Origin: Pseudomonas sp. GGS8
GTDB taxonomy: Bacteria; Pseudomonadota; Gammaproteobacteria; Pseudomonadales; Pseudomonadaceae
NCBI RefSeq assembly: GCF_024168645.1
Contig: NZ_JALJWF010000001.1
Span: forward strand, 6,327,501 to 6,391,500
DNA: 64,000 nucleotides
Direction of reading: 5' to 3'
The notes beneath the pieces were generated by a model. That model ran no database searches. It was not told the origin of the DNA and was given only the letters and a program-made list of their open reading frames with translations. The translations under genes and the position numbers were made by a program. The stretch's first letter is position 1, and each line of letters begins with the position of its first letter. Shown here piece by piece: positions 1 through 64,000 of the stretch.

Positions 1-1782
1 AGCCCCAACATGTGGACGCTGATCGGCCTCGGCACCGCGGCGGCCTTCCTCTATAGCCTTGTCGCCACCCTGACACCCGGCCTGTTTCCAGCCACCTTCA
101 TGATGGACGGCCGGGTTGGCGTGTACTACGAAGCAGCGGCGGTCATTATTTCCCTGACGCTGCTCGGGCAGATACTGGAACTCAAGGCGCGCTCGCAAAC
201 CTCGGCCGCGATCAAATCACTGCTCGGCCTGGCGCCCAAGACCGCGCGCAGGATCAACGCCGATGGCAGCGAAGCGGACATTCCCCTGAGCCATGTGCAC
301 AGCGGCGACACCTTGCGCGTGCGCCCCGGCGAGAAGGTCCCGGTCGATGGTGTGGTGTTGCAGGGCGAAAGCGCGGTGGACGAGTCCATGCTCACAGGCG
401 AGCCAGTCCCCGTGATGAAACGCCCTGGTGACGGGCTGATCGGCGCCACCCTCAATACCCACGGCAGCCTGGTGATGCAGGCGCAGAAGGTGGGCTCAGC
501 GACCGTGCTTGCGCAAATTGTGCAGATGGTGGTCCAGGCACAACGCTCCAAAGCACCGATGCAACGCCTGGCGGACGTGATTGCTGGCTACTTCGTAATG
601 GTCGTGATCGCCATTGCCGTCCTGACTTTTGTCGGCTGGGGGTTGTGGGGGCCGCAACCGAGCTGGGTGTTCGGCCTCATCAATGCAGTGGCGGTGCTGA
701 TCATCGCCTGCCCGTGTGCCCTCGGCCTGGCCACACCGATGTCGGTGATGGTCGCCACCGGCAAGGCGGCCAGCAGCGGCGTGCTCTTCCGGGATGCGGC
801 GGCGATCGAAAACCTGCGCAAGATCGACACCCTGATCGTGGACAAGACCGGCACCCTTACCGAAGGTCGTCCAGCATTCCACAGCGTCGAACCTGCGCCT
901 GGTTACAAAGCTGACGAGGTACTGCGCCTGGCCGCCAGCCTCGACCAGGGCAGCGAGCACCCGTTGGCCCACGCCATCGTCGAACGTGCACGCGCCAATG
1001 GCTTGGTGTTGAGCACAGCGCAGACGTTCGAGTCGGCGTCAGGGATCGGCGTGCGCGGCCAGGTCGACGGGCACCGTGTTCAACTGGGCAACACCGCCCT
1101 GATGGCAGAAGCCGGCATCGCCCTGGAAGCCTTGCAACCTCAAGCCGAGCAACTGCGCAGCGACGGCACCAGCATCATGTACCTGGCCGTGGATGGCGTG
1201 CTCGCGGGATTGCTCGCCGTCGCCGACCCGATCAAACCCACCACCCGGCTCGCTGTCGAACGCCTGCAGGCCGACGGCGTGCGGGTGATCATGGCGACCG
1301 GAGACGGTCTCACCACTGCCCGTGCCGTCGCCCGCCAACTGGGTATCGAAGAAGTCCATGGCGAGGTCAAGCCACAGGACAAGGAACGCCTGGCCGCCGG
1401 ATTGCAGGAACGCGGGCACCGTGTGGCAATGGCCGGCGACGGCATCAACGACGCCCCGGCCCTGGCCCGTGCCGACGTCGGCATCGCCATGGGCACCGGC
1501 ACCGATGTCGCGATGAACAGCGCTCAAGTCACCCTGGTCAAGGGCGACCTGCTCGGCATTCTGCATGCCCGCAGCCTGTCGGTGGCAACCGTACGCAACA
1601 TGCACCAGAACCTGGCCTTTGCCCTGGCCTACAACGCCATGGGCATCCCCCTCGCCGCCGGGTTGTTCTACCCGTTGACCGGGCATTTGCTGTCCCCGCT
1701 GGTGGCGGCACTGGCCATGAGCGTGAGCTCTGCTTCAGTGGTGTTTAACGCCTTGCGCCTGCGCCGGGCCACGATTGACTGA
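1..1782 (+). CDS. copA: Copper-translocating P1B-type ATPase, 3' part (N-terminus outside window)
   Basis: This is an inner-membrane pump that exports copper(I) using ATP. The frame is open from base 1, so the N-terminal metal-binding domains and first membrane helices lie outside the window. Counting from base 1 the visible order is the actuator loop (LTGEPVPV near residue 131), the CPC metal-binding motif in a membrane helix (237-239), the phosphorylated Asp in [11 protein letters not shown] (D281), the P1B-specific SEHPLA motif (near 318) and [11 protein letters not shown] in the hinge. Two C-terminal membrane helices follow. CPC plus SEHP identifies the P1B-1 (Cu) class. A second copper locus, copR/copS and a cupredoxin, lies about 11 kb downstream. 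Confidence 0.93.
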
Positions 1783-1863
1783 GCACATTGCTGACAGCCA
1801 AGAAGCGGTTTCACTACACTGATCCAGCCTTGCCCCCCACTCCATCACAAAAGCCCGATAACG

Positions 1864-2655
1864 ATGAAAACCATAAAAAGCACATTGCTGCTCAGTGGCC
1901 TGCTGGCGCTATCCTGCGGCGCTCAGGCAGAGCAAAGCCCTTCGCACCTGGACACCGTCCTGCAACAAGGCCAACTGCGCGTTTGCACCACAGGCGACTA
2001 CAAACCCTATACCTTCAAAGGTGAAGACGGCGAATACTCGGGCATCGACATCGCCATGGTCCGCTCGCTGGCCGACAGCCTCGGCGCGAAGGTCGAGTGG
2101 GTCCAGACCACCTGGAAAACCCTGATGCCTGACATGCTCGCGGGCAAATGCGACATCGGCGTCGGCGGCATCTCCGTGACCCTGGAACGCCAGAAAAAAG
2201 CCTTCTTCAGCACCACCCTGGATGTCGACGGCAAAATCCCGCTGGTGCGCTGTGAAGATCAGGCGAAATACCAGACCCTCGAACAAATCAACCAGCCTTC
2301 GGTTCGCCTGGTCGAACCGGCCGGCGGCACCAACGAAGCCTTCGTCCACGCCTTCCTGCCCAAGGCGCAATTGCAGCTGCACGACAACGTGACCATCTTC
2401 CAGGAACTGCTGGAGAAGAAGGCTGACGTGATGATTACCGATGCATCGGAAGCGCTGTATCAGCAGAAACTCAAACCGGGATTGTGCGCGGTCAACCCGA
2501 CGCAATACATGCAGTATGGGGAGAAGGCTTATCTGCTGCCGCGCGATGACATCAGCTGGAAGATGTATGTCGATCAGTGGCTGCATCTGGCCAAGGTGAC
2601 GGGGAATTACCAGAAAATTCTGGGTCAGTGGATAGCGACACCACAAGCCAAATAG
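1864..2655 (+). CDS. PheC-like cyclohexadienyl dehydratase / periplasmic solute-binding protein
   Basis: The 263-residue protein has a Sec signal peptide (about residues 1-22, ending GAQA) followed by a family-3 solute-binding fold. The motifs RVCTTGDYKPYTF, GISVTLERQKKAFFS, GGTNE and DNVTIFQELLEKKADVMITDA resemble the periplasmic cyclohexadienyl (arogenate/prephenate) dehydratase PheC of P. aeruginosa, which forms phenylpyruvate or phenylalanine. It could instead bind an amino acid for an ABC transporter, but no permease or ATPase gene is adjacent. The gene stands alone after copA with an 81-base gap. Confidence 0.75.
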   Translation: MKTIKSTLLLSGLLALSCGAQAEQSPSHLDTVLQQGQLRVCTTGDYKPYTFKGEDGEYSGIDIAMVRSLADSLGAKVEWVQTTWKTLMPDMLAGKCDIGVGGISVTLERQKKAFFSTTLDVDGKIPLVRCEDQAKYQTLEQINQPSVRLVEPAGGTNEAFVHAFLPKAQLQLHDNVTIFQELLEKKADVMITDASEALYQQKLKPGLCAVNPTQYMQYGEKAYLLPRDDISWKMYVDQWLHLAKVTGNYQKILGQWIATPQAK

Positions 2656-2680
2656 TCCGCCAGTTGCCGCGACACATTCC

Positions 2681-2717
2681 CTGTAGCAGCCTGCGTCCGG
2701 CTGCGCAGCAGTCGTCG
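2681..2717. repeat. REP-like palindrome
   Basis: The segment beginning CTGTAGCAGCCTGCGTC and running through CCGGCTGCGCAGCAGTCG can fold on itself and has the look of an intergenic REP element of fluorescent pseudomonads (GCAGCCTGCG / CGGCTGCGCAGC). It sits just after the PheC-like gene. Confidence 0.5.
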
Positions 2718-2735
2718 CGGAGCATCAGGCAAATC

Positions 2736-2767
2736 ACGCAACGGCGAAAACACCCAAGCCGTTGCGT
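2736..2767. terminator. Possible bidirectional hairpin terminator
   Basis: Perfect 10-base arms ACGCAACGGC and GCCGTTGCGT are separated by 12 bases between the convergent PheC-like gene and the small lipoprotein gene. There is no clear U-tract, so termination is inferred from position and stem strength. Confidence 0.4.
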
Positions 2768-2773
2768 CATTCC

Positions 2774-2971
2774 TTAGTCGTGCAGCAAGCCCGAGCTGTA
2801 CTCATTAAAGCTGTTGCCGATGGCGCTCCCACCAAAGTTCACCTTGTTGGGGTTATGGCCGTCGAATTGTTGGCAGCCGTCTGAAAAGCAGGAACTGGTG
2901 CTCACACCCGAACAGGCGCTCAAGAGCAAAGCACCAACGATTAGCATGGCTTTGAAGAGGTTCGAGATCAT
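2774..2971 (-). CDS. Small lipoprotein of unknown function
   Basis: The 65-residue product begins MISNLFKAMLIVGALLLSAC, a signal peptide ending in a lipobox (LSAC), so the mature protein should be lipidated at that Cys. It continues with a short Ser/Asn/Gly-rich tail containing two further Cys (SSCFSDGCQQF). The start at 2971 is preferred over an upstream in-frame Met (3007) because AGGAAACAGAAAA lies immediately before it. I do not recognise the family. Small lipoproteins of this kind are common in Pseudomonas. Confidence 0.7.
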   Translation of the reverse strand: MISNLFKAMLIVGALLLSACSGVSTSSCFSDGCQQFDGHNPNKVNFGGSAIGNSFNEYSSGLLHD

Positions 2972-3455
2972 TTTTCTGTTTCCTGTGGGCTGGTGGTGTG
3001 ACAGCACGGTCTTAGGTGGTCATCCTATGCCACACGGCCGCCACACTTGATGAAACATTGCTGAGCGACAGCGTTGGTTCAGCATTTGCGTCCGCTCAAT
3101 GGCGGCTTTGTGCGGGAGACTTTGGGGTCTGCCGGGTTCCTGGTTTCCCGGTCTTGCAGACCCGCGCACAGCTGCCACCGCGTCGATTGGGGCGCTGCTT
3201 TTTCCTTCCGTTTTCGCTGGAGGACATCCGGTAGATCAAATAGGGCATATAAACATTCACTCGATATTTCAATTTTTTCCAAAGGCGGAAAATTTCCCGG
3301 GGTGAGAGCTTTATGCTCGCCTATACTAAAAAGATTGAATAGTGCCAGCGAGCGCATTTAACAAGATATTGAAATTTAAAAGTTTAGATATCCTTGGGAG
3401 TTGCTGGTTAAAAACATTTTCCTGTGATGATTTGGTGTCGTGACGAGGATTTGAT
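2972..3455. other. Intergenic region with a long hairpin, then AT-rich DNA
   Basis: No convincing gene is seen. The first part carries a strong hairpin (3109-3170, listed separately). From about 3230 to 3455 the sequence becomes AT-rich and probably holds the promoter of the hemerythrin gene. Short open frames here overlap the hairpin on both strands and look spurious. Confidence 0.6.
3109..3170. repeat. Long imperfect intergenic hairpin (REP-like)
   Basis: Nested arms TGTGCG/CGCACA, GGGTCTGC/GCAGACCC and CCGGG/CCCGG pair across a 62-base segment to give a near-continuous stem. It resembles the larger dispersed intergenic repeats of P. fluorescens genomes; copy number cannot be judged from this window. 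Confidence 0.55.
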
Positions 3456-3914
3456 ATGAACGTCTTGTTGAAAGAACTTCAGGCCTATCATCATGAAGTG
3501 GCCATGAAAATTACTCAGATCAAAGAGTTGCTGAGGAAAATGAGACATGAATCCGATGGGACTGATGACTGCAAGTCGTTGTTCGCGATGCTGGAAGCCT
3601 TGCATGGTGATGCAGAACGACACCACCATGAAAATGAAGAACTTATTCGGCTGGCCTTGCTAGAGACTGAGGCGCCGATCCACCAACGGGTCAAGGATAT
3701 CGAGCGAGATCATCAGGCATTTGGGCGCATTGCTGGACAGCTGAAGATGTTGAAGGACACAACTCAGGAAACGAGAGTAATTGCTGACACTATCGATGAC
3801 TTCATCAAAAAATATTACGATCATATGGACGCCGAGGAAAATATTTTCTTTCCGGCGGCAGATAAGTGGCTGTCAGACGACCAGTGGCAGGAAGTCAAGA
3901 ATCAATGGCATTAA
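3456..3914 (+). CDS. Hemerythrin-domain protein
   Basis: This 152-residue cytoplasmic protein has the His/Glu spacing of a non-haem di-iron hemerythrin domain: YHHEV near residue 11, ERHHHENEE near 55, ERDHQAF near 79 and YYDHMDAEENIFFP near 120. Such proteins bind oxygen or nitric oxide or store iron; the precise role here is unknown. The start is preceded by GAGGATTTGAT. The gene is a monocistron in an AT-rich patch beside the C58 protease gene, suggesting accessory DNA. Confidence 0.8.
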   Translation: MNVLLKELQAYHHEVAMKITQIKELLRKMRHESDGTDDCKSLFAMLEALHGDAERHHHENEELIRLALLETEAPIHQRVKDIERDHQAFGRIAGQLKMLKDTTQETRVIADTIDDFIKKYYDHMDAEENIFFPAADKWLSDDQWQEVKNQWH

Positions 3915-4296
3915 TTGGAAGTCACCGTACACTTTCAAAATTTAGCTGCTACTTAGTACTGACCTCACTAAGTAATTACGCGAACACCACATATTAACTC
4001 ACAGGGGCGTCCGTATATCGACGGCTCCTCGTTGCAAGTCCCTTCGCTTTGGCGCCTGTGCTGACTACACAAAGATCCAAGGCTATTTACCAAAAGAAAA
4101 ATGGGGACAAATTCACTTACTCGTGCCAAACCTTCCAATTCCTCCCGTTCCCGTGCTCACTCTCTAGACTCGCCTAAGCTCCACAAGCTCAATCCTGCCC
4201 CCCCACCTCCCAGCCTCACCCACGCCTATAAAAAAGTATAAAAAATGGACTGATTTGGGACTAATTTATTTACTCACCACCTTTAAAACGCGACTT
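3915..4296. other. Intergenic region between hemerythrin and C58-like genes
   Basis: No gene is seen. The stretch mixes AT-rich runs with pyrimidine-rich DNA. Two related motifs, AAAATGGGGACAAATTCACTTAC near 4100 and AAAATGGACTGATTT followed by GGGACTAATTTATTTAC near 4245, resemble the GGGGACA-type borders seen beside mobile or REP-transposase-type elements. No transposase remains. Confidence 0.4.
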
Positions 4297-4860
4297 TCAG
4301 TGAATATCAAGCGAAAAAACTTGAAAATGAGTATATGTATTTTCATACTCATGAACAATAAAACTGGCCATTTCCGAGTGCAGATCAACTTCTTCATTAT
4401 AGCTTCCATTGTTGGCATCATAAAATCGTCCTGAACGACGATTATAGGCAACAACATGCCCCCTATCTCCAGCAACTAAAGGATTTTGCAACCACACAAT
4501 ACTTTCGTCGTACAAGGCAATAGTAAACGAAGCAAAAAGATTGCCAAACGATAGAACATTGGCCGGCACAGGTACCACCTGATTAATATTTGAATATAAT
4601 GCTTGGGCCATCGCAACCAACGTTTGCAGTGTAATGCCACCGCCAGCCATCATATTTCCAGCATTTTGCATTTGATTTAGTCGGTTGGCACTTCCAGGCC
4701 CATACGCAGCCAACGCACCATCTGCGACAGATTGAAACATTACATCTTCGCAGTCGTTTGCTAGCCAATGGATTGATAGGGAAAAACACACACCCATATT
4801 ATTCGGCGCAGGAAGCGGACCAATAAATAGTGCTTGGTTGCAGGGTTGAATCTCAATCAT
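4297..4860 (-). CDS. Putative C58-family (YopT/AvrPphB-type) cysteine protease
   Basis: The 187-residue protein shows the C58 papain-like layout. The nucleophile region is GVCFSLSIHWL (C25, compare GVC..L...W in YopT/AvrPphB). The His region is RGHVVAYN (H135), and 13 residues on comes the Asp in GRFYDANNGSY (D148, compare FFDPNxGE). It has no signal peptide and is about the size of a bare catalytic domain. C58 members include type III effectors and modules of large toxins. AAAGGAGC lies 6 bases before the ATG. Base composition is clearly more AT-rich than the flanking core genes, suggesting horizontal transfer. No chaperone, secretion or immunity gene is recognised next to it. Confidence 0.6.
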   Translation of the reverse strand: MIEIQPCNQALFIGPLPAPNNMGVCFSLSIHWLANDCEDVMFQSVADGALAAYGPGSANRLNQMQNAGNMMAGGGITLQTLVAMAQALYSNINQVVPVPANVLSFGNLFASFTIALYDESIVWLQNPLVAGDRGHVVAYNRRSGRFYDANNGSYNEEVDLHSEMASFIVHEYENTYTHFQVFSLDIH

Positions 4861-5132
4861 CTGATAGCTCCTTTATCATCAAGCATACGTCCTGCTTTAC
4901 ATTACTATTCCGCTTAAAGCCTCATTATCCAAATCAAAAAATGTCAATTTTACACCCTCAATGTCTTGAGGCTAGTCAGAAACTCGGCATTTTCAAGAAC
5001 ATGCGAGTGCGAAGACAAAAAATATTCTTTGCCTATCCCAACGCAAGTTCGACGGCCTTACAGCCCCCTCTCCGCCCCGACAGACATTCCTGATAAACTT
5101 CCCACTCCTCGCCTCACACACCCAGATGCCCA

Positions 5133-6134
5133 ATGCTCCCATCATTTGCTCCAAACTCTGTGCCAGCCCTCTCCCGCCGCTTTAGCGTCGCCCCGATGAT
5201 GGATTGGACCGACCGCCACTGCCGCTTCTTCCTGCGCCTGCTCTCCAAGCACGCCCTCCTCTACACCGAAATGGTCACCACCGGCGCGCTCCTCAATGGC
5301 GATCACGAGCGCTTCCTGCGTCACAACGAAGCTGAACACCCACTCGCCCTGCAACTCGGTGGCAGTGTCCCGCTGGACCTGGCCGCCTGCGCCCGCATGG
5401 CCCAGGACCACGGTTACGACGAGGTAAATCTAAACGTCGGCTGCCCGAGTGATCGGGTGCAGAACAATATGATCGGTGCGTGCCTGATGGGGCATCCGCA
5501 GTTGGTGGCTGATTGTGTGAAGGCGATGCGTGATGCGGTGTCGATTCCGGTGACGGTGAAGCATCGGATCGGGATTAATGGGCGGGACAGTTACGAGCAG
5601 TTGTGTGATTTCGTTGGCACGGTTCGGGATGCCGGGTGCACGAGTTTTACGGTGCATGCGCGGATTGCGATTCTGGAGGGGTTGTCGCCGAAGGAGAACC
5701 GTGACATTCCGCCTCTGCGTTATGACGTGGCGGCGCGGTTGAAGGCGGATTTTCCGGAGCTGGAGATTATTCTCAACGGCGGGATCAAGACGCTGGAGGC
5801 TTGTCAGGAGCATTTGCAGACGTTCGACGGTGTGATGCTGGGCCGTGAGGCGTATCACAATCCTTATGTGATGGCTGAGGTGGATCAGCAGCTGTTCGGC
5901 AGCACGGCGCCAGTGATCAGCCGGGCTGAGGCGCTGGCGCAGTTGCGGCCTTATATTGCCGAGCATCTGCTGGCGGGTGGCGCGATGCATCACATTACTC
6001 GGCATGTGCTGGGGCTGGGCACCGGGTTTCCGGGGGCGCGCAAGTTTCGGCAGTTGTTGTCGGTGGATATTCACAAGGCTAAAGAGCCGTTGGCGTTGCT
6101 GGATCAGGCGGCAGAGTTGTTGGAGGGACGTTAA
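5133..6134 (+). CDS. dusA: tRNA-dihydrouridine(20/20a) synthase DusA
   Basis: This FMN enzyme reduces U20/U20a in the D-loop of tRNA using NADPH. The TIM-barrel shows VAPMMDWTDRHCR at the FMN site, the catalytic Cys in MIGACLMG (C117) after NVGCPSDRVQNN, VKHRIGI and NGGI. The C-terminal helical domain carries GLxxGxPGARKFR. These motifs and 333 residues fit DusA rather than DusB or DusC. It is a single gene; a hairpin at 6197-6217 follows. Confidence 0.95.
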   Translation: MLPSFAPNSVPALSRRFSVAPMMDWTDRHCRFFLRLLSKHALLYTEMVTTGALLNGDHERFLRHNEAEHPLALQLGGSVPLDLAACARMAQDHGYDEVNLNVGCPSDRVQNNMIGACLMGHPQLVADCVKAMRDAVSIPVTVKHRIGINGRDSYEQLCDFVGTVRDAGCTSFTVHARIAILEGLSPKENRDIPPLRYDVAARLKADFPELEIILNGGIKTLEACQEHLQTFDGVMLGREAYHNPYVMAEVDQQLFGSTAPVISRAEALAQLRPYIAEHLLAGGAMHHITRHVLGLGTGFPGARKFRQLLSVDIHKAKEPLALLDQAAELLEGR

Positions 6135-6496
6135 TCCCTCATTGCTCGTTTGTAGGCTTCGCGCGTGGGTGTCCGCGCTCTGTCTCGTTAGAAAATGGCC
6201 GCTTTGAAATGGCGGCCGTCACTTGTTCGGCCCGAGCGCTCAAAGGTCTAATACGCAAACCGGCCAGGCCAAATCGGTAAGTATTGAGGATATGACTCAA
6301 GGCCGCTCGGCACGCTAACCGTCACCTCCATTGAACCTGCACCCCATTTCAGCATCGTATTTACCGAGACCCTGCCCCGCCTTTCAAACATCCGTTTTCA
6401 GGATGTTGCCGCTGGGGCCTTCGATACGTACATGCACCCTTGAGTGGCTGTCAGCGCTCGGGTAATGTCATTAGACCCATAGGACAGAGCACGCCC
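6135..6496. other. Intergenic region between dusA and tal
   Basis: No gene is seen. A hairpin GGCCGC/GCGGCC (6197-6217) may end dusA transcription, and a 7-base inverted repeat AACATCC/GGATGTT (6387-6407) lies about 90 bases upstream of tal, in a position where it could be regulatory. Confidence 0.4.
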
Positions 6497-7423
6497 ATGA
6501 CTTCCAAGCTGGAACAACTCAAACAAATGACCACCGTGGTTGCCGACACCGGCGACTTCGAAGCAATCGCTCGCGTTAAGCCCGTGGACGCTACCACCAA
6601 CCCTTCCCTGCTGCTTAAAGCGGCAGCCATTCCCGGTTATGCCGAGTTGCTGAACGCTTGCGTCAGCGACTGCAAGGGCGATGTAGGCCTGGCCAGCGAC
6701 CGTTTTGGTGTGGCGGTGGGGCAAGAGATTCTGAAGGTGATTCCTGGCCGTATCTCCACTGAGGTGGATGCGCGCCTGTCGTTCGACACTGACGCCGTAT
6801 TGAAGTGTGCGCACCGTCTGATCGACTTGTACGAAAAAGCCGGCATTGGCCGTGACCGTGTGCTGATCAAGATCGCTTCCACCTGGGAAGGCATTCGCGC
6901 TGCCGAGAAACTGGAAAAGGAAGGCATCCAGACCAACCTGACCTTGCTGTTCTCTTTCGCTCAGGCGGCGGCGTGTGCTGACGCAGGGGTTTTCCTAATT
7001 TCGCCGTTCGTAGGCCGCATCTACGACTGGTACAAGAAGGCCACCGGCAACGACTACACCGGCGCGGATGATCCGGGCGTACAGTCGGTGACGCGTATCT
7101 ACAACTACTACAAGGCCAATGACTACAAAACTGTAGTGATGGGTGCCAGCTTCCGTAATCTGAATCAGATCGAACAGTTGGCCGGTTGTGATCGGTTGAC
7201 CATCAGCCCGGATCTGCTGGAGAAGCTGGCGGCGGATACCGGCAAGCTGGAGCGCAAATTGGCGCCGGGGCATGCCGGTGAAACGCGTCTGAGCTTGAAT
7301 GAAGCGCAGTTCCGTTGGTTGTCCAACGAGGATGCGATGGCGACCGAGAAGCTGGCTGAGGGCATTCGTCAGTTTGCTCGGGACCAGGAGAAGCTTGAGG
7401 CGTTGTTGCAGGCCAAGCTGTGA
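6497..7423 (+). CDS. tal: Transaldolase
   Basis: Transaldolase moves a dihydroxyacetone unit between sedoheptulose-7-P and glyceraldehyde-3-P in the non-oxidative pentose phosphate pathway. The 308-residue protein carries [14 protein letters not shown] near the N-terminus and the Schiff-base lysine in [11 protein letters not shown] (K125), then TLLFSFAQA and SPFVGRI. The start at [10 protein letters not shown] is chosen over an upstream Met because it is the family N-terminus. A strong terminator follows. In P. aeruginosa tal is followed by the same STAS/phosphatase pair in the same relative orientation. Confidence 0.95.
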
Positions 7424-7441
7424 TTTGAGTTAGCTGGATGC

Positions 7442-7479
7442 AAAAAGGGCGAACCTTGATGGGTTCGCCCTTTTTTTTG
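7442..7479 (+). terminator. Rho-independent terminator of tal
   Basis: Stem GGGCGAACC / GGGTTCGCCC with a short loop is followed by eight T residues. It is preceded by AAAAA, so it may also serve the convergent rssC gene. Confidence 0.9.
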
Positions 7480-7529
7480 CGTTTTGTTTGGGTATTGGCT
7501 TCGTGCTGGAAGGTGTGGTGATTGTTATG

Positions 7530-7562
7530 GCGCCTTGGCGGGCAAGCCCGCTCCCACAGGGA
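7530..7562. repeat. REP-like element
   Basis: The sequence GGCGGGCAAGCCCGCTCCCACAGG is the very common Pseudomonas intergenic palindrome (GCGGGC..GCCCGC) and lies between tal and rssC. Confidence 0.6.
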
Positions 7563-7589
7563 ATTGTGGTGGGGCCCGGCTTCAGGGAA

Positions 7590-8072
7590 TCAGTGGCGCT
7601 CCAGCGCATTCACCAGGTCATGAAACGCCTCACGGTTGGAGTCGTTCAAGCCCATGAGGATTTTGTGCGCTTCGAGGACTTTGACCCGCACGACTTCTTC
7701 GGACTGGTCCTGGTCTGGCAGGTCGGTCAGGCATTCAGGGCATGGGATGGGGCGGTCAACGATGTTGAACACTTGCTCGAAGCCCATGGACTGCAGCAGA
7801 CGGGTGATGTCTTCGTGGGTGGTGACGACGGTCGGCAGCAAGCCGACTTTTTGCCGCGACAGGATCGACAGCTTGGCCAGCAGGCCCAGGGTGGTGCTGT
7901 CGATGCTGCGGGTTTCGGTCAGGTCGATCACGATGGCGTTGAAATTCAACGCAGTGAAGATCCGCTCAATAGTCGCATCCAACGCCGAACACAGGGTCAG
8001 GCGAACTTCACCGACGAACTTCAGGACGAAGGTGCCGTCCTGCTCGGCGAACTGGATTCTACCGGTACTCAT
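7590..8072 (-). CDS. rssC: STAS-domain anti-sigma-factor antagonist (RssC-like)
   Basis: The 160-residue protein begins with a STAS domain: GEVRLTLCSALD, then IVIDLTETRSIDSTTLGLLAKL, which holds the phosphorylatable Ser/Thr region typical of SpoIIAA-like antagonists. A C-terminal extension of about 50 residues contains CPEC. In Pseudomonas this protein partners the adjacent RssB phosphatase/response regulator. The stop of rssB and the start of this gene overlap as TAATG, so the two are translationally coupled. The gene name follows P. aeruginosa PA2797 as I recall it. Confidence 0.85.
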   Translation of the reverse strand: MSTGRIQFAEQDGTFVLKFVGEVRLTLCSALDATIERIFTALNFNAIVIDLTETRSIDSTTLGLLAKLSILSRQKVGLLPTVVTTHEDITRLLQSMGFEQVFNIVDRPIPCPECLTDLPDQDQSEEVVRVKVLEAHKILMGLNDSNREAFHDLVNALERH

Positions 8073-9253
8073 TAAAGATTCCTGCTCAACACCAACAGGG
8101 CGATATCATCCGGCATCTCCCCTAGCGTGGCCAATCCAAAAACCTGGCGCAGACCATCCAGGCTGCCGCCCGCCGCTTTCACCCGTTGAGGCAAAGCAGC
8201 TTCTTTATCTTTGAGTGTGGGTTCTGGCAAAAGGTCCAGAATGCCATCAGACATCAGCGTCAGGCTGAATACCGGTGGCAGCTCCAGTACGTGGTCTTCG
8301 TAGGTAGCTTCATTGAAGAGGCCCACCGGCAGACCGCGCCCTTCCAGGTAACGAACACTGTCTGGCGTGTACAACACAGGCAACGGCAGATGACCGCCGA
8401 TGCTATAGGTCAACAAACCTGTCTCCTCGTCGATGACTCCACCGACCATTGTGACGTGTTTGCCCAGCTTACAACTGATCAGGCCCCGGTTGATATGACC
8501 AAGGACTTCTGAAGGTTTGAATTCCGGCAATGTGCCGTTGCGCTTGGATTCGAACAGCAAGCGCGTGGTCATGAACTTCAACAGCACGGTGACGAAGGCT
8601 GAAGAGGCGCCATGACCGGAAACATCGGCCAAATAGAAGGCTACCCGACGCTCGTCGACCCGAAAGTAGTCGACGAAATCGCCCGACAGATACAGCGACG
8701 GGATGATCTGGTGCGCAAACTGGAACTCGTCGATGGTCCAGGGGCTGACCGGCAGCATGTTCATCTGCACCTGGCGACCGGCGTTCTGGTCTTCCTGGAG
8801 CAGGTTCAGGCTGGCTTCGAGCTCGCGGTTGGCCTTTTCCAGCTTCTCGCGGTAACGCTGGTTTTCCAGCAGCAGACGCGCACGATCCAGGGCACGGCGC
8901 ACGGAGTGCTCGAGTACGGCGAGATCTTCGAGAGGCTTGATCAGGTAGTCCGCTGCGCCCAGGCGCAGGGCCTCGACGGCGTCGTTCATCACGCCGGCGC
9001 CCGAAACCACGATTACCGGGGTTTGCGGCGACAGCTCGGTGATCTGGCGAATGAGTTCGAGTCCGCCCATCTGCGGCATGCGCAGATCGCAGATGACCAA
9101 GTCGGGCTTGTCTTGCTCGAATACCTGAAGACCCTGCTGGCCATTGCTGGCCTGCAGGACACTGAAACCACTGTCTTCCAAGTAGGCCGCGAGGCTCGCG
9201 CGCACTACTTCGTCATCATCGATTATCAGCAGCGTGGCACTGGTTTTTGGCAT
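8072..9253 (-). CDS. rssB: Response regulator with PP2C-type phosphatase domain (RssB-like)
   Basis: The 393-residue protein has an N-terminal receiver (LLIIDDDEVVRAS; phospho-acceptor Asp in LVICDLRMPQ), a coiled-coil linker (about 130-175) and a C-terminal PP2C/SpoIIE phosphatase domain (DFVDYFRVDE, YLADVSGHGASSAF, MSDGILDLLPE). It probably dephosphorylates the STAS partner encoded immediately downstream. RssB in Pseudomonas influences RpoS-dependent general stress control. The start MPKTSATLLI is preferred to an upstream Met (9313) because it is the usual receiver N-terminus, although no strong Shine-Dalgarno is visible. Confidence 0.88.
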   Translation of the reverse strand: MPKTSATLLIIDDDEVVRASLAAYLEDSGFSVLQASNGQQGLQVFEQDKPDLVICDLRMPQMGGLELIRQITELSPQTPVIVVSGAGVMNDAVEALRLGAADYLIKPLEDLAVLEHSVRRALDRARLLLENQRYREKLEKANRELEASLNLLQEDQNAGRQVQMNMLPVSPWTIDEFQFAHQIIPSLYLSGDFVDYFRVDERRVAFYLADVSGHGASSAFVTVLLKFMTTRLLFESKRNGTLPEFKPSEVLGHINRGLISCKLGKHVTMVGGVIDEETGLLTYSIGGHLPLPVLYTPDSVRYLEGRGLPVGLFNEATYEDHVLELPPVFSLTLMSDGILDLLPEPTLKDKEAALPQRVKAAGGSLDGLRQVFGLATLGEMPDDIALLVLSRNL

Positions 9254-9529
9254 GTGGGCAAACGGCGCCAGAATTAGGTTGGCGTAGCAGGCTGGGCATT
9301 TGGCCCTGCACACACTACTGGATTCGCTTTCTAGCCTCTCTGCTGCACCGTTTTCGAGCGTTTGCCCTACTCACTGTTCCACCAGAGGTGCCCTTCTAAG
9401 GCGCAGACGGTACTCCCATCCGCGAGGCGTTTCAAGCTCACGCCGATGGTCGCTTGACGTCTTTACTTGTCAAATCACCGAGAGTTATAAGAACAGGCAA
9501 AACCGTAACCCAAAGGAAGGATCGAGCCC

Positions 9530-9829
9530 ATGAGCCAAACCGATCGGGACTACAGCGAAAAGCGCGATTTCATCCGCATGCGAGTTGATGCCGATGTGTC
9601 GCTGATTCACGAAGGCGATGAGGTGCCAGCCGTCTGCATCGACCTTTCCAGCAGTGGTATGCAGCTGGAGGCGCCCCGTTCATTCAAGGTCGGTGACCGG
9701 CTCAGCGTGCGGATCGAATCCGATCACCCAGCGCTCAAAGGCCTCGAGGCCGACACCGAGGTGGTGTGGGTGAAAGCGCAGGACGGTGGCAGCCAGAAAC
9801 TCGGGCTTACAATCCTGAAGATGAAATAG
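9530..9829 (+). CDS. PilZ-domain protein
   Basis: This 99-residue single-domain protein has the two c-di-GMP signatures of PilZ: an Arg-rich RDFIRMRVDADV near the N-terminus (RxxxR) and CIDLSSSGMQLEA (D-x-S-x-x-G). It is therefore likely a soluble c-di-GMP receptor; its output partner is unknown. AAGGAAGG lies upstream of the ATG. It is divergent from rssB and convergent with mlaA, as in P. aeruginosa (PA2799, from memory). Confidence 0.9.
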   Translation: MSQTDRDYSEKRDFIRMRVDADVSLIHEGDEVPAVCIDLSSSGMQLEAPRSFKVGDRLSVRIESDHPALKGLEADTEVVWVKAQDGGSQKLGLTILKMK

Positions 9830-9850
9830 CCCTGATTTAACCCGCAAGCC

Positions 9851-9890
9851 AAACGAAAGAAGGCGGCCCAATGGCCGCCCTCTTCGTTTT
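9851..9890. terminator. Bidirectional terminator between pilZ gene and mlaA
   Basis: AACGAAAGA flanks a GC stem GGCGGCC/GGCCGCC with a CAAT loop, closing with TCTTCGTTTT. The arms extend to AACGAA/TTCGTT, giving U- and A-tracts on both sides. Confidence 0.85.
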
Positions 9891-9901
9891 ACCGGTCGAG
9901 A

Positions 9902-10591
9902 TTAAAAATCGTCTTCGACCTTACCGTCCTTGACTTTGAATTCGCGGTTTTGCAGGTATGCGTTGCGAATAAAGGTGTATTTGTCGCCTGTGACCAGTTT
10001 CTCGGCCGACAACAGGCTGGCGCGAGCATCGACGATGTTCAGGCCGTAAATCGAGTTACGCACGGGGATATCGTTGATGTAAGGGTACGGACCGGTATAG
10101 CTGTCGACATACTTGGAAGGCGTATCACGCAAGGTGCTTGGGCCCAAGAGCGGCAGCATCACGTACGGGCCGCTACCCACGCCCCAGTAGCCGAGGGTCT
10201 GGCCGAAGTCTTCGTCGTTGCGGTGCAGGCCCATTTTGGTGCCCACGTCGAAGAAGCCCAGCAGGCCGAAGGTGGTATTGAAGATCAAACGTGCGGTGTC
10301 GACGCCAGCCGCAGAGGGCTTGGCCTGCAACACATCGTTGGCGAGGTTGGTCACATCGCCCACGTTGCGGAACATGTTGTGGATGCCGTCTTCCAGAAAC
10401 TGCGGCGTGACGAATTGGTAGCCCTGAGCCAACGGCTTCAGTGCGTAGGTGTCGACAAAGTCGTTGAATTTGTAGATCGGGCGGTTGATGCTTTCCCAAG
10501 GGTCTTCTTCCGTGGCAGCCTGAGCTGCGAACGGAACCAGCAATACACTGGCACACATACAAAGCTGAGCGAGTTGATTGCTCCAGCGCAT
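9902..10591 (-). CDS. mlaA: MlaA/VacJ outer-membrane phospholipid-trafficking protein
   Basis: MlaA works with the Mla system to remove mislocalised phospholipids from the outer leaflet of the outer membrane. The 229-residue protein has a signal peptide ending AAQAA, then DPWESINRPIYKFND, NMFRNVGDVTNLANDVLQ, GFFDVGTKMGL, FGQTLGYWGVGSGPYVMLPLLGPS and the typical GYRDT-like segment LRDTPSKYVD. No lipobox Cys is seen at the cleavage site, unlike enterobacterial VacJ. AAGGAG precedes the start. It is not beside the mlaFEDCB genes here. Confidence 0.92.
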   Translation of the reverse strand: MRWSNQLAQLCMCASVLLVPFAAQAATEEDPWESINRPIYKFNDFVDTYALKPLAQGYQFVTPQFLEDGIHNMFRNVGDVTNLANDVLQAKPSAAGVDTARLIFNTTFGLLGFFDVGTKMGLHRNDEDFGQTLGYWGVGSGPYVMLPLLGPSTLRDTPSKYVDSYTGPYPYINDIPVRNSIYGLNIVDARASLLSAEKLVTGDKYTFIRNAYLQNREFKVKDGKVEDDF

Positions 10592-10791
10592 AGAAAAACT
10601 CCTTGGATTGTACTAACGCGGGCGCTTTGCCCAGGCGCAAAGATCGCTAGTATATGACGGAAAATCCGGTTTAGGCAGCATCGTGCACGATGGCCTACGA
10701 ACGACATCTGCTGACGGCGAGCAATTCACATCCGTGTCACTCAATTGTCACCGTCCATGAATAGCCTTATCGCTATTTCAGGGACGTTTCC

Positions 10792-11412
10792 ATGCCACAC
10801 GCCGAAGTCTTGCCCCTTGCCGCACCGAATCTGACCGCCGTGCTGTTCGGCCTCAGTGGTTGCCTGGTGGATTTCGGCGCGCGCACGCGCCAGCACGGCG
10901 CCATGTCTGCCGAGCACGCCGAGGTCACGCCCGGCGCCCTGGAGAGCCTGTCCAGCTTGCAGCGACAACGAATTCCCTGTGCCTGGCTCGATGAACTGCC
11001 CCCCGCCCTCAGCCATTCTCTGGCCGTGGCACTTCCGGCCTGGATCAAATCTTTGCAACACTCGGAAACAATCATTCCATGGCCGGCCCCGAATGCTTGC
11101 TGGCAAGCCTTGATGGCGTTGAATGTCGAGCGCCTGGACGGTTGCGTGCTGGTCAGCGGCGAACCGCGATTGCTGCAATCAGGCCTGAACGCCGGGCTGT
11201 GGACCATCGGCCTGGCGTCCTGCGGCTCGTTATGCGGGTTGGCGCCAAGCGAATGGCAAGCCTTGAGCCAGAAGGAACGAGAACACTTGCGCGGCAAGGC
11301 GACGGTGCAGTTGTTCGGCCTGGGCGTGCATTCGGTGATCGATCATCTGGGCGAGCTCGATACCTGCCTGGCCGATATCAGCCTGCGTCGGCTCAAAGGC
11401 GAAAAGCCCTGA
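10792..11412 (+). CDS. HAD-like (phosphonatase-type) protein lacking catalytic Asp residues
   Basis: The 206-residue protein has the outline of a phosphonatase-like HAD hydrolase (compare P. aeruginosa PA2803), but HAD motif I, normally DxDGTLVD, reads VLFGLSGCLVDFG: the nucleophile Asp is Gly and the acid/base Asp is Ser. Motif II is replaced by AWLDELPP, and the region VLVSGEPRLLQSGLNAGLWTIG matches the usual GD.xxDI.xGxxAGxxTIG with D changed to E or L. It is therefore probably a non-catalytic relative, perhaps a binding or regulatory protein. It is followed by a DUF4404 gene in the same direction. Confidence 0.75.
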   Translation: MPHAEVLPLAAPNLTAVLFGLSGCLVDFGARTRQHGAMSAEHAEVTPGALESLSSLQRQRIPCAWLDELPPALSHSLAVALPAWIKSLQHSETIIPWPAPNACWQALMALNVERLDGCVLVSGEPRLLQSGLNAGLWTIGLASCGSLCGLAPSEWQALSQKEREHLRGKATVQLFGLGVHSVIDHLGELDTCLADISLRRLKGEKP

Positions 11413-11521
11413 CTGAGATCATGCAGGTTGCGCGCGAGTGGATTAATCTAAAGGTCAGCCATAGACCTTTGGCACGACGCTGCGGTCTATGCCAGTGCCT
11501 ATCGAGAAAAGGAAGAACGCC

Positions 11522-11785
11522 ATGCCTGCCCGCGAACTGCAAGAACAGCTCAACAAACTGCGCGAGCAATTGGAACAGAATCCACCACTGACCGAAGCCG
11601 AGCGCGAAGACCTGCACGCGCTGATGCAACAGATCCAACTGGAACTTGAGCTGGAAACCAAAACCCAGGACACCAACCTTGCCGACAGTGTGAACCTGGC
11701 CGTCGATCGCTTCGAACTCGAACACCCCACGTTGGCCGGCACCTTGCGCAACATTGTGCAAGCCTTGGGCAATATGGGGATCTGA
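11522..11785 (+). CDS. DUF4404 family protein
   Basis: This 87-residue, mostly helical acidic protein begins MPARELQEQLNKLREQL and contains repeated amphipathic helices (ELELETKTQ) ending in the conserved tail HPTLAGTLRNIVQALGNMGI. The match is to the small DUF4404 family, whose function is unknown. The start at 11522 is chosen because AAGGAAGAACGCC precedes it. The same position between the HAD-like gene and queF occurs in P. aeruginosa as I recall. Confidence 0.85.
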   Translation: MPARELQEQLNKLREQLEQNPPLTEAEREDLHALMQQIQLELELETKTQDTNLADSVNLAVDRFELEHPTLAGTLRNIVQALGNMGI

Positions 11786-11798
11786 ACCCGCCAGATGC

Positions 11799-11831
11799 AA
11801 AAAAGCCCCGCTATCGATAGTGGGGCTTTTT
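11799..11831. terminator. Bidirectional terminator between DUF4404 gene and queF
   Basis: AAAAAAGCCCCGCTAT / ATAGTGGGGCTTTTT forms a strong stem with A- and T-tracts at the two ends, between convergent genes. Confidence 0.92.
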
Positions 11832-11870
11832 CATATCCGGGATTTGCAAATGCAATCCCACACTGGCTCT

Positions 11871-12701
11871 TTATTGTCGGACCAAGCGATGGTTCGGCAG
11901 TTGCACCTCTTCGGTGCTGCGATACGGGTTGATGTCCAATCCACCACGACGCACATACCGCGCGTACACCGTCAATTTCTCCGGTTTCAGCAACCGCTGC
12001 AAGTCTAGGAAAATCCGCTCCACGCACTGCTCATGGAAGTCCGAGTGCTGGCGGAAGCTCACGATGTATTCCAGCAAACTTGCGTGATCCAGCGCCGCGC
12101 CACGATACTCCACCGCCACACTGCCCCAATCCGGCTGACTGGTGACCGGGCAGTTGGATTTGAGCAAATGGCTGTGCAAACACTCGTCAACAATGCGCGA
12201 TTCATCGCACCGCAGCAGTTCCGGGCGTGGATGCTCATAGTTGCTGACGCTGATATCCAGCTCATCAATGCACACACCCGGCAACGCCACGACACCTTCT
12301 GCCTCGACATCCTTCAGGCTGCGAACCCGCACGCCCACCGGTTTGCCGGCAGCGGCCGAGAGGTCTTTCACCAGCGTCGCTTCAAGGCTGGCGGTGTCGG
12401 CAAATGGCGTCTGGTTCAGCGAGTTGAGGTACAGCTTGAACGACTTCGACTCGATGATATTTGGCGAGTCCGCCGGAATGCTGAATTCGCCGATCGCCAC
12501 CACGGGCTTGCCGGACGGCAATAGCCACGACAGCTCGAAGCAGTTCCAGAAGTCCACGCCCTTGTACGGCAGGGTTTGCGCGGTCAGGCCCAGCTCGGCC
12601 CATTTCACGGTGCGCGGGATCGGGAACAGCAAGGACGGCGTATAGGTGGCGATGTATTCGCTGGATTTGCCCAGCGGCGAATGTTCGGCTGCGGGATGCA
12701 T
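11871..12701 (-). CDS. queF: NADPH-dependent 7-cyano-7-deazaguanine reductase
   Basis: QueF reduces preQ0 to preQ1 in queuosine biosynthesis. This 276-residue protein is the long two-domain form of gamma-proteobacteria. It shows the signature [13 protein letters not shown] near residue 83, the catalytic Cys in [15 protein letters not shown] (second half) and [10 protein letters not shown]. It is monocistronic, convergent with the DUF4404 gene. Confidence 0.96.
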
Positions 12702-12762
12702 GGCGGAAACCTGACTGAAGAATCAGCGGATTCTACCAGCCTTTGCTCCCGCCTTTGAGTGC

Positions 12763-13284
12763 TTACTGACTGACTGTCAGTTTGCCGACCATGCCAGCCT
12801 GATAATGGCCAGGGATGTTGCAGGCAAACTCCAGGTTAGTCGCCTTGGTGAAGGTCCAGGTCAGCTCGGCGGTTTTACCCGGTTCCACCAACACACTATT
12901 GGGGTCGTCATGCTTCATGCCGTGATCCATGCCGGCCATGGAGCCGTGGTCCATGGCCTTCATGCCTGTAGGCATCAGCATGCCGCTTTGCTGCATCTGG
13001 AGCATTTCCTGCTGATGCCTGGCATGCATCTGTGCATCGCCGAGGTTGAATTCATGCAGCAACTGGCCTTTATTCACCAGTACGAGACGCACGGTTTCAC
13101 CGGCCTTGATATCGATGGTCTTGGGGGTGAAAGACATGTCGCCCATTACCACCTCAACACTGCGGGTAGCCTGGGCGGCCGAGGCCGGCTGACCGAAATC
13201 GTAGGTCTGCGCCGGTGAGGCTTCCAACCCCAGGCTCAGGCTCAGCAAACAAGCGGCCAGTACCAGACGCTTTTGCAAAAACAT
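12763..13284 (-). CDS. Periplasmic cupredoxin-domain copper-binding protein
   Basis: After a signal peptide (cleavage near LEAS/PAQT) the 173-residue protein has a cupredoxin fold with a type-1-like copper site: His in LLHEFNLG and the C-terminal cluster FACNIPGHYQAGM (Cys, His, Met). A Met/His-rich insert with HxxM, DHGSMAGMDHGMKHDD between strands probably binds additional copper. It is the equivalent of P. aeruginosa PA2807. It is divergent from copR/copS across a 154-base region containing a CopR box, so copper induction is likely. Confidence 0.88.
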   Translation of the reverse strand: MFLQKRLVLAACLLSLSLGLEASPAQTYDFGQPASAAQATRSVEVVMGDMSFTPKTIDIKAGETVRLVLVNKGQLLHEFNLGDAQMHARHQQEMLQMQQSGMLMPTGMKAMDHGSMAGMDHGMKHDDPNSVLVEPGKTAELTWTFTKATNLEFACNIPGHYQAGMVGKLTVSQ

Positions 13285-13361
13285 AGTCGCACTCCAACAA
13301 GATGAGGTTCAGCTTGTGGGAAACTCTACCCCAGCGGCTCTGCCAGATTCCTGACAGGCAG

Positions 13362-13377
13362 ATTACAACTTTGTCAG
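13362..13377. promoter_or_regulatory. CopR-binding box (cop box)
   Basis: On the minus strand this reads CTGACAAAGTTGTAAT, matching the pseudomonad CopR motif CTGACA-N5-GTAAT as I remember it. It lies between the cupredoxin gene and copR, about 80 bases from the cupredoxin start, and could serve both. A second CTGACA-like half (CCTGACAGG, 13350-13358, plus strand) lies beside it. Confidence 0.65.
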
Positions 13378-13438
13378 GTTGGCCTGCATTCCCGCCACCC
13401 ACGGTATAACGCACCTGTTCCAACTGCCCGAGTCGCCC

Positions 13439-14119
13439 ATGAAACTGCTGATCGTCGAAGACCAACCGAAAACCGGCCACTACCTGCGCCAAGGCCTGAC
13501 CGAGGCCGGCTTCAACACCGAACTGGTGGCGGACGGCAGCACTGGCCAGCAACTGGCCTTGAGCGGCGATTACGCCTTGTTGATTCTCGACGTGATGCTG
13601 CCCGGCCGCGATGGCTGGCAGATTCTACAAGCGGTGCGCAGCGCAGGTCTGGACACGCCGGTACTGTTTCTGACCGCCCGAGACGCAGTGGAGGACCGAG
13701 TCCACGGCCTGGAACTGGGCGCCGACGACTACCTGGTCAAACCGTTCGCCTTCTCCGAGCTGCTGGCCCGGGTTCGCAGCCTGTTGCGTCGTGGCAACGC
13801 CACGCCTCAGGAAACCAGCCTGCAACTGGCCGACTTGCGCCTGGACCTGATCCGCCGCCGGGTCGAACGCAACGGTCAGCGCATCGACCTGACCGCCAAG
13901 GAATTCGCCCTGCTGGAAATGCTCCTGCGGCGCCAGGGTGAAGTTCTGCCCAAATCGCTGATCGCGTCCCAGGTGTGGGACATGAATTTCGACAGCGACA
14001 CCAACGTCATCGAAGTGGCGATCCGCCGTTTGCGCCTGAAGATCGACGACGATTTCCCGAACAAGTTGATCCACACTGTGCGCGGCATGGGTTACGTCCT
14101 TGAAGAGCGCCCCGCCTGA
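13439..14119 (+). CDS. copR: Copper-responsive OmpR-family response regulator
   Basis: The 226-residue protein has a receiver ([13 protein letters not shown], phospho-acceptor D51 in [11 protein letters not shown] in [16 protein letters not shown]) and a winged-helix DNA-binding domain ([34 protein letters not shown]). It belongs to the CopR/CusR/IrlR group of heavy-metal regulators. The start at 13439 is the family N-terminus. Its stop overlaps the copS start by one base (TGATG). The adjoining box suggests autoregulation and control of the divergent cupredoxin. Confidence 0.94.
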
Positions 14120-15468
14120 TGCGCCGACTTTCATTAAGCAGCCGTCTGGCACTGCTGTTTGCCGCCTGCACTGCGGTGGTTTCCTTGTTCGCCGGGGTGC
14201 TGTTCAGCCGCGCCAGTGAAGCGCACTTTATCGAGCTGGACCAGCAGTTGCTGGACGGCAAACTGATTGGCTTACGCCGGGCGCTGGATGACATTCAGTC
14301 CAGCGAAACCGAAGCCAGACTGGCCGATGAATTGAGCCGACAGGCCGATCTTTCACTGCGCATCATTGGCAGTGACGGCCAACGGTTGTACGACAGCTTG
14401 CCCCGCCTACCCAAAGATTTGCCGCGCAAGCCTGGCCTGTCGACGGTGAGCGATGACGGCACCGACTACCGTGTCCTGAATGCACCACTGTTCCTCGACA
14501 AACCCGACTCACCGCAACTGACTTTGCTGCTGGACATCACCCATCACCAGCACTTTCTGCAGCGCATGCAACACCTGATCTGGCTGACGGTCGGCCTCTC
14601 GGCCCTGGCCACCGCCCTGCTCGGTGCGTGGGCCGCGCGCAGTGGTTTGCGTCCGTTGCGGCGCATGAGTGCGGTCGCCAGCGGTGTGTCGGCACAATCG
14701 CTCAACGCCCGCCTGCCGGAAGCCGACATGCCGCCGGAACTCGCGGAAATGGCCCACAGTTTCAACGCCATGCTCGGACGCCTGGATGATTCTTTTCAGC
14801 GCCTATCGGCCTTCTCTGCCGACATCGCCCATGAACTGCGCACGCCGCTGTCGAACTTGCTGACCCACACCCAAGTCACCCTCACCCGCCCTCGTCCCCT
14901 TGAGGATTACCGCGAGGCGCTGCACAGCAACCTCGAAGAACTGCAATGGATGGCGCAACTGGTCAACGACATGTTGTACCTGGCCAAGGCTGACCACGGC
15001 TTGCTGATGCCCAAGCGCGAACCGCTGGACCTGGCGGAAGAAGCAGACGTGCTGCTGGAATTTTTTGCGCCGCTGGCCGAAGACGCCCGGGTGAAGTTGA
15101 GTCGTGACGGCCGCGCGAACATGCAGGGCGATCGCAGCATGTTGCGCCGGGCACTGTCCAACCTGCTGGACAATGCGTTGAGGTTTACCCCGGCCGGTGG
15201 TGAGGTGCGGGTAAAAATTGTCGAGCAACCGACAGGCTTGAGCCTGACCGTTGAAAACAGTGGGGACGGGATTTCTGAAGACTTGTTGCCGCGTTTGTTT
15301 GACCGTTTCTACCGGGCAGACCCCGCGCGCCGTGAAGGCAGCAGTGAGCATGCGGGATTGGGATTGACGATCACCCAGTCGATCATCCGCGCCCATGGCG
15401 GGCAGATTCGTTGCGAATCGGCTCAGGGGTGGACGCGGTTCGTAATTGAGTTGCCAAGAAAGGACTGA
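14119..15468 (+). CDS. copS: Copper sensor histidine kinase
   Basis: CopS senses periplasmic copper and controls CopR phosphorylation. The 449-residue protein has an N-terminal membrane helix (about 7-30), a periplasmic loop, a second helix (about 153-175), HAMP, an H-box ADIAHELRTPLSNLL (H238), N-box SNLLDNALRFTP, G1 ENSGDGIS, F-box RFYRADPARR and G2 AGLGLTI. It matches the heavy-metal (CusS-type) subfamily. It is translationally coupled to copR. Confidence 0.94.
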   Translation: MRRLSLSSRLALLFAACTAVVSLFAGVLFSRASEAHFIELDQQLLDGKLIGLRRALDDIQSSETEARLADELSRQADLSLRIIGSDGQRLYDSLPRLPKDLPRKPGLSTVSDDGTDYRVLNAPLFLDKPDSPQLTLLLDITHHQHFLQRMQHLIWLTVGLSALATALLGAWAARSGLRPLRRMSAVASGVSAQSLNARLPEADMPPELAEMAHSFNAMLGRLDDSFQRLSAFSADIAHELRTPLSNLLTHTQVTLTRPRPLEDYREALHSNLEELQWMAQLVNDMLYLAKADHGLLMPKREPLDLAEEADVLLEFFAPLAEDARVKLSRDGRANMQGDRSMLRRALSNLLDNALRFTPAGGEVRVKIVEQPTGLSLTVENSGDGISEDLLPRLFDRFYRADPARREGSSEHAGLGLTITQSIIRAHGGQIRCESAQGWTRFVIELPRKD

Positions 15469-15503
15469 GGCCAGCAGGACTGGCCCCTTCGCGGTCTGAC
15501 GGA

Positions 15504-16748
15504 CTACGAATACCGCAATGCAGTAGCCGGCTCGACTTTCGCCGCCCGCCACGCCGGATACACCGTCGCCAGAAAGCTCATGATGAAACCGGCAGAACAG
15601 ATCAACAGCACATCCCCACCCTGCAATTCAGAAGGCAAGTTGCTGACGAAGTACACATCGGAACTGAAGATGTGTTGCCCGCTGACCCGCTCCATCCAGC
15701 CCACCAGCTCACTGACGTTCAACGCCGCGATTACGCCGAGCACGCCACCGATCAAGGTGCCGACAACCCCGATCACCGTGCCCTGCACCATGAAGATCGC
15801 CATGATCTGCCGCGGTGTGGCGCCGATGGTGCGCAGGATCGCGATGTCCGCGCCCTTGTCGTTCACCACCATGATCAGCGTGGCGATGATGTTGAACGCC
15901 GCTACTGCAACGATCATCAGCAACAGCAGGCCGATCATGGTTTTTTCCATTTTCATCGCACTGAACAGACTGCCCTGGGTGTGGGTCCAGTCATCAGCTT
16001 TGTAGGCGGCGCCCAGACCGGTCGCGATGTCGCTCGATACTTGCGGCGCGGCATACAGATCCTTCACCGCCAGGCGCACGCTCTGCACCTGATTCGGTTG
16101 CCAGTGCTGCATTTGCGCGGCATCGGCCATGTGGATCAACGCCATCGAACCGTCCAGTTCGGCACCGACCTTGAACACGCCCACCACGTTCAACCGCTGC
16201 ATGCGCGGGGTAATGCCGCCCGGTGCAGTACTGACTTCCGGCACGATCAGGGTGATCTTGTCGCCGACATTCAAGCGAAAGCGCCGCGCGGTGATCTCGC
16301 CGACCACCACGCCGAACTCGCCCGGTTTCAAGGCGTCCAGACGCCCTTGAACAATGTGCTTGGCAACGATCGAGACCTTGCTTTCCAGCGCCGGATCAAC
16401 CCCGCTGATCTGGATCGGCTGCATCGCGCCCTTGTAGGACAGCATGCCTTCCATCTCGGTGAACGGCACGGCGGCGGTGACTTCAGGATTCTTCATCGCC
16501 GCGGCGGCTACCGGCTGCCAATCGTCGATAGGGTTCACGCCGACGATGGTCGCGTGGGGCACCATGCCGAGGATGCGCGAGCTCATTTCGCGCTGGAAGC
16601 CGTTCATCACCGACAGCACCACGATCATCGCCAACACGCCCAGGGCGAGGCCGATCATCGAGGTCATCGAGATGAAGGAAACAAAGCGATTGCGGCGCTT
16701 GGCGCGGGTATAGCGCGAGCCGATAAAGATCGATAACGGTCTGAACAT
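15504..16748 (-). CDS. lolE: LolE-type lipoprotein-releasing ABC permease
   Basis: This is a permease subunit of the LolCDE complex that extracts outer-membrane lipoproteins from the inner membrane to LolA. The 414-residue protein has one N-terminal helix ([20 protein letters not shown]), a large periplasmic domain and three C-terminal helices (FtsX/MacB permease fold, DIAILRTIGATPRQI). Its first 60 residues are almost the same as the lolC product. The start MFRPLSIFIG parallels lolC; neither has a clear Shine-Dalgarno. It is the last gene of lolC-lolD-lolE, and a terminator-like hairpin precedes it. Confidence 0.9.
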   Translation of the reverse strand: MFRPLSIFIGSRYTRAKRRNRFVSFISMTSMIGLALGVLAMIVVLSVMNGFQREMSSRILGMVPHATIVGVNPIDDWQPVAAAAMKNPEVTAAVPFTEMEGMLSYKGAMQPIQISGVDPALESKVSIVAKHIVQGRLDALKPGEFGVVVGEITARRFRLNVGDKITLIVPEVSTAPGGITPRMQRLNVVGVFKVGAELDGSMALIHMADAAQMQHWQPNQVQSVRLAVKDLYAAPQVSSDIATGLGAAYKADDWTHTQGSLFSAMKMEKTMIGLLLLMIVAVAAFNIIATLIMVVNDKGADIAILRTIGATPRQIMAIFMVQGTVIGVVGTLIGGVLGVIAALNVSELVGWMERVSGQHIFSSDVYFVSNLPSELQGGDVLLICSAGFIMSFLATVYPAWRAAKVEPATALRYS

Positions 16749-16763
16749 TCGCTGGGGCACCGT

Positions 16764-16804
16764 ATAAAAATAAAAGACCCGGCGCACTGTTCAGTGCACC
16801 GGGT
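16764..16804 (-). terminator. Terminator-like hairpin between lolD and lolE
   Basis: Reading on the minus strand, ACCCGGTGCACTG and CAGTGCGCCGGGT form a strong stem with a two-base loop, followed by CTTTTATTTTTAT. It lies after the lolD stop and just before the lolE start, so it would partially end the operon transcript there. Confidence 0.75.
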
Positions 16805-16813
16805 TTCAGCCAA

Positions 16814-17512
16814 TCAGATGGGGCTCAGGTAACCTTCCTGCAAATGCAGGACGCGATCCATCTGGCGAGCCAGGTTCATGTCGTGGGTCACCACCAGGAA
16901 CGCCGTGCGCATCGAGGTGCTGAGTTCCAGCATCAAGTCCTGAATGCCCTGGGCGGTGTGAGAGTCGAGGTTGCCGGTCGGCTCGTCGAGCATTACCAGG
17001 CCAGGCTTGTTCACCAGGGCGCGGGCAATGGCTACACGCTGGCGCTCGCCACCGGACAATTCCGCCGGTTTGTGCTCCAGGCGATGGCCCAGCCCTACCC
17101 GCTCCAGCAACGCCGTCGCACGCTGACGCGCTTCCGGGATCGCGGTTTTGCCGATCAGCAGCGGCATGCAGACGTTTTCCAGCGCGGTGAACTCAGGCAG
17201 CAAGTGGTGGAACTGGTAAACGAAACCCAGCGAGCGGTTGCGCAACAGGCCACGGGCCTTTTCGTTCAATGCCGAGAGCTCTTCACCGGCCAGCCAGACG
17301 CTGCCCTTGGTCGGCGTATCGAGGCCGCCCAACAGGTTGAGCAAGGTACTTTTGCCCGAACCCGACGTACCGACGATCGCCACCCGCTCACCCGGATGCA
17401 ACTCCAGTTGCAGACCGGCCAGAACCTCTACCGATTCCGGGCCTTCCACGTAGGATTTGCCCAGGTTGCGGCAGCTCAAGATTGCTTTATCACTCATGCC
17501 CGACTCACTCAT
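16814..17512 (-). CDS. lolD: LolD lipoprotein-releasing system ATP-binding protein
   Basis: The 232-residue ABC ATPase powers LolCDE. It has Walker [10 protein letters not shown], the Q-loop region [18 protein letters not shown] (the LolD/MacB-type motif), signature [15 protein letters not shown], Walker [13 protein letters not shown] and the switch His in VVTHD. The start MSESGMSDK (17512) is chosen because GGAGG lies 9 bases upstream; it overlaps the lolC stop by 8 bases. Confidence 0.93.
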
Positions 17513-18755
17513 AACGTAGCGCCTCCGCAGGCTGGGTGCGCGCGGCACGCCAGGCTGGATACAGGGTGGCGAGGAAACTCAGGACCAACGCGGCGGCGCA
17601 GACCATCAACACGTCCTGGCTCTGCACTTGCGACGGCAGGTAATCGATGAAATACACGTCGGCGTTCAGGAATTTGTGGCCGATCAGCCCTTCGAGGGCC
17701 GAGATCGCGGCGCTGACGTTCAGCGCGGCGAAGATCCCGACCACGGCGCCGATCAGCGTACCGAAAACACCAATGACCGTGCCCTGGACCATGAAAATCG
17801 CCATGATCGAACCCGGCGTAGCGCCCAGGGTGCGCAAGATCGCGATGTCGCCCTTCTTGTCGTTCACCACCATCACCAGCGTGGAAATGATGTTGAACGC
17901 AGCAACGGCGACGATCAGCAGCAACAGCAGGCCGATCATGGCTTTTTCCATACGGATCGCCTGATACAGGTTGCCGTGGGTGCGGGTCCAGTCGCGGGCG
18001 TAATACTTGTCTTCGCCAAGCTGCTGGGCGATGGTCCACGCGGTGCGCGGCGCCTGGAACAGGTCGTCGAACTTCAGTCGCAGGCCCTGGACCTGATCCG
18101 GCTGCCAGCGATGCAGCTTCGCCAGATCCTGCAGATTGGTCAGGCCCAGATAGCCGTCGAGCTCACCGGCGCCGACATGGAAGATGCCGACCACGGTAAA
18201 GCGCTTCATGCGCGGGAACATCCCGGCCGGGGTCACGGTGACTTCCGGCGCGACAAACGTCAGCTTGTCGCCAACCGCCGCGCCGAGCTTGGCCGCGGCC
18301 TTGTCGCCGATGACGATGCCGAAACTGCCCGGCGCCAGGTCGTCGAGTTTGCCCTGCTGCATGAAGTTATCAATGATCGACACCTGCCGTTCCTGCACAG
18401 GGTCGATGGCATTGAGCAGCACTTTGGAGACCTTGCCGTTATTGGTCAGCAGGCCCTGCATCTGAACGAAGGGCGCAACCGCCGTCACCTGCGGGTTCTG
18501 CTTGACCTTGGCGGCCAGGCTTTGCCAGTCGCTGATCGGCTCGCCAGACTCGATGGTCGCGTGGGGCACCATGCCCAGCACGCGGGTGCGCATCTCATGA
18601 TCGAAGCCGTTCATGACCGATAGCACGACGATCATCACGACTACGCCGAGGGCGAGTCCAATCATCGAGGTCAGGGAAATGAACGACACAAAATGATTGC
18701 GACGCTTTGCACGGGTATAACGCGTGCCGATAAATACGAAGAGAGGTCTGAACAT
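17505..18755 (-). CDS. lolC: LolC-type lipoprotein-releasing ABC permease
   Basis: This is the first gene of the lolCDE operon, 416 residues. The N-terminal [22 protein letters not shown] segment and first helix, a long periplasmic domain and three C-terminal helices ([16 protein letters not shown]) mark the LolC/LolE family. LolC normally recruits LolA. It is clearly paralogous to lolE (identical motifs throughout). Assignment of C versus E rests on operon order. Confidence 0.9.
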
Positions 18756-18849
18756 GTCGGGGCTTGTTCGGAGGGAAAAGGAACGTCCTTGTGGCGGGGG
18801 TCGATAACCAGCTTTACACTCAGACCACCGCCGCTACCATGGGTTCGCC

Positions 18850-19431
18850 ATGTCGACATTAGATGAAGAAGATCGCCGCGAATATTACCGTATCGAGGAC
18901 ACGATCGCACTGGAAATTCGGCCCCTGTCTGCTCCCGAAGCAGCAGGCCAGGAAGTGTTGCAGGATGCTTCCCCGCTATTCAACCTGCTCAGCGAACTGC
19001 ACCTGAGCGAATTCGAGTCACAACACCTGCTGCGCCAGATCAACGAACGCGACCGGGCCATCGCCGCGTTCCTCAAATCACAGAACAAACGCATCGACCT
19101 GCTGAGCCAGGTGGTCGCCCTGACCGTGCTCGGTCAAATCGGCGAGCCGCAGCCGGTGATCATCTCCGAAGGCGGCATCGACTTTCAGCATCCGACGCCC
19201 ATTGCCGTCGGCGCGCACCTATCGGCCAAGCTGGTGCTGATGCCGCAAGCCCTCGGCCTGTTGCTGCGGGCCCGCGTCACCCATTGCGACCGCAAGGGCG
19301 ACGGCTACGACGTCGGCACCGAGTTCGAATACCTGTCCGATGCCCAGCGACAACTGCTGGCCCGCTACATCTTGCAGCGACAGGCACAAGAACGCCGCCT
19401 GGCGCGCGAACAAAACGAAACCGGCCATTAA
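18850..19431 (+). CDS. PilZ-domain protein (193 residues)
   Basis: The N-terminal REYYRIEDTIALEIRPL carries the Arg-type PilZ signature; a helical middle (about 50-95, FNLLSELHLSEFES, RDRAIAAFLKSQNKR) follows, and a C-terminal PilZ barrel has IISEGGIDFQ in place of the D/NxSxxG motif (the Asp is replaced). c-di-GMP binding is therefore possible but may be weakened. It is divergent from lolC and precedes the glycerophosphodiesterase gene by 13 bases, so the two are likely co-transcribed; the same order occurs in P. aeruginosa (PA2989-PA2990 from memory). Confidence 0.8.
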   Translation: MSTLDEEDRREYYRIEDTIALEIRPLSAPEAAGQEVLQDASPLFNLLSELHLSEFESQHLLRQINERDRAIAAFLKSQNKRIDLLSQVVALTVLGQIGEPQPVIISEGGIDFQHPTPIAVGAHLSAKLVLMPQALGLLLRARVTHCDRKGDGYDVGTEFEYLSDAQRQLLARYILQRQAQERRLAREQNETGH

Positions 19432-19444
19432 TTAAGGAAGCACC

Positions 19445-20167
19445 GTGACTCTCATCTACGGCCATCGCGGCGCCAAAGGCGAAGCACCGGAAAACACCCT
19501 GACCAGCTTTCAGCAATGCCTCAAGCACGGCGTGCGCCGCTGCGAACTGGACCTGCACCTGTCCAAGGACGGCGAGTTGATGGTCATCCACGACCCGACT
19601 CTCAAACGCACCACCGACCGCCGCGGCAAAGTGGCCGAACACACGGCGGCCGAACTGGTGACTTACGATGCACGCAAGGGTGGCCCAGACTGGATCAAAC
19701 CCTGCCCGATTCCAACGCTGGAAGAATTGTTCGATAAATGCGATTTCGAGCACTGGCAGCTGGAAGTCAAAAGTGCTTCACGCACCCGTGCCGCGACCAC
19801 CGTGCTGGCGATTCGCGAAATGGCCCAGCGTTTCGGTATGCGGGACAAGATCACGATTACGTCGAGTTCACGCGAAGTGTTGAAAGCCGCGCTGGACCTG
19901 GTGCCGGACGTGTCTCGCGGACTGGTGGCCGAGTACGCCTGGCTCGACCCGCTGAAGGTCGCGCAAAATTATGGCTGTGAGATGCTGGCGCTGAACTGGA
20001 CCCTGTGTACGCCGGAACGCCTGCAGAAGGCGCAGCGTCAGGGGCTGCATGTGTCGGTGTGGACAGTCAACGAGCCTGCGCTGATGCGCAGGCTCGCCGA
20101 CTTCGGCGTTGACAGCCTGATTACAGACTTTCCCGGTTTGGCCACCGCCACGCTCGAGAATTGCTGA
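19445..20167 (+). CDS. Glycerophosphodiester phosphodiesterase
   Basis: This cytoplasmic enzyme hydrolyses glycerophosphodiesters to glycerol-3-phosphate plus alcohol (UgpQ-like, 240 residues). Motifs: YGHRGAKGEAPENTLTSF (catalytic HR...PENT), ELDLHLSKDGELMVIHDPTLKRTT, PTLEELF, LEVKS and VWTVN near the C-terminus, then SLITDFP. It starts with GTG, preceded by AAGGAAGCACC. No signal peptide, so it is the cytoplasmic rather than the GlpQ periplasmic type. Confidence 0.9.
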   Translation: MTLIYGHRGAKGEAPENTLTSFQQCLKHGVRRCELDLHLSKDGELMVIHDPTLKRTTDRRGKVAEHTAAELVTYDARKGGPDWIKPCPIPTLEELFDKCDFEHWQLEVKSASRTRAATTVLAIREMAQRFGMRDKITITSSSREVLKAALDLVPDVSRGLVAEYAWLDPLKVAQNYGCEMLALNWTLCTPERLQKAQRQGLHVSVWTVNEPALMRRLADFGVDSLITDFPGLATATLENC

Positions 20168-20174
20168 AATCGGT

Positions 20175-20204
20175 CTCCCCGGCCGGCTCAGGCCACCGGC
20201 CGGA
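20175..20204. terminator. GC-rich hairpin between convergent genes
   Basis: CTCCCCGGCCGG and CCGGCCGGAG pair around a 9-base loop between the glycerophosphodiesterase gene and sthA. No U-tract follows on the plus strand. Confidence 0.45.
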
Positions 20205-20209
20205 GCCAC

Positions 20210-21604
20210 TCAAAAAAGCCGGTTGAGGCCATCGTACGCCGCTACCCGATAGGCTTCAGCCATGGTCGGGTAGTTGAACGTCGTGTTGACGAAGTACTTC
20301 AGGGTGTTCTGCTCGCCCGGTTGGTTCATGATCGCCTGACCGATGTGCACGATCTCCGAGGCCTGATAACCGAAGCAGTGAACGCCCAGCACTTCCAGCG
20401 TATCGCGGTGGAACAGGATCTTCAGCATGCCTTGCGGTTCACCGGCGATCTGCGCACGCGCCATGCCCTTGAAGAAGGCCTTGCCCACTTCATACGGCAC
20501 CTTGGCCTGAGTCAGCTCCTGCTCGTTCTTGCCGATCGAGCTGATCTCCGGAATGGTGTAGATGCCGGTCGGCACGTCATTGACGAAACGCCAGCTGCCG
20601 TTGTCGACGATGCTGCCAGCGGCCGAACGGCCCTGGTCATGGGCGGCACTGGCCAGGCTCGGCCAGCCGATCACGTCACCGGCGCCATAAATGTTCGGCA
20701 CGCAAGTGCGGTAGTTCTCATCGACTTCGATCTGGCCACGGCTGTTGACCTTCACGCCGATGTTTTCCAGACCGAGTGCGTCGGTGTTGCCGGTACGGCC
20801 GTTGCACCAGAGCAAGGCGTCAGCCTTGATCTTCTTGCCGGACTTGAGGTGCAGGATCACGCCGTTGTCCACGCCTTCGACGCGGTCATAGTCTTCGTTG
20901 TGGCGAACCGTGATGTTGTTGTTGCTGAAGTGGTAGCTCAGGGCCTGGGAAATTTCCGAGTCGAGGAAGCTCAGCAACTGACCACGGTTGTCCACCAGTT
21001 CAACCAACACACCCAGACCACTGAAGATCGAGGCGTATTCGCAGCCGATTACGCCGGCGCCGTAAACGATGAGTTTACGCGGGGTGTGACCGAGGCTGAG
21101 GATGGTGTCGCTATCGTAGATACGCGGGTGATGGAAATCGATGTCCGCCGGGCGATACGGACGCGAACCGGTGGCGATGATGATGTGCTTGGCCACCAGT
21201 TTTTCGACCACACCGTTGGCGCAGACCACTTCGATGGTTTGCTCGTCGGCGAAGCTGCCGGTGCCGAAGAACACGTCGACGCGGTTACGGGCGTAGTAGC
21301 CGGTGCGCGAGGCGACTTGTTTGGAGATGACTTTTTCAGCGCTTTTCAATACATCCGGGAACGAGAACCAGCGCGGCTCACCAATGGCCCGGAACATCGG
21401 GTTGGTGTTGAACTGCATGATCTGCCGGACCGAGTGACGCAAGGCCTTGGACGGGATGGTGCCCAGGTGGGTGCAGTTGCCGCCGACCTGGCGACGGCTA
21501 TCGACCATCGCCACCTTGCGTCCTGCCTTGGCGGCGTTCATTGCCGCGCCTTCTCCCGCCGGGCCGGAACCCAACACCACCACATCGTAGTTGTAGACAG
21601 CCAT
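20210..21604 (-). CDS. sthA: Soluble pyridine nucleotide transhydrogenase
   Basis: SthA is a cytoplasmic FAD enzyme that passes reducing equivalents between NADPH and NAD+. The 464-residue sequence has the FAD-binding [21 protein letters not shown], then [17 protein letters not shown], where the second redox Cys of the dihydrolipoamide-dehydrogenase family (CxxxxC) is Thr, as expected for Sth[14 protein letters not shown] binds the second nucleotide, and [15 protein letters not shown] is the C-terminal FAD motif. GAGGAG precedes the start. Confidence 0.95.
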
Positions 21605-21811
21605 GCGTACTCCTCAGAACAGGCCGCGGCGCCCTCGGCACCTGCGGCTAAATCACGCCGGTCTGCGGCGTGAAGGAACAATTTGGGGCCAGTGCAGAAC
21701 CCGGACACAGTCTATAGAAGCGTCAACGCCGCGCACATTAACCCTTGGTCGCGTCGTAGGCTAGTTTTGCCTGCGCTACAAAGCCATCGAAAAATGCTTT
21801 TGATCCCGCAA

Positions 21812-22828
21812 TCACTCGGTTTTCTTACCCGCCAGGCGCTCAAAAGCCTGATTGGTGCGTGTGACAAAACCTGTATCGGCACGAATCACAAAGAATGCAG
21901 CAATGTCATGCGTTTGGGCATAGTCCCAACCCCGTTCAGGGCCAAGAATCAGCAACAGCGTCGATAAGCCATCGGCCATCAATGCTGAAGGATGAATCAC
22001 CGTGACTGACGCCAGGGTGTGTAGGACCGGTGTTCCGGTGCGGGCATCGAAGGTGTGGGAATAGCGCCGACCACCCTGCTCGAAATAATTACGGTAGTCG
22101 CCGGAGGTGGACACGCCGTAGCCGTCGACGGCGATGACGCGCTCGGCCACTTGCTGGTCATCACGAGGTTCTTCCAGCGCAATGCGCCATGGAGAACCGT
22201 CGAGTTTTTTGCCGACGGCCTTGAGTTCGCCGGTGGCTTCAGCGAGGTAGTCGTGGATGCCCAGCGCTTGGAGTCTTGCGGCAATCGTGTCGACCGCGTA
22301 ACCGGCGGCGATGCTGTTGAAGTCGACCTCGACCGCGGCATCCTTGCATAGCCGGTCGCCGTCGATGCGCAAGTGGCCATGGCCGACCCGCTGCTGCACC
22401 TCGGCCAGCGCTTCGGCACTCGGGACTTTTTCTTCACGCGCCTGCGGACCAAATCCCCAGAGGTTGAGCAGCGGCTCCACCGTCAAATCGTAGGAGCCTT
22501 CGCTTTGCGAAGACAATTGCTCGCCGACGCGGACCAATTCGAGTACCGGGCCAGGCATGACCTGACAGCGACCGGCCGGCAGTGCGTTGAAGCGTTCGGT
22601 GTCCGAGTCGCTGCGATAAGTCGAAAATTGTCGATCCACTTCGGCGAGGATATTTTCCACTTCGGCCTGCACCGCTTTCGGCCCGGGCGTGGAGGCATGC
22701 CTTACGTATTGAATGGAATAACGACTGCCCATGGTCGGGCCGTCGAAGCGTTCCAGGCTATCACCGTTGCCGCAACCGGACAAAACGCCGGCCACAACCA
22801 CAAGTCCACTCCACCGTCCAGTTAACAA
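21812..22828 (-). CDS. apbE: FAD:protein FMN transferase (ApbE)
   Basis: ApbE attaches FMN to Thr residues of redox proteins such as NqrB/C and RnfG. With a TTG start at 22828 (GGGGAG 8 bases upstream) the 338-residue protein begins with a lipoprotein signal ending VLSGC, so it is anchored on the periplasmic side of the inner membrane. Domain motifs: [55 protein letters not shown] and a [10 protein letters not shown] segment. A longer ATG-initiated reading (22861) would spoil the lipobox spacing. In P. aeruginosa a homologue precedes nqr; no nqr genes follow here. Confidence 0.88.
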
Positions 22829-22951
22829 ATCTTCATCTCCCCTCAAAACCGCGCCCGCCATTATGGGCTTCAGAGCGCATGGGAGCGAGGTCGGCTCATG
22901 CCCACAGGCGCAGCGCTCTCAAATAAGACTTACCAGAGTGAGTATCTACAA

Positions 22952-24253
22952 ATGTCTTCCAGCACGAGCAAAGGCAAAGCGATCTTTCGCGTTGTCAGCG
23001 GTAATTTTCTCGAAATGTTCGACTTCATGGTCTACGGCTTCTACGCCACGGCCATTGCCAAAACCTTCTTTCCCGCCGATAGCGCGTTTGCTTCCTTGAT
23101 GCTGTCTCTGGCCACTTTCGGGGCCGGTTTCCTGATGCGTCCGCTGGGGGCGATTTTCCTCGGCGCCTACATCGACCGCCACGGCCGCCGCAAAGGCCTG
23201 ATCATCACACTGGCGATGATGGCCGCCGGCACAGTGCTGATTGCCGGTGTGCCGGGTTACGCGACGTTGGGCGTCGCGGCGCCGCTGATCGTATTGTTTG
23301 GCCGCCTGTTGCAAGGCTTCTCGGCGGGCGTGGAACTGGGCGGCGTGTCGGTGTACCTCGCCGAGATTTCCACACCAGGCCGCAAAGGCTTCTTCGTCAG
23401 TTGGCAGTCCGCCAGCCAGCAAGCCGCGGTGGTATTCGCCGGCCTGCTCGGCGTGGGTTTGAACCACTGGCTGAGCCCCGACCAAATGGGTGAGTGGGGC
23501 TGGCGCGTGCCGTTCCTGATCGGCTGCATGATCGTGCCGGCGATCTTCGTGATCCGCCGTTCGCTGGAAGAAACCCCGGAATTCCAGGCGCGCAAACACC
23601 GCCCTACCCTACGGGACATTGTCCGCTCGATCGGTCAGAACTTCGGCATCGTCCTCGCCAGCATGGCGCTGGTGGTGATGACCACAGTCTCGTTCTACCT
23701 GATCACCGCCTACACCCCGACCTTCGGCAAAGCCGAGTTGCACCTGTCGGATCTGGATGCGTTGCTGGTGACGGTGTGCATCGGCCTGTCGAACTTCTTC
23801 TGGCTGCCGGTGATGGGCGCGCTTTCCGACAAGATCGGACGTAAACCCCTGCTGCTGGGCGCGACGATTCTGGCAATCCTCACGGCTTATCCGGCGCTGT
23901 CGTGGCTGGTCGCGAGCCCCAGCTTCAGCCATTTGCTGATCGTCGAATTGTGGCTGTCGTTCCTGTATGGCTCGTATAACGGCGCCATGGTGGTGGCCCT
24001 GACTGAGATCATGCCGGTGGAAGTGCGTACGACCGGTTTCTCCCTGGCCTACAGCCTGGCGACCGCAACGTTTGGTGGTTTCACACCGGCGGCCTGTACG
24101 TACCTGATCCATGTGCTGGACAACAAGGCTGCGCCGGGGATCTGGCTCAGTGGTGCGGCGGTGCTGGGGTTGATCGCGACGCTGGTGTTGTTCCGTGGCA
24201 ATCGGCATGCGTTGCGCACGGCGCAAGCGCAAATCGTCGGCGGCGCTCGCTAA
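22952..24253 (+). CDS. MFS citrate/tricarballylate-type proton symporter
   Basis: The 433-residue, 12-helix inner-membrane transporter belongs to the metabolite:H+ symporter group. Motifs: [15 protein letters not shown] in helix 1, [11 protein letters not shown] between helices 2 and 3, [19 protein letters not shown] in helix 4/5 and [13 protein letters not shown] in the middle loop. The closest families are TcuC/CitA citrate and tricarballylate transporters. The start [13 protein letters not shown] follows GAGTGAG weakly. Its stop overlaps that of the convergent LysR gene by three bases. Confidence 0.85.
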
Positions 24254-25176
24254 AAGGCATGCAGCCAAGGCGGCCCCTCTGCGAATCTGGTCTCAAGCCA
24301 TGTCTTGAATGCCATGAGCGTCGCCGGTGTGAAGGCGGCGGACGCTCGCACCAGATAAATCCCGCCCTGGGCATCCAGATCCCACGCCGGCAGAACGCGC
24401 ACCAACTGGCCGTTGGCGATCTCCCGGCTCATCAGCCACTCGCCGGCGCCCAGAATGCCGACGCCGGCCTTGGCCGCGGCGAGCAACGCTTCGCCGTCGT
24501 TCGAGATCAAGGTTCCCCGGCTGATGACCTTCTCCTGCCGATCGCCCTTCGACAAGCGCCATTCAGGGAACGCCGCCAGGCCGGTGAAGCCCAGGCAGTT
24601 GTGATCGCTCAATTCTTTCGGGGTGGTCGGCAAGCCGCGCTGTTCTATATAAGCCGGTGAGGCGCAGAGGATGCGGCGATGATCGCTGAGCTTCTTCGCC
24701 ACCAGCCGGTTGTCGTTCAATTCGCCGATACGAATTGCCGCGTCGAACCCTTCGGCAATGATGTCGACGACACGATCGCTGTAGTCCACCTCGACGGAAA
24801 CCAGCGGATGAGCGGCCAGAAATTCCGGCAACATCGGCGCCAGCCACAGGCGCCCCATCGCCGCCGGAAAAGCCAGGCGCAAAACGCCGCGCACCTGCGC
24901 AGCGCCCAGTGATGCTTCCTGTTCGGCCTCGATAATCAACCCGGTGGCAGAGCGCAGACGCTCGACGAGGCGGTTGCCGGCATCGGTCAGCCGCACCTGT
25001 CGTGTCGTGCGCTCCATCAGCCGTACGCCCAAACGCTTTTCCATGGCCGCCAGCCGCTTTGAAATCACCGTCGGATGACGTTGCAGCAGACGTCCGGCGC
25101 CCACGAATGAATGCGCCGAAGCAACCGCAAGCAGCGCGGCAATTTCATCGATGTGGCGGCTGTCCAGTGGGTTCAC
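24250..25176 (-). CDS. LysR-family transcriptional regulator
   Basis: This 308-residue regulator has the N-terminal winged helix ([37 protein letters not shown]) and a periplasmic-binding-like effector domain ([20 protein letters not shown]). It starts at GTG (25176), preceded by AAGAAGAG, reading [10 protein letters not shown]. It lies 28 bases downstream of the quinone-oxidoreductase gene in the same direction and probably regulates that operon. It is of the CrgA/AaeR-like subgroup by the C-terminal motif. Confidence 0.88.
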
Positions 25177-25204
25177 GAAACACTCTTCTTTCAGGTTCAG
25201 GCGA

Positions 25205-26179
25205 TCAAGGTTTGAGGACAATCGCTCCGCGAGATTGGCCGCCTTGCAGATCGGCATGGGCGTTGGCCACATCGGCCAATGCATAGCGGCCCCAGATGCC
25301 GGGCTTGATTATGCCCGCCTCGACCGCGGCCAGTACATCTTCGGCCCGTTGCCGGTATTCAGAGATATCCGCGGTGTGCGCGCCCAGTGAAGGACGGGTC
25401 AGGAACAATGAGCCCTTGGCATTGAGCGTGGCCAGTTCGACCGCCGTCGGCGCCCCGGAGGATGCCCCGAAAGACACCATCAGCCCACGCGGTCGCAGGC
25501 AGTCGAGCGACGCTTCGAACGACACGCGCCCGATGGGATCGTAGACCACATCGGCTTTCTTGCCGTCGGTGATCTTCGCGACATCCGCGGCGAGTGTCTG
25601 GGCGCTGAACACCAACACCGCATCGCAGCCCAGCGCCTCGGCCGTCTCGACACTCTCGGCCCGGGACACGATGCCGATGACAAAAGCCCCCAGGTGTTTG
25701 GCCCACCTCGCCATGATTTGCCCGAGGCCGCCCGCTACGCCATACAGAACCATGATGGTGCCGGGGCCAACTGGATAAGTCGTCTTGAGCAGGTACTGCG
25801 CGGTAATGCCCTTGAACAACACAGCGGCGGCTTCTTCAGCCGTCAACGCGTCGGGAATCGGCACCAGTCGCTCGGCCGGGTACAGCCGCGCGCTGGCGTA
25901 AGCACCAACAGGCCCCGTGGCGTACGCCACCCGGTCACCCACCGTGACGTTGCTCACCCCCGCGCCGATGGCGGCAACCCGGCCCGCCCCTTCAAGGCCC
26001 AGCCCCGACGGGAATGACAGCGGAACGGCGCCGTTGCGCTGAGTCACATCGAGGAAGTTGACGCCAATCGCCTCTTGCTCCAGCCAGACTTCACCCGGCC
26101 CCGGTTCACGCGCCGTCACTTGCTCAATGTTCATCACCTCAGGTGCACCGGTGTGTGCGACACGAACGACTGAAACCAT
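25205..26179 (-). CDS. Quinone oxidoreductase-like zinc-independent MDR protein
   Basis: The 324-residue medium-chain reductase resembles QorA: a GroES-like N-terminal domain (GEVWLEQEAIGVNFLDVTQRNG, GLGLEGAGRVAAIGAGV) and a Rossmann domain with VLYGVAGGLGQIMARWAKHLGA. The zinc ligands of alcohol dehydrogenases are missing. It would use NADPH to reduce quinones or other alpha,beta-unsaturated carbonyls. AAGGAG precedes the ATG. It forms a probable operon with the LysR gene downstream. Confidence 0.88.
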   Translation of the reverse strand: MVSVVRVAHTGAPEVMNIEQVTAREPGPGEVWLEQEAIGVNFLDVTQRNGAVPLSFPSGLGLEGAGRVAAIGAGVSNVTVGDRVAYATGPVGAYASARLYPAERLVPIPDALTAEEAAAVLFKGITAQYLLKTTYPVGPGTIMVLYGVAGGLGQIMARWAKHLGAFVIGIVSRAESVETAEALGCDAVLVFSAQTLAADVAKITDGKKADVVYDPIGRVSFEASLDCLRPRGLMVSFGASSGAPTAVELATLNAKGSLFLTRPSLGAHTADISEYRQRAEDVLAAVEAGIIKPGIWGRYALADVANAHADLQGGQSRGAIVLKP

Positions 26180-26263
26180 TGCCTGACTCCTTCATTTCAG
26201 CGCAGCCCGTCTGCGCGATGTGCAGGGAGTATCGGCATTCGATTTATAGCGAACAATATAGCC

Positions 26264-27685
26264 TTATTGCAGTTCATTACTGCACACAGTGCAGCAGTCC
26301 GAAGCCCTCGGCAACAGGGCCACAGCAAGGGCCAGGATGATCAGTGCCACGGCGACGGCAAACGTTATCCGCATGCCGCTGGCTACGGCTGCGGGCGACG
26401 CCGTGGTGATGTCTGCCGTCGCCGAGGCAAGCGCAAACACAGCGCCCATCACCGAGGCCCCGGTGATCAGGCCGAGATTGCGCGACAGGCTGAGCATGCC
26501 GGATATCACGCCGCGCTGGTCCGGGCGGATGTCGGTCATGATTGCGGTGTTGTTGGCCGCCTGAAACAGCGCGTAGCTGGCTGTGATCACCGCGATGGGC
26601 GCGAGGTAACCGAGGAGGCCGATCCCCGCAGGCATCATCGATAAAGCAGCCGCGCCGAGCGCCATTGCCGCGAGCCCGAAAAGGGTCATGCGCCGAGTGC
26701 CAAAACGGTCCACCAGGCGACCGGCCGGTACGCCAGTCAATGCAGCCACCAACGGGCCGACCGACAAGGCGAAACCGACAAGTGCCGTGCCGAGGCCAAG
26801 CGCACCCGAGAGATAAAACGGCCCGACCACCAGCGTCGCCATCATCACCGTCGAAACGAGCGCGCTCATGGCCAGGCTGGCGCTCAGTCCCGGTTGACGG
26901 AACAACGCCAATTTGATCAATGGCGACGCAACCGAGGCCTCAACGAAGATGAAAAGCCCTGCGCCGAAAACAGCCGCCAGCAGCAACGCGACATTGAGCG
27001 GACCAAAATCACCGTGCCCGAGCGTCATGGCCAGCGCATACGCCGCGAGCGTCAGTGCCAGCAGCAACGTGCCAGCCTTGTCGAATCCCACCCGCCGCGC
27101 TTTCGCCCGCTGAGCATCCGCCGGCAAATAGCGATACGCGAGCCAGATATTCAGAACACCCAGCGGCACGTTGATCAGAAAAATCGCCTGCCAGCCAACG
27201 CCGGCAATCAACATCCCACCGAGCGACGGCCCCAGCGTGGTGCCGATCGCCGACATCGTCCCGAGCAATCCCATGGCGCTGCCGGTCTTCTCTTTCGGCA
27301 CCGTTTCACCGACAAACGCCACGGTCAGTGCCAACATGATTGCCGCCCCAAGCCCCTGCACCGCCCGGGCGCCGACCAGCCACCCAAGCGACGGCGCAAC
27401 ACCGCAGGCCAGCGATGACAGGGTAAAAATGGCGATGCCCGCCAGCAGCGAACGCCGACGGCCGACCCTGTCGCCGAGCCGTCCGACGCTGACGATCAGC
27501 GTGGTGATCGCCAGCAGATACGCCAGCACAATCCACTGCACGTGTTGGAAAGAAGCATCGAATGCCTCGGCCAATGTCGGCAATCCCGCATTGGCGATGC
27601 TGGTGTCGAGTGAAGGCATCAACATCGACAGCGAAAGGCTGGCAAGCGCCCAACGCACCGAACCTGATTGAGTGATGAGTTTCAC
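26264..27685 (-). CDS. MFS drug efflux transporter (DHA2-like, 14 helices)
   Basis: The 473-residue protein has the DHA2 antiporter signature: ASLSLSMLMPSLDTSIANAGLPTLAEAF in helix 1, QWIVLAYLLA, GRLGDRVGRRRSLL (motif A), GLGAAIMLALTVAFVGE and the motif-C-like GTTLGPSLGGMLIAGVGWQAIFLINVPLG. It is likely a proton-driven exporter of toxic compounds. The GTG start at 27685 is chosen because it matches the family length; upstream Met residues at 27760 and 27754 are alternatives. The divergent LysR gene is its probable regulator. Confidence 0.87.
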   Translation of the reverse strand: MKLITQSGSVRWALASLSLSMLMPSLDTSIANAGLPTLAEAFDASFQHVQWIVLAYLLAITTLIVSVGRLGDRVGRRRSLLAGIAIFTLSSLACGVAPSLGWLVGARAVQGLGAAIMLALTVAFVGETVPKEKTGSAMGLLGTMSAIGTTLGPSLGGMLIAGVGWQAIFLINVPLGVLNIWLAYRYLPADAQRAKARRVGFDKAGTLLLALTLAAYALAMTLGHGDFGPLNVALLLAAVFGAGLFIFVEASVASPLIKLALFRQPGLSASLAMSALVSTVMMATLVVGPFYLSGALGLGTALVGFALSVGPLVAALTGVPAGRLVDRFGTRRMTLFGLAAMALGAAALSMMPAGIGLLGYLAPIAVITASYALFQAANNTAIMTDIRPDQRGVISGMLSLSRNLGLITGASVMGAVFALASATADITTASPAAVASGMRITFAVAVALIILALAVALLPRASDCCTVCSNELQ

Positions 27686-27813
27686 TGTCTGGCCACATCT
27701 GAGAGATAGATCAGCAGCGTATGCCCGCGCATGACAAGGCGGAAGGCGCAGCATTTGCACTTGATAGATGCGTTTGACGCCATGCCAGCCCCGAGCCGTG
27801 CTAACGTTGCGGC

Positions 27814-28707
27814 ATGACCACTCCCGATCTCAATCTGCTGATTACCCTGGACGTGCTGCTCGCCGAAGGCAGCGTCGCCCGTGCCGCCCAACGACTGCGG
27901 CTGAGCCCGTCGGCCATGAGCCGGGCATTGGCACGGTTGCGCGAAACGACGGGCGATCCGCTGCTGGTGCGGGCCGGACGCGGCTTGGTGCCAACGCCCC
28001 GGGCGCTCGAATTGCGCGAACACGTCAGCCGTTTGGTGCAAGACGCCGAAGCGGTTTTGCGCCCCGCCGAACAACTCGACCTCAAGCAGTTGGTGCGCAC
28101 GTTTACGCTGCGCACCAGTGACGGCTTTGTCGAAAACTTCGGCCCGGCGCTGATTGCCCGCGTCAGCCAGGAAGCCCCCGGCGTGCGCTTGCACTTTGTG
28201 CAGAAGCTGAGCAAGGACAGCGCCGCACTTCGCGACGGCTCCGTTGACCTGGAAACCGGTGTGGTCGGCGGCACGACCAGCCCGGAAGTGCGCACTCGTG
28301 CATTGTTCGAGGACCGCTTCATCGGCGTCGTTCGCACGGGGCATCCGCTGAGCCAAGGTGAGGTCAGCGCCTCCCGTTACGCCGCTGGCCGGCACATCCT
28401 GGTTTCACGGCGCGGATTCGATAAGGGGCCGATGGATGAAGCGTTGGAAGCGCTGGGACTGCAGCGGGAAATCATCACCGTCGTCGGCGGTTTCTCGGCC
28501 GCCCTGGCGCTGGCTCGCGCCTCGGACCTGATCGCCACCGTGCCCGCCCGACACACCCGAAACCTGCGCACCGGCCTGCACAGTTTCGATCTGCCGTTCG
28601 AGCTGCCGCCGATCACCATTTCGATGCTCTGGCATCCACGGATGGATGCCGACTCGGCGCATCGCTGGCTGCGTGAATGTGTTCGAGAGGTTTGTGCGCG
28701 GCCCTGA
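27814..28707 (+). CDS. LysR-family transcriptional regulator
   Basis: The 297-residue protein has a typical LysR helix-turn-helix (LNLLITLDVLLAEGSVARAAQRLRLSPSAMSRALARLRE) and effector domain (VDLETGVVGG, RHILVSRRGF). It belongs to the NodD/SyrM-like group by the LNLLxxLDxLL opening. It is transcribed away from the MFS exporter gene across a 128-base intergenic region and is likely its regulator. Confidence 0.88.
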   Translation: MTTPDLNLLITLDVLLAEGSVARAAQRLRLSPSAMSRALARLRETTGDPLLVRAGRGLVPTPRALELREHVSRLVQDAEAVLRPAEQLDLKQLVRTFTLRTSDGFVENFGPALIARVSQEAPGVRLHFVQKLSKDSAALRDGSVDLETGVVGGTTSPEVRTRALFEDRFIGVVRTGHPLSQGEVSASRYAAGRHILVSRRGFDKGPMDEALEALGLQREIITVVGGFSAALALARASDLIATVPARHTRNLRTGLHSFDLPFELPPITISMLWHPRMDADSAHRWLRECVREVCARP

Positions 28708-28714
28708 GGAACCC

Positions 28715-28897
28715 TCAACCCTTCCTTTTCTGAAGCCCCTTCAACCGCACACTCGCGCGTTGCGCCGCCGCCATTTTCTCCGGACGCTTCATGCGTTTCC
28801 ATTTTCTGATGTCGTCCTTGGTGCGACCACAACTGACACACAGTTCACCACTGAGCTGGCAAACGGAAATACACGGATTTTCGATATCTTTGGCCAT
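28715..28897 (-). CDS. DUF1289 family small cysteine-rich protein
   Basis: This 60-residue protein starts MAKDIENPCISVCQLSGELCVSCGRT, giving four closely spaced Cys typical of DUF1289, followed by a basic helical tail (KRMKRPEKMAAAQRASVRLKGL). It may bind a metal or an iron-sulfur centre; function is unknown. GAGG lies 8 bases before the start, and it follows the upstream hypothetical gene by three bases, so the two form an operon. Confidence 0.88.
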   Translation of the reverse strand: MAKDIENPCISVCQLSGELCVSCGRTKDDIRKWKRMKRPEKMAAAQRASVRLKGLQKRKG

Positions 28898-28900
28898 GGC

Positions 28901-29272
28901 TCAACCTCGCGTCGAGCGCTTGGGCGCCAGGCGTTGCTGCCAGTTGCCGCCATTGGCACGCTGACATTGTTCTTCAGAATCAAACTGCACATGGGCTGCG
29001 ACCGGGCTGACGAGAACGTCCGCTTCATTTAATGCTACGGCCGTCAGTTCAACCATGCGCTCACCCTGCCCGCTCGCCAGCGCCTGATTCTTGTTGGCCT
29101 GCGTATCGAAGACCCAGATCACCCGCAGGCTGGATGGAAAGGCGTCGTAATCGACTTCGCGGGTCAACCAGCAGAACCCGACTATTTCCGCTTTGGCTGT
29201 TTCGCACGCCTCGGTCAGAGTGGCGATCAGGCGACGTTCGATGTGTGCCTGATCGCGTTTGCTTAAAGACAT
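28901..29272 (-). CDS. Conserved Pseudomonas protein of unknown function
   Basis: The 123-residue protein begins MSLSKRDQAHIERRLIATLTEACETAKAE and continues with VGFCWLTREVDYDAFPSSLRVIWVFD, and ends with a segment containing FDSEEQCQRANGGNWQQRL. There is no signal peptide or membrane segment. I recall similar Pseudomonas proteins next to DUF1289 genes but do not know a function. AAGGATC precedes the start. First gene of a two-gene operon with DUF1289. Confidence 0.75.
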   Translation of the reverse strand: MSLSKRDQAHIERRLIATLTEACETAKAEIVGFCWLTREVDYDAFPSSLRVIWVFDTQANKNQALASGQGERMVELTAVALNEADVLVSPVAAHVQFDSEEQCQRANGGNWQQRLAPKRSTRG

Positions 29273-29406
29273 CGGGTGGATCCTTGGGTGGCGGTCAACG
29301 GAAAAGGGCCATCATACGTGACCTCACTCGCCTTTCGGCTCGCTCCTTAAACAAGATACGAAACGAATGCGAAGTTGATTTTTCCCTCAGACCTGCCGCC
29401 ATCGTC

Positions 29407-29886
29407 CTACTTGCTTGTCTTTCGCATGTGTATCAGCGCGACACGGCGCCCATCCTGCGACACCCGCTCCTCAACCCCAAACGGCACAAACCCGAGCTGC
29501 GGATACAAAAGCAGCCCAGCCGTGTTCTCGTTGAAACACGAAAGCTGCACCTCGCTTGCCCGATGACGTTCAAACGCCAGCCCCACCATCGTTTCCAGCA
29601 AAAACCTCGCGACACCTTTCCCTCGAGCTTTGGGCGAAACGATCACATTGCCGATCGCGCAAATCCCATCGCGCTCAAACGAATAAAAGTTAGCAAAACC
29701 GACAACAGCATTATCCCCTTCAACCACTGTTGAGTCCGAGCGTTGAGCTATCGATGCAAGCAGTTGAGCTTCCGTCAGCGGGTACTGCGCCTTCGGGAAC
29801 ATGAAAAAAAGCTCTTGGGAAGTTTGAGGAAAGTCGCAAATCGTCAACACGTCTTCAGCACTGACGGGGCGGTGGGTTAGCAGCAT
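29407..29886 (-). CDS. GNAT-family N-acetyltransferase
   Basis: The 159-residue protein has the acetyl-CoA-binding motif A: ICAIGNVIVSPKARGKGVARFLLETMV (V-x-x-x-x-R/Q-G-x-G), with LSCFNENTAGLLLYPQLGF as motif B. Substrate is unknown. The start MLLTHRPVS at 29886 is chosen over an upstream Met (30003) because GGAG lies 8 bases before it and the longer N-terminus is not part of the GNAT fold. Confidence 0.87.
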   Translation of the reverse strand: MLLTHRPVSAEDVLTICDFPQTSQELFFMFPKAQYPLTEAQLLASIAQRSDSTVVEGDNAVVGFANFYSFERDGICAIGNVIVSPKARGKGVARFLLETMVGLAFERHRASEVQLSCFNENTAGLLLYPQLGFVPFGVEERVSQDGRRVALIHMRKTSK

Positions 29887-32570
<2,684 letters not shown>

Positions 32571-32593
32571 CACGAACAGTAATGCTCAAACCC

Positions 32594-32628
32594 GCAGCGC
32601 CTCCCCGTGTGGAGGCGTTGTGCTTTTT
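32594..32628 (+). terminator. Rho-independent terminator of katG
   Basis: Stem AGCGCCTCC / GGAGGCGTT with a CCGTGT loop is followed by GTGCTTTTTGC, 25 bases after the katG stop. Confidence 0.75.
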
Positions 32629-32646
32629 GCTGATCGCAGGAAGAGC

Positions 32647-32730
32647 CTAAGCGGGAGAAATCGTGGCAAGCGCACCAATCAAAATGGTCAACACCAGAAA
32701 TCCACCCAGGAAAATTGCCATCTTGCCCAT
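32647..32730 (-). CDS. 27-residue single-helix membrane peptide
   Basis: The peptide MGKMAIFLGGFLVLTILIG continues ALATISPA and stops. Nearly the whole chain is one hydrophobic helix with Lys at position 3 and no charge after it. A near-perfect Shine-Dalgarno, GGAGG, lies 5 bases before the ATG, which is the main reason to call a gene this short. It is convergent with katG just beyond the katG terminator. Function unknown; it could be a small membrane-protein modulator or a type I toxin-like peptide, although no antisense RNA can be identified by eye. Confidence 0.6.
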   Translation of the reverse strand: MGKMAIFLGGFLVLTILIGALATISPA

Positions 32731-32948
32731 GAGGCCTCCTACGTTATGAGTTTGCGGTGCAGCGGTTACCACCACCTGACCGTGCCGTCATTCTGAGCCG
32801 GTGGCCGGGTTCATTACAGATGCAGATAGCCCGTAAAAAACCGTATCAGCGGAATATTTTCCCCGCCCCTGGCACATCCCACACCCATCGAAAACGGATA
32901 CAGCATCAGCTTAAGACGATGGGTGATTTGACCTTGACTGATTCAGGA
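32731..32948. other. Intergenic region upstream of the 27-residue peptide gene
   Basis: No gene is seen. It should carry the promoter of the small peptide gene (minus strand) and ends at the 3' end of a LysR gene. Confidence 0.4.
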
Positions 32949-33881
32949 TCAGTCCAGCGGTGCCATTGCGCCCGCGGCCGCACTCGTCAGCGGTAGTGCT
33001 TCCAGTGCACTGGCGAGGAAATCGACAAACACCCGAACTTTCTGCGACACATGCCTATGACTGGAGTACAGCGCATAGATCCCACGTCGAGGCATCGACT
33101 GCCCAGGGAGCAGTTGCAGTAACTGGCCACTGTCGAGCAAGGGCTTGGCGATGAACGAAGGCAAGGCGCCGATGCCCAGGCCGGCCAGCAACATGTCACT
33201 GAGCATCAGGCTGTTGTCCACCGCAAGGCGCACTGGCAGTTCCAGGCGGCTACTGCCTTGCGGGCCTTGTAGGTGCCAACTGCCAGGATGCTCGGCCAGG
33301 CGATATGCCAGGCAGCTATGCTCGCGCAGGTCGTCGACGCTATGCGGCGTGCCGTTGGCCAACAGGTAAGCCGGTGCGGCACAGATCACTTGTTCAACTT
33401 CACCCAGGCGTCGGGAGATCAGCGAGGAGTCTGGCAGGTGGCTGCGAATCCGAAGCGACACATCAAAGCCCTCGCTGACTACGTCCAGCAGCCGGTCGTC
33501 GAGGGTGAGCTCGACCTTCAGCTCTGGGTAGCGCTGCATGAATGCCACCAGGATCGGCGACAGCACCTTGAGGCCAAACGACAGCGGCGCGTTCACTCGT
33601 AAACGACCGCTGGGTTCACTGGCGCCGACTTGGGTCGCACGCTCCAGGGCTTCCAGTTCGTCGAGCAGGTGGCAGCATTCGTTGAAATACGCCCGCCCCG
33701 CCTCGGACAGGCTCATCCGGCGGGTGGTGCGCAGTAGCAACAAGCTGCCCAAGCGTTCCTCCAACTGCCGCACCTGCTTGCTCACCGCCGCTGTGGACTG
33801 CCCCAGGTCGAGAGCGGCCAGGCTGAAGCTGTCGCGCTCGACCACGCGGCGAAAGGTACGCATGGCCACCCATACATCCAC
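32949..33881 (-). CDS. LysR-family transcriptional regulator
   Basis: The 310-residue regulator has an N-terminal winged helix (MRTFRRVVERDSFSLAALDLGQSTAAVSKQVRQLEERLG) and a CrgA-like effector domain (SEGFDVSLRIRSHLPDSSLISRRLGEV). The start is GTG, with AGGAG 7 bases upstream. It is divergent from the cyclase-family/RidA operon and is its likely regulator. Confidence 0.88.
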   Translation of the reverse strand: MDVWVAMRTFRRVVERDSFSLAALDLGQSTAAVSKQVRQLEERLGSLLLLRTTRRMSLSEAGRAYFNECCHLLDELEALERATQVGASEPSGRLRVNAPLSFGLKVLSPILVAFMQRYPELKVELTLDDRLLDVVSEGFDVSLRIRSHLPDSSLISRRLGEVEQVICAAPAYLLANGTPHSVDDLREHSCLAYRLAEHPGSWHLQGPQGSSRLELPVRLAVDNSLMLSDMLLAGLGIGALPSFIAKPLLDSGQLLQLLPGQSMPRRGIYALYSSHRHVSQKVRVFVDFLASALEALPLTSAAAGAMAPLD

Positions 33882-33978
33882 ATTGTTTCTCCTGGGTTAA
33901 AACTCAATCAATGAAGCGGCTGATTATCTATGATTTATCAGCCAATAACATGACCGCTCCCCCTTAAGGAGTCATGTC

Positions 33979-34977
33979 ATGTTGCGGTATTCGTGGATCA
34001 AAAATCTTACCGGGCTGGCCGCCTTGTCTGTGCTCAGTTCACTGTGCAGCGCTGGCACGCTGGCTAAGCCCGAGGTGGGTATCAGCCCCTGGGGGCAGAA
34101 GGACGAGATCGGGCGCCTGAACCTGATGACCCCTCAGTCGCAAGCGGCGATCATGGCCCGGACCAATGGTGCCCAGGCCTACGACCTGGCAGTGGAATAC
34201 TTCGTCGGCATGCCCAGCTGGCAAGCGGCGGGTGACCCGCCCTACCAGATGTGGATGACTCATACCCCCCATGGCAATGTGATCGCCGACCCGATGAAGG
34301 TCGGAGAACCGATGAACGAGCACGTCAGCTATAGCGGCTCGGCGGTGTCCATGTATGCCCACATGGGCACCCATATAGACGCTCTCAACCACTTTGGCCT
34401 GGACGGCAAGATCTGGAACGGCTTTCGTGCCGATCAGCACCTGGGCGACCGTGGCTGGAATGTCACTGGAGCAGAAAAACTGCCCCCGATCATCGCCCGC
34501 GGGGTGATGATCGATGTCCCAGCAGCCAAGGGCCTGGAGCAACTGGCGGATAGCTACCGCATCACCCGCAGCGATTTACAGCAGGCGCTGGCCAAGCAGC
34601 GAGTGACGCTGGAGCAAGGTGACGTCGTGCTGATCCGCACCGGACGCATGCGTGACTATGAGCACGCCCAAGCCTACATGGCCAACCCGCCAGGCCTGAG
34701 CCTGGATGCGGCGAAGTTCCTGGTGGAGGACGGCGGCGCCATGGTCGTCGGTGCCGATAATCTTAGTTTTGAGACTTTCCCTTCCGAGGTCGATGGCAAC
34801 TACCTGCCGCTGCACACCTATCTGTTGGCCATGCAGGGCGCACCGATCATTGAGCTGGTGAATTTGGAGGGCTTGTCCAGGGACCGCGTTTACCAATTCG
34901 CCTTTGTGGGGGCCTCTTTGAAGCTGCGCGGAGCCGATGCGGCGCCGATTCGTCCAATGGCCCTGCCCGTCCACTGA
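33979..34977 (+). CDS. Secreted cyclase-family (kynurenine formamidase-like) hydrolase
   Basis: The 332-residue protein has a signal peptide (cleaved near LCSAG) and the cyclase-family (PF04199) metal-binding motif HMGTHIDALNHF (HxGTHxDxxxH) near residue 130, plus GVMIDVPAAKG and VVLIRTGRMRDY. Members include kynurenine formamidase, isatin hydrolase and related metal-dependent amidohydrolases. AAGGAGTCATGTC precedes the ATG. The RidA-family gene follows 32 bases later, and a LysR gene is divergent upstream, which suggests a small catabolic or detoxifying operon. The substrate cannot be read from sequence. Confidence 0.85.
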   Translation: MLRYSWIKNLTGLAALSVLSSLCSAGTLAKPEVGISPWGQKDEIGRLNLMTPQSQAAIMARTNGAQAYDLAVEYFVGMPSWQAAGDPPYQMWMTHTPHGNVIADPMKVGEPMNEHVSYSGSAVSMYAHMGTHIDALNHFGLDGKIWNGFRADQHLGDRGWNVTGAEKLPPIIARGVMIDVPAAKGLEQLADSYRITRSDLQQALAKQRVTLEQGDVVLIRTGRMRDYEHAQAYMANPPGLSLDAAKFLVEDGGAMVVGADNLSFETFPSEVDGNYLPLHTYLLAMQGAPIIELVNLEGLSRDRVYQFAFVGASLKLRGADAAPIRPMALPVH

Positions 34978-35008
34978 GCACACGGCGCTATTTATTCAGG
35001 AGATCACC

Positions 35009-35437
35009 ATGTCAATCCACTCAGCACCCTCACACCCGCTCACCTTGTCCAACCCGCCGGGGCTGTATGACCCCAGCGCCAACGGCTACTCCCATGTGGC
35101 CCAAGTGGCTGCCGATACCCGGCTAGTGTTTATCGCCGGCCAAGGCGGGGAAACCGCCGATGGCCAACTTTCGGCTGACTTTTCCGATCAGGTACGCCAG
35201 GCTCTGGCCAACCTGCAGACGGCCCTGCGCTCGGTCGGCGCCGAGGTCGGCCTGGTGGCCAAGCTGACGGTACTGATCGTCGACCACAGTCATGCGCGCC
35301 TTGGGATTTTTGGCGCGCAATTGCAGCAACTCTGGGGCTCCTCGCCAACACCGGCCTGTACCCTGATACCGGTACCACGCTTGGCCCTGGATGGCATGTT
35401 GTTTGAAGTCGAGGCAGTGGCTGTGCTCCCCTCCTGA
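35009..35437 (+). CDS. RidA-family (YjgF/UK114) protein
   Basis: RidA proteins hydrolyse reactive enamine/imine intermediates or act as deaminases in degradation operons. The 142-residue sequence has NPPGLYDPSANGYSHVAQV, FIAGQGGETADG, a middle VRQALANLQTALRSVGA and the C-terminal PACTLIPVPRLALDGMLFEVEAVAV segment, where the family's Arg (usually RxxVxVxxLP) is represented by PVPRLALDG. The start at 35009 is preceded by AGGAGATCACC. Second gene of the cyclase operon. Confidence 0.87.
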   Translation: MSIHSAPSHPLTLSNPPGLYDPSANGYSHVAQVAADTRLVFIAGQGGETADGQLSADFSDQVRQALANLQTALRSVGAEVGLVAKLTVLIVDHSHARLGIFGAQLQQLWGSSPTPACTLIPVPRLALDGMLFEVEAVAVLPS

Positions 35438-35517
35438 GCCCGGCCGGCCCTGGGCATATCGATCACACCCGTAGGCCTGACGGCTTCCAGGCCCCTCCCT
35501 CGATGATCAGTCGAGAA

Positions 35518-35541
35518 CTATCGCTCCTGACGGAGCGATAG
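35518..35541. repeat. Perfect 10-base hairpin flanked by TCGAGA
   Basis: CTATCGCTCC and GGAGCGATAG pair around a TGAC loop; TCGAGA occurs on both sides. It may terminate the ridA transcript or be part of a REP element, since a REP-like GCTGCCGAAGGCTGCGACC follows at 35558. Confidence 0.6.
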
Positions 35542-35549
35542 TCGAGATA

Positions 35550-35580
35550 CAAGGTGCTGCCGAAGGCTGCGACCTTTGAA
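35550..35580. repeat. REP-like element
   Basis: AAGGTGCTGCCGAAGGCTGCGACCTTTG is a common Pseudomonas intergenic repeat (compare 40869-40898). Confidence 0.5.
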
Positions 35581-35593
35581 CTGACCCGACGCC

Positions 35594-35923
35594 TCAATCC
35601 ACAATGAACAACTTCGCACCAGTGGTGGTAAACGAGCGATGCCCCTCGGCATCGTTGCCTACCTGATAGCTCATTCCGGCAGTCAGCGTGAACTGGCGGC
35701 CATCTTCCAGTTCTGTGTGTAACTCGCCTTCCAGGCACAACAAAATATGACCTCTCCAGCACCAGTGATCGGCCAGATATCCGGGGCTGTATTCAACCAT
35801 CCGCACACGCGTCGAACCAAACTGGCAGGTTCGCCAATAGGCTGTTCCCGTCTGGCCGGCATGCTCGACAGACTCAATCTTCGACCAATCGGTAGTCCCA
35901 AAGGGGATGGCGGTAAGGTCCAT
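35594..35923 (-). CDS. DHCW-motif cupin protein
   Basis: This 109-residue single-domain beta-barrel protein has YLADHWCWRGHILLCLEGELHTELEDG, matching the DHCW-motif cupin family (His/Cys/Trp in the metal-binding loop), then LTAGMSYQVGNDAEGHRSFT. Function is unknown; it may bind a metal. It is a short single gene; the next, tautomerase-family gene lies in the same direction upstream. Confidence 0.85.
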   Translation of the reverse strand: MDLTAIPFGTTDWSKIESVEHAGQTGTAYWRTCQFGSTRVRMVEYSPGYLADHWCWRGHILLCLEGELHTELEDGRQFTLTAGMSYQVGNDAEGHRSFTTTGAKLFIVD

Positions 35924-36027
35924 TATTGCCTCATCAACTTGAAGTGAATAAGGACCCTATCAATCGGGTCACGCTGCCGATAGACACAGATAGCCCGCAT
36001 TTACGGAATACAGGCTTAAGAGCAAAA

Positions 36028-36402
36028 CTAGTTGCCCCGCCCGCCACCAAACGACCACTCATCTGCTGCGGTCGTGGTAATCACCACCATCACGTCCTCA
36101 GAGTCGATACCCGGCGCTCGGCCCAGTCTCTCGACCAGGTTGCGATAGAAACGCTGTTTCGTCTCGACGTCTCGAGGGCGACCGGCCGTAATCGCGATCA
36201 GCACAAAGTTATGGCTGCGCGGGCCGCCCAGGTAACCTGGATCAAAGATCAGTTCGCCCGTGTCATGCTGGTGAATAACCTGGAACCGGTCGGCCATCGG
36301 CACCTCGAAGCTTTCTACCAAGGCGTCGTGCAGCCCTTGCGAAAGAGCCTGTAAATACTCGGCAGACTTTCCCCGGTGCAGTGAAATACGTGCAAATGGC
36401 AT
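36028..36402 (-). CDS. Tautomerase-family protein
   Basis: The 124-residue protein has Pro at position 2 (MPFARISLHRGKS), which becomes the N-terminal catalytic base of 4-oxalocrotonate-tautomerase-like enzymes, and GLHDALVESFEVPMADRFQVIHQ. The substrate is unknown; the longer form is related to the tautomerase-3/MSAD type. AGGAG precedes the start. It is divergent from a LysR regulator. Confidence 0.85.
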   Translation of the reverse strand: MPFARISLHRGKSAEYLQALSQGLHDALVESFEVPMADRFQVIHQHDTGELIFDPGYLGGPRSHNFVLIAITAGRPRDVETKQRFYRNLVERLGRAPGIDSEDVMVVITTTAADEWSFGGGRGN

Positions 36403-36498
36403 AAGGGCCTACTCCTGAAAAACCAACTGACAGGGGGAAACTATCAAGTCGCGACCATTCCGAATATCAGATTAAATAGCGGCCTTAGTCCTGAATTA

Positions 36499-37416
36499 GT
36501 GGATGATTCGATGCGCTGCCCGACCTTCGATCTTGATGTACTGCGTACTTTCGTGACCGGTGTGGAGTTCAACAGCTTTGCCAAAGCGGCGGATCGGCTC
36601 AATCGCTCGACGTCTGCCGTGAGCGCACAACTCAAGAAGCTTGAGGAACAGATAGGCACTCCGGTGCTGTGCAAATCCGGTCGAGGGCTGGTGTTGACGC
36701 CGATGGGTGAAACCCTGCTCAGCCATGCCCGTCGACTGCTTGAACTGAACGACAGCATTTTCCAGACCCTGCACGAAAGCCAGACTGCCGCCACGGTACG
36801 TCTCGGGCTTCAGGAAGACTTTGGCGAACACTTTCTCAGCGACATTCTGCGACGCTACGTCAAGATGTACCCTTTGGTGAGCCTCGAAGTCAGGATCGCG
36901 CGTAATGCCGAACTGCTTGCATTGATCGACAGCGGCGGCCTGGACCTGGCCCTGTCCTGGGACACAGGGCACAACTCCCCCTACGCCACGCGCCTGGGTG
37001 AAACACAGATGCACTGGATCGGGCCTCGTGACACGCCCCCCATCAACGCCTCTGTCGACTCCCCCCTGCCATTGATTCTGTTCGACGCCCCTTGCGTGTT
37101 ACGCAGCGCGGCCATCCAGGCACTGGATGAGGCGCGGACTCCCTGGCGAATCGCGCTGACCAGCCCCAGCGTTGGTGGAATCTGGGCGGCCGTTGCGGCC
37201 GGTTTGGGCCTCACGGTGCGAACCCGCATTGGACTGCCAGGGCATCTCGCCGTCATTGCCGGTCTACCCACGTTGCCGACCCTCGGCTATGTGCTTTATC
37301 GAGGGGCAGAACACTTGGCGCCTGCCACCCGACAATTGGCTGCGTTGATACAAACGAGTCTGGAAAAGCAGGCGTTCAGTATCATTGGCGGTGCCCCCGA
37401 GACGGGTAGCGAATGA
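36499..37416 (+). CDS. LysR-family transcriptional regulator
   Basis: The 305-residue protein has a LysR helix-turn-helix (DLDVLRTFVTGVEFNSFAKAADRLNRSTSAVSAQLKKLEEQIG) and effector domain. The start can be the GTG at 36499 (MDDSMRCPTF) or ATG at 36511. It is divergent from the tautomerase gene and likely controls it. Confidence 0.88.
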   Translation: MDDSMRCPTFDLDVLRTFVTGVEFNSFAKAADRLNRSTSAVSAQLKKLEEQIGTPVLCKSGRGLVLTPMGETLLSHARRLLELNDSIFQTLHESQTAATVRLGLQEDFGEHFLSDILRRYVKMYPLVSLEVRIARNAELLALIDSGGLDLALSWDTGHNSPYATRLGETQMHWIGPRDTPPINASVDSPLPLILFDAPCVLRSAAIQALDEARTPWRIALTSPSVGGIWAAVAAGLGLTVRTRIGLPGHLAVIAGLPTLPTLGYVLYRGAEHLAPATRQLAALIQTSLEKQAFSIIGGAPETGSE

Positions 37417-37668
37417 CAAACGAGCCTGTGGATCAACCTGATCCCAACAGGATATTGACGTCAAAAAAAACAGAAGTTGCGCGATTACAGCTGAGGGTTG
37501 GGCGTGAAACATAGCCCTATGATTTATATAGACTTTTAAAAAAGTCGGCATTGGTAGCGCAAAGTTATCTAGAGACCTCTATTATTTCGTTATCGGCGAA
37601 TTCGGCCTAATCACTGTTATGCGCCAGCGGCAAAACAAGCCCTTAATCAATAATTATGGGAGGGTAAC

Positions 37669-38925
37669 ATGTCGATAAAAAAAACAACCGCCTTACTCGT
37701 ACTGGCTTTTAGCTTTTTCGGAGTGACGAGTTGTGCCGACATAAGAAATTATTCAGAAGTCTCAAGCGAAAGAAACAAGAGCATTGTTCCTGACATTGAC
37801 TATTATGACCTTGCATACAATGTAGATATTATTGTGCTTCCTGCCGAAACAAAAACCAAAGAAAATGCAGATATAGACAAGAACATTTCAGGCGAATTAC
37901 AAATGTCAAACTGGGGTAATGCCATCAAAGATGCGACCCAGAAAGAAATTCATAACAGTGATCGCTTTATCGAATTTGGAAACTACAGCGGTCGCATTGA
38001 AATAAGCACAGAAGTATCTTCAGTATCTACAAGCAACGCCCGGAGTGGAGTTCGATCGAAGTGCGATGTTACTTACACATATAAAGATTTAGTGTCAGGA
38101 AAGATACTCTCCAAGCATGAGAGCGCCATTGAAGTAATGGCACCACCCTCTGCCATACCAAAATCCAGCAATGGTTTTTTTTACAGCTTTGATCAACTTA
38201 CATATGCTATTGCTCGCGAGGCGATTGTTGGCCTCATTCGGCTTTCACCTATTGCTGACATTCAGCTAACACAGAAACAAGTGAATTTTTATAACTCAAG
38301 CATTAAAAGAAAACCCAACCAAATCATTAGCTACGTTCCGATTGACAACCTTATTAAAAAGAATAAAAAAGAACTAAAATCTGCTTTTTCAACAGCTAGG
38401 AAAATGCAAAAAAACAATAATAAATTGGCTAAGAAAAACAAGTCAAAAGTTAGAGTAGACACCGTCTCTGCTCCCGCCATCCCCCCTCTGGAATCTAGCA
38501 CAGCTAGTGACACACCCACCGCAGACGCCGTTAAATCGAGTGAAAACCCTGTCAGTCAGAACTCAAGCCTGGCTGCGACTGAAACTAAAACAGTCGATAG
38601 CAGTTCAAGAGACATTGCCAGTTCACCGGAGCCCTTTAAGGATGGCACCGTTAAAAACGACGTGCCCAGTGATGACGGCAGTGGATATATAGCCACCTCG
38701 GAGCACTACCAACCTCAAATCGAAGTATCGGCAGAGCAAGAAAGAGCAATGGATGAATGTTTGAAGGCGGAAAAAGCAAAGTTACAGGGAGCGACTGGCA
38801 ATGCTGCTTCACGTACCGGATATACAGCCATCCCGGTACGCTATCAACCTCAAAACAAGGTATCGGCAGTGCAAGAAAGAGCAATGGATGAATGTTTGAA
38901 GAGGGAAAAAGCAAAGTTACGGTGA
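37669..38925 (+). CDS. Lipoprotein with a C-terminal tandem repeat, possibly prematurely ended
   Basis: The 418-residue protein begins with a signal peptide and lipobox (FGVTSC, C22). The N-terminal half is a beta-rich domain (about 60-200) without a recognised family. It is followed by a Lys-rich helical part (near 225-265, KKNKKELKSAFS) and a low-complexity Ser/Thr/Pro linker. The last 80 residues are two copies of a 45-residue unit (starting 339 and 384) with YQPQ, VSA.QERAMDECLK and EKAKL. The stop falls inside the second copy; a third degenerate copy follows. The DNA is AT-rich. GGGAGG precedes the start. Confidence 0.7.
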   Translation: MSIKKTTALLVLAFSFFGVTSCADIRNYSEVSSERNKSIVPDIDYYDLAYNVDIIVLPAETKTKENADIDKNISGELQMSNWGNAIKDATQKEIHNSDRFIEFGNYSGRIEISTEVSSVSTSNARSGVRSKCDVTYTYKDLVSGKILSKHESAIEVMAPPSAIPKSSNGFFYSFDQLTYAIAREAIVGLIRLSPIADIQLTQKQVNFYNSSIKRKPNQIISYVPIDNLIKKNKKELKSAFSTARKMQKNNNKLAKKNKSKVRVDTVSAPAIPPLESSTASDTPTADAVKSSENPVSQNSSLAATETKTVDSSSRDIASSPEPFKDGTVKNDVPSDDGSGYIATSEHYQPQIEVSAEQERAMDECLKAEKAKLQGATGNAASRTGYTAIPVRYQPQNKVSAVQERAMDECLKREKAKLR

Positions 38926-39035
38926 GCGACTGGCAATTCCGCTTCACGTACCGTGACATACAGCCATGCCAGGACCTAGCAACCTCAAAACAAGGTAGAG
39001 ACAGAGCAAGCAATAGCCATGACCGAATGAATGGA
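38683..39035 (+). repeat. 135-bp tandem repeat, third copy decayed
   Basis: Three direct copies start at about 38683, 38818 and 38954. The second differs from the first by a change that turns GGA to TGA, ending the lipoprotein; the third carries a one-base insertion and an in-frame TAG relative to the reading of copies one and two. Confidence 0.75.
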
Positions 39036-39089
39036 AGACAAATAAAACAAACTCTACAGCCAATCCCGAAGAGTGCGACAGGGGACACA

Positions 39090-39662
39090 ATGAGCAACTC
39101 ATTCTGGGCGTCCACGATACAATGGATAAGTGCGGCTCTTCTGATACCGATTATTCTTCGGTGGCTCATGACAGGGCAGATGAAGGAACGGACAGCTGAG
39201 GAGTCCCGACTCTTGAGGTTACCGACAGCCGTCCTTATTATTGGTCTTACTTGCTTCCTGGGATTCTCCGCTGTGGCAATCGCCTCAAACATCTTCAGCA
39301 ATAAAACAACTCCTGTATGGACAACGGTTACTTTTCTAAGCTTTGCACTACTGGGACTCTATCTAGTTGCCGGTTACTTTATCGAACGACACAAACTCTC
39401 GGAGCAGGGCCTTATATTCGGCCGAGTGTTCCGAAAGCAAGGATATTTAAGCTGGTCCGAGGTTTGTAGTGTTCGATATTCCAGGAATATGAATTACTTT
39501 CGGTTGGAAACGCACATGGGCAGTGTCGTGCGGATCTCGACCCTCTTCATGGGACTTCCCGAATTTGCGAAGCTGGTCCTCGCTAACGTCCCCCTTGAAA
39601 CGATAGAACCCGGCACTTTTCCGATTTTGGAAGCAATCGCAAACTACAGCCCTGTTCAGTAG
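39090..39662 (+). CDS. Membrane protein with a PH-like C-terminal domain
   Basis: The 190-residue protein has three hydrophobic segments: about 9-24 (STIQWISAALLIPIILRWL), 42-62 (AVLIIGLTCFLGFSAVAIAS) and 72-94. These are followed by a soluble domain with YLSWSEVCSVRYSRNMNYFRLETHMGSVVRIS, resembling bacterial PH-domain membrane proteins. The start MSNSFWAS (39090) is preferred over a long upstream frame because AGGGGACACA precedes it. Function unknown. Part of an AT-richer accessory block. Confidence 0.65.
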   Translation: MSNSFWASTIQWISAALLIPIILRWLMTGQMKERTAEESRLLRLPTAVLIIGLTCFLGFSAVAIASNIFSNKTTPVWTTVTFLSFALLGLYLVAGYFIERHKLSEQGLIFGRVFRKQGYLSWSEVCSVRYSRNMNYFRLETHMGSVVRISTLFMGLPEFAKLVLANVPLETIEPGTFPILEAIANYSPVQ

Positions 39663-39757
39663 CCAGAGACGGATATTCGGCCCCAGGATGCCCCCCACTC
39701 CAGTTTCGGAGATGGGTTTGGGCAACACCAGCGGAAAAAACTGCGCTGACCTTCGTC

Positions 39758-40303
39758 CTATCTGATTTCAATTGGCGTTCCATCAGACACCAACGTCCAG
39801 ATTTTTCGCATTTCGCTGTTAGTTACAGCAATGCAACCATCCGTCCAGTCCCATAGATGATGAAACGGTTGAAGCCACGCCCATCCGTTGGGTAGACCAT
39901 GAATCATAATGTTACCGCCTGGCGCATATCCATTATGACGAGCTGATGCTTCGTCCGCTGGATTCGGATATGAGATATGCAAGCTGAGGTACGCCATTGA
40001 TTTTGGATTGCGCCAGTCGATGAAATAACGTCCCTCTGGTGTTTTCTCATCCCTCTCCCGCTGCTTTGCGCCGTCATCCGCAGCTGCTCCAAGAGCTATA
40101 CGATATTCGGCCAATACCACGCCCCCTTGCCATAACAACATGCGCCTTTCTTGCTTATTGACGGTTATAAGATCAGCACGTTTTTTTGGCTGATCGAACT
40201 CCGCGATTGGAGCCGGTCCTCCACCAAAGCGGGCCATAAATTGCGTATACCCTAATACGGCTATGAGTAAAAAACCGCCAACAATAGTTAAGCGCTTTAT
40301 CAT
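39758..40303 (-). CDS. YkuD-type L,D-transpeptidase
   Basis: The 181-residue protein has an N-terminal membrane segment (about 4-22), then a YkuD catalytic domain: ITVNKQERRMLLWQGGVVLAEYRIALG, TPEGRYFIDWRN, NIMIHGLPNGWAWLQPFHHLWDWTDGCIAVTNSEM with the nucleophile C157 and the preceding His. It acts in the periplasm, either crosslinking peptidoglycan or attaching proteins to it. AAAGGATT precedes the ATG. It is convergent with the PH-like gene. Confidence 0.92.
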   Translation of the reverse strand: MIKRLTIVGGFLLIAVLGYTQFMARFGGGPAPIAEFDQPKKRADLITVNKQERRMLLWQGGVVLAEYRIALGAAADDGAKQRERDEKTPEGRYFIDWRNPKSMAYLSLHISYPNPADEASARHNGYAPGGNIMIHGLPNGWAWLQPFHHLWDWTDGCIAVTNSEMRKIWTLVSDGTPIEIR

Positions 40304-40503
40304 GTAAAATCCTTTCGATGAAAAGCCACAGTCAGTCCAGATTGCGGCGCTCTCAATTCCAATCCCGATTTGTTGCCCGTGCGAACCTCAACTCAGGGTG
40401 AATGCTGGGGGAGCATCCTACAAAGCCAAAATCTGCGGTGCAAGGCACATTAAACTGAAAGCAGTCATGTCGGCCGAGATGAAACTGCTCCCTGCAAAAA
40501 AAC

Positions 40504-40553
40504 CACAAAAAAGCCCACTGGCCGTCACCGGTTCAGTGGGCTTTTTACAGGGC
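40504..40553. terminator. Terminator repeat, copy 1
   Basis: The 50-base segment contains AAAAAAGCCCACTG / CAGTGGGCTTTTT around CCGTCACCGGTT and matches 41933-41982 with two mismatches. It lies between the start of the transpeptidase gene and a region of gene fragments. Confidence 0.75.
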
Positions 40554-40691
40554 TTGCCACAGACTGCCCTTCCCTACGGCAGGGTGAAGGAACTTTCCGA
40601 TTTTCCATTGACCTCTGAGAGGTCTCTTCAGCAAATAGGACCTTCTGCTACGCTAGCCGTCAGGATTAAAGGGCCACAGGGAAAAGGCAGG

Positions 40692-40872
40692 ATGCTCACA
40701 TTCGACACGCTATGGAAAAGCCACCCAGAAATATAAGGCAGACCAAAGTCGGAACTTTGCAATTTGGCTTTTGGGTAATGCGGGGGTTGGGTTGCTTTCG
40801 GTTGTCATGGGTGTCGTTTTGTATCGGCGATATCTGCGCAGGGCACGACACGCAAACACCACGAACTCGTAG
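40692..40872 (+). pseudogene. Fragments of orphan genes (possible type VI amidase start and a membrane-protein tail)
   Basis: From 40692 the codons read MLTFDTLWKSHPEI then stop; the LWxxHPxI start resembles the first residues of some Tae4-like type VI amidase effectors, but 14 codons are too few to be sure. From about 40738, one base out of frame, a tail reads NFAIWLLGNAGVGLLSVVMG then VVLYRRYLRRAR before a stop at 40870, a membrane helix with a basic end. Neither has a plausible complete gene, so I read them as debris. Confidence 0.35.
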
Positions 40873-40898
40873 GAGCTGCCGAAGACTGCGATCTTTGT
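40869..40898. repeat. REP-like element
   Basis: CGTAGGAGCTGCCGAAGACTGCGATCTTTG is a typical Pseudomonas REP sequence; it sits exactly where the first fragment ends. Confidence 0.6.
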
Positions 40899-40907
40899 TC
40901 AATCTCT

Positions 40908-41171
40908 GAGCAAGGATGCATCATTCGATTACTTTGTGAGCCCCGACCCGGCTATCCCGAATGGTGTACCTCATTTCTCAACGAGCCCGGCAGTGTATGC
41001 ATATGGATTTTCTGGGCTATGTCCCACATTGAAGCAATGCAGATTTACTACGACTTTCTGGATTTCGGAACGTATCGAACCGAGTTTCCAGTGGACTCGG
41101 AGCCCTACCCGGATGCGTGGATAGCGGAGCAGCACGCCTATCTGTCAGCGCTCAAAAACGGACAAGGTTGA
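40908..41171 (+). pseudogene. 5'-truncated gene remnant of unknown function
   Basis: An open frame without a good start reads through GYPEWCTSFLNEPGSVCIWI and FWAMSHIEAMQIYYDFLDFG to end EQHAYLSALKNGQG at 41171. Composition looks like real protein and unlike the longer alternative frame. An ATG at 41019 would give a 50-residue product. It may be the C-terminal part of a lost accessory gene, possibly an immunity-type protein, given its neighbour. Confidence 0.4.
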
Positions 41172-41200
41172 TTGGTAATTTCAAGGATCGAGGACAGGGA

Positions 41201-41824
41201 ATGAGCATTTTCAATCGCATCAAAACCTTCGCAAGTCGCAGCCAAGAGGAGCAAATCGTCGGTTATTCCATACCGGAGTTGAAGTCAGTTTTTACTGAGC
41301 CTTTATCACATCTCACCGAGCCTCTGGCTGACTATCCGCAAGTGGTGTCTTTGGAGGATGTAGGTGTCTCGGCCTATTACTCTGCCTTTTTAATCGGCAA
41401 AGAAGACGCTCATAAATTTTCGACACTCGTCGAATCGAATTTCAGATTCGAGGCTGAGAAGCCATTCAACGACCATCCCGTAGAGCGCTACTCAGACATC
41501 CGAGAAAACGAACACCTGATCTATTTCAAATCCGATGGAGAATTCAATTCCACAACGATCCGGGTGGTGACCAATAGCGTCGTTTTTCTGAACGTCATAC
41601 AGGATGAGAAATTGGCTGTTCCGCCGCCCTGGATAGCGTTCGAGGGATACAACCCTTCCTGGTGGGGAAGCGATATGCAAGGCGCTCAGGGTTACTACAA
41701 CGACAACTACTTCCTCCCCTTCTTCACTCAACTGAGTGATTCAGAAAAGCAGGCGTACTACGCAAGGTTTGAGGCTACGGATGAATGGATAAAAAGCCTG
41801 GAATTGATGCATGACGATGAATGA
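41201..41824 (+). CDS. Uncharacterised accessory protein
   Basis: The 207-residue soluble acidic protein begins MSIFNRIKTFASRSQEEQI and includes SAYYSAFLIGKEDAHKF, PPPWIAFEGYNPSWWGSDMQG and a C-terminal ATDEWIKSLELMHDDE. I recognise no family. AGGACAGGGA precedes the ATG. It lies between gene fragments and the mqo terminator inside the segment bounded by the duplicated terminators, so it may be an orphan immunity-like gene; that is inference from context only. Confidence 0.6.
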   Translation: MSIFNRIKTFASRSQEEQIVGYSIPELKSVFTEPLSHLTEPLADYPQVVSLEDVGVSAYYSAFLIGKEDAHKFSTLVESNFRFEAEKPFNDHPVERYSDIRENEHLIYFKSDGEFNSTTIRVVTNSVVFLNVIQDEKLAVPPPWIAFEGYNPSWWGSDMQGAQGYYNDNYFLPFFTQLSDSEKQAYYARFEATDEWIKSLELMHDDE

Positions 41825-41854
41825 AGCCGTCCTATTCAGGTCTGCTCCGCAGCC

Positions 41855-41882
41855 CAACGGGGGCAAGCCCCCTCGCCACAAA
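41855..41882. repeat. REP-like element
   Basis: AACGGGGGCAAGCCCCCTCGCCACA is the common GGGGGCAAGCCCCC palindrome of Pseudomonas. Confidence 0.6.
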
Positions 41883-41932
41883 AAGCGCGCCAAACTCAGG
41901 TGTTGCGCTACCTGCCAGAGCTGAATCCCAGG

Positions 41933-41982
41933 CACAAAAAAGCCCACTGACCGTCACCGGTTCAGTGGGCTTTTGACAGGGC
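41933..41982. terminator. Terminator of mqo, terminator repeat copy 2
   Basis: A strong stem AAAAGCCCACTGA / TTCAGTGGGCTTTT lies 7 bases past the mqo stop and also ends the convergent accessory gene. It is nearly identical to 40504-40553. Confidence 0.9.
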
Positions 41983-41988
41983 CTCTAG

Positions 41989-43638
41989 TTACAGAGCCAT
42001 ATCCGTCGCAGCATTCTCTTTCACTGCCTTAGGCTTCTCAGCCGGAGCAGCAGGAGCCGCTGCCTGACCAATCACCGGTGGCGGAGTCAGCTCCAGCACC
42101 TTGGCGGTGTAAGCCCACTCTTGAGCCACTTTCTCAGGGCTGTTGTTCAGCTGAGTGCCATAGCTAGGCACGATCTGGTGCAGCTTTTCCTGCCAGGCTG
42201 GGGTGGCAACCTTGTCCTTGAACACTTTCTGCAGCACGGTCAGCATGATCGGTGCGGCAGTCGATGCGCCTGGCGATGCGCCCAGCAAGCCGGCGATGGT
42301 ACCGTCTTGCGAAGCAACGATCTCGGTACCCAACTTCAGCACGCCACCAGCGGCTTCATCACGCTTGATGATTTGCACGCGCTGGCCGGCTTGCCACAGG
42401 CGCCAGTCTTCGGCTTTGGCGTTCGGGAAGTATTCTTTCAGGGCATTGAGGCGGTCTTCGTCAGACAGCATCAGTTGGCCTGCGAGGTACTCGACCAGTG
42501 GGTATTCCTTGATGCCGACGCGGGTCATTGGCCACACGTTGTGTGTGGTGGTGGTGGTCAGCAGGTCCAGGTACGAGCCTTCTTTGAGGAACTTGGTGCT
42601 GAAGGTCGCGAATGGGCCAAACAGGATGACGCGCTTGCCGTCCAGTACACGGGTGTCCAAGTGCGGAACCGACATTGGCGGTGCGCCAACGGAAGCTTTG
42701 CCGTAGGCCTTGGCCAGGTGTTGTTCGGCGATTGCCGGGTTATCGGTGACCAGGAACGAGCCGCCAACCGGGAAGCCTGCGTATTCCTTGGCTTCAGGAA
42801 TGCCGGACTTCTGCAGCAGGTGCAGTGCACCGCCGCCCGCGCCGATGAACACGAACTTGGCGTCGGTTTCGGTTTTGGTGCCGTCTTTCAGGTTTTTGTA
42901 GCTGACGCGCCAGCTGCCGTCTGCGTTCTTGGTGATGTCTTGCACTTCGCTAGACAACTTCAAGTCGAACTTCGGCGTGGTTTGCAGGTGCGCGACGAAC
43001 TGGCGGGTGATCTCGCCAAAGTTCATGTCGTTACCGAGCGGGCTCCAGGTGGCCGCGACTTTCTGGTTCGGGTCACGCCCCTCCATCATCAGCGGAACCC
43101 ACTTCTTGATCACAGCCGGGTCTTCGGAGTACTGCATGCCGGCGAACAGCGGGCTCGCTTGCAGGGCTTCGTAGCGCTTTTTCAGGAACTTGATGTTGTC
43201 ATCGCCCCACACAAAGCTCATGTGCGGAGTGGAGTTGATGAACGAACGCGGGTTCTTCAGCACGCCTTGCTGAACCTGCCAGGCCCAGAACTGACGGGAG
43301 ATCTGGAAGGCTTCGTTGATTTCAACGGCTTTCGTGATCTGAACTTTGCCGTTCTCGTCTTCCGGGGTGTAGTTCAACTCGGCCAGGGCGGAGTGACCGG
43401 TACCGGCGTTGTTCCAGCCGTTGGAGCTTTCCAAGGCGACGCCGTCGAGGCGCTCGACCATTTCCATCGACAAATCGGGTTCCAGCTCATTGAGCCATAC
43501 ACCCAGCGTTGCACTCATGATGCCGCCGCCAATGAGCAGCACATCGACTTTCTTTGCCTCCGCGTAAGCGGACGTGATCCCCATCGACAAAGCCAGCCCC
43601 AGCAGGGCTGTGTTCAGTTTCTTAAACATTTGTAGCAC
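41989..43638 (-). CDS. mqo: Malate:quinone oxidoreductase
   Basis: Mqo is a membrane-associated FAD enzyme oxidising malate to oxaloacetate and passing electrons to the quinone pool. The 549-residue protein has an N-terminal signal-like segment (residues 1-27, ending AYAEA) followed by [24 protein letters not shown] for [53 protein letters not shown] and [12 protein letters not shown]. Its C-terminus has an Ala/Pro-rich tail. AGGTGCTACAA precedes the start. Confidence 0.95.
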
Positions 43639-43947
43639 CTATGATAAACGCCATCCGCCCTCAATCCTCAATCATGAGCAACCCAGGTTCACGGGTACGC
43701 AGGCAGCGTGCCGCGGGTTTCTGCATTCAGAAAGATTTGAAGGTGGGCACACAAGGCCGACGTGTCTCCATCGACCTCAGTTATATGTCCCTCGTGCACT
43801 GACTTCTTATCATTATTGGCTCAGCTACTTGAGCGACATTGATTCTGTCGCACGTCTGTGGACGTACGAACCGAATAAGTCAAACCAAGTTAATGCGACA
43901 GAATATCACGCCTCGGCCAGCCTGCGCGCCCGAAAGGACTCAACAGT
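43639..43947. other. Upstream region of mqo
   Basis: No gene is seen. It contains an 11-base inverted repeat (43842-43852 and 43894-43904) discussed separately; the rest should hold the mqo promoter. Confidence 0.5.
43842..43904. promoter_or_regulatory. Widely spaced 11-base inverted repeat
   Basis: ATTCTGTCGCA and TGCGACAGAAT are exact reverse complements separated by 41 bases, upstream of mqo and past the GNAT stop. It may be an operator pair, a hairpin or a mobile-element end. Confidence 0.5.
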
Positions 43948-44658
43948 CTAGGCGGGACGAGGCCCGCGTTCGGCGTTTTTGCTCAAACGATCCAGCACAA
44001 ACGCCTTGGCGTTGCGCGTCATTTGGTCGAGATGCCGATCGCGTTGCTTCTCTGCATCGATCATTGCCCGCTTGCCGTGTTTTTGCAGCAGATACGTATG
44101 TATCTGCCGCACCTCCAAAGAACTGTAGATCGAGGTGACATCCAACAGCCCCATCAGGCCTTCAGTGCCGTGATCACGGGTGTTCATCAGCACCTGAGTG
44201 CCGCGCACGCCCAGCACTTGAAAGCCCATCGACTCGAACCAGGGCACCTTGGCGACGGTGCACGTCAACTCGGCATGGGGGTAGCGACCGAGCATGTCTT
44301 GCAGCATCGCCCGCGCGACACCCTGTCGCCGGTGACTGGCCTGCACCGCCATGTACGCCACGCCGCAGGCCTCGGGATCGTCCTTGACCGGCAGGTACAG
44401 CAAAAACCCGATGACCTTCTCGGGATCTTCATCATCCATGGCGACGATCAACTCGACCGCAATGCCTTTGGCGCCACCGAGCGCTTCCAGGTACAGATGA
44501 ACCTCATAGCCCACCGTGTATTGATAGACGTTGTACAACGGGTTGCTCGGCGCGATGCCTACCATGCTGATGTCGGTCAGATTGTCGACGACCATCTGCA
44601 GAATCTGGCTGTTGATGGGCTCCGGGCAGGGAGTAGCAAAGTGGGTGAGCTGGGGCAT
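43948..44658 (-). CDS. GNAT-family N-acetyltransferase
   Basis: The 236-residue protein has the GNAT core in the middle: KVIGFLLYLPVKDDPEACGVAYMAVQASHRRQGVARAMLQDML (acetyl-CoA motif R-R-Q-G-V-A), then ELTCTVAKVPWFESMGFQV. A C-terminal extension of about 60 residues is Lys/Arg-rich and helical. Substrate unknown. GGAG precedes the start at some distance. Confidence 0.87.
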   Translation of the reverse strand: MPQLTHFATPCPEPINSQILQMVVDNLTDISMVGIAPSNPLYNVYQYTVGYEVHLYLEALGGAKGIAVELIVAMDDEDPEKVIGFLLYLPVKDDPEACGVAYMAVQASHRRQGVARAMLQDMLGRYPHAELTCTVAKVPWFESMGFQVLGVRGTQVLMNTRDHGTEGLMGLLDVTSIYSSLEVRQIHTYLLQKHGKRAMIDAEKQRDRHLDQMTRNAKAFVLDRLSKNAERGPRPA

Positions 44659-44721
44659 TGCGTTTCTGACTCCGGGTTAATTCCTCCGCCATTGTCACAG
44701 ATCGAGCCCCTTGCAGGAAAA

Positions 44722-45291
44722 TCACCGCTCGGGCGCGACGATGCGAAAGCGGATGTTGATGTCGTTGGAGACCACCGTATCGCCCCACTCCCCCTCCCCG
44801 ATCTTGAAGTCACTGCGTTTAAGAATGATGTCGCCATCGAAGATCCCGATGGCCTGCTCCGGCTTCAACAGCACCTCCACCTGCAACTCACGGGTCATGC
44901 CCCTGAGGTTAAGTTTGCCGGTGATCAGAAAGTGCTGATTGCCCAGCGCTTTCACCCGGGTCGATTCAAAGGTCGCCACCGGATAATCCGCTGTGTTGAA
45001 CCAGGCAGGCTTTTGCAGCTCGGCATTGGCATCGCTGCTACCGGCGTCGATGCTGGCAAGGTCGATGGTCATCCTGGCGTGGGCCGCTTCGGGTTTTTTT
45101 GTATCGAAATCGAGTGTGGCGTCGAACTTGCCGAAGGTGCCGTAGACCCTGGAGCCGAACTGGTTATAGGTGAAGGAGATCTTGCTGGCGGTGCTGTTCA
45201 CCCGGGTGTATTCGACGGCGTGGGCGCAGGGCAAGACGCCGATCGTGAGGATGGCGAGCACCGCAGTGAATCGCGGGAATCGAATAGGCAT
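44722..45291 (-). CDS. YceI-family periplasmic lipid-binding protein
   Basis: The 189-residue protein has a signal peptide (cleaved near PCAHA) and a lipocalin-like YceI barrel: EYTRVNSTASKISFTYNQFGSRVYGTFGKFDATLDFDT, ARMTIDLASIDAGSSDANAELQ, PAWFNTADYPVATFESTRV, ITGKLNLRGMTRELQVEV. YceI proteins bind isoprenoid or amphiphilic lipids. The GTFG.F/FNTADYP motifs are characteristic. GGAGAATTCC precedes the start. Confidence 0.93.
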   Translation of the reverse strand: MPIRFPRFTAVLAILTIGVLPCAHAVEYTRVNSTASKISFTYNQFGSRVYGTFGKFDATLDFDTKKPEAAHARMTIDLASIDAGSSDANAELQKPAWFNTADYPVATFESTRVKALGNQHFLITGKLNLRGMTRELQVEVLLKPEQAIGIFDGDIILKRSDFKIGEGEWGDTVVSNDINIRFRIVAPER

Positions 45292-45522
45292 GGAATTCTC
45301 CGGGTAGAACGCCCTTCAGGGATTAAAGTGCCGCACCCATGTGGCTGCGATAGCAGGACTTAAGCAAATATTCGATGGTTATTCCAGCTCAGCAGAGCCC
45401 CTGTTCCCACAGAGCCCATCCCCTAGGCCTTTGAACTCGCCGGAAAGCCCGATGCGCCTAAAGTTGTGTTCTCGGCCGCCGACTCCTTTTTATTAAGTCC
45501 TCTTACGAAGGACCGTAAAGTA

Positions 45523-46161
45523 GTGAACCTACAGCGTGAAATTGACGAGGTTTTCGGAGGAAAAGCCTTCGAACGGCCACTGTTCTATTGCTACCCGGGA
45601 GGTTTGCGATTCAGCCTTTCTGAAAAGGGAACTGCCATTGAACAGTTTCTCCTGGCGCTTCAAAAAGCACGATGCATTTGCGATGACATATTCCCCGAGG
45701 GGGGATCGCTCGTTGTCTGTCTTCGTGTTCGTTCTGGAACAAATCCATTTGCACACCGGCCTGCTCTAGCGGAGCTTCGGGCGGCCGGTATCAAGATCCC
45801 CTCGAATCATTGCCGATGGCGTCACCCCATTCCTCCGGACGATTGGTTTGATGAAAATGAAGAAGAGCATTGGGCAAATGTCGCCTTTCATGCACCCTTG
45901 TCGCTACTTCAGAACTTTCTATGGTGTGCATTGGCGAAGGACTTTGGAGACATTCGGCCCCGCCCGTTTTGTGACATCTACTTTTTCAACCTGAACCTGC
46001 AGGTTATGGCATTTCCCTACGATGATCGCGGCATGGATGTCGTCGGTCCGAACAGGACTGCCCTGGCGCAGCTGTATCAGAGACATCAGCGTTTTTTACT
46101 AACCCATGATCGGCCAGTGATGGATGAGGTATTCGAAGTCCAGGAACCCCATCGTAGATAA
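45523..46161 (+). CDS. DUF3885-domain protein
   Basis: With a GTG start at 45523 (AAGGA upstream) the 212-residue protein reads MNLQREIDEVFGGKAFERPLF, then FCDIYFFNLNLQVMAFPYDDRGMDVVG and LYQRHQRFLLTHDRPVMDEVF, which are characteristic of DUF3885. A GTG at 45466 is an alternative start. DUF3885 proteins are often found as orphans near toxin/immunity loci; function is unknown. No toxin gene is recognisable next door. Confidence 0.8.
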   Translation: MNLQREIDEVFGGKAFERPLFYCYPGGLRFSLSEKGTAIEQFLLALQKARCICDDIFPEGGSLVVCLRVRSGTNPFAHRPALAELRAAGIKIPSNHCRWRHPIPPDDWFDENEEEHWANVAFHAPLSLLQNFLWCALAKDFGDIRPRPFCDIYFFNLNLQVMAFPYDDRGMDVVGPNRTALAQLYQRHQRFLLTHDRPVMDEVFEVQEPHRR

Positions 46162-46252
46162 CGCTGACAACGATGCCAGAACTCCGAGATTTGGGCCCGA
46201 TGGGGCGTACAACAGACTCAGCCCAAACTGCTCTTCGGTAAAGGAAAGTGCA

Positions 46253-46624
46253 ATGCCACCACTGATATGGGATCCGTTTGACCTTTTCAACGCACTTGGG
46301 GTTGTTCCTTCTGAGGGAGAGTCCGGGATCTCACATCAGTACATCGTCGAACAGGGCGCTGTCAGACTGCAATTGACCATTTGGCAATTTGATTGCGATG
46401 TTGAAGTCCAGCTGTGGGCGGCTCCGCTACCAAACCCAATAGTGCGGTACTCAATGCTCGATTGCCCGGGTATACGCGTCGTTGACGATAAACGTGGTCG
46501 TTTTTTAGAGTTCGCTGCGTCTAATACCTTCTCGGGTCGCTACGACGGCTATTCAGTCATTCCTTATGGCTTAAGGCTCTGGATTGATCCGCAAATTTTT
46601 CTTGAGCCATTCACCTACTCGTGA
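46253..46624 (+). CDS. Uncharacterised accessory protein
   Basis: The 123-residue soluble protein begins MPPLIWDPFDLFNALG and has a beta-rich middle (AVRLQLTIWQFDCDVEVQLW) and C-terminus (YGLRLWIDPQIFLEPF). AAAGGAAAGTGCA precedes the ATG, which decides the start against a longer upstream frame. I do not recognise it. It follows DUF3885 in the same direction by about 90 bases and may be a second immunity-like gene. Confidence 0.6.
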   Translation: MPPLIWDPFDLFNALGVVPSEGESGISHQYIVEQGAVRLQLTIWQFDCDVEVQLWAAPLPNPIVRYSMLDCPGIRVVDDKRGRFLEFAASNTFSGRYDGYSVIPYGLRLWIDPQIFLEPFTYS

Positions 46625-46781
46625 TTAGTGCTCCCACGTCTTTACCCGCCCCACCATTGCTGGATAATGGCACCCCGCCACAATCAGGCCCTGACCTTGA
46701 TTTCTCAAGGTTTTGTATTGCTACAGCCTGACAGTCACCTTCAAGGATGGACGATCGGCTACGGAACAAGGAGTCAGCACC

Positions 46782-47543
46782 GTGATATCTCAGCAAAATC
46801 CAGCACTATCGCTCACCCGCACCCAGAAACTCACCTCATTGATCACCCGTGGCATGGCAGGCCTCAGCGTCGTACTGGGCGCCATGTGGACGTTAATCAC
46901 CTATGCCGTGCCGGACCCGAGTGTGTTCGGTTTCAGCTTCATCAGCTGGAAAAACGTGGTGCTGTTGGTGAGTGCATTTATGTTTCTGGGAGCCATTTCC
47001 ATCGGCTGGCAGATTCGTAACTTCACGCCGATGCTGCGAGGTGCAATGCAGTTTTTCATGGTCGCTGGCTTGTCTTTCGGCTTCTTCATCCTGGGCACCG
47101 AATACGCCAAGCCCTCTTTCGAATTCGCCAAACTCCAAGCCAAGATCGTCGAAAACGAAGGTAACAACCTGCTCGGCAAACGTATGGAAGTGCTGGATAA
47201 CATTCGCATCGAACTGGAGGGTTGCGAGAACATCGGCCGCCTGCCCACCTGCACGTTTGAAATGACCAATCTGAACGTGGACCGCAGCTTTCGCTTCGAC
47301 GACGGCACCCGGCTATTCGACGAGTCTGGTGGCCCGCTGAAGTTCGAGTCGATCCGGGTGGGCCAGGTCGAGGACAACGCCTGGTTGCGCTTTCAGCTGA
47401 TTCGCAACGTACCGACACGCGTTACGCTGATCTTCCAGCAGAGCAACAGCAAGCTCAGCAAAACACCAGCGATCAAGTTGGTGTTTCGGGATGGGAATGA
47501 TGAGACGCTTACCGTCAAATTCAGTGAAGTTGTAATGCGCTAG
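46782..47543 (+). CDS. Uncharacterised inner-membrane protein
   Basis: With a GTG start (AAGGAGTCAGCACC upstream) the 253-residue protein has three hydrophobic segments near 23-45, 55-77 and 82-105 (MQFFMVAGLSFGFFILGTEYAK) and then a soluble C-terminal domain of about 140 residues with several beta-strands (LPTCTFEMTNLNVDRSFRFDDG, VTLIFQQS). The orientation of that domain is not clear. No family recognised. Confidence 0.65.
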   Translation: MISQQNPALSLTRTQKLTSLITRGMAGLSVVLGAMWTLITYAVPDPSVFGFSFISWKNVVLLVSAFMFLGAISIGWQIRNFTPMLRGAMQFFMVAGLSFGFFILGTEYAKPSFEFAKLQAKIVENEGNNLLGKRMEVLDNIRIELEGCENIGRLPTCTFEMTNLNVDRSFRFDDGTRLFDESGGPLKFESIRVGQVEDNAWLRFQLIRNVPTRVTLIFQQSNSKLSKTPAIKLVFRDGNDETLTVKFSEVVMR

Positions 47544-47663
47544 GTGCTGGAACAGGGCTCTTTCTTGGTTTCTTCAAACTACGCGACTATCCACGTTATG
47601 CCATTCCAGCCCAGACGCACTACAGATCGCATCACAACTTAAGAATTCGTCTGTAGGGGCTGG

Positions 47664-49040
47664 CTACGTATAAGCCCCAACCATCCACTTCACTTTCTCC
47701 AGCGCCTCTCTAAGCGCCCCCATCTCCACCGAGCCCAACGCCAGGCGAAATGCATGCGGAACGTTGGCCGAAGTGGCAAAGGGTTCGGCGGTTGAAACCG
47801 AGACATTTTCCCGCTGCAGTGCCATGGCAATCTGATCGGCCCGTGCGTCTTCCGACAACGGCAGCCAAAGAAAATAGGACGATGGATGGCCAATACAGCG
47901 CAGCCCCGTCAGCACCTCGCTGGCCATCGCTTGCCGTGCCTGCGCGTCCCGGCGCTTTTCGGCTTCCAGTTGCATGACCGTGCCGTCGTCGAGCCATGCG
48001 GTGGCAATCGCCGTCATTACCCCCGGTGTATTCCAGGTGGTTGCCTTGATCGTGCGTTCCAGCGCGGGCACGTTCTGCAGGGGGGCGACGACGAAGCCTA
48101 CGCGCAGCCCGGTGGCCACGCTTTTGGACAGCCCTGACACGTAAACCGTCCGCTCGGGGGCGAGTACCGCCAGCGGTGCGGGGGGATTCTCCGCGAGGAA
48201 GGCGTAAGCAGCGTCTTCAATGATCAGCAGCCCATGCTCGCGCGCAATCGTCACCAGGTATTCGCGTTGCTCGGCACTCATCACCCAGCCCAGCGGATTG
48301 TGCAGGGTCGGCATCGTGTACACGGCCCGCACGCGTCGATGGCGGCACAGGCTTTCCAGCGCCTGCAGATCAGGCCCGTGATCGAGCACCGCAATGGGCA
48401 CGATTTCAAGGTGCAGTGTGTCGGCCAGGGCTTTGAACCCCGGATAGGTCAACGCGTCCGCGGCAATCACGTCACCGGGTTGCAACAGCGCCATCATCGT
48501 CACCGCCAGCCCTTGCTGGGCACCGGTGACGATCAGCACTTGCTCAGCCTCAACCGTCAGACCGCGAACGCGCAAATGGCGCGCCACGGCGGCGCGTTCA
48601 TGCGGGCGTCCTGCGTGTGGCTGGTAGCGCAGCAACGCTTCCAGATCGCCGGCCGAGGCAAGTTGGCGCAGGGCATTGCGCAACAGTTCGGCCTGCCCGG
48701 GAAGTGCTGGATAGTTGAAGTTCAGGTCGGTCATGCCGGCGGCAACGCTGTGTTGGTCGATAGCCTGGTTGGGCGACCACGAGGTTTCCCTGACAAACGT
48801 CCCCCGCCCCGTCTCCCCACTGACCAGGCCCATGGCTTCCAGCTCTGCATAGACCCGGCTTGCCGTCACCAGCGCCAGGCCTTCCGTTGTCGCCAACTGA
48901 CGGTGCGTCGGCAGGCGCGTGCCCGGCAACAGGCGTCCAGAGCGGATATCCGCCGCCAATGCATCCACCAGAGATTTGTAGCGGGAACGAGGCATGCGCA
49001 AGTGTATCCATGACAATATTTTGATTGTATTAAGTTTCAT
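47664..49040 (-). CDS. MocR-family regulator (GntR DNA-binding plus aminotransferase-like domain)
   Basis: The protein (458 residues from 49040) has an N-terminal GntR winged helix (YKSLVDALAADIRSGRLLPGTRLPTHRQLATTEGLALVTASRVY) and a C-terminal aminotransferase-like domain binding PLP, with the lysine in YVSGLSKSVATGLRVGFVV. MocR proteins usually control the divergent gene, here the EamA exporter. The start is ambiguous: ATG at 49040 has AAGG upstream; ATG at 48995 would give 443 residues. Confidence 0.87.
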   Translation of the reverse strand: MKLNTIKILSWIHLRMPRSRYKSLVDALAADIRSGRLLPGTRLPTHRQLATTEGLALVTASRVYAELEAMGLVSGETGRGTFVRETSWSPNQAIDQHSVAAGMTDLNFNYPALPGQAELLRNALRQLASAGDLEALLRYQPHAGRPHERAAVARHLRVRGLTVEAEQVLIVTGAQQGLAVTMMALLQPGDVIAADALTYPGFKALADTLHLEIVPIAVLDHGPDLQALESLCRHRRVRAVYTMPTLHNPLGWVMSAEQREYLVTIAREHGLLIIEDAAYAFLAENPPAPLAVLAPERTVYVSGLSKSVATGLRVGFVVAPLQNVPALERTIKATTWNTPGVMTAIATAWLDDGTVMQLEAEKRRDAQARQAMASEVLTGLRCIGHPSSYFLWLPLSEDARADQIAMALQRENVSVSTAEPFATSANVPHAFRLALGSVEMGALREALEKVKWMVGAYT

Positions 49041-49083
49041 CCATACGATGCCTTCCATGCAACCTGGCATGAAGGGATCCTCA

Positions 49084-49980
49084 ATGGAACGCACATCGAA
49101 CCTGCAACACCACACTACGGAAACGACCGGGAGCGGATGGCTCAACGGTTTTATCGGCGTGCTCATCTTCAGCGGCTCGCTGCCGGCGACACGGGTGGCC
49201 GTTCTGCAGTTCGACCCGGTTTTCCTGACGGTCGCCCGGGCCAGTATCGCTGCCATTGTGGCGCTGTGCATGCTGCTGCTGTTCAAGGAAAAACGCCCGG
49301 CCAGCAATCAGCTGCTCTCCCTGGCAATCGTGGCCCTGGGCGTTGTATTGGGGTTTCCGTTGCTAACCGCACTGGCCCTGCAATATGTAACGTCTGCGCA
49401 CTCCATCGTCTTCGTTGGCCTGCTGCCGCTCGCCACCGCAGCGTTCGGGGTCTGGCGCGGTGGCGAGCGGCCCCGGCCGGTGTTCTGGTTCTTCTCGGTG
49501 CTGGGCAGCCTGCTGGTGGTGGGGTTTGCCGTCTCCCAGGGCCTGACGGCTTCTCCCGCGGGGGACATTCTGATGTTGCTGGCCATCCTGGCGTGCGGGT
49601 TGGGTTATGCCGAAGGTGCGAAGCTTTCAAAGACACTGGGAGGCTGGCAGGTGATTTCCTGGGCGCTGATGCTGTCGCTGCCCGTCATGGCCCCGCTGAC
49701 CTGGTTGTTGGCCCCGCCTTCGCTCTCGGCAATCACTCCGCCCGCGTGGTTGAGCCTGGCTTACGTCTCGCTGTTCAGCATGTTGATTGGCTTTGTGTTC
49801 TGGTATCGCGGCCTGGCTCAGGGCGGGATTGCCGCCGTCGGCCAGCTTCAGTTGCTGCAGCCGTTTTTCGGCCTGGCATTGGCGGCCACGCTGCTGCACG
49901 AGCAGGTCAGCCTTGGCATGCTGGGGGTGACCGTGGCGGTGATTATTTGCGTGGCCGGGGCACGAAAATTCTCGAAATAG
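49084..49980 (+). CDS. EamA/DMT-family transporter
   Basis: The 298-residue protein has about ten membrane helices in two EamA repeats: NGFIGVLIFSGSLPATRVAV, FLTVARASIAAIVALCMLLLF, and in the second half LSLAYVSLFSMLIGFVFWYRGLAQGGIAAVGQLQLLQPFFGLALAATLL. These drug/metabolite transporters export amino acids or other metabolites. The start at 49084 follows AAGGGATCC. It is divergent from the MocR regulator. Confidence 0.88.
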   Translation: MERTSNLQHHTTETTGSGWLNGFIGVLIFSGSLPATRVAVLQFDPVFLTVARASIAAIVALCMLLLFKEKRPASNQLLSLAIVALGVVLGFPLLTALALQYVTSAHSIVFVGLLPLATAAFGVWRGGERPRPVFWFFSVLGSLLVVGFAVSQGLTASPAGDILMLLAILACGLGYAEGAKLSKTLGGWQVISWALMLSLPVMAPLTWLLAPPSLSAITPPAWLSLAYVSLFSMLIGFVFWYRGLAQGGIAAVGQLQLLQPFFGLALAATLLHEQVSLGMLGVTVAVIICVAGARKFSK

Positions 49981-50031
49981 ACGGCTCGCGTGGCGAAAAA
50001 AATCAAGCTGAAATCACCAGTCGTGCAACAG

Positions 50032-50070
50032 AAAGCCCCTGGTCGGGAAACCGGCCAGGGGCTTTTTTGT
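50032..50070. terminator. Bidirectional terminator
   Basis: AAAGCCCCTGG and CCAGGGGCTTTTTT pair around TCGGGAAACCGG between the EamA gene and the MBL gene on the opposite strand. Confidence 0.9.
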
Positions 50071-50083
50071 AGCGACCAGACCA

Positions 50084-51451
50084 CTAAAGAGGCCCCGTCA
50101 GCTCCACGTTGTCGCGGTACTCCGGCACCGAGACCGACCAGCCCAACTCCAGGCTGATGCGCCGGCGCAATACATCCGAAGCGTTGGGTTCGCCATGTAC
50201 CACATAGGTGTGTTTCGGTGGCCGCTTGAAGCCGCGCAACCACGCCATGATTTCATCGGCGTCGGCGTGCGCGGATAAGGTTTCCATCGGCACCACTTCG
50301 GCGCGAATCGGCACGTCTTTGCCGTGAATACGTACCGACGGGGCGCCTGCGATGATCTGCGCGCCGCGGGTGCCGCCCGCCTGAAAGCCCGGTACCAACA
50401 GCGTATTGAGCGGGTTGGGCGCCAGCGCCTTGAGGTGGTGCAGCACCCGCCCGCCAGTGGCCATGCCGCTGGCGGCGATGATCACCGCGGGTGTGCGCTG
50501 CTGGTCCAGGTCGATGGAGTCTCTGGTGGAACGCACAAAACGCGTGACATGGCACATGCCTTCGCACTCCTCCAGGGACAACCGGTGTTCGCTGCGAAAA
50601 CGCTGGTACAAGCGCGTGACGTCGGTGGCCATGGGGCTGTTGAGGTAGATCGGCAGGTCGGGAATCGCGTGTTTTTGTTGCAAGCGATACAGGTGGTACA
50701 TCAGCAACTGCGCCCGACCGACCGCGAACGATGGCACCAGCGTGATGCCATGGCGCAGTGCGGTACGGGTGATGACCTCGGCCAGTTGATCTTCCGGGGA
50801 TTCGTCGGGATGCCGACGGTCACCGTAGGTCGACTCCACCAGCAGATAATCGGCCTGTTCGATCGTCTCCGGGGCAAACATCAATGGATCGTTCGGCCGC
50901 CCCAGATCCCCGGAGCACACCAGGGTCATGCCATCAGCGACGATTTCCACGATCGCTGCGCCCAGAATATGCCCGGCACCGCGCAACAGAATGCTCATCC
51001 CCGGGACAATGTCGAGCCGGTGGTGCAATTGCACCGGCCGCAGTAATTTCAATGCCCGCTCAGCGTCTTGCTCGGTGTACAGCGGCAAGGCCGGGGTGTG
51101 TTTGGAGAAGCCGTGGCGATTGGCGAACTCGGCCTCTTCTTCCTGCAAGCGGCCGCTGTCGCACAGCAGGATTTTCACCAATTCACAGGTGGCTGGCGTC
51201 GCATATACAGGGCCGCGATAACCGTTGCGAACCAACACCGGCAGGTAGCCGCTGTGATCCAGATGCGCGTGGGTCAGCACAATGGCTTCGAGGTCGCGAA
51301 CCGGCAGCTGGAACGGGTCCCAGTTGTGCAAGCGCAGTTGTTTATAGCCCTGGAACAGGCCGCAATCGATCAGCACATGCTGGTCGCGATGTTCCAGCAG
51401 GTACTTGCTGCCCGTGACCGTGCCCGCAGCACCGAGAAATGTCATTCGCAT
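50084..51451 (-). CDS. Metallo-beta-lactamase/beta-CASP RNase-like protein
   Basis: The 455-residue cytoplasmic protein has the MBL metal site LTHAHLDHSGYLP, the beta-CASP domain (VESTYGDRRHPDES, TLVPSFAVGRAQLLMYHLY, VIIAASGMATGGRVLHHL) and the C-terminal RMMBL His region SAHADADEIMAWL and THVVHGEP-like HTYVVHGEPNAS. These are motifs of RNA-processing nucleases of the CPSF-73/RNase J kind. The start MRMTFLGAAG (51451) is chosen with AAGGAAACGGCC upstream. It is the first gene of the oxygen-responsive stress island; an Anr-type box lies 60 bases upstream. Confidence 0.9.
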   Translation of the reverse strand: MRMTFLGAAGTVTGSKYLLEHRDQHVLIDCGLFQGYKQLRLHNWDPFQLPVRDLEAIVLTHAHLDHSGYLPVLVRNGYRGPVYATPATCELVKILLCDSGRLQEEEAEFANRHGFSKHTPALPLYTEQDAERALKLLRPVQLHHRLDIVPGMSILLRGAGHILGAAIVEIVADGMTLVCSGDLGRPNDPLMFAPETIEQADYLLVESTYGDRRHPDESPEDQLAEVITRTALRHGITLVPSFAVGRAQLLMYHLYRLQQKHAIPDLPIYLNSPMATDVTRLYQRFRSEHRLSLEECEGMCHVTRFVRSTRDSIDLDQQRTPAVIIAASGMATGGRVLHHLKALAPNPLNTLLVPGFQAGGTRGAQIIAGAPSVRIHGKDVPIRAEVVPMETLSAHADADEIMAWLRGFKRPPKHTYVVHGEPNASDVLRRRISLELGWSVSVPEYRDNVELTGPL

Positions 51452-51510
51452 GGCCGTTTCCTTGCGCATTTATGGAGCGCTATTGATCGCTCCTTTACGC
51501 CCATGGGCGG

Positions 51511-51524
51511 TTGATTTTTATCAA
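51511..51524. promoter_or_regulatory. Anr/FNR-type box (perfect)
   Basis: TTGATTTTTATCAA, an exact TTGAT-N4-ATCAA dyad, 60 bases upstream of the MBL/beta-CASP gene. Confidence 0.85.
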
Positions 51525-51548
51525 CCGAGGCCACACGGGTTGATCTTT

Positions 51549-52466
51549 TCAGTCGAGCCGGGGCAATGGCTTGACGATCGTCAGGCTGCAAGGTGACCGG
51601 TTCAACACACTTTCTGCCGTGCTGCCGATGAATATATCGATCCCGCGATGGTAGGTCGTTCCCAGCACCACCATGTCGAAAGCACGTTGTTGTGCGAAAC
51701 GGGCAATCACCTCGGGGGGAGCGCCGGGCAACAGATGACGCTGTTGTTTCTCGATTCCGTAGCGTTCGGCAAGCGCCTCAAAGGCCTCCAACTGAGCATC
51801 ACTGACCGCGTCTCTCAAACTGCCACCCAGTGTCGCTGTCGGCACATTCACTTGCGCCTCCCCCAACTCCGACCAGCCGCTGACATTGAGCAGGTGCAAG
51901 GTAGCACCGCAAGATTCGGCCAGGCTCGATGCGAGGTCGAGAATCCGGTCATTGAGCCCTTGGGTCAGCTCCTCCAGATGGGACAAATCGATGGTCGCCA
52001 GTATGCTCAACGGCTTGGGATTGATGGCATCGATGACCAGGTGCAAGGGCGCCGGACAGTCGCGCAGCAACTGCCAGTCCAGAGGCCGATGGAAGGCGCG
52101 ATCGAGCGCCGATACGCGGTGGGTGTCCTTGATCACCAAGTCTGCATGGAAGTCATTCACGTACTCCAGCAGATGCGCCAGGGTCGGTCTGGCCCACACC
52201 ACTTCAGTGGTCACCTGCGCGCCTTCGCATCGTTGAAACCGGGCTTGCTGCTCCAGCCATTGACGATGTACCTGCAAGTAACCTTCCCGCGCCTGGGCCA
52301 TTGCGTCGTGGTCAAACAAACCGGCCGCCGCCAGCGCCTGGACATAATCGAAAGCGACAATGTGCAACACCGCACCGGTTGCACAGGCCAAGGCCCGCGC
52401 CCGTTCGAACGCCGGGGTGCGGATCATTTCGGTCGGGGCAATCAATAGCAAACGTTGAATTTTCAC
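51549..52466 (-). CDS. Tandem-domain universal stress protein (UspE-like) 1
   Basis: The 305-residue protein contains two Usp domains (about 1-145 and 150-305). Repeated features are a GTP/ATP-domain start (IQRLLLIAPTEM), LVIKDTHRVSALDRAFHRPLDWQLLRDCPAPLHLV and a second-half ATP-type loop FDMVVLGTTYHRGIDIFIGSTAESVL in which the second Gly of the G2xG9xG(S/T) motif is Tyr. Start is GTG at 52466 because GAGGTG lies the right distance upstream. Four such genes occur in 6 kb. An Anr-type box is 70 bases upstream. Confidence 0.9.
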   Translation of the reverse strand: MKIQRLLLIAPTEMIRTPAFERARALACATGAVLHIVAFDYVQALAAAGLFDHDAMAQAREGYLQVHRQWLEQQARFQRCEGAQVTTEVVWARPTLAHLLEYVNDFHADLVIKDTHRVSALDRAFHRPLDWQLLRDCPAPLHLVIDAINPKPLSILATIDLSHLEELTQGLNDRILDLASSLAESCGATLHLLNVSGWSELGEAQVNVPTATLGGSLRDAVSDAQLEAFEALAERYGIEKQQRHLLPGAPPEVIARFAQQRAFDMVVLGTTYHRGIDIFIGSTAESVLNRSPCSLTIVKPLPRLD

Positions 52467-52534
52467 CCTCACCCACCTCGTCTGGATAGCTTCAGGTTGA
52501 GACTCAAGTATCGAGGGGCTCTGGCCATGAGGCT

Positions 52535-52548
52535 CTGATTTTTATCAA
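52535..52548. promoter_or_regulatory. Anr/FNR-type box (one mismatch)
   Basis: CTGATTTTTATCAA, about 70 bases upstream of Usp 1. Confidence 0.75.
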
Positions 52549-52559
52549 CTAATGGCCGG

Positions 52560-53492
52560 TCAGGCATCGGCTTGGCGCCCGACGCTTGAACCCGGCTGCC
52601 TGACCGCCAATAGGCTGCCCGGCACCGAGTACAGCGCCCGCTCTGTATTGCTGCCGATCAAACGGTCGATCCCCACGCGATGTACCGTGCCCATCACCAC
52701 CACATCCGCCAGGTATTGCTCGACAAACTCACTGATCACCGGCACCGGCAAGCCCATGACAAAGTGCCGACGCTCGGGAGGAACACCGTAACGATCCGCC
52801 AGGGTGATAAACGCCCGGTGCAGGGATTCACGCAATTCTTCGGCGAAGTCCACCCCCCAGCCACCGGCGATCAGCGGCGCATCGCCATTGAATGCCGGCG
52901 ACAAGTCGTAGGCGTACAGCAGGTGCAGCGGTGCGTCGCACTGCAGCGCCAGTGCGTTGGCCGTCTGGATGATGGTGTCGTTCAAGCCACTGATTTGCGT
53001 CGCCGGATCGAACGGGTCCACGGCGGCCACGACCCGGTGCGGCAGTGCGTAACGGATCTGGTTGACCAAGTGCACCGGGATCGGACATTCGCGAAGCAGG
53101 TGGCAATCGAGCGGGGTGATGAACACCCGTTTGAGCGCCGGCTCCAGGGTGACGTCCTTGATCAGCAGGTCGGGCTTGAGGTCTTCGATTGTCTTCAAAA
53201 TGTCCAGCAGCGGATGGGTGGTGAAGACGGCCTCAACGGTCACGTCCACACCCTGCCCGCTAAGCCGCTCGACCTCGTCGGCCACCCAACGATGACAGTG
53301 GCGCAGATAACGCTGATACCCCGCCTCGTCGATTTTTTCTTCCCATAAATGAACAATCGGTGCCGGATCGACAAAGGCCCGCACATCCAGCGCGGCCCCG
53401 CTCGCCTTGGCCAGCGCAACGGCACGGAGCAAGGCAGGGGACTGATGCAGGGTCCGGTCGGCAATCAGCAACAAACGTTGATATTGACCCAT
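52560..53492 (-). CDS. Tandem-domain universal stress protein 2
   Basis: The 310-residue two-domain Usp starts MGQYQRLLLIADRTLHQSPA and carries the shared middle motif LLIKDVTLEPALKRVFITPLDCHLLRECPIPVHLV and a C-terminal loop DVVVMGTVHRVGIDRLIGSNTERAL. Here the second Gly of the nucleotide-binding motif is His. GGAGGTG lies 5 bases before the ATG. It is divergent from the GNAT gene, and an Anr-type box lies upstream. Confidence 0.9.
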   Translation of the reverse strand: MGQYQRLLLIADRTLHQSPALLRAVALAKASGAALDVRAFVDPAPIVHLWEEKIDEAGYQRYLRHCHRWVADEVERLSGQGVDVTVEAVFTTHPLLDILKTIEDLKPDLLIKDVTLEPALKRVFITPLDCHLLRECPIPVHLVNQIRYALPHRVVAAVDPFDPATQISGLNDTIIQTANALALQCDAPLHLLYAYDLSPAFNGDAPLIAGGWGVDFAEELRESLHRAFITLADRYGVPPERRHFVMGLPVPVISEFVEQYLADVVVMGTVHRVGIDRLIGSNTERALYSVPGSLLAVRQPGSSVGRQADA

Positions 53493-53567
53493 CTCACACC
53501 TCCGCTCGAAACCGGTCCTTACGCGCCGGCATGGGCCAAGACTGCGCTCGTTACCCCCTCCCCCAGG

Positions 53568-53581
53568 TTGATTTACATCAA
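53568..53581. promoter_or_regulatory. Anr/FNR-type box (perfect)
   Basis: TTGATTTACATCAA, about 76 bases upstream of Usp 2. Confidence 0.85.
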
Positions 53582-53614
53582 ATACCCGCCAATGAACGCC
53601 CTCATGACGGGTGT

Positions 53615-53628
53615 CTGATCCAGATCAG
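53615..53628. promoter_or_regulatory. Anr/FNR-type box (symmetric two-base variant)
   Basis: CTGATCCAGATCAG retains the GAT/ATC core and dyad symmetry, about 89 bases upstream of the GNAT gene; the same variant occurs at 61823. Confidence 0.6.
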
Positions 53629-53716
53629 ATTCAACGGCTGCCAGCAGGGTAAAAAGGTATCGACCGCGTGACTGATTTCCACGCATCCGCTTTTCAAACA
53701 GAATGGAGGACCGTCC

Positions 53717-54283
53717 ATGCTCACAGTCAAAGACCACAATGATCGGGCCGCGGCCGCCTATGCCGCAGTCACCGGAAAGTACTGGATCGAAGCGCTCAAG
53801 GACGGCCGCCATGTGCTGATCCGGCCACTGCTGGAAAAGGACCGCGAACTTGAATACGCCTTCATCAAGCGCCTGTCACCCGAGTCCCGGCACATGCGTT
53901 TTCTCGCGCAGATCAACGAGCCCGGCGCCGCCATGCTCGATCAGTTGATGGACACCGACAACAAACAGCGCATGGCCTACATCGCGCTGGTTCACGAAAA
54001 CGGCAAATTGATCGAAATCGGCGTCAGTCGCTACGCCGCCACAGCGGAACATGAGTGTGAGTGCGCGGTGACGGTCGCTGATGAATGGCAGCACTTGGGC
54101 CTGGGCACCATTTTGATGGAACATCTGATCAAGGCGGCCCGCAGAAACGGTTTTAATCAGATGTATTCGATCGACGCCGCAAGCAACACCCTCATGCGCG
54201 ACCTGACCAAAGCCTTGGGTTTCGAGCGGCACAATGATCCCAACGACAGTCGCCAGGTCATTCATCGTCTGTATATGTCGTAA
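53717..54283 (+). CDS. GNAT-family acetyltransferase (Pat-like C-terminal domain)
   Basis: The 188-residue protein resembles the GNAT module of protein acetyltransferases: HVLIRPLLEKDRELEYAFIKRLSPESRHMRF, ECAVTVADEWQHLGLGTILMEHLI, MYSIDAASNTLMRDLTKALGF. This RLSPES..RF opening is shared with Pat/PatZ-type acetylators that target lysines of metabolic enzymes. It has no ADP-forming acyl-CoA synthetase domain. GGAGG precedes the start. It lies divergent from Usp 2 in the stress island. Confidence 0.88.
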   Translation: MLTVKDHNDRAAAAYAAVTGKYWIEALKDGRHVLIRPLLEKDRELEYAFIKRLSPESRHMRFLAQINEPGAAMLDQLMDTDNKQRMAYIALVHENGKLIEIGVSRYAATAEHECECAVTVADEWQHLGLGTILMEHLIKAARRNGFNQMYSIDAASNTLMRDLTKALGFERHNDPNDSRQVIHRLYMS

Positions 54284-54344
54284 AGCCGATTGCCCCACGA
54301 CGTACCGGCCAACAGTCCGCCGTGGGGCAAGTCAATGTTCAGGG

Positions 54345-55262
54345 TCATAACGACCTGTCGGGTTTGATCGCCAGCACACTGCAAGGGGCTCGGTGCAAGA
54401 GCTGTTCGGCAGTCGTCCCCAATAGCTTGCTCAACCCCGAGTGCTGCACCGTCCCCATCACAATGACATCGGTGTGATGGTCCTCGGCGAACTTGCAAAT
54501 ACTCGGCAATGGCACACCTTCGATGAAGTGCCGACGCTCCGACGGCACGCCGTGACGCTCGGCCAGCGCCGTAAACGTCTGGTGTTGCGCCGTGCCCATG
54601 GCTTCGTAAAGACCGGAGGCCAACGGGAGTGCGCCAACGCCCATGTCCAGGGCATACACGGCCGTCCAGTCATACACATGCACCAACTCGATTTGCGCCT
54701 CGCACTGTTCAGCCAGCTTGGTGGCGGCGTCGATAATCTGGTCATTGAATACCAGGTCCTGCTCTTCGCTACGCAACACATCGACGATGGCCAGCACGTT
54801 ACGTGGCCGCGCGTTCCGGGCGTTGGTCACCAGATGCACCGGCACCGGGCAATCGCGCAACAACTGCCAATCCAGCGGTGTGAAAAACACCCGTTTCAAC
54901 GCCGACTCTTCCTGGGCGTCCTTGATGATCAGACTCAGCGACATCTCGTTGACGAATTGCAGGATTTCCTCGTAAGGGTGCTGTACCCACACCACCTCGC
55001 TGGTGACCTCGACGCCGTGTTTGCTTATCAATTGGGCTTGCTCGGCAAGCCATTGCCGATGGGTTTGCAAATAGCCTTCCCGGGCCTGGGCAATTTGCTC
55101 GGGGGCGAACAGGCCGGCGACGGCCAAGGCCTGCAAGTAATCGAATGCCACGATGTGCAGCGGCGATTGCATCGCGCGGGCCAACGCGGCGGCCCGGTCG
55201 AACGCCGGAGTACGGGTCATGGAATGGGGGGCGATCAACAGTAAACGCTGAGTCTGCGACAT
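54345..55262 (-). CDS. Tandem-domain universal stress protein 3
   Basis: The 305-residue protein has two Usp domains and begins MSQTQRLLLIAPHSMTRTPAF; conserved LIIKDAQEESALKRVFFTPLDWQLLRDCPVPVHLV and C-terminal DVIVMGTVQHSGLSKLLGTTAEQLL (the second Gly of the loop is Gln). The start at 55262 is chosen for GAGGTG upstream, against a longer frame. It shares its first 45 residues closely with Usp 1. An Anr-type box lies upstream. Confidence 0.9.
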   Translation of the reverse strand: MSQTQRLLLIAPHSMTRTPAFDRAAALARAMQSPLHIVAFDYLQALAVAGLFAPEQIAQAREGYLQTHRQWLAEQAQLISKHGVEVTSEVVWVQHPYEEILQFVNEMSLSLIIKDAQEESALKRVFFTPLDWQLLRDCPVPVHLVTNARNARPRNVLAIVDVLRSEEQDLVFNDQIIDAATKLAEQCEAQIELVHVYDWTAVYALDMGVGALPLASGLYEAMGTAQHQTFTALAERHGVPSERRHFIEGVPLPSICKFAEDHHTDVIVMGTVQHSGLSKLLGTTAEQLLHRAPCSVLAIKPDRSL

Positions 55263-55335
55263 GGGACACCTCGGCACGCGGCCATCTCGATGCAATGAGT
55301 AGAACCCTAGAGTGATCGCGACAGATTCGGGCGAC

Positions 55336-55349
55336 TTGATCTTTGTCAG
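55336..55349. promoter_or_regulatory. Anr/FNR-type box (two mismatches)
   Basis: TTGATCTTTGTCAG, about 74 bases upstream of Usp 3; the left half is exact. Confidence 0.55.
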
Positions 55350-55369
55350 CTACAGCGCGCGTATGCACG

Positions 55370-56608
55370 TTAATGCAGCAACATGCCCGCCCACATTGCC
55401 AACGTCAGCAAGACCTGGCCGGGAATGATATACGCGGCGAACCGTCGCCCGCCGCTGACCCAGGCCACCAGGCATTTGCTCAGGGAGTTACTGCTGACGG
55501 CAACCAGCGTGGGCCCGGCAATGGCGTCGAACGGCAACAGCCCGGCCTTGGCCAGAGCGGCAATGGACGCCGTCGAAGAATGGGCATCGGCGAAACCGGT
55601 GAGCGTCGTCGTGACCATCACGCCCACTTCACCAAAGTGGCTGAGCACCATCGAAGACACAAAGGTGATGCCGGTCATGGTCAGTGTGATGACCAACGCC
55701 AGCTTGAGGTTGAATGCACCGCCGACCTTGACCGGCTGATGGGCGTCACTCGCAGGTTGCGGGAACATCAGGCTCAGGCCATACAGCGCCGTGGCGGCGG
55801 CACCACACAACAGCGGTCCCCACATGTGCCGCAACAAACCGGTGTCGACCGCTCCCAGGATCAGGCCGACCTCAATGATGGTGGCCAGGTTGGACAGCAT
55901 CGCTGCCGCGCTCAGGATTTTGATGTTGCCTGGCTCCTTGGCGGCAAGATGCCCCATCGCGGCGATGGTCGCGATGCTGGAAGCGAATCCGGAAGCGATG
56001 GCGCTGACTGCATAGCCGTAACGCGCGCCCAGGATACGAACGGCAATATGCCCTATCGCTCCGACGGCCATCAGCAACACGGTCAAGCTGCAAATGGTGC
56101 GCAGATTGATAGAGGCATACGGACCGATAAAACGGTCAGGCGCCAATGGCAACACCACCAGCGCGGCGACCAACAGCACCAGACCGTCGCGCATTTCCGC
56201 TTCAGTCAATTGGCTACGCGCAAAGTGGTGCAGCTTTTGACGATACGTCAGCAGCCCCGCCACCACCACACCAATGGCAATGGCCAACTCCGGCGCGGTG
56301 CCACACCACGCCCCCAATACCAACACCGTGAATAACGCCACTTCACTGGTGACACCAGGATCATGGCTCAGGCTTCGCCAGTAAGCCACGGTGACCAGCA
56401 AGGCCAGACAGATCGCCATGGTGCCCAACAGCAGACCGCCACCGACCTGCATCGCCACATACCCCAGCAATGCGGTGATCGCAAATGTGCGTAATCCGGC
56501 ACAGGCGCGACTATCCCCCCGCCCCTTGTGCCGTTCACGTTCAAGGCCGATGAGCATGCCGATCCCCAGCGCAGCTGCCGCCCCTGCCAGGCCCAAGGTG
56601 TCGTTCAT
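55370..56608 (-). CDS. MgtC/SapB and DUF4010 membrane protein
   Basis: The 412-residue inner-membrane protein begins MNDTLGLAGAAAALGIGMLI, followed by GLERERHKG and FAITALLGYVAMQVGGGLLL, the MgtC-type N-terminal helices, then DUF4010 repeats of helices (ASGFASSIATIAAMGHLAA, FADAHSSTASIAALAKAGLL). Function unknown; MgtC relatives respond to magnesium or acid stress. The start at 56608 has AGGAATCAC upstream. An Anr-type box is 60 bases upstream. It is divergent from Usp 4. Confidence 0.88.
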   Translation of the reverse strand: MNDTLGLAGAAAALGIGMLIGLERERHKGRGDSRACAGLRTFAITALLGYVAMQVGGGLLLGTMAICLALLVTVAYWRSLSHDPGVTSEVALFTVLVLGAWCGTAPELAIAIGVVVAGLLTYRQKLHHFARSQLTEAEMRDGLVLLVAALVVLPLAPDRFIGPYASINLRTICSLTVLLMAVGAIGHIAVRILGARYGYAVSAIASGFASSIATIAAMGHLAAKEPGNIKILSAAAMLSNLATIIEVGLILGAVDTGLLRHMWGPLLCGAAATALYGLSLMFPQPASDAHQPVKVGGAFNLKLALVITLTMTGITFVSSMVLSHFGEVGVMVTTTLTGFADAHSSTASIAALAKAGLLPFDAIAGPTLVAVSSNSLSKCLVAWVSGGRRFAAYIIPGQVLLTLAMWAGMLLH

Positions 56609-56667
56609 GTGATTCCTGTCCGGGTAAGCCACAACCCCAAGACTGCACCGGCATGACGCAGCAGAGG

Positions 56668-56681
56668 TTGATAGTGGTCAA
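56668..56681. promoter_or_regulatory. Anr/FNR-type box (one mismatch)
   Basis: TTGATAGTGGTCAA, 60 bases upstream of the MgtC/DUF4010 gene. Confidence 0.75.
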
Positions 56682-56747
56682 TGTTTTATAGATGGACGTG
56701 GCGCACCCCGCCACACGTCGGGACGCAGGGCTGGATCACTCGCCAGA

Positions 56748-56761
56748 TTGATAAAGATCAA
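56748..56761. promoter_or_regulatory. Anr/FNR-type box (perfect)
   Basis: TTGATAAAGATCAA, about 108 bases upstream of Usp 4 and also between it and the MgtC/DUF4010 gene. Confidence 0.85.
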
Positions 56762-56868
56762 TCCCGCCCCCTCGGTCAACGGCAGGATAAAAGCCAGAGG
56801 ACCACTGCCCAAACGCAGGGGTGCCAGTGAGTACAGGAATATCTACGATTATTGACGGGAGTTTGGTC

Positions 56869-57789
56869 ATGTCTGAGCAATTACGCTTCATGCTGGTCGT
56901 CTCGCCCCTTATGGAAAACAGCCCCGCGTTCGACCGCGCCGCTGCATTGGCCAAGGCCTCGGACGCAGCCCTGCACATCGTCGCCTTCGATTACCTGCAA
57001 GGCTTGGCAACGGCGAGCATGGTCAACGAACAAGCGCTGGAGGAGATGCGGCTGGGGTATGTCGAGCGCCATCGGCAATGGCTCGAAGAACAGGCTCGTC
57101 CCTTGCGTAAAATCGGGGTGCCCGTCACCACGGAGGTGATTTGGGTTGAACGACCTTTGCAGGAAATCCTCATTCATCTCAAAGAACAACCCATGGCGGT
57201 ACTGATCAAGGCACTGGAATACGAGTCGCTGCTGTCACGCATCATGTTCACCCCCCTGGATATCCATTTGCTGCGTGAATGCCCGGTGCCGCTGCATTTT
57301 GTCAGCCACGTGAAGCACGCGCTGCCGCGCAGAATCGTCGCCGCGGTCGATCCCTTCCATAGCAATACCCAGTACAAGGATTTCAACGACAGGATTTTGC
57401 GCGAGGCCTCAAAACTGGCCAGCGCCTGTAACGCTCAACTCGACGTGATCTACGCCCACGACCTTTCATCCATCAGCGCAGACGAGTTCGATTACGACAG
57501 TAGTTCAGCACTGTTTTCCCCAGGCAAAGCCAAGACGTTATTTGATGCTCAGGCCGATGCCTTCCGCGAACTGGCCGAGCGCAATGGTATTGCGCCAGAG
57601 CAACAGCACATGATCATGGGCAACCCGACCAAGGTCCTTACCCAATACGCCGACGCCTACGACATCGACGTGATTTTCATGGGCCGGGTCGGCCACCGAG
57701 GCGTGGGCCGATTGGTGGGCAGCACGGTGGAGCATCTGCTGTACAAAATGCCGTGCAGTGTCTGGGTGGTTTCACCTGAGGAACTGTAG
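56869..57789 (+). CDS. Tandem-domain universal stress protein 4
   Basis: The 306-residue two-domain Usp begins MSEQLRFMLVVSPLMENSPAF and carries VLIKALEYESLLSRIMFTPLDIHLLRECPVPLHFV and the C-terminal loop DVIFMGRVGHRGVGRLVGSTVEHLL, the one most like the canonical G2xG motif. The start at 56869 is chosen for GGGAG upstream. It is followed by a gene fragment and then the erythromycin-esterase-like gene. Confidence 0.9.
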   Translation: MSEQLRFMLVVSPLMENSPAFDRAAALAKASDAALHIVAFDYLQGLATASMVNEQALEEMRLGYVERHRQWLEEQARPLRKIGVPVTTEVIWVERPLQEILIHLKEQPMAVLIKALEYESLLSRIMFTPLDIHLLRECPVPLHFVSHVKHALPRRIVAAVDPFHSNTQYKDFNDRILREASKLASACNAQLDVIYAHDLSSISADEFDYDSSSALFSPGKAKTLFDAQADAFRELAERNGIAPEQQHMIMGNPTKVLTQYADAYDIDVIFMGRVGHRGVGRLVGSTVEHLLYKMPCSVWVVSPEEL

Positions 57790-57790
57790 A

Positions 57791-57937
57791 GCGCTATTTC
57801 GTGCCGAACTGCCCGGCATGGATCAGGAGAACATCGAGCTCAAACTGTCCAACGGTTGTCTGATCATTAAAGGAGGCCGTCGACATGACACGACGCAGCA
57901 CTGCACGTCGACTAACCCGACATTATGGGGATGACGT
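57791..57937 (+). pseudogene. Hsp20 (alpha-crystallin small heat-shock protein) remnant
   Basis: Frame 57791-57937 reads ALFRAELPGMDQENIELKLS then NGCLIIKGGRR, the middle beta-strand motif of Hsp20 (RAELPG.....I.......L.I.G.R). No start or N-terminus precedes it, because the Usp 4 stop is immediately upstream, and after RR the sequence loses similarity and stops. A remnant of a small heat-shock gene is the best reading. Confidence 0.65.
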
Positions 57938-57939
57938 TC

Positions 57940-59307
57940 ATGAACACACCTTCCCAAAACATGCTGAACCAACTGTATGGCACGCATACCCACATAGACG
58001 AGGCGTCCATCGTCCCGCTCCTGCGTCAATACGCCGAACCCCTGCCGGAACTGAACTCACAAGCCTTTGGTGAAATGTTCGACCGCTACGCGGATGCGCG
58101 CGTGGTGATGATCGGTGAAGCCAGCCATGGCACCAGTGATTTCTATCGGACCCGGGCAGCGATTACCCAACGGCTGATCGAGCAGCACGGGTTCAATATC
58201 GTGGCCGTTGAAGCAGACTGGCCAGACGCGGGTCATGTGGACCGTTACGCCCGGGGGCTGGCACGCTCGGCCTGGGCACGCCACATTTTCAGCCGGTTCC
58301 CGACCTGGATGTGGCGCAACACCGATGTGAAAGCGTTCACCCATTGGCTGCATCAGTACAACCACCAACACGCGCCTGAACAGCGCGTCGAGTTTCGCGG
58401 TCTGGACGTTTACAGTTTGCGCAATTCCATCCACGAGGTTCTGGGCTATCTGGACCGTGTCGACCCGCAGCTGGCACACGAAGCTCGGCGTCGCTATGGC
58501 TGTTTGACCCCGTGGCAGGATGATCCTGCGCTGTACGGCCACTTTGTCGAACGCGACGGAATCATGCCCTGCGAGCATGCAGTGGTCGAACAGCTCAATG
58601 CCATGCTGGCCGAGCAATTGGCCGGGGCCATCAAAGATGATGAAGCGTTCTTCGATGCGACCCAGAACGCCCGGGTCATCCAGGCGGCGGAACAATATTA
58701 CCGAGCGATTTATCGAGGTTCGACGGCCTCCTGGAACCTGCGCGACAGGCACATGTTCGACACATTACGTGCGCTGCTCGAACACCGCGGCCCGCAAGCC
58801 AAGGCCGTGGTGTGGGCGCACAACTCCCATATCGGCAATGCGGCCGCCACGGAAATGGGCTGGAAGGGTCAGTTCAATATCGGTCAGCTGTGCCGCAATG
58901 CCTATGGGCGCGATGTGGTTCTGATCGGCATGAGCACCGACCATGGCCAAGTGGCCGCGGCCAATGACTGGGATGGCGAGATGCTTATCAAGGACATCCG
59001 GCCGTCTCGGCCAGACAGTTGGGAGCGCAAGTTCCTCGACGCCGGTGTCCCGGCTTCATTGACCGACTGGCGGGATCCACAGCGAAAAGAGCTGCGCCGG
59101 GCCTTGTCCAAACCTCTGCTGGAGCGGGCCATCGGTGTGATCTATCGACCCGCCAGCGAGCGCAGCAGCCACTACTTCGAATCAGTGCTGAGCGAACAAT
59201 TCGACGCCATGGTCTGGATTGAACAGACGCAACCGGTAACGGCATTGCCGCTGCCGAAAAGCCAGGCGCTGGAACCGGAAGACGAAACCTTTCCATTCGG
59301 CATATGA
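57940..59307 (+). CDS. Erythromycin esterase-family protein
   Basis: The 455-residue protein shows the EreA/EreB-like family motifs: DARVVMIGEASHGTSDFYRTRAAITQRLIEQHGFNIVAVEADW, VWAHNSHIGNAAATEMGW, SSHYFESVLSEQFDAMVWI. These use a catalytic His/Glu pair on lactone-like substrates, but most bacterial members have unknown substrates, so macrolide resistance should not be assumed. The start at 57940 follows GGGGATGACGTTC. No Anr-type box of its own; probable read-through from Usp 4. Confidence 0.85.
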   Translation: MNTPSQNMLNQLYGTHTHIDEASIVPLLRQYAEPLPELNSQAFGEMFDRYADARVVMIGEASHGTSDFYRTRAAITQRLIEQHGFNIVAVEADWPDAGHVDRYARGLARSAWARHIFSRFPTWMWRNTDVKAFTHWLHQYNHQHAPEQRVEFRGLDVYSLRNSIHEVLGYLDRVDPQLAHEARRRYGCLTPWQDDPALYGHFVERDGIMPCEHAVVEQLNAMLAEQLAGAIKDDEAFFDATQNARVIQAAEQYYRAIYRGSTASWNLRDRHMFDTLRALLEHRGPQAKAVVWAHNSHIGNAAATEMGWKGQFNIGQLCRNAYGRDVVLIGMSTDHGQVAAANDWDGEMLIKDIRPSRPDSWERKFLDAGVPASLTDWRDPQRKELRRALSKPLLERAIGVIYRPASERSSHYFESVLSEQFDAMVWIEQTQPVTALPLPKSQALEPEDETFPFGI

Positions 59308-59341
59308 CAGGCATCAGACGGTGGTTGTCGGCTTTGGATGA

Positions 59342-59992
59342 CTACCGTCGCAAATACTGCTCGAACCAGTCGCCGGCCAGTCTGGCGACTTCTTCGAGGG
59401 TTCCTGCCTCTTCAAAAAGATGTGTCGCGCCCGCCACCACTTCCAGGCGCTGCTCGCACTGCAAGGCGCGACCGCTTTGCACATTGAGATTGAGCACCGC
59501 CGGATCCAGCTCACCGACAATCTGCAAGGTCGGGGCCTTCACGCGGGACAGCGCCGCACCCGCCAGATCGGTCCGCCCTCCCCGGCTCACCACCGCATGC
59601 ACCACGTCCGCCCGCTCGGCCGCGGCCAATAGCGCCGCCGCTGCACCGGTGCTGGCGCCGAACAATCCGATCGGTAGCGGTTGCAGTTCGGCGTCCCGGC
59701 CAATCCAGTCGATCACCTTCACCAGTCGGCTGGACAGCAGCGCAATATTGAAACGCAATTCCCGGGTCTGGTTGTCCAGGTATTGCTCCGGTTCCGTGAG
59801 CAGATCGAACAGCAACGTGCCCAACCCCCGCTGAGCCAGAGAGAGTGCGACCTGTTGATTGCGCGGGCTTGAACGACCACTGCCGCTGCCATGAACGAAC
59901 ACCACCAGGCCGCCAGCGTGCACCGGCAGACGCAGGTCGGCAGACAGCTCCACGTTCCCCAGGTCGAGCTTTCGATAGCGAGGCTCAAACAT
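59342..59992 (-). CDS. Alpha/beta hydrolase (dienelactone hydrolase-like)
   Basis: The 216-residue protein begins MFEPRYRKLDLGNVELSADL and shows VVFVHGSGSGRSSPRNQQVA, the nucleophile elbow IGLFGASTGAAAALLAAA (G-A-S-T-G in place of GxSxG) and a C-terminal GATHLFEEAGTLEEVARL with the catalytic His. The start at 59992 has AGGAGG 7 bases upstream and overlaps the end of the phosphoribosyltransferase gene by 8 bases. In other bacteria these two domains occur fused. Confidence 0.85.
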   Translation of the reverse strand: MFEPRYRKLDLGNVELSADLRLPVHAGGLVVFVHGSGSGRSSPRNQQVALSLAQRGLGTLLFDLLTEPEQYLDNQTRELRFNIALLSSRLVKVIDWIGRDAELQPLPIGLFGASTGAAAALLAAAERADVVHAVVSRGGRTDLAGAALSRVKAPTLQIVGELDPAVLNLNVQSGRALQCEQRLEVVAGATHLFEEAGTLEEVARLAGDWFEQYLRR

Positions 59993-60692
59993 CGGAATCC
60001 TCCTGACCGCAAACACGCGTAGCGGATTCTCTGCGCCAGGCCCGTTGCAAACGATCGATGACTTCTTCATCCGAGGTCTGGGAAAAATTCATGTACCAAT
60101 TGCCGATCGACATCAACCACTCGGGGGTGAGCGGACAGATCACCTCATCGACTTCGCTATACAGCGCCTCTACCGTCTCGGGTGGCGCCACCGGCACGGC
60201 GACGACAATACGCGACGGTGCTTGCAGGCGCACCGCCTGTACCGCCGCCATCATTGAAGCCCCGGTCGCCAGGCCATCGTCGACCAGAATCACCACCTGA
60301 TCCTTGAGCGCCACGGGGGCACGCGAGCCCCGGTACAGGCGCTCGCGACGCAACAGCTCCTGGGTTTCCCGTGCCACCACGTTATCGAGCGTGCGCTGAT
60401 CGATGCGGTTCGCCCGCAGCGTATCGTCATTGACGATCTGGATGCCGCCACTGGCAATCGCGCCCATGGCGAACTCCTGATGGAATGGCACCCCCAGCTT
60501 GCGGACCAGCATCAGGTCCAGGCGAACCTCCAGGGCCGTGGCAATTTCATAGGCAACCGGCACGCCGCCACGGGGCAAGGCGAGAACGATGACATCGGGT
60601 CGATGAGCGTATTTGAGCAGCGGCTCCACCAGCCGTCGACCGGCATCCACCCGGTCACGCAAGAGGGTTTGCGTCGAGGGACTCTGAATCAC
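59985..60692 (-). CDS. Phosphoribosyltransferase-domain protein
   Basis: The 235-residue protein has the type I PRTase PRPP loop VILVDDGLATGASMMAAVQAV and an N-terminal segment DVIVLALPRGGVPVAYEIATALEVRLDLMLVRKLG. It is a free-standing PRTase of the kind seen beside or fused to alpha/beta hydrolases; substrate unknown. The start is GTG at 60692 with GGGAGG upstream. Two Anr-type boxes lie upstream. First gene of a two-gene unit with the hydrolase. Confidence 0.86.
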   Translation of the reverse strand: MIQSPSTQTLLRDRVDAGRRLVEPLLKYAHRPDVIVLALPRGGVPVAYEIATALEVRLDLMLVRKLGVPFHQEFAMGAIASGGIQIVNDDTLRANRIDQRTLDNVVARETQELLRRERLYRGSRAPVALKDQVVILVDDGLATGASMMAAVQAVRLQAPSRIVVAVPVAPPETVEALYSEVDEVICPLTPEWLMSIGNWYMNFSQTSDEEVIDRLQRAWRRESATRVCGQEDSDV

Positions 60693-60816
60693 TTGAAAAC
60701 CTCCCCAGGCGATCACACCTGTCGGTTCATATCACACAGCCTTGACCTCTCCACGTCCTTGCGGGATCAAGCATCAGCTTTCATTAAAAGTCCTCCGCTG
60801 GAGTCTCCTTGTCGTT

Positions 60817-60830
60817 GATTTTTATCAAGC
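60817..60830. promoter_or_regulatory. Anr/FNR-type box (perfect)
   Basis: TTGATTTTTATCAA, about 125 bases upstream of the phosphoribosyltransferase gene. Confidence 0.8.
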
Positions 60831-60888
60831 TCGCGCGCAAGGCCCGCCATGGACGCGCAAGGGTTTGGCATTTCTCATTTCGCCGTTG

Positions 60889-60902
60889 TTGATCAATATC
60901 AA
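60889..60902. promoter_or_regulatory. Anr/FNR-type box (perfect)
   Basis: TTGATCAATATCAA, the second of a pair 72 bases apart upstream of the phosphoribosyltransferase gene. Confidence 0.8.
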
Positions 60903-60980
60903 TCAGGCTTGGGCTGAATGGATTACGTTGCCAATAGTGGAAAGCGCCGCGCCGCAGCGGCTCTCTGTGGGAGACTGCAA

Positions 60981-61074
60981 TCACTTAAGCCAGAATGCGA
61001 TCTGTAGCAGCTGGCGAAGCCTGCGTTCGGCAGCTGCTACAAAGAATGCGTCGCGGCTGAAATTGCTTAAGTGA
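60981..61074. repeat. Nested palindrome containing a REP hairpin
   Basis: Outer arms TCACTTAAGC and GCTTAAGTGA enclose a REP-like inner hairpin with 11-base arms TGTAGCAGCTG and CAGCTGCTACA (61003-61041). It lies between the PRTase boxes and the 3' end of the Spy-like gene. Confidence 0.65.
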
Positions 61075-61177
61075 ACAGCATTACCCTTACGAAACGGAGT
61101 TTTGTATTGAGGTCTGGCGTCATGGCGCCGCGCGATGACGGGCAACGGTTGCAGCGTAATCGAACAGTGAATACCGC

Positions 61178-61762
61178 TTACTGTTTGCTTGTGTCGTCCT
61201 GCTCGCCTTGCATCATTCGCGGTCTGAACATGTGCATCGGCATCTGCCAACGGTCATCGCCAAAGAGCCGGTGATGCACCACCGTCCAGAACAGATCGAA
61301 AATGGTTTTCTGCTCAGCATCCAAAACCTCGTAGAAGGTTTTGGTACGCACCAGCGCAGCATCCAGGCGCTCCAGATGCGCCTCCATCCACTTGGTTTGT
61401 GCGCGCAAACGCTCTATCTCTCTGGCCATTCTTTCGGGGGTCGTTTCATCCATCGACGCCGTCTTCGTGCTCGCCATTTCATCACGTCCGGCCTTGGCCT
61501 TTTCCTGATGCTGATTGGCGTCCGTCATGACCCCCGTGGCCCATGTGCCCCAGGCGGCCATTTGCTCCGGCTTGAGATTGAGCTTGCCCTTGAGATCGTC
61601 CAGGGTCTGTTGCGTGTATTTGACCCAATCGAAATCCTGAGAACGATGATACATGCCACCTTGCGCAGGCATCGGTGGGTTGGCGAAGACGCTGGAGGAT
61701 GGCACCAGCAACACGCTTGCCGCCATCAACATGCATTGGCCGATCAGGCTTGATCTGTTCAT
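61178..61762 (-). CDS. Spy/CpxP-like periplasmic LTxxQ protein
   Basis: The 194-residue protein has a signal peptide (cleaved near SVFAN) and a helical domain with two LTxxQ-type motifs, NLKPEQMAAW and LDAEQKTIF, and long amphipathic helices between. It is likely a periplasmic chaperone or envelope-stress protein of the Spy/CpxP/RcnR-like group. The C-terminus is Met/His-rich (MPMHMFRPRMMQG), suggesting metal binding. An Anr-type box lies 61 bases upstream. Confidence 0.82.
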   Translation of the reverse strand: MNRSSLIGQCMLMAASVLLVPSSSVFANPPMPAQGGMYHRSQDFDWVKYTQQTLDDLKGKLNLKPEQMAAWGTWATGVMTDANQHQEKAKAGRDEMASTKTASMDETTPERMAREIERLRAQTKWMEAHLERLDAALVRTKTFYEVLDAEQKTIFDLFWTVVHHRLFGDDRWQMPMHMFRPRMMQGEQDDTSKQ

Positions 61763-61822
61763 TTCAGTTCATCTCGACACCGTGGTGTTGATTCGAGCAT
61801 AGGAGTCGGCCGGAGGGAGTAT

Positions 61823-61836
61823 CTGATCCACATCAG
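61823..61836. promoter_or_regulatory. Anr/FNR-type box (symmetric two-base variant)
   Basis: CTGATCCACATCAG, 61 bases upstream of the Spy-like gene, the same variant as at 53615. Confidence 0.6.
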
Positions 61837-62156
61837 AAAACAGACAGGCGGCCGAGCAAGCGGATAGACGGTCGAGTGGCCCCCGTCATTGGAAAAGCAG
61901 CCAGCAATCGTTATCGGCGGTGCTGTCACCCAATCCAGCGGATCACTGGCTCCTTCCGGGGGACGGGTACGGGCGCGGGCGGCCCGAGATCGCTTTATCG
62001 ATGTTCATGGGGGGCATACCTCAAAAGAGTGTCATATCCTTTATAAAGTCATTCGCCCACGAGGGCTTGCTGTTGATCTAAATCTAATCAAGGCACAACC
62101 GGCCTCCCGTTTTGTCTGACGACTCGCCCCCTCGGAGCGAACCACATTGCGCGAAA

Positions 62157-62170
62157 TTGATCTGCATCAG
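62157..62170. promoter_or_regulatory. Anr/FNR-type box (one mismatch)
   Basis: TTGATCTGCATCAG, about 94 bases upstream of the polysaccharide deacetylase gene. Confidence 0.7.
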
Positions 62171-62263
62171 ATAGACGATGAACGCTCAATACACACTGGA
62201 TGCGTCTGGCTCGCTCTCGCGACAGGCAACGCGAGTGAAAACGGCTTGCGCAGGAGCGCTGAC

Positions 62264-63115
62264 ATGTGCGGGAAGATCATGGTGTGTATCGGTGGCAGCG
62301 TCGCGTTGCGGCTGCTGATCCGCGTCATGTTGGTGTGCGTCTGCGCACTGGCCTGGGGCGCGGACGGCGCCGCACAGAGCGCCGAACCACGCGTCACGAT
62401 CCTCGTTTACCACCGGTTCTCGGACACGGCCGACGACTCGATGACCGTGCGCATGAGCACCTTCGAAACCCAGTTGCGCGTCCTGCACGAGCACGGTTAT
62501 CACATTGTGTCGCTGCGCGAGGTGGTCGACTGGCTGCGTAATCCCGATGCGACATTAGCGTCGAAGCCGGTGGTGATCACCGTCGACGACGGGCATCGTT
62601 CGGTGTTCGACAAACTGCTGCCCGTGGTGCTGCGCGAGCGTTTTCCGGTGACCCTGTTTATCTATCCATCGGCAATCTCGAACGCGTCCTATGCACTGAC
62701 CTGGGAGCAATTGCGCACCCTGAAACAGACCGGACTCATCGACATCCAGTCGCATACGTACTGGCATCCCAATTTCAACGTCGAGCGCAGGCACCGCACA
62801 CCGGCGGATTTCCAGCAATTCGTCCGTACCCAACTGCAAAAATCACGTCAACGCATCGAGTCGCAAACCGGTGCGCAGCAGGTCGACATGCTCGCGTGGC
62901 CGTTCGGTATCTACGACGACGAGTTGATCGCACTCGCCTCCGACGAGGGTTACGCAGTGGCCTTCACACTAGACGCGCGCAAGGCCGATCGGCACGCGCG
63001 ACTACTCGCCCTGCCGCGCTTTCTGATGAGTGACGCCTACGGCGCACGGGCGTTCGCGCAGCTGCTCGGCGAACCGAACACTGCGCCGACACCCGCAGAG
63101 GGGAACCCGCGATGA
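62264..63115 (+). CDS. Secreted polysaccharide deacetylase
   Basis: The 283-residue protein has a signal peptide (GGSVALRLLIRVMLVCVCALAW region) and a NodB-type domain: ILVYHRFSDTADDSMTVRMSTFETQLRVL, VVITVDDGHRSVFDKLLPVV (TxDDG metal site), LIDIQSHTYWHPNFN (SHTxxHP) and MLAWPFGIYDDELIALASDEGYAVAFTLD. It would remove N-acetyl groups from a cell-surface polysaccharide. The start at 62264 has AGGAG 8 bases upstream. The next gene starts inside its stop codon (ATGA). Confidence 0.88.
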   Translation: MCGKIMVCIGGSVALRLLIRVMLVCVCALAWGADGAAQSAEPRVTILVYHRFSDTADDSMTVRMSTFETQLRVLHEHGYHIVSLREVVDWLRNPDATLASKPVVITVDDGHRSVFDKLLPVVLRERFPVTLFIYPSAISNASYALTWEQLRTLKQTGLIDIQSHTYWHPNFNVERRHRTPADFQQFVRTQLQKSRQRIESQTGAQQVDMLAWPFGIYDDELIALASDEGYAVAFTLDARKADRHARLLALPRFLMSDAYGARAFAQLLGEPNTAPTPAEGNPR

Positions 63116-64000
63116 CCTTCATCCGCGCGCTGAGGCGCTATGCGATCCCGGCGCTACTCGCCGTCACTGCCCTGCTGACCGGGCGAGGCGCACTGGCCGT
63201 CACCGGTGTGGTGCTCGACTCGAGCACGCAGAACCCGCTCGCCGACGCAATCATCACGACATCGGCCGGCGTGATGCGTACCGACGAAAACGGACGGTTC
63301 GAGACGGCCGAGGCAGTCGAGAGTGTCGCCGCCCGCGCCCCTGGGTATTTGCGCACCGAGGCCAAAGTGGGCGACGACACGTCCGTGACGCTCGCACTGA
63401 CCCCGTTTCGCCCCAAAGCGGTCTATCTGTCGGTGTTCGGCGTGACCAGTTCGACCCTGCGCAACAACGTTGTCAGCCTTACGGAAAACACCGAGATCAA
63501 TGCATTGGTGATCGACGTCAAGGGTGACCGTGGCCTGACGCCCTATCGCAGTGTGGCGCGCGAGACGATCGGCGCCGCAGCCCATCTGACTACACGGGCA
63601 CCTCAGATGCGCGACTTTCCGGCGTTGCTTGCCAAGCTGCATGCCCAACACCTGTACCTGATCGCACGCATCGTGGTGTTCAAGGACGATCCACTTGCCG
63701 ATGCTCATCCGCAGTGGAGCGTGCACACCGCCGATGGCCAGCCGTGGCGGGATCTCGAAAAGCTGCAATGGATGGATCCGTTTTCGCACGAGGTCTGGCA
63801 GCACAATCTCGATATCGCCGAGGAGGCCGCGCGGATGGGTTTCGACGAGATTCAGTTCGACTATGTGCGTTTTCCCGACAAGAGTGGGCTACGCTTTGCC
63901 CTCCCCAACAACCGCGCCAACCGGACGGCGGCGATCATCGGCTTTCTGCAGGCCGCACACGCGCGGCTCGCGCCCTACAACGTGTTCATCTCCGCAGACA
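63112..64000 (+). CDS. Putative secreted glycoside hydrolase (COG1306/DUF4015-like), 3' end outside window
   Basis: The frame is open to the end of the window (about 296 codons). It has a signal peptide (cleaved near GALAV), a short carboxypeptidase-regulatory-like domain (VTGVVLDSSTQNPLADAIITTSAGV, TDENGRFE) and a catalytic TIM-barrel-type domain: PKAVYLSVFG, NALVIDVKGDRG, HAQHLYLIARIVVFKDDPLA, MGFDEIQFDYVRFPD. These match the putative glycoside hydrolases of DUF4015. It overlaps the deacetylase gene as ATGA, so the pair probably processes one polysaccharide. Confidence 0.82.
   Translation, partial: MTFIRALRRYAIPALLAVTALLTGRGALAVTGVVLDSSTQNPLADAIITTSAGVMRTDENGRFETAEAVESVAARAPGYLRTEAKVGDDTSVTLALTPFRPKAVYLSVFGVTSSTLRNNVVSLTENTEINALVIDVKGDRGLTPYRSVARETIGAAAHLTTRAPQMRDFPALLAKLHAQHLYLIARIVVFKDDPLADAHPQWSVHTADGQPWRDLEKLQWMDPFSHEVWQHNLDIAEEAARMGFDEIQFDYVRFPDKSGLRFALPNNRANRTAAIIGFLQAAHARLAPYNVFISAD

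Follow-up and report, generated by a model that had tools for sequence, protein, structure and literature searches.

In Pseudomonas putida KT2440, the gene clusters PP_3230-PP_3238 (fnrB) and PP_3287-PP_3294 (fnrC) respond together and place an FNR-type regulator beside an acetyltransferase, universal stress proteins (USPs), a metallo-beta-lactamase, a phosphoribosyltransferase and HSP20 (PMC7801951). When the wild type is limited for nitrogen, the P. putida counterparts fall 6- to 130-fold together, along with the cbb3 oxidase genes; the trigger recorded there was nitrogen limitation and not oxygen changed in a controlled way. The lxa locus of Burkholderia cenocepacia is a described low-oxygen cluster of about 50 genes with six USPs, the alpha-crystallin heat-shock protein BCAM0278 and a BON-domain protein, and the word FNR is absent from the main text of that paper (PMC6127331). 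Strain H111, which is without lxa, has a uspA gene upstream of anr2 (PMC9104464). The Mycobacterium tuberculosis HspX operon Rv2028c-Rv2031c of the DosR regulon contains a USP, HSP20 and a protein assigned both to the phosphoribosyltransferases and to the erythromycin-esterase superfamily (PMC4410610). The core Anr regulon of Pseudomonas has the kind of box and the regulator family discussed here, and in the main text of its five-species comparison "stress protein" occurs once, in a reference title, and "paralog" and PP_3233 are absent (PMC6588701).

We analyzed an island in Pseudomonas sp. GGS8, a soil-type Pseudomonas, that begins at position 50084 of a 64,000-nucleotide stretch of DNA (the window) and shares the gene content listed above for P. 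putida. It differs from the P. putida clusters in forming a single island, with 12 boxes inside the window and HSP20 only as a remnant, in adding phosphoketolase, FtsH, NamZ, deacetylase/DUF4015 and Spy-like genes, and in having one resident regulator, of the PP_3287 type, with no PP_3233-type protein among the genome's six Crp/FNR matches. The likeness to lxa, drawn from published descriptions, would lie in the four USPs and the HSP20 remnant here and in the HSP20 and BON genes of related Pseudomonas islands. The DosR regulon, compared by gene content only, belongs to a different phylum and is controlled by the DosS/DosT-DosR two-component system, not by an Fe-S FNR protein. Phosphoribosyltransferase and erythromycin-esterase genes are near neighbours in the island and form one annotated gene on a Rhodococcus plasmid.

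Related clusters have a patchy distribution in the genus and are similar to clusters for low-oxygen persistence already known from other bacteria. A preliminary description held that, to its author's knowledge, such an island had not been described as a unit, which is only partly true. We found no publication on a regulator-linked, many-box island across the genus, but similar clusters were already known: fnrB/fnrC (PMC7801951), lxa (PMC6127331), uspA-anr2 of H111 (PMC9104464) and, in part, DosR. We think it quite probable that the island forms a modular regulon for persistence at low oxygen, its boxes being read both by Anr and by the resident FnrC-type sensor.

Genes and boxes of the island

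The features from 50084 to the window end are as follows.

50084..51469, minus strand: MBL/beta-CASP ribonuclease-like protein (Pfam Beta-Casp, RMMBL); start probably the ATG at 51451
51511..51524, minus strand: perfect FNR-type box before the MBL/beta-CASP gene
51549..52472, minus strand: universal stress protein 1 (USP1), two Usp domains (PF00582)
52535..52548, minus strand: one-mismatch box before USP1; -10-like GATACT 22 nt on
52560..53492, minus strand: USP2 (PF00582)
53568..53581, minus strand: perfect box before USP2; identical letters in G005, G049 and G033
53615..53628, plus strand: CTGATCCAGATCAG box (CTGAT..ATCAG type) before the GNAT gene
53717..54283, plus strand: GNAT acetyltransferase (PF00583), the regulator's most constant partner
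54345..55259, minus strand: USP3 (PF00582)
55336..55349, minus strand: two-mismatch box before USP3
55370..56632, minus strand: MgtC/DUF4010 membrane protein (PF13194, PF02308)
56668..56681, minus strand: one-mismatch box before MgtC/DUF4010
56748..56761, plus strand: perfect box before USP4; -10-like GATAAA 24 nt on
56869..57789, plus strand: USP4 (PF00582)
57803..57873, plus strand: HSP20 small heat-shock gene remnant; seven relatives have stretches with 75-91% DNA identity to it
57925..59307, plus strand: erythromycin-esterase-family protein (PF05139, E 1.4e-129); no box of its own
59342..60070, minus strand: alpha/beta hydrolase (PF20408)
59985..60716, minus strand: phosphoribosyltransferase (PF00156)
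60815..60828, minus strand: perfect box before the phosphoribosyltransferase-hydrolase pair
60889..60902, minus strand: second perfect box before that pair
61178..61762, minus strand: Spy/LTXXQ-family protein (PF07813)
61823..61836, minus strand: CTGATCCACATCAG box (CTGAT..ATCAG type) before the Spy-like gene; -10-like TATGCT 21 nt on
62073..62086, plus strand: one-mismatch box before the deacetylase gene, first
62157..62170, plus strand: one-mismatch box before the deacetylase gene, second
62264..63115, plus strand: PgaB-like polysaccharide deacetylase (PF01522, on 62147-63115); probable start the ATG at 62264
63112..64000, plus strand: DUF4015 putative glycosyl hydrolase, continuing past the window end (PF13200, E 3.4e-109 for the full gene, L243:112-1383)

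The segment thus holds 13 genes, the last of them incomplete in the window, where about ten over 14 kb had been estimated, and the island continues past the window. The best solved relative of the MBL/beta-CASP protein is RNase TTHA0252 (E 2.3e-77). In one relative (G004) the stretch matching the HSP20 remnant falls within a gene with a full HSP20 domain. The erythromycin-esterase-family protein scores far below the EreA/EreB cut-offs, and the deacetylase matched the PgaB model below that model's cut-off. No tRNA was found in the window, and 45000-64000 gave no Rfam match that reached the gathering score.

The boxes were counted with the 14-base pattern TTGAT-N4-ATCAA, genome-wide by number of mismatches. 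All 11 boxes of the preliminary description are present where it placed them and in the classes it gave: five perfect (51511, 53568, 56748, 60815, 60889), three with one mismatch (52535, 56668, 62157), two of the CTGAT..ATCAG type (53615, 61823) and one with two mismatches (55336). It omitted a twelfth intergenic box, with one mismatch, at 62073. Its view that almost every transcription unit is boxed is correct for most units; the erythromycin-esterase-family gene, which it did not list, has no box directly before it and is perhaps read together with USP4.

The 6.72-Mb genome contains 27 perfect sites and a single match to the backward control pattern; with up to one mismatch the numbers are 379 and 27. 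The segment has five perfect boxes where the rest of the genome predicts 0.046 (Poisson P 1.6e-9), and ten with up to one mismatch where 0.77 are expected (P 1e-8). For YTGAT-N4-ATCAR the segment has nine sites; 20 control stretches of 20 kb each, spaced evenly and 400 kb in total, predict 0.21, and each of them contains at most two perfect sites. Five of the genome's 27 perfect sites lie in 13.9 kb, and the enrichment was borne out. Over the whole window, 39 sites with up to two mismatches were found, against a shuffled mean of 19. Strong boxes are intergenic in 11 of 12 cases, with 13.9% of the segment being intergenic (binomial P 4e-9), an enrichment in the gaps preceding genes such as marks an Anr/FNR regulon; a one-mismatch match at 52648 is within the USP2 coding sequence. 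A perfect box 1.2 kb before the window, at 52 kb from the island's first box, lies beside a copper-resistance-like cluster, and another (L017:11273) was not counted as a promoter site because it is inside a kinase gene.

With so short a motif, and with intergenic DNA that in genomes of this kind is as a rule AT-richer, the boxes could be coincidental and non-functional. This explanation is extremely improbable and already strongly disfavoured by the enrichment against the same genome and the 20 control stretches. In relatives, boxes recur before matching genes despite shuffled gene orders, and several are constant between diverged flanks. Across eight other aligned genomes the GNAT box CTGATCCAGATCAG is kept in four (G005, G049, G039, G035), with CTGATGTAGATCAG in G033 and the degenerate TTGACNATTGTCAG in G077, G057 and G045; TTGATCTTTATCAR sits between the USP3 and MgtC genes in G005, G049, G033 and G061.

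Six of the 14 box-gene pairs of the island have at least a 4-of-6 match to TATAAT at gaps of 18-27, compared with 0-3 of 14 when eight further windows of ten gaps are taken; the remaining eight pairs, the regulator's own included, lack such a match at the expected spacing. Among 99 non-independent box-gene pairs from 21 genomes, one of which stems from a deacetylase query read one base out of frame (other deacetylase matches in relatives were unused), the best -10 match at gaps 21-24 averages 2.84 of 6, compared with 2.09 elsewhere (sd 0.19, maximum 2.47).

The regulator beyond the window

Past the window end the island continues with FtsH, ion channel and phosphoketolase genes, followed by a second FNR-type regulator, P0001, at genome positions 6399256-6400017 (L017:7856-8620), about 8 kb away. 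P0001 has the cNMP-binding fold (PF00027) and a Crp-type HTH (PF13545), and its C22, C25, C31 and C124 align to the cysteines of Aliivibrio fischeri FNR (CX2CX5C plus one distal). By its cysteines, cNMP fold and HTH it would fit the [4Fe-4S] FNR family. A homologue in G038 is without the N-terminal cysteines. In the FNR family the recognition helix makes its contacts through E..SR; the P0001 clade keeps the E and R, and most members have Cys in place of Ser, which is present in L133-L135.

In our tree, P0001 and 22 relatives (23 rows) fall on one side of a branch with support 100/100, and Anr and PP_3233-type rows are apart; the tree omits the distant Crp/FNR relatives L042-L045, an alphaproteobacterial relative (L096_x187) and a near-copy (L046_x139), and contains one flagged long branch (L144). 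The resident regulator groups with the P. putida PP_3287 (FnrC) type and not with Anr, PP_3287 itself not being in the tree and its type being recognised in two P. putida-like loci by an Arg beside the second cysteine (PMC4505428), where P0001 carries Ser.

This genome has six Crp/FNR matches, none of the PP_3233 type, and weaker relatives without the cysteine motif are present. Dnr binds the same motif, and a Dnr/NO-type member could be the main reader of the boxes in a nitrosative-stress island. We consider this improbable, given that denitrification proteins were absent among the island proteins tested and that the resident regulator retains Fe-S-type cysteines.

A perfect box lies between the divergent phosphoketolase and regulator genes, as in G005, G049 and G066. 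Self-control would not be general, because in only 9 of 20 relatives do the 300 bp preceding the regulator contain a box.

Distribution and gene order in the genus

We sampled 99 genomes of the genus, this one included. With the regulator-bearing set drawn at about 45% identity to P0001, 21 of the 99 have an FnrC-type regulator; G058 is counted though its regulator is in two pieces, and G095 (44-45%), G082 and G069 (42-43%) and second FNR copies at 32-39% are not. The GNAT gene occurs in all 21 regulator-bearing genomes and in 8 of 78 others (Fisher P 2.7e-15), and the MBL gene in 13 of 21 and 2 of 78 (P 2.9e-9); both comparisons include this genome, and the Fisher and Mann-Whitney tests take no account of shared ancestry. 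Over 21 compared stretches, Usp was found in 20, the regulator in 20, GNAT in 19, MgtC-DUF4010 in 12, MBL in 11 and phosphoketolase in 7, with USP matches labelled by best paralogue only. Members of the regulator group have USP, GNAT and MBL neighbours, as does PP_3287; having all three is not universal.

Of the eight genomes counted as having the GNAT gene and no regulator, seven retain a box upstream of GNAT, at 87-137 bp from the part of the gene that matched. The eighth, G095, has a regulator homologue of about 45% identity next to GNAT, and neither of its GNAT copies is preceded by a strict box. From the seven it follows that Anr probably uses the same sites, and that the resident regulator may be dispensable. 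Anr alone might then control the island, the FnrC-type regulator having few targets of its own or serving to fine-tune; the box is the general Anr/FNR consensus, an FNR-type match (E<=1e-20) is present in all 99 genomes, and 11 inspected non-island rows have an identical Anr-type recognition helix. We regard control by Anr alone as possible and somewhat unlikely, since USP or GNAT genes are near the regulator in all 20 relatives read, and the regulator co-occurs with GNAT and MBL far above chance (by a test that ignores ancestry). The Anr control originally proposed is thus plausible but incomplete alone, given that the island has its own FNR-type regulator.

Movement of the block as a unit, which the preliminary description had suggested examining, was rejected, as gene order and content differ between genomes and modules are shuffled. 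Even in the near relative GM18, where the island lies in the same order between the same two neighbours (EamA transporter and DAHL kinase), nothing at the island's place matches the MBL, USP2, USP3, phosphoribosyltransferase, Spy-like and phosphoketolase genes, the hydrolase is matched by a 37-aa piece only, and no strict box precedes the regulator. In G005 over 200 kb separate the left neighbour (EamA) from the island. The search revealed no empty site, EamA and DAHL kinase not being close together in any other of 57 genomes, many of them drafts. Plasmid searches with the GNAT and phosphoribosyltransferase proteins gave only relatives below 60% identity.

Proposed control and meaning

In the proposed regulon, most units from the MBL/beta-CASP gene to the regulator would be governed by their upstream FNR-type boxes, some at what may be class II spacing from a -10-like element. 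At falling oxygen levels the boxes would be bound by Fe-S dimers of the island's FnrC-type regulator and of Anr, whose gene lies elsewhere. Binding is predicted to switch on the USPs, the protein-acetyltransferase-like GNAT and the beta-CASP RNase, as well as the phosphoribosyltransferase/hydrolase/esterase-like set, phosphoketolase and envelope enzymes. The regulator, having its box in common with the divergent phosphoketolase gene, may control itself in this strain.

More tentatively, and in our view less probably than not, these islands could be self-contained, re-shuffled hypoxia-persistence modules with their own oxygen sensor. One box set would be read by two Fe-S sensors of different oxygen thresholds, Anr reacting fast and the FnrC type more slowly, as the P. 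putida proteins are reported to do. Cells would then enter a protected state by degrees and, in some strains, in a self-reinforcing way, and a similar protein kit would have been assembled in several lineages under unrelated oxygen sensors.

With an FnrC-type regulator located among a dozen boxes, of which several are conserved, its likely targets can be named and the question posed in PMC4505428 can be put to a direct test. The island also links gene sets that had been described separately in P. putida, Burkholderia and, partly, mycobacteria. The prediction is that oxygen limitation would couple protein acetylation, RNA decay, phosphoketolase metabolism and envelope remodelling.

Boxes within and outside the segment

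The genome of Pseudomonas sp. GGS8 is a single contig of 6.72 Mb, of which the window occupies positions 6327501-6391500. A motif scan of the window recovered the eleven Anr/FNR-type boxes (TTGAT-N4-ATCAA) of the preliminary description, all with the positions and mismatch counts stated there, together with a twelfth intergenic box with one mismatch at 62073 and a further one-mismatch match within the coding sequence of the universal stress protein gene USP2. With the rest of the genome as reference, the 13.9-kb segment 50084-64000 contains ten sites with at most one mismatch (0.77 expected); five of the genome's 27 perfect sites fall in it, against 0.046 expected. The richest of the control stretches (20 of 20 kb, 400 kb in all) has two perfect sites, and 11 of the 12 strong sites in the segment are intergenic. 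Given these counts, the density is not a product of chance, and the claim that it is unmatched elsewhere is borne out against the control stretches. A fair -10 match is found in 6 of 14 box-gene pairs of this island at gaps of 18-27, versus 0-3 in eight other gap ranges; across 99 box-gene pairs from 21 genomes it peaks at gaps of about 19-24.

Perfect boxes also occur elsewhere. One (6326268-6326281) lies 1.2 kb left of the window. The small Met-rich ORF that it precedes by slightly more than 100 bp (18887-19309 of locus L016) has no Pfam match, and the adjoining ORFs resemble, by eye, a copper-resistance cluster. Another (5654142-5654155) lies about 230 bp ahead of the stretch matched in a tandem Usp gene outside the island, so the island is not the only place where universal stress protein (USP) genes have such boxes nearby. 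Two with identical letters, TTGATATCGATCAA, are 6 kb apart at 4765893 and 4772149; two weaker Crp/FNR relatives lie 15-33 kb away, one at 4739403 and the other at 4750773.

The resident regulator and its distribution

The island exceeds the window. Past 64000 are, in order, genes for a beta-lactamase-fold/NamZ protein, an FtsH-type protease, an ion channel, a phosphoketolase, a Crp/FNR-family regulator (P0001) and an alcohol dehydrogenase (ADH); the phosphoketolase and regulator genes are divergent, with a perfect box between them. P0001 has 254 residues, and four of its cysteines align with the cluster ligands of FNR. The other close FNR relative in the genome, at 3973259, is 40% identical and has an Anr-type recognition helix. 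In a tree of 36 sequences, a branch supported at 100/100 sets off P0001 and 22 relatives, with Anr and two sequences of the P. putida PP_3233 type lying apart from them; Anr was not cleanly separated from the PP_3233 type, and the long branch of L144 drew a warning. The L144 protein, from genome G038, is a P0001 homologue lacking the N-terminal cysteine motif; its DNA-binding helix is similar, and acetyltransferase (GNAT) and USP genes adjoin it. Most of the P0001 clade has Cys in the recognition helix at the position of FNR's Ser.

According to PMC4505428, PP_3287 (FnrC) has Arg after the second cysteine, and the reaction with oxygen is slower in PP_3287 and PP_3233 than in Anr. The P. putida-like members of the P0001 clade share this Arg. 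P0001 has Ser there, and its oxygen sensitivity therefore cannot be read from the PP_3287 finding.

Among 99 Pseudomonas genomes, including GGS8, all have an FNR-type match at E<=1e-20, and 21 have an FnrC-type regulator by our own cut-off. GNAT occurs in 21 of 21 genomes with this regulator versus 8 of 78 without, and the MBL/beta-CASP gene (MBL) in 13 of 21 versus 2 of 78, in tests that ignore ancestry; perfect boxes have a median of 17 per genome versus 11 (P 4e-4, ancestry again ignored). The surroundings of the regulator in 20 relatives (35-38 kb each) contain USP, GNAT, MgtC-DUF4010, MBL, phosphoketolase and other genes in variable order, with boxes mostly between genes. Nine of the 20 have a box no more than 300 bp upstream of the regulator. 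Across nine genomes the boxes of the USP2-GNAT gap stand out against diverged flanks, the GNAT box being degenerate in three P. putida-like genomes.

Gene content and its variation

The closest named relative among 80 loci is Pseudomonas sp. GM18, with a 97% identical esterase-like protein and a 95.7% identical regulator, which has no strict box within 300 bp before it. Left and right neighbours and the order of shared genes are as in GGS8. The GM18 island, otherwise near-identical, contains no match to the MBL, USP2, USP3, phosphoribosyltransferase, Spy-like or phosphoketolase genes, and the hydrolase only as a 37-aa piece. Both boxes between USP1 and GNAT are kept in GM18, where six window genes are lacking. 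The pair is a natural example of genes being gained or lost while the boxes between them stay conserved.

Across the phylum, a search of 398 genomes, GGS8 included, gave GNAT relatives at E<=1e-18 in 19. Of the 18 besides GGS8, six were examined at seven places in all, and island-type genes surround the GNAT relative at four.

Island-type genes around GNAT relatives in the phylum sample
G309: phosphoketolase, MBL, BON, ADH, FNR-type protein
G250: hydrolase, phosphoribosyltransferase, esterase-like, BON, HSP20, ADH
G159, first place: FNR-type protein, USPs, HSP20
G436: weak USP and MBL matches

They are absent at the second place in G159, in G242 (near a contig end) and in G155, where the sole island-type match is BON at 25%.

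The esterase-like gene, preceded by a 71-bp HSP20 remnant, scores far under the EreA/EreB erythromycin esterase cut-offs, which gives no support to a role in drug resistance. Phosphoribosyltransferase matches lie within genes annotated as erythromycin esterase family on a Rhodococcus plasmid (L230:8965-11013), among universal and general stress protein genes with USP genes within 9 kb, and on a Bosea plasmid (L231:8992-10818), with HSP20 genes within 9 kb. Rv2030c of the mycobacterial HspX operon has received both assignments, according to PMC4410610. Over 78% of its length, GNAT shares 32% identity with Pat, the protein lysine acetyltransferase of E. coli. These parallels suggest that the island may be a dormancy kit. 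Elsewhere in the window, 30246-32570 encodes a 774-aa protein in which two stretches match haem peroxidase (PF00141).

Use of the boxes and relation to known systems

The preliminary description of an island switched by Anr was right in kind and incomplete, since it lacked the FnrC-type regulator beyond the window. Eight genomes have GNAT but no counted regulator, and in seven of them a box still precedes GNAT: a perfect one in one genome, one with a single mismatch in four and CTGAT..ATCAG in two. This favours common use of the boxes: Anr would suffice for some genomes, and others would have added or kept the resident regulator.

In P. putida, as described in PMC7801951, acetyltransferase, USP, MBL, phosphoribosyltransferase and HSP20 genes occur in two clusters, with FnrB and FnrC as putative regulators, and these genes fall together under nitrogen limitation. 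The low-oxygen lxa locus of Burkholderia cenocepacia is described in PMC6127331, PMC9104464 and PMC9733578; the passages covered from PMC6588701 do not treat the present island. Among the papers listed, mostly from outside subscription journals, none describes an island that is linked to such a regulator throughout the genus and has boxes ahead of most of its units. Our reading is that of an island that probably serves persistence at low oxygen and houses its own FnrC-type regulator, which resembles an oxygen sensor. The present island is one more variant of a kind already known.
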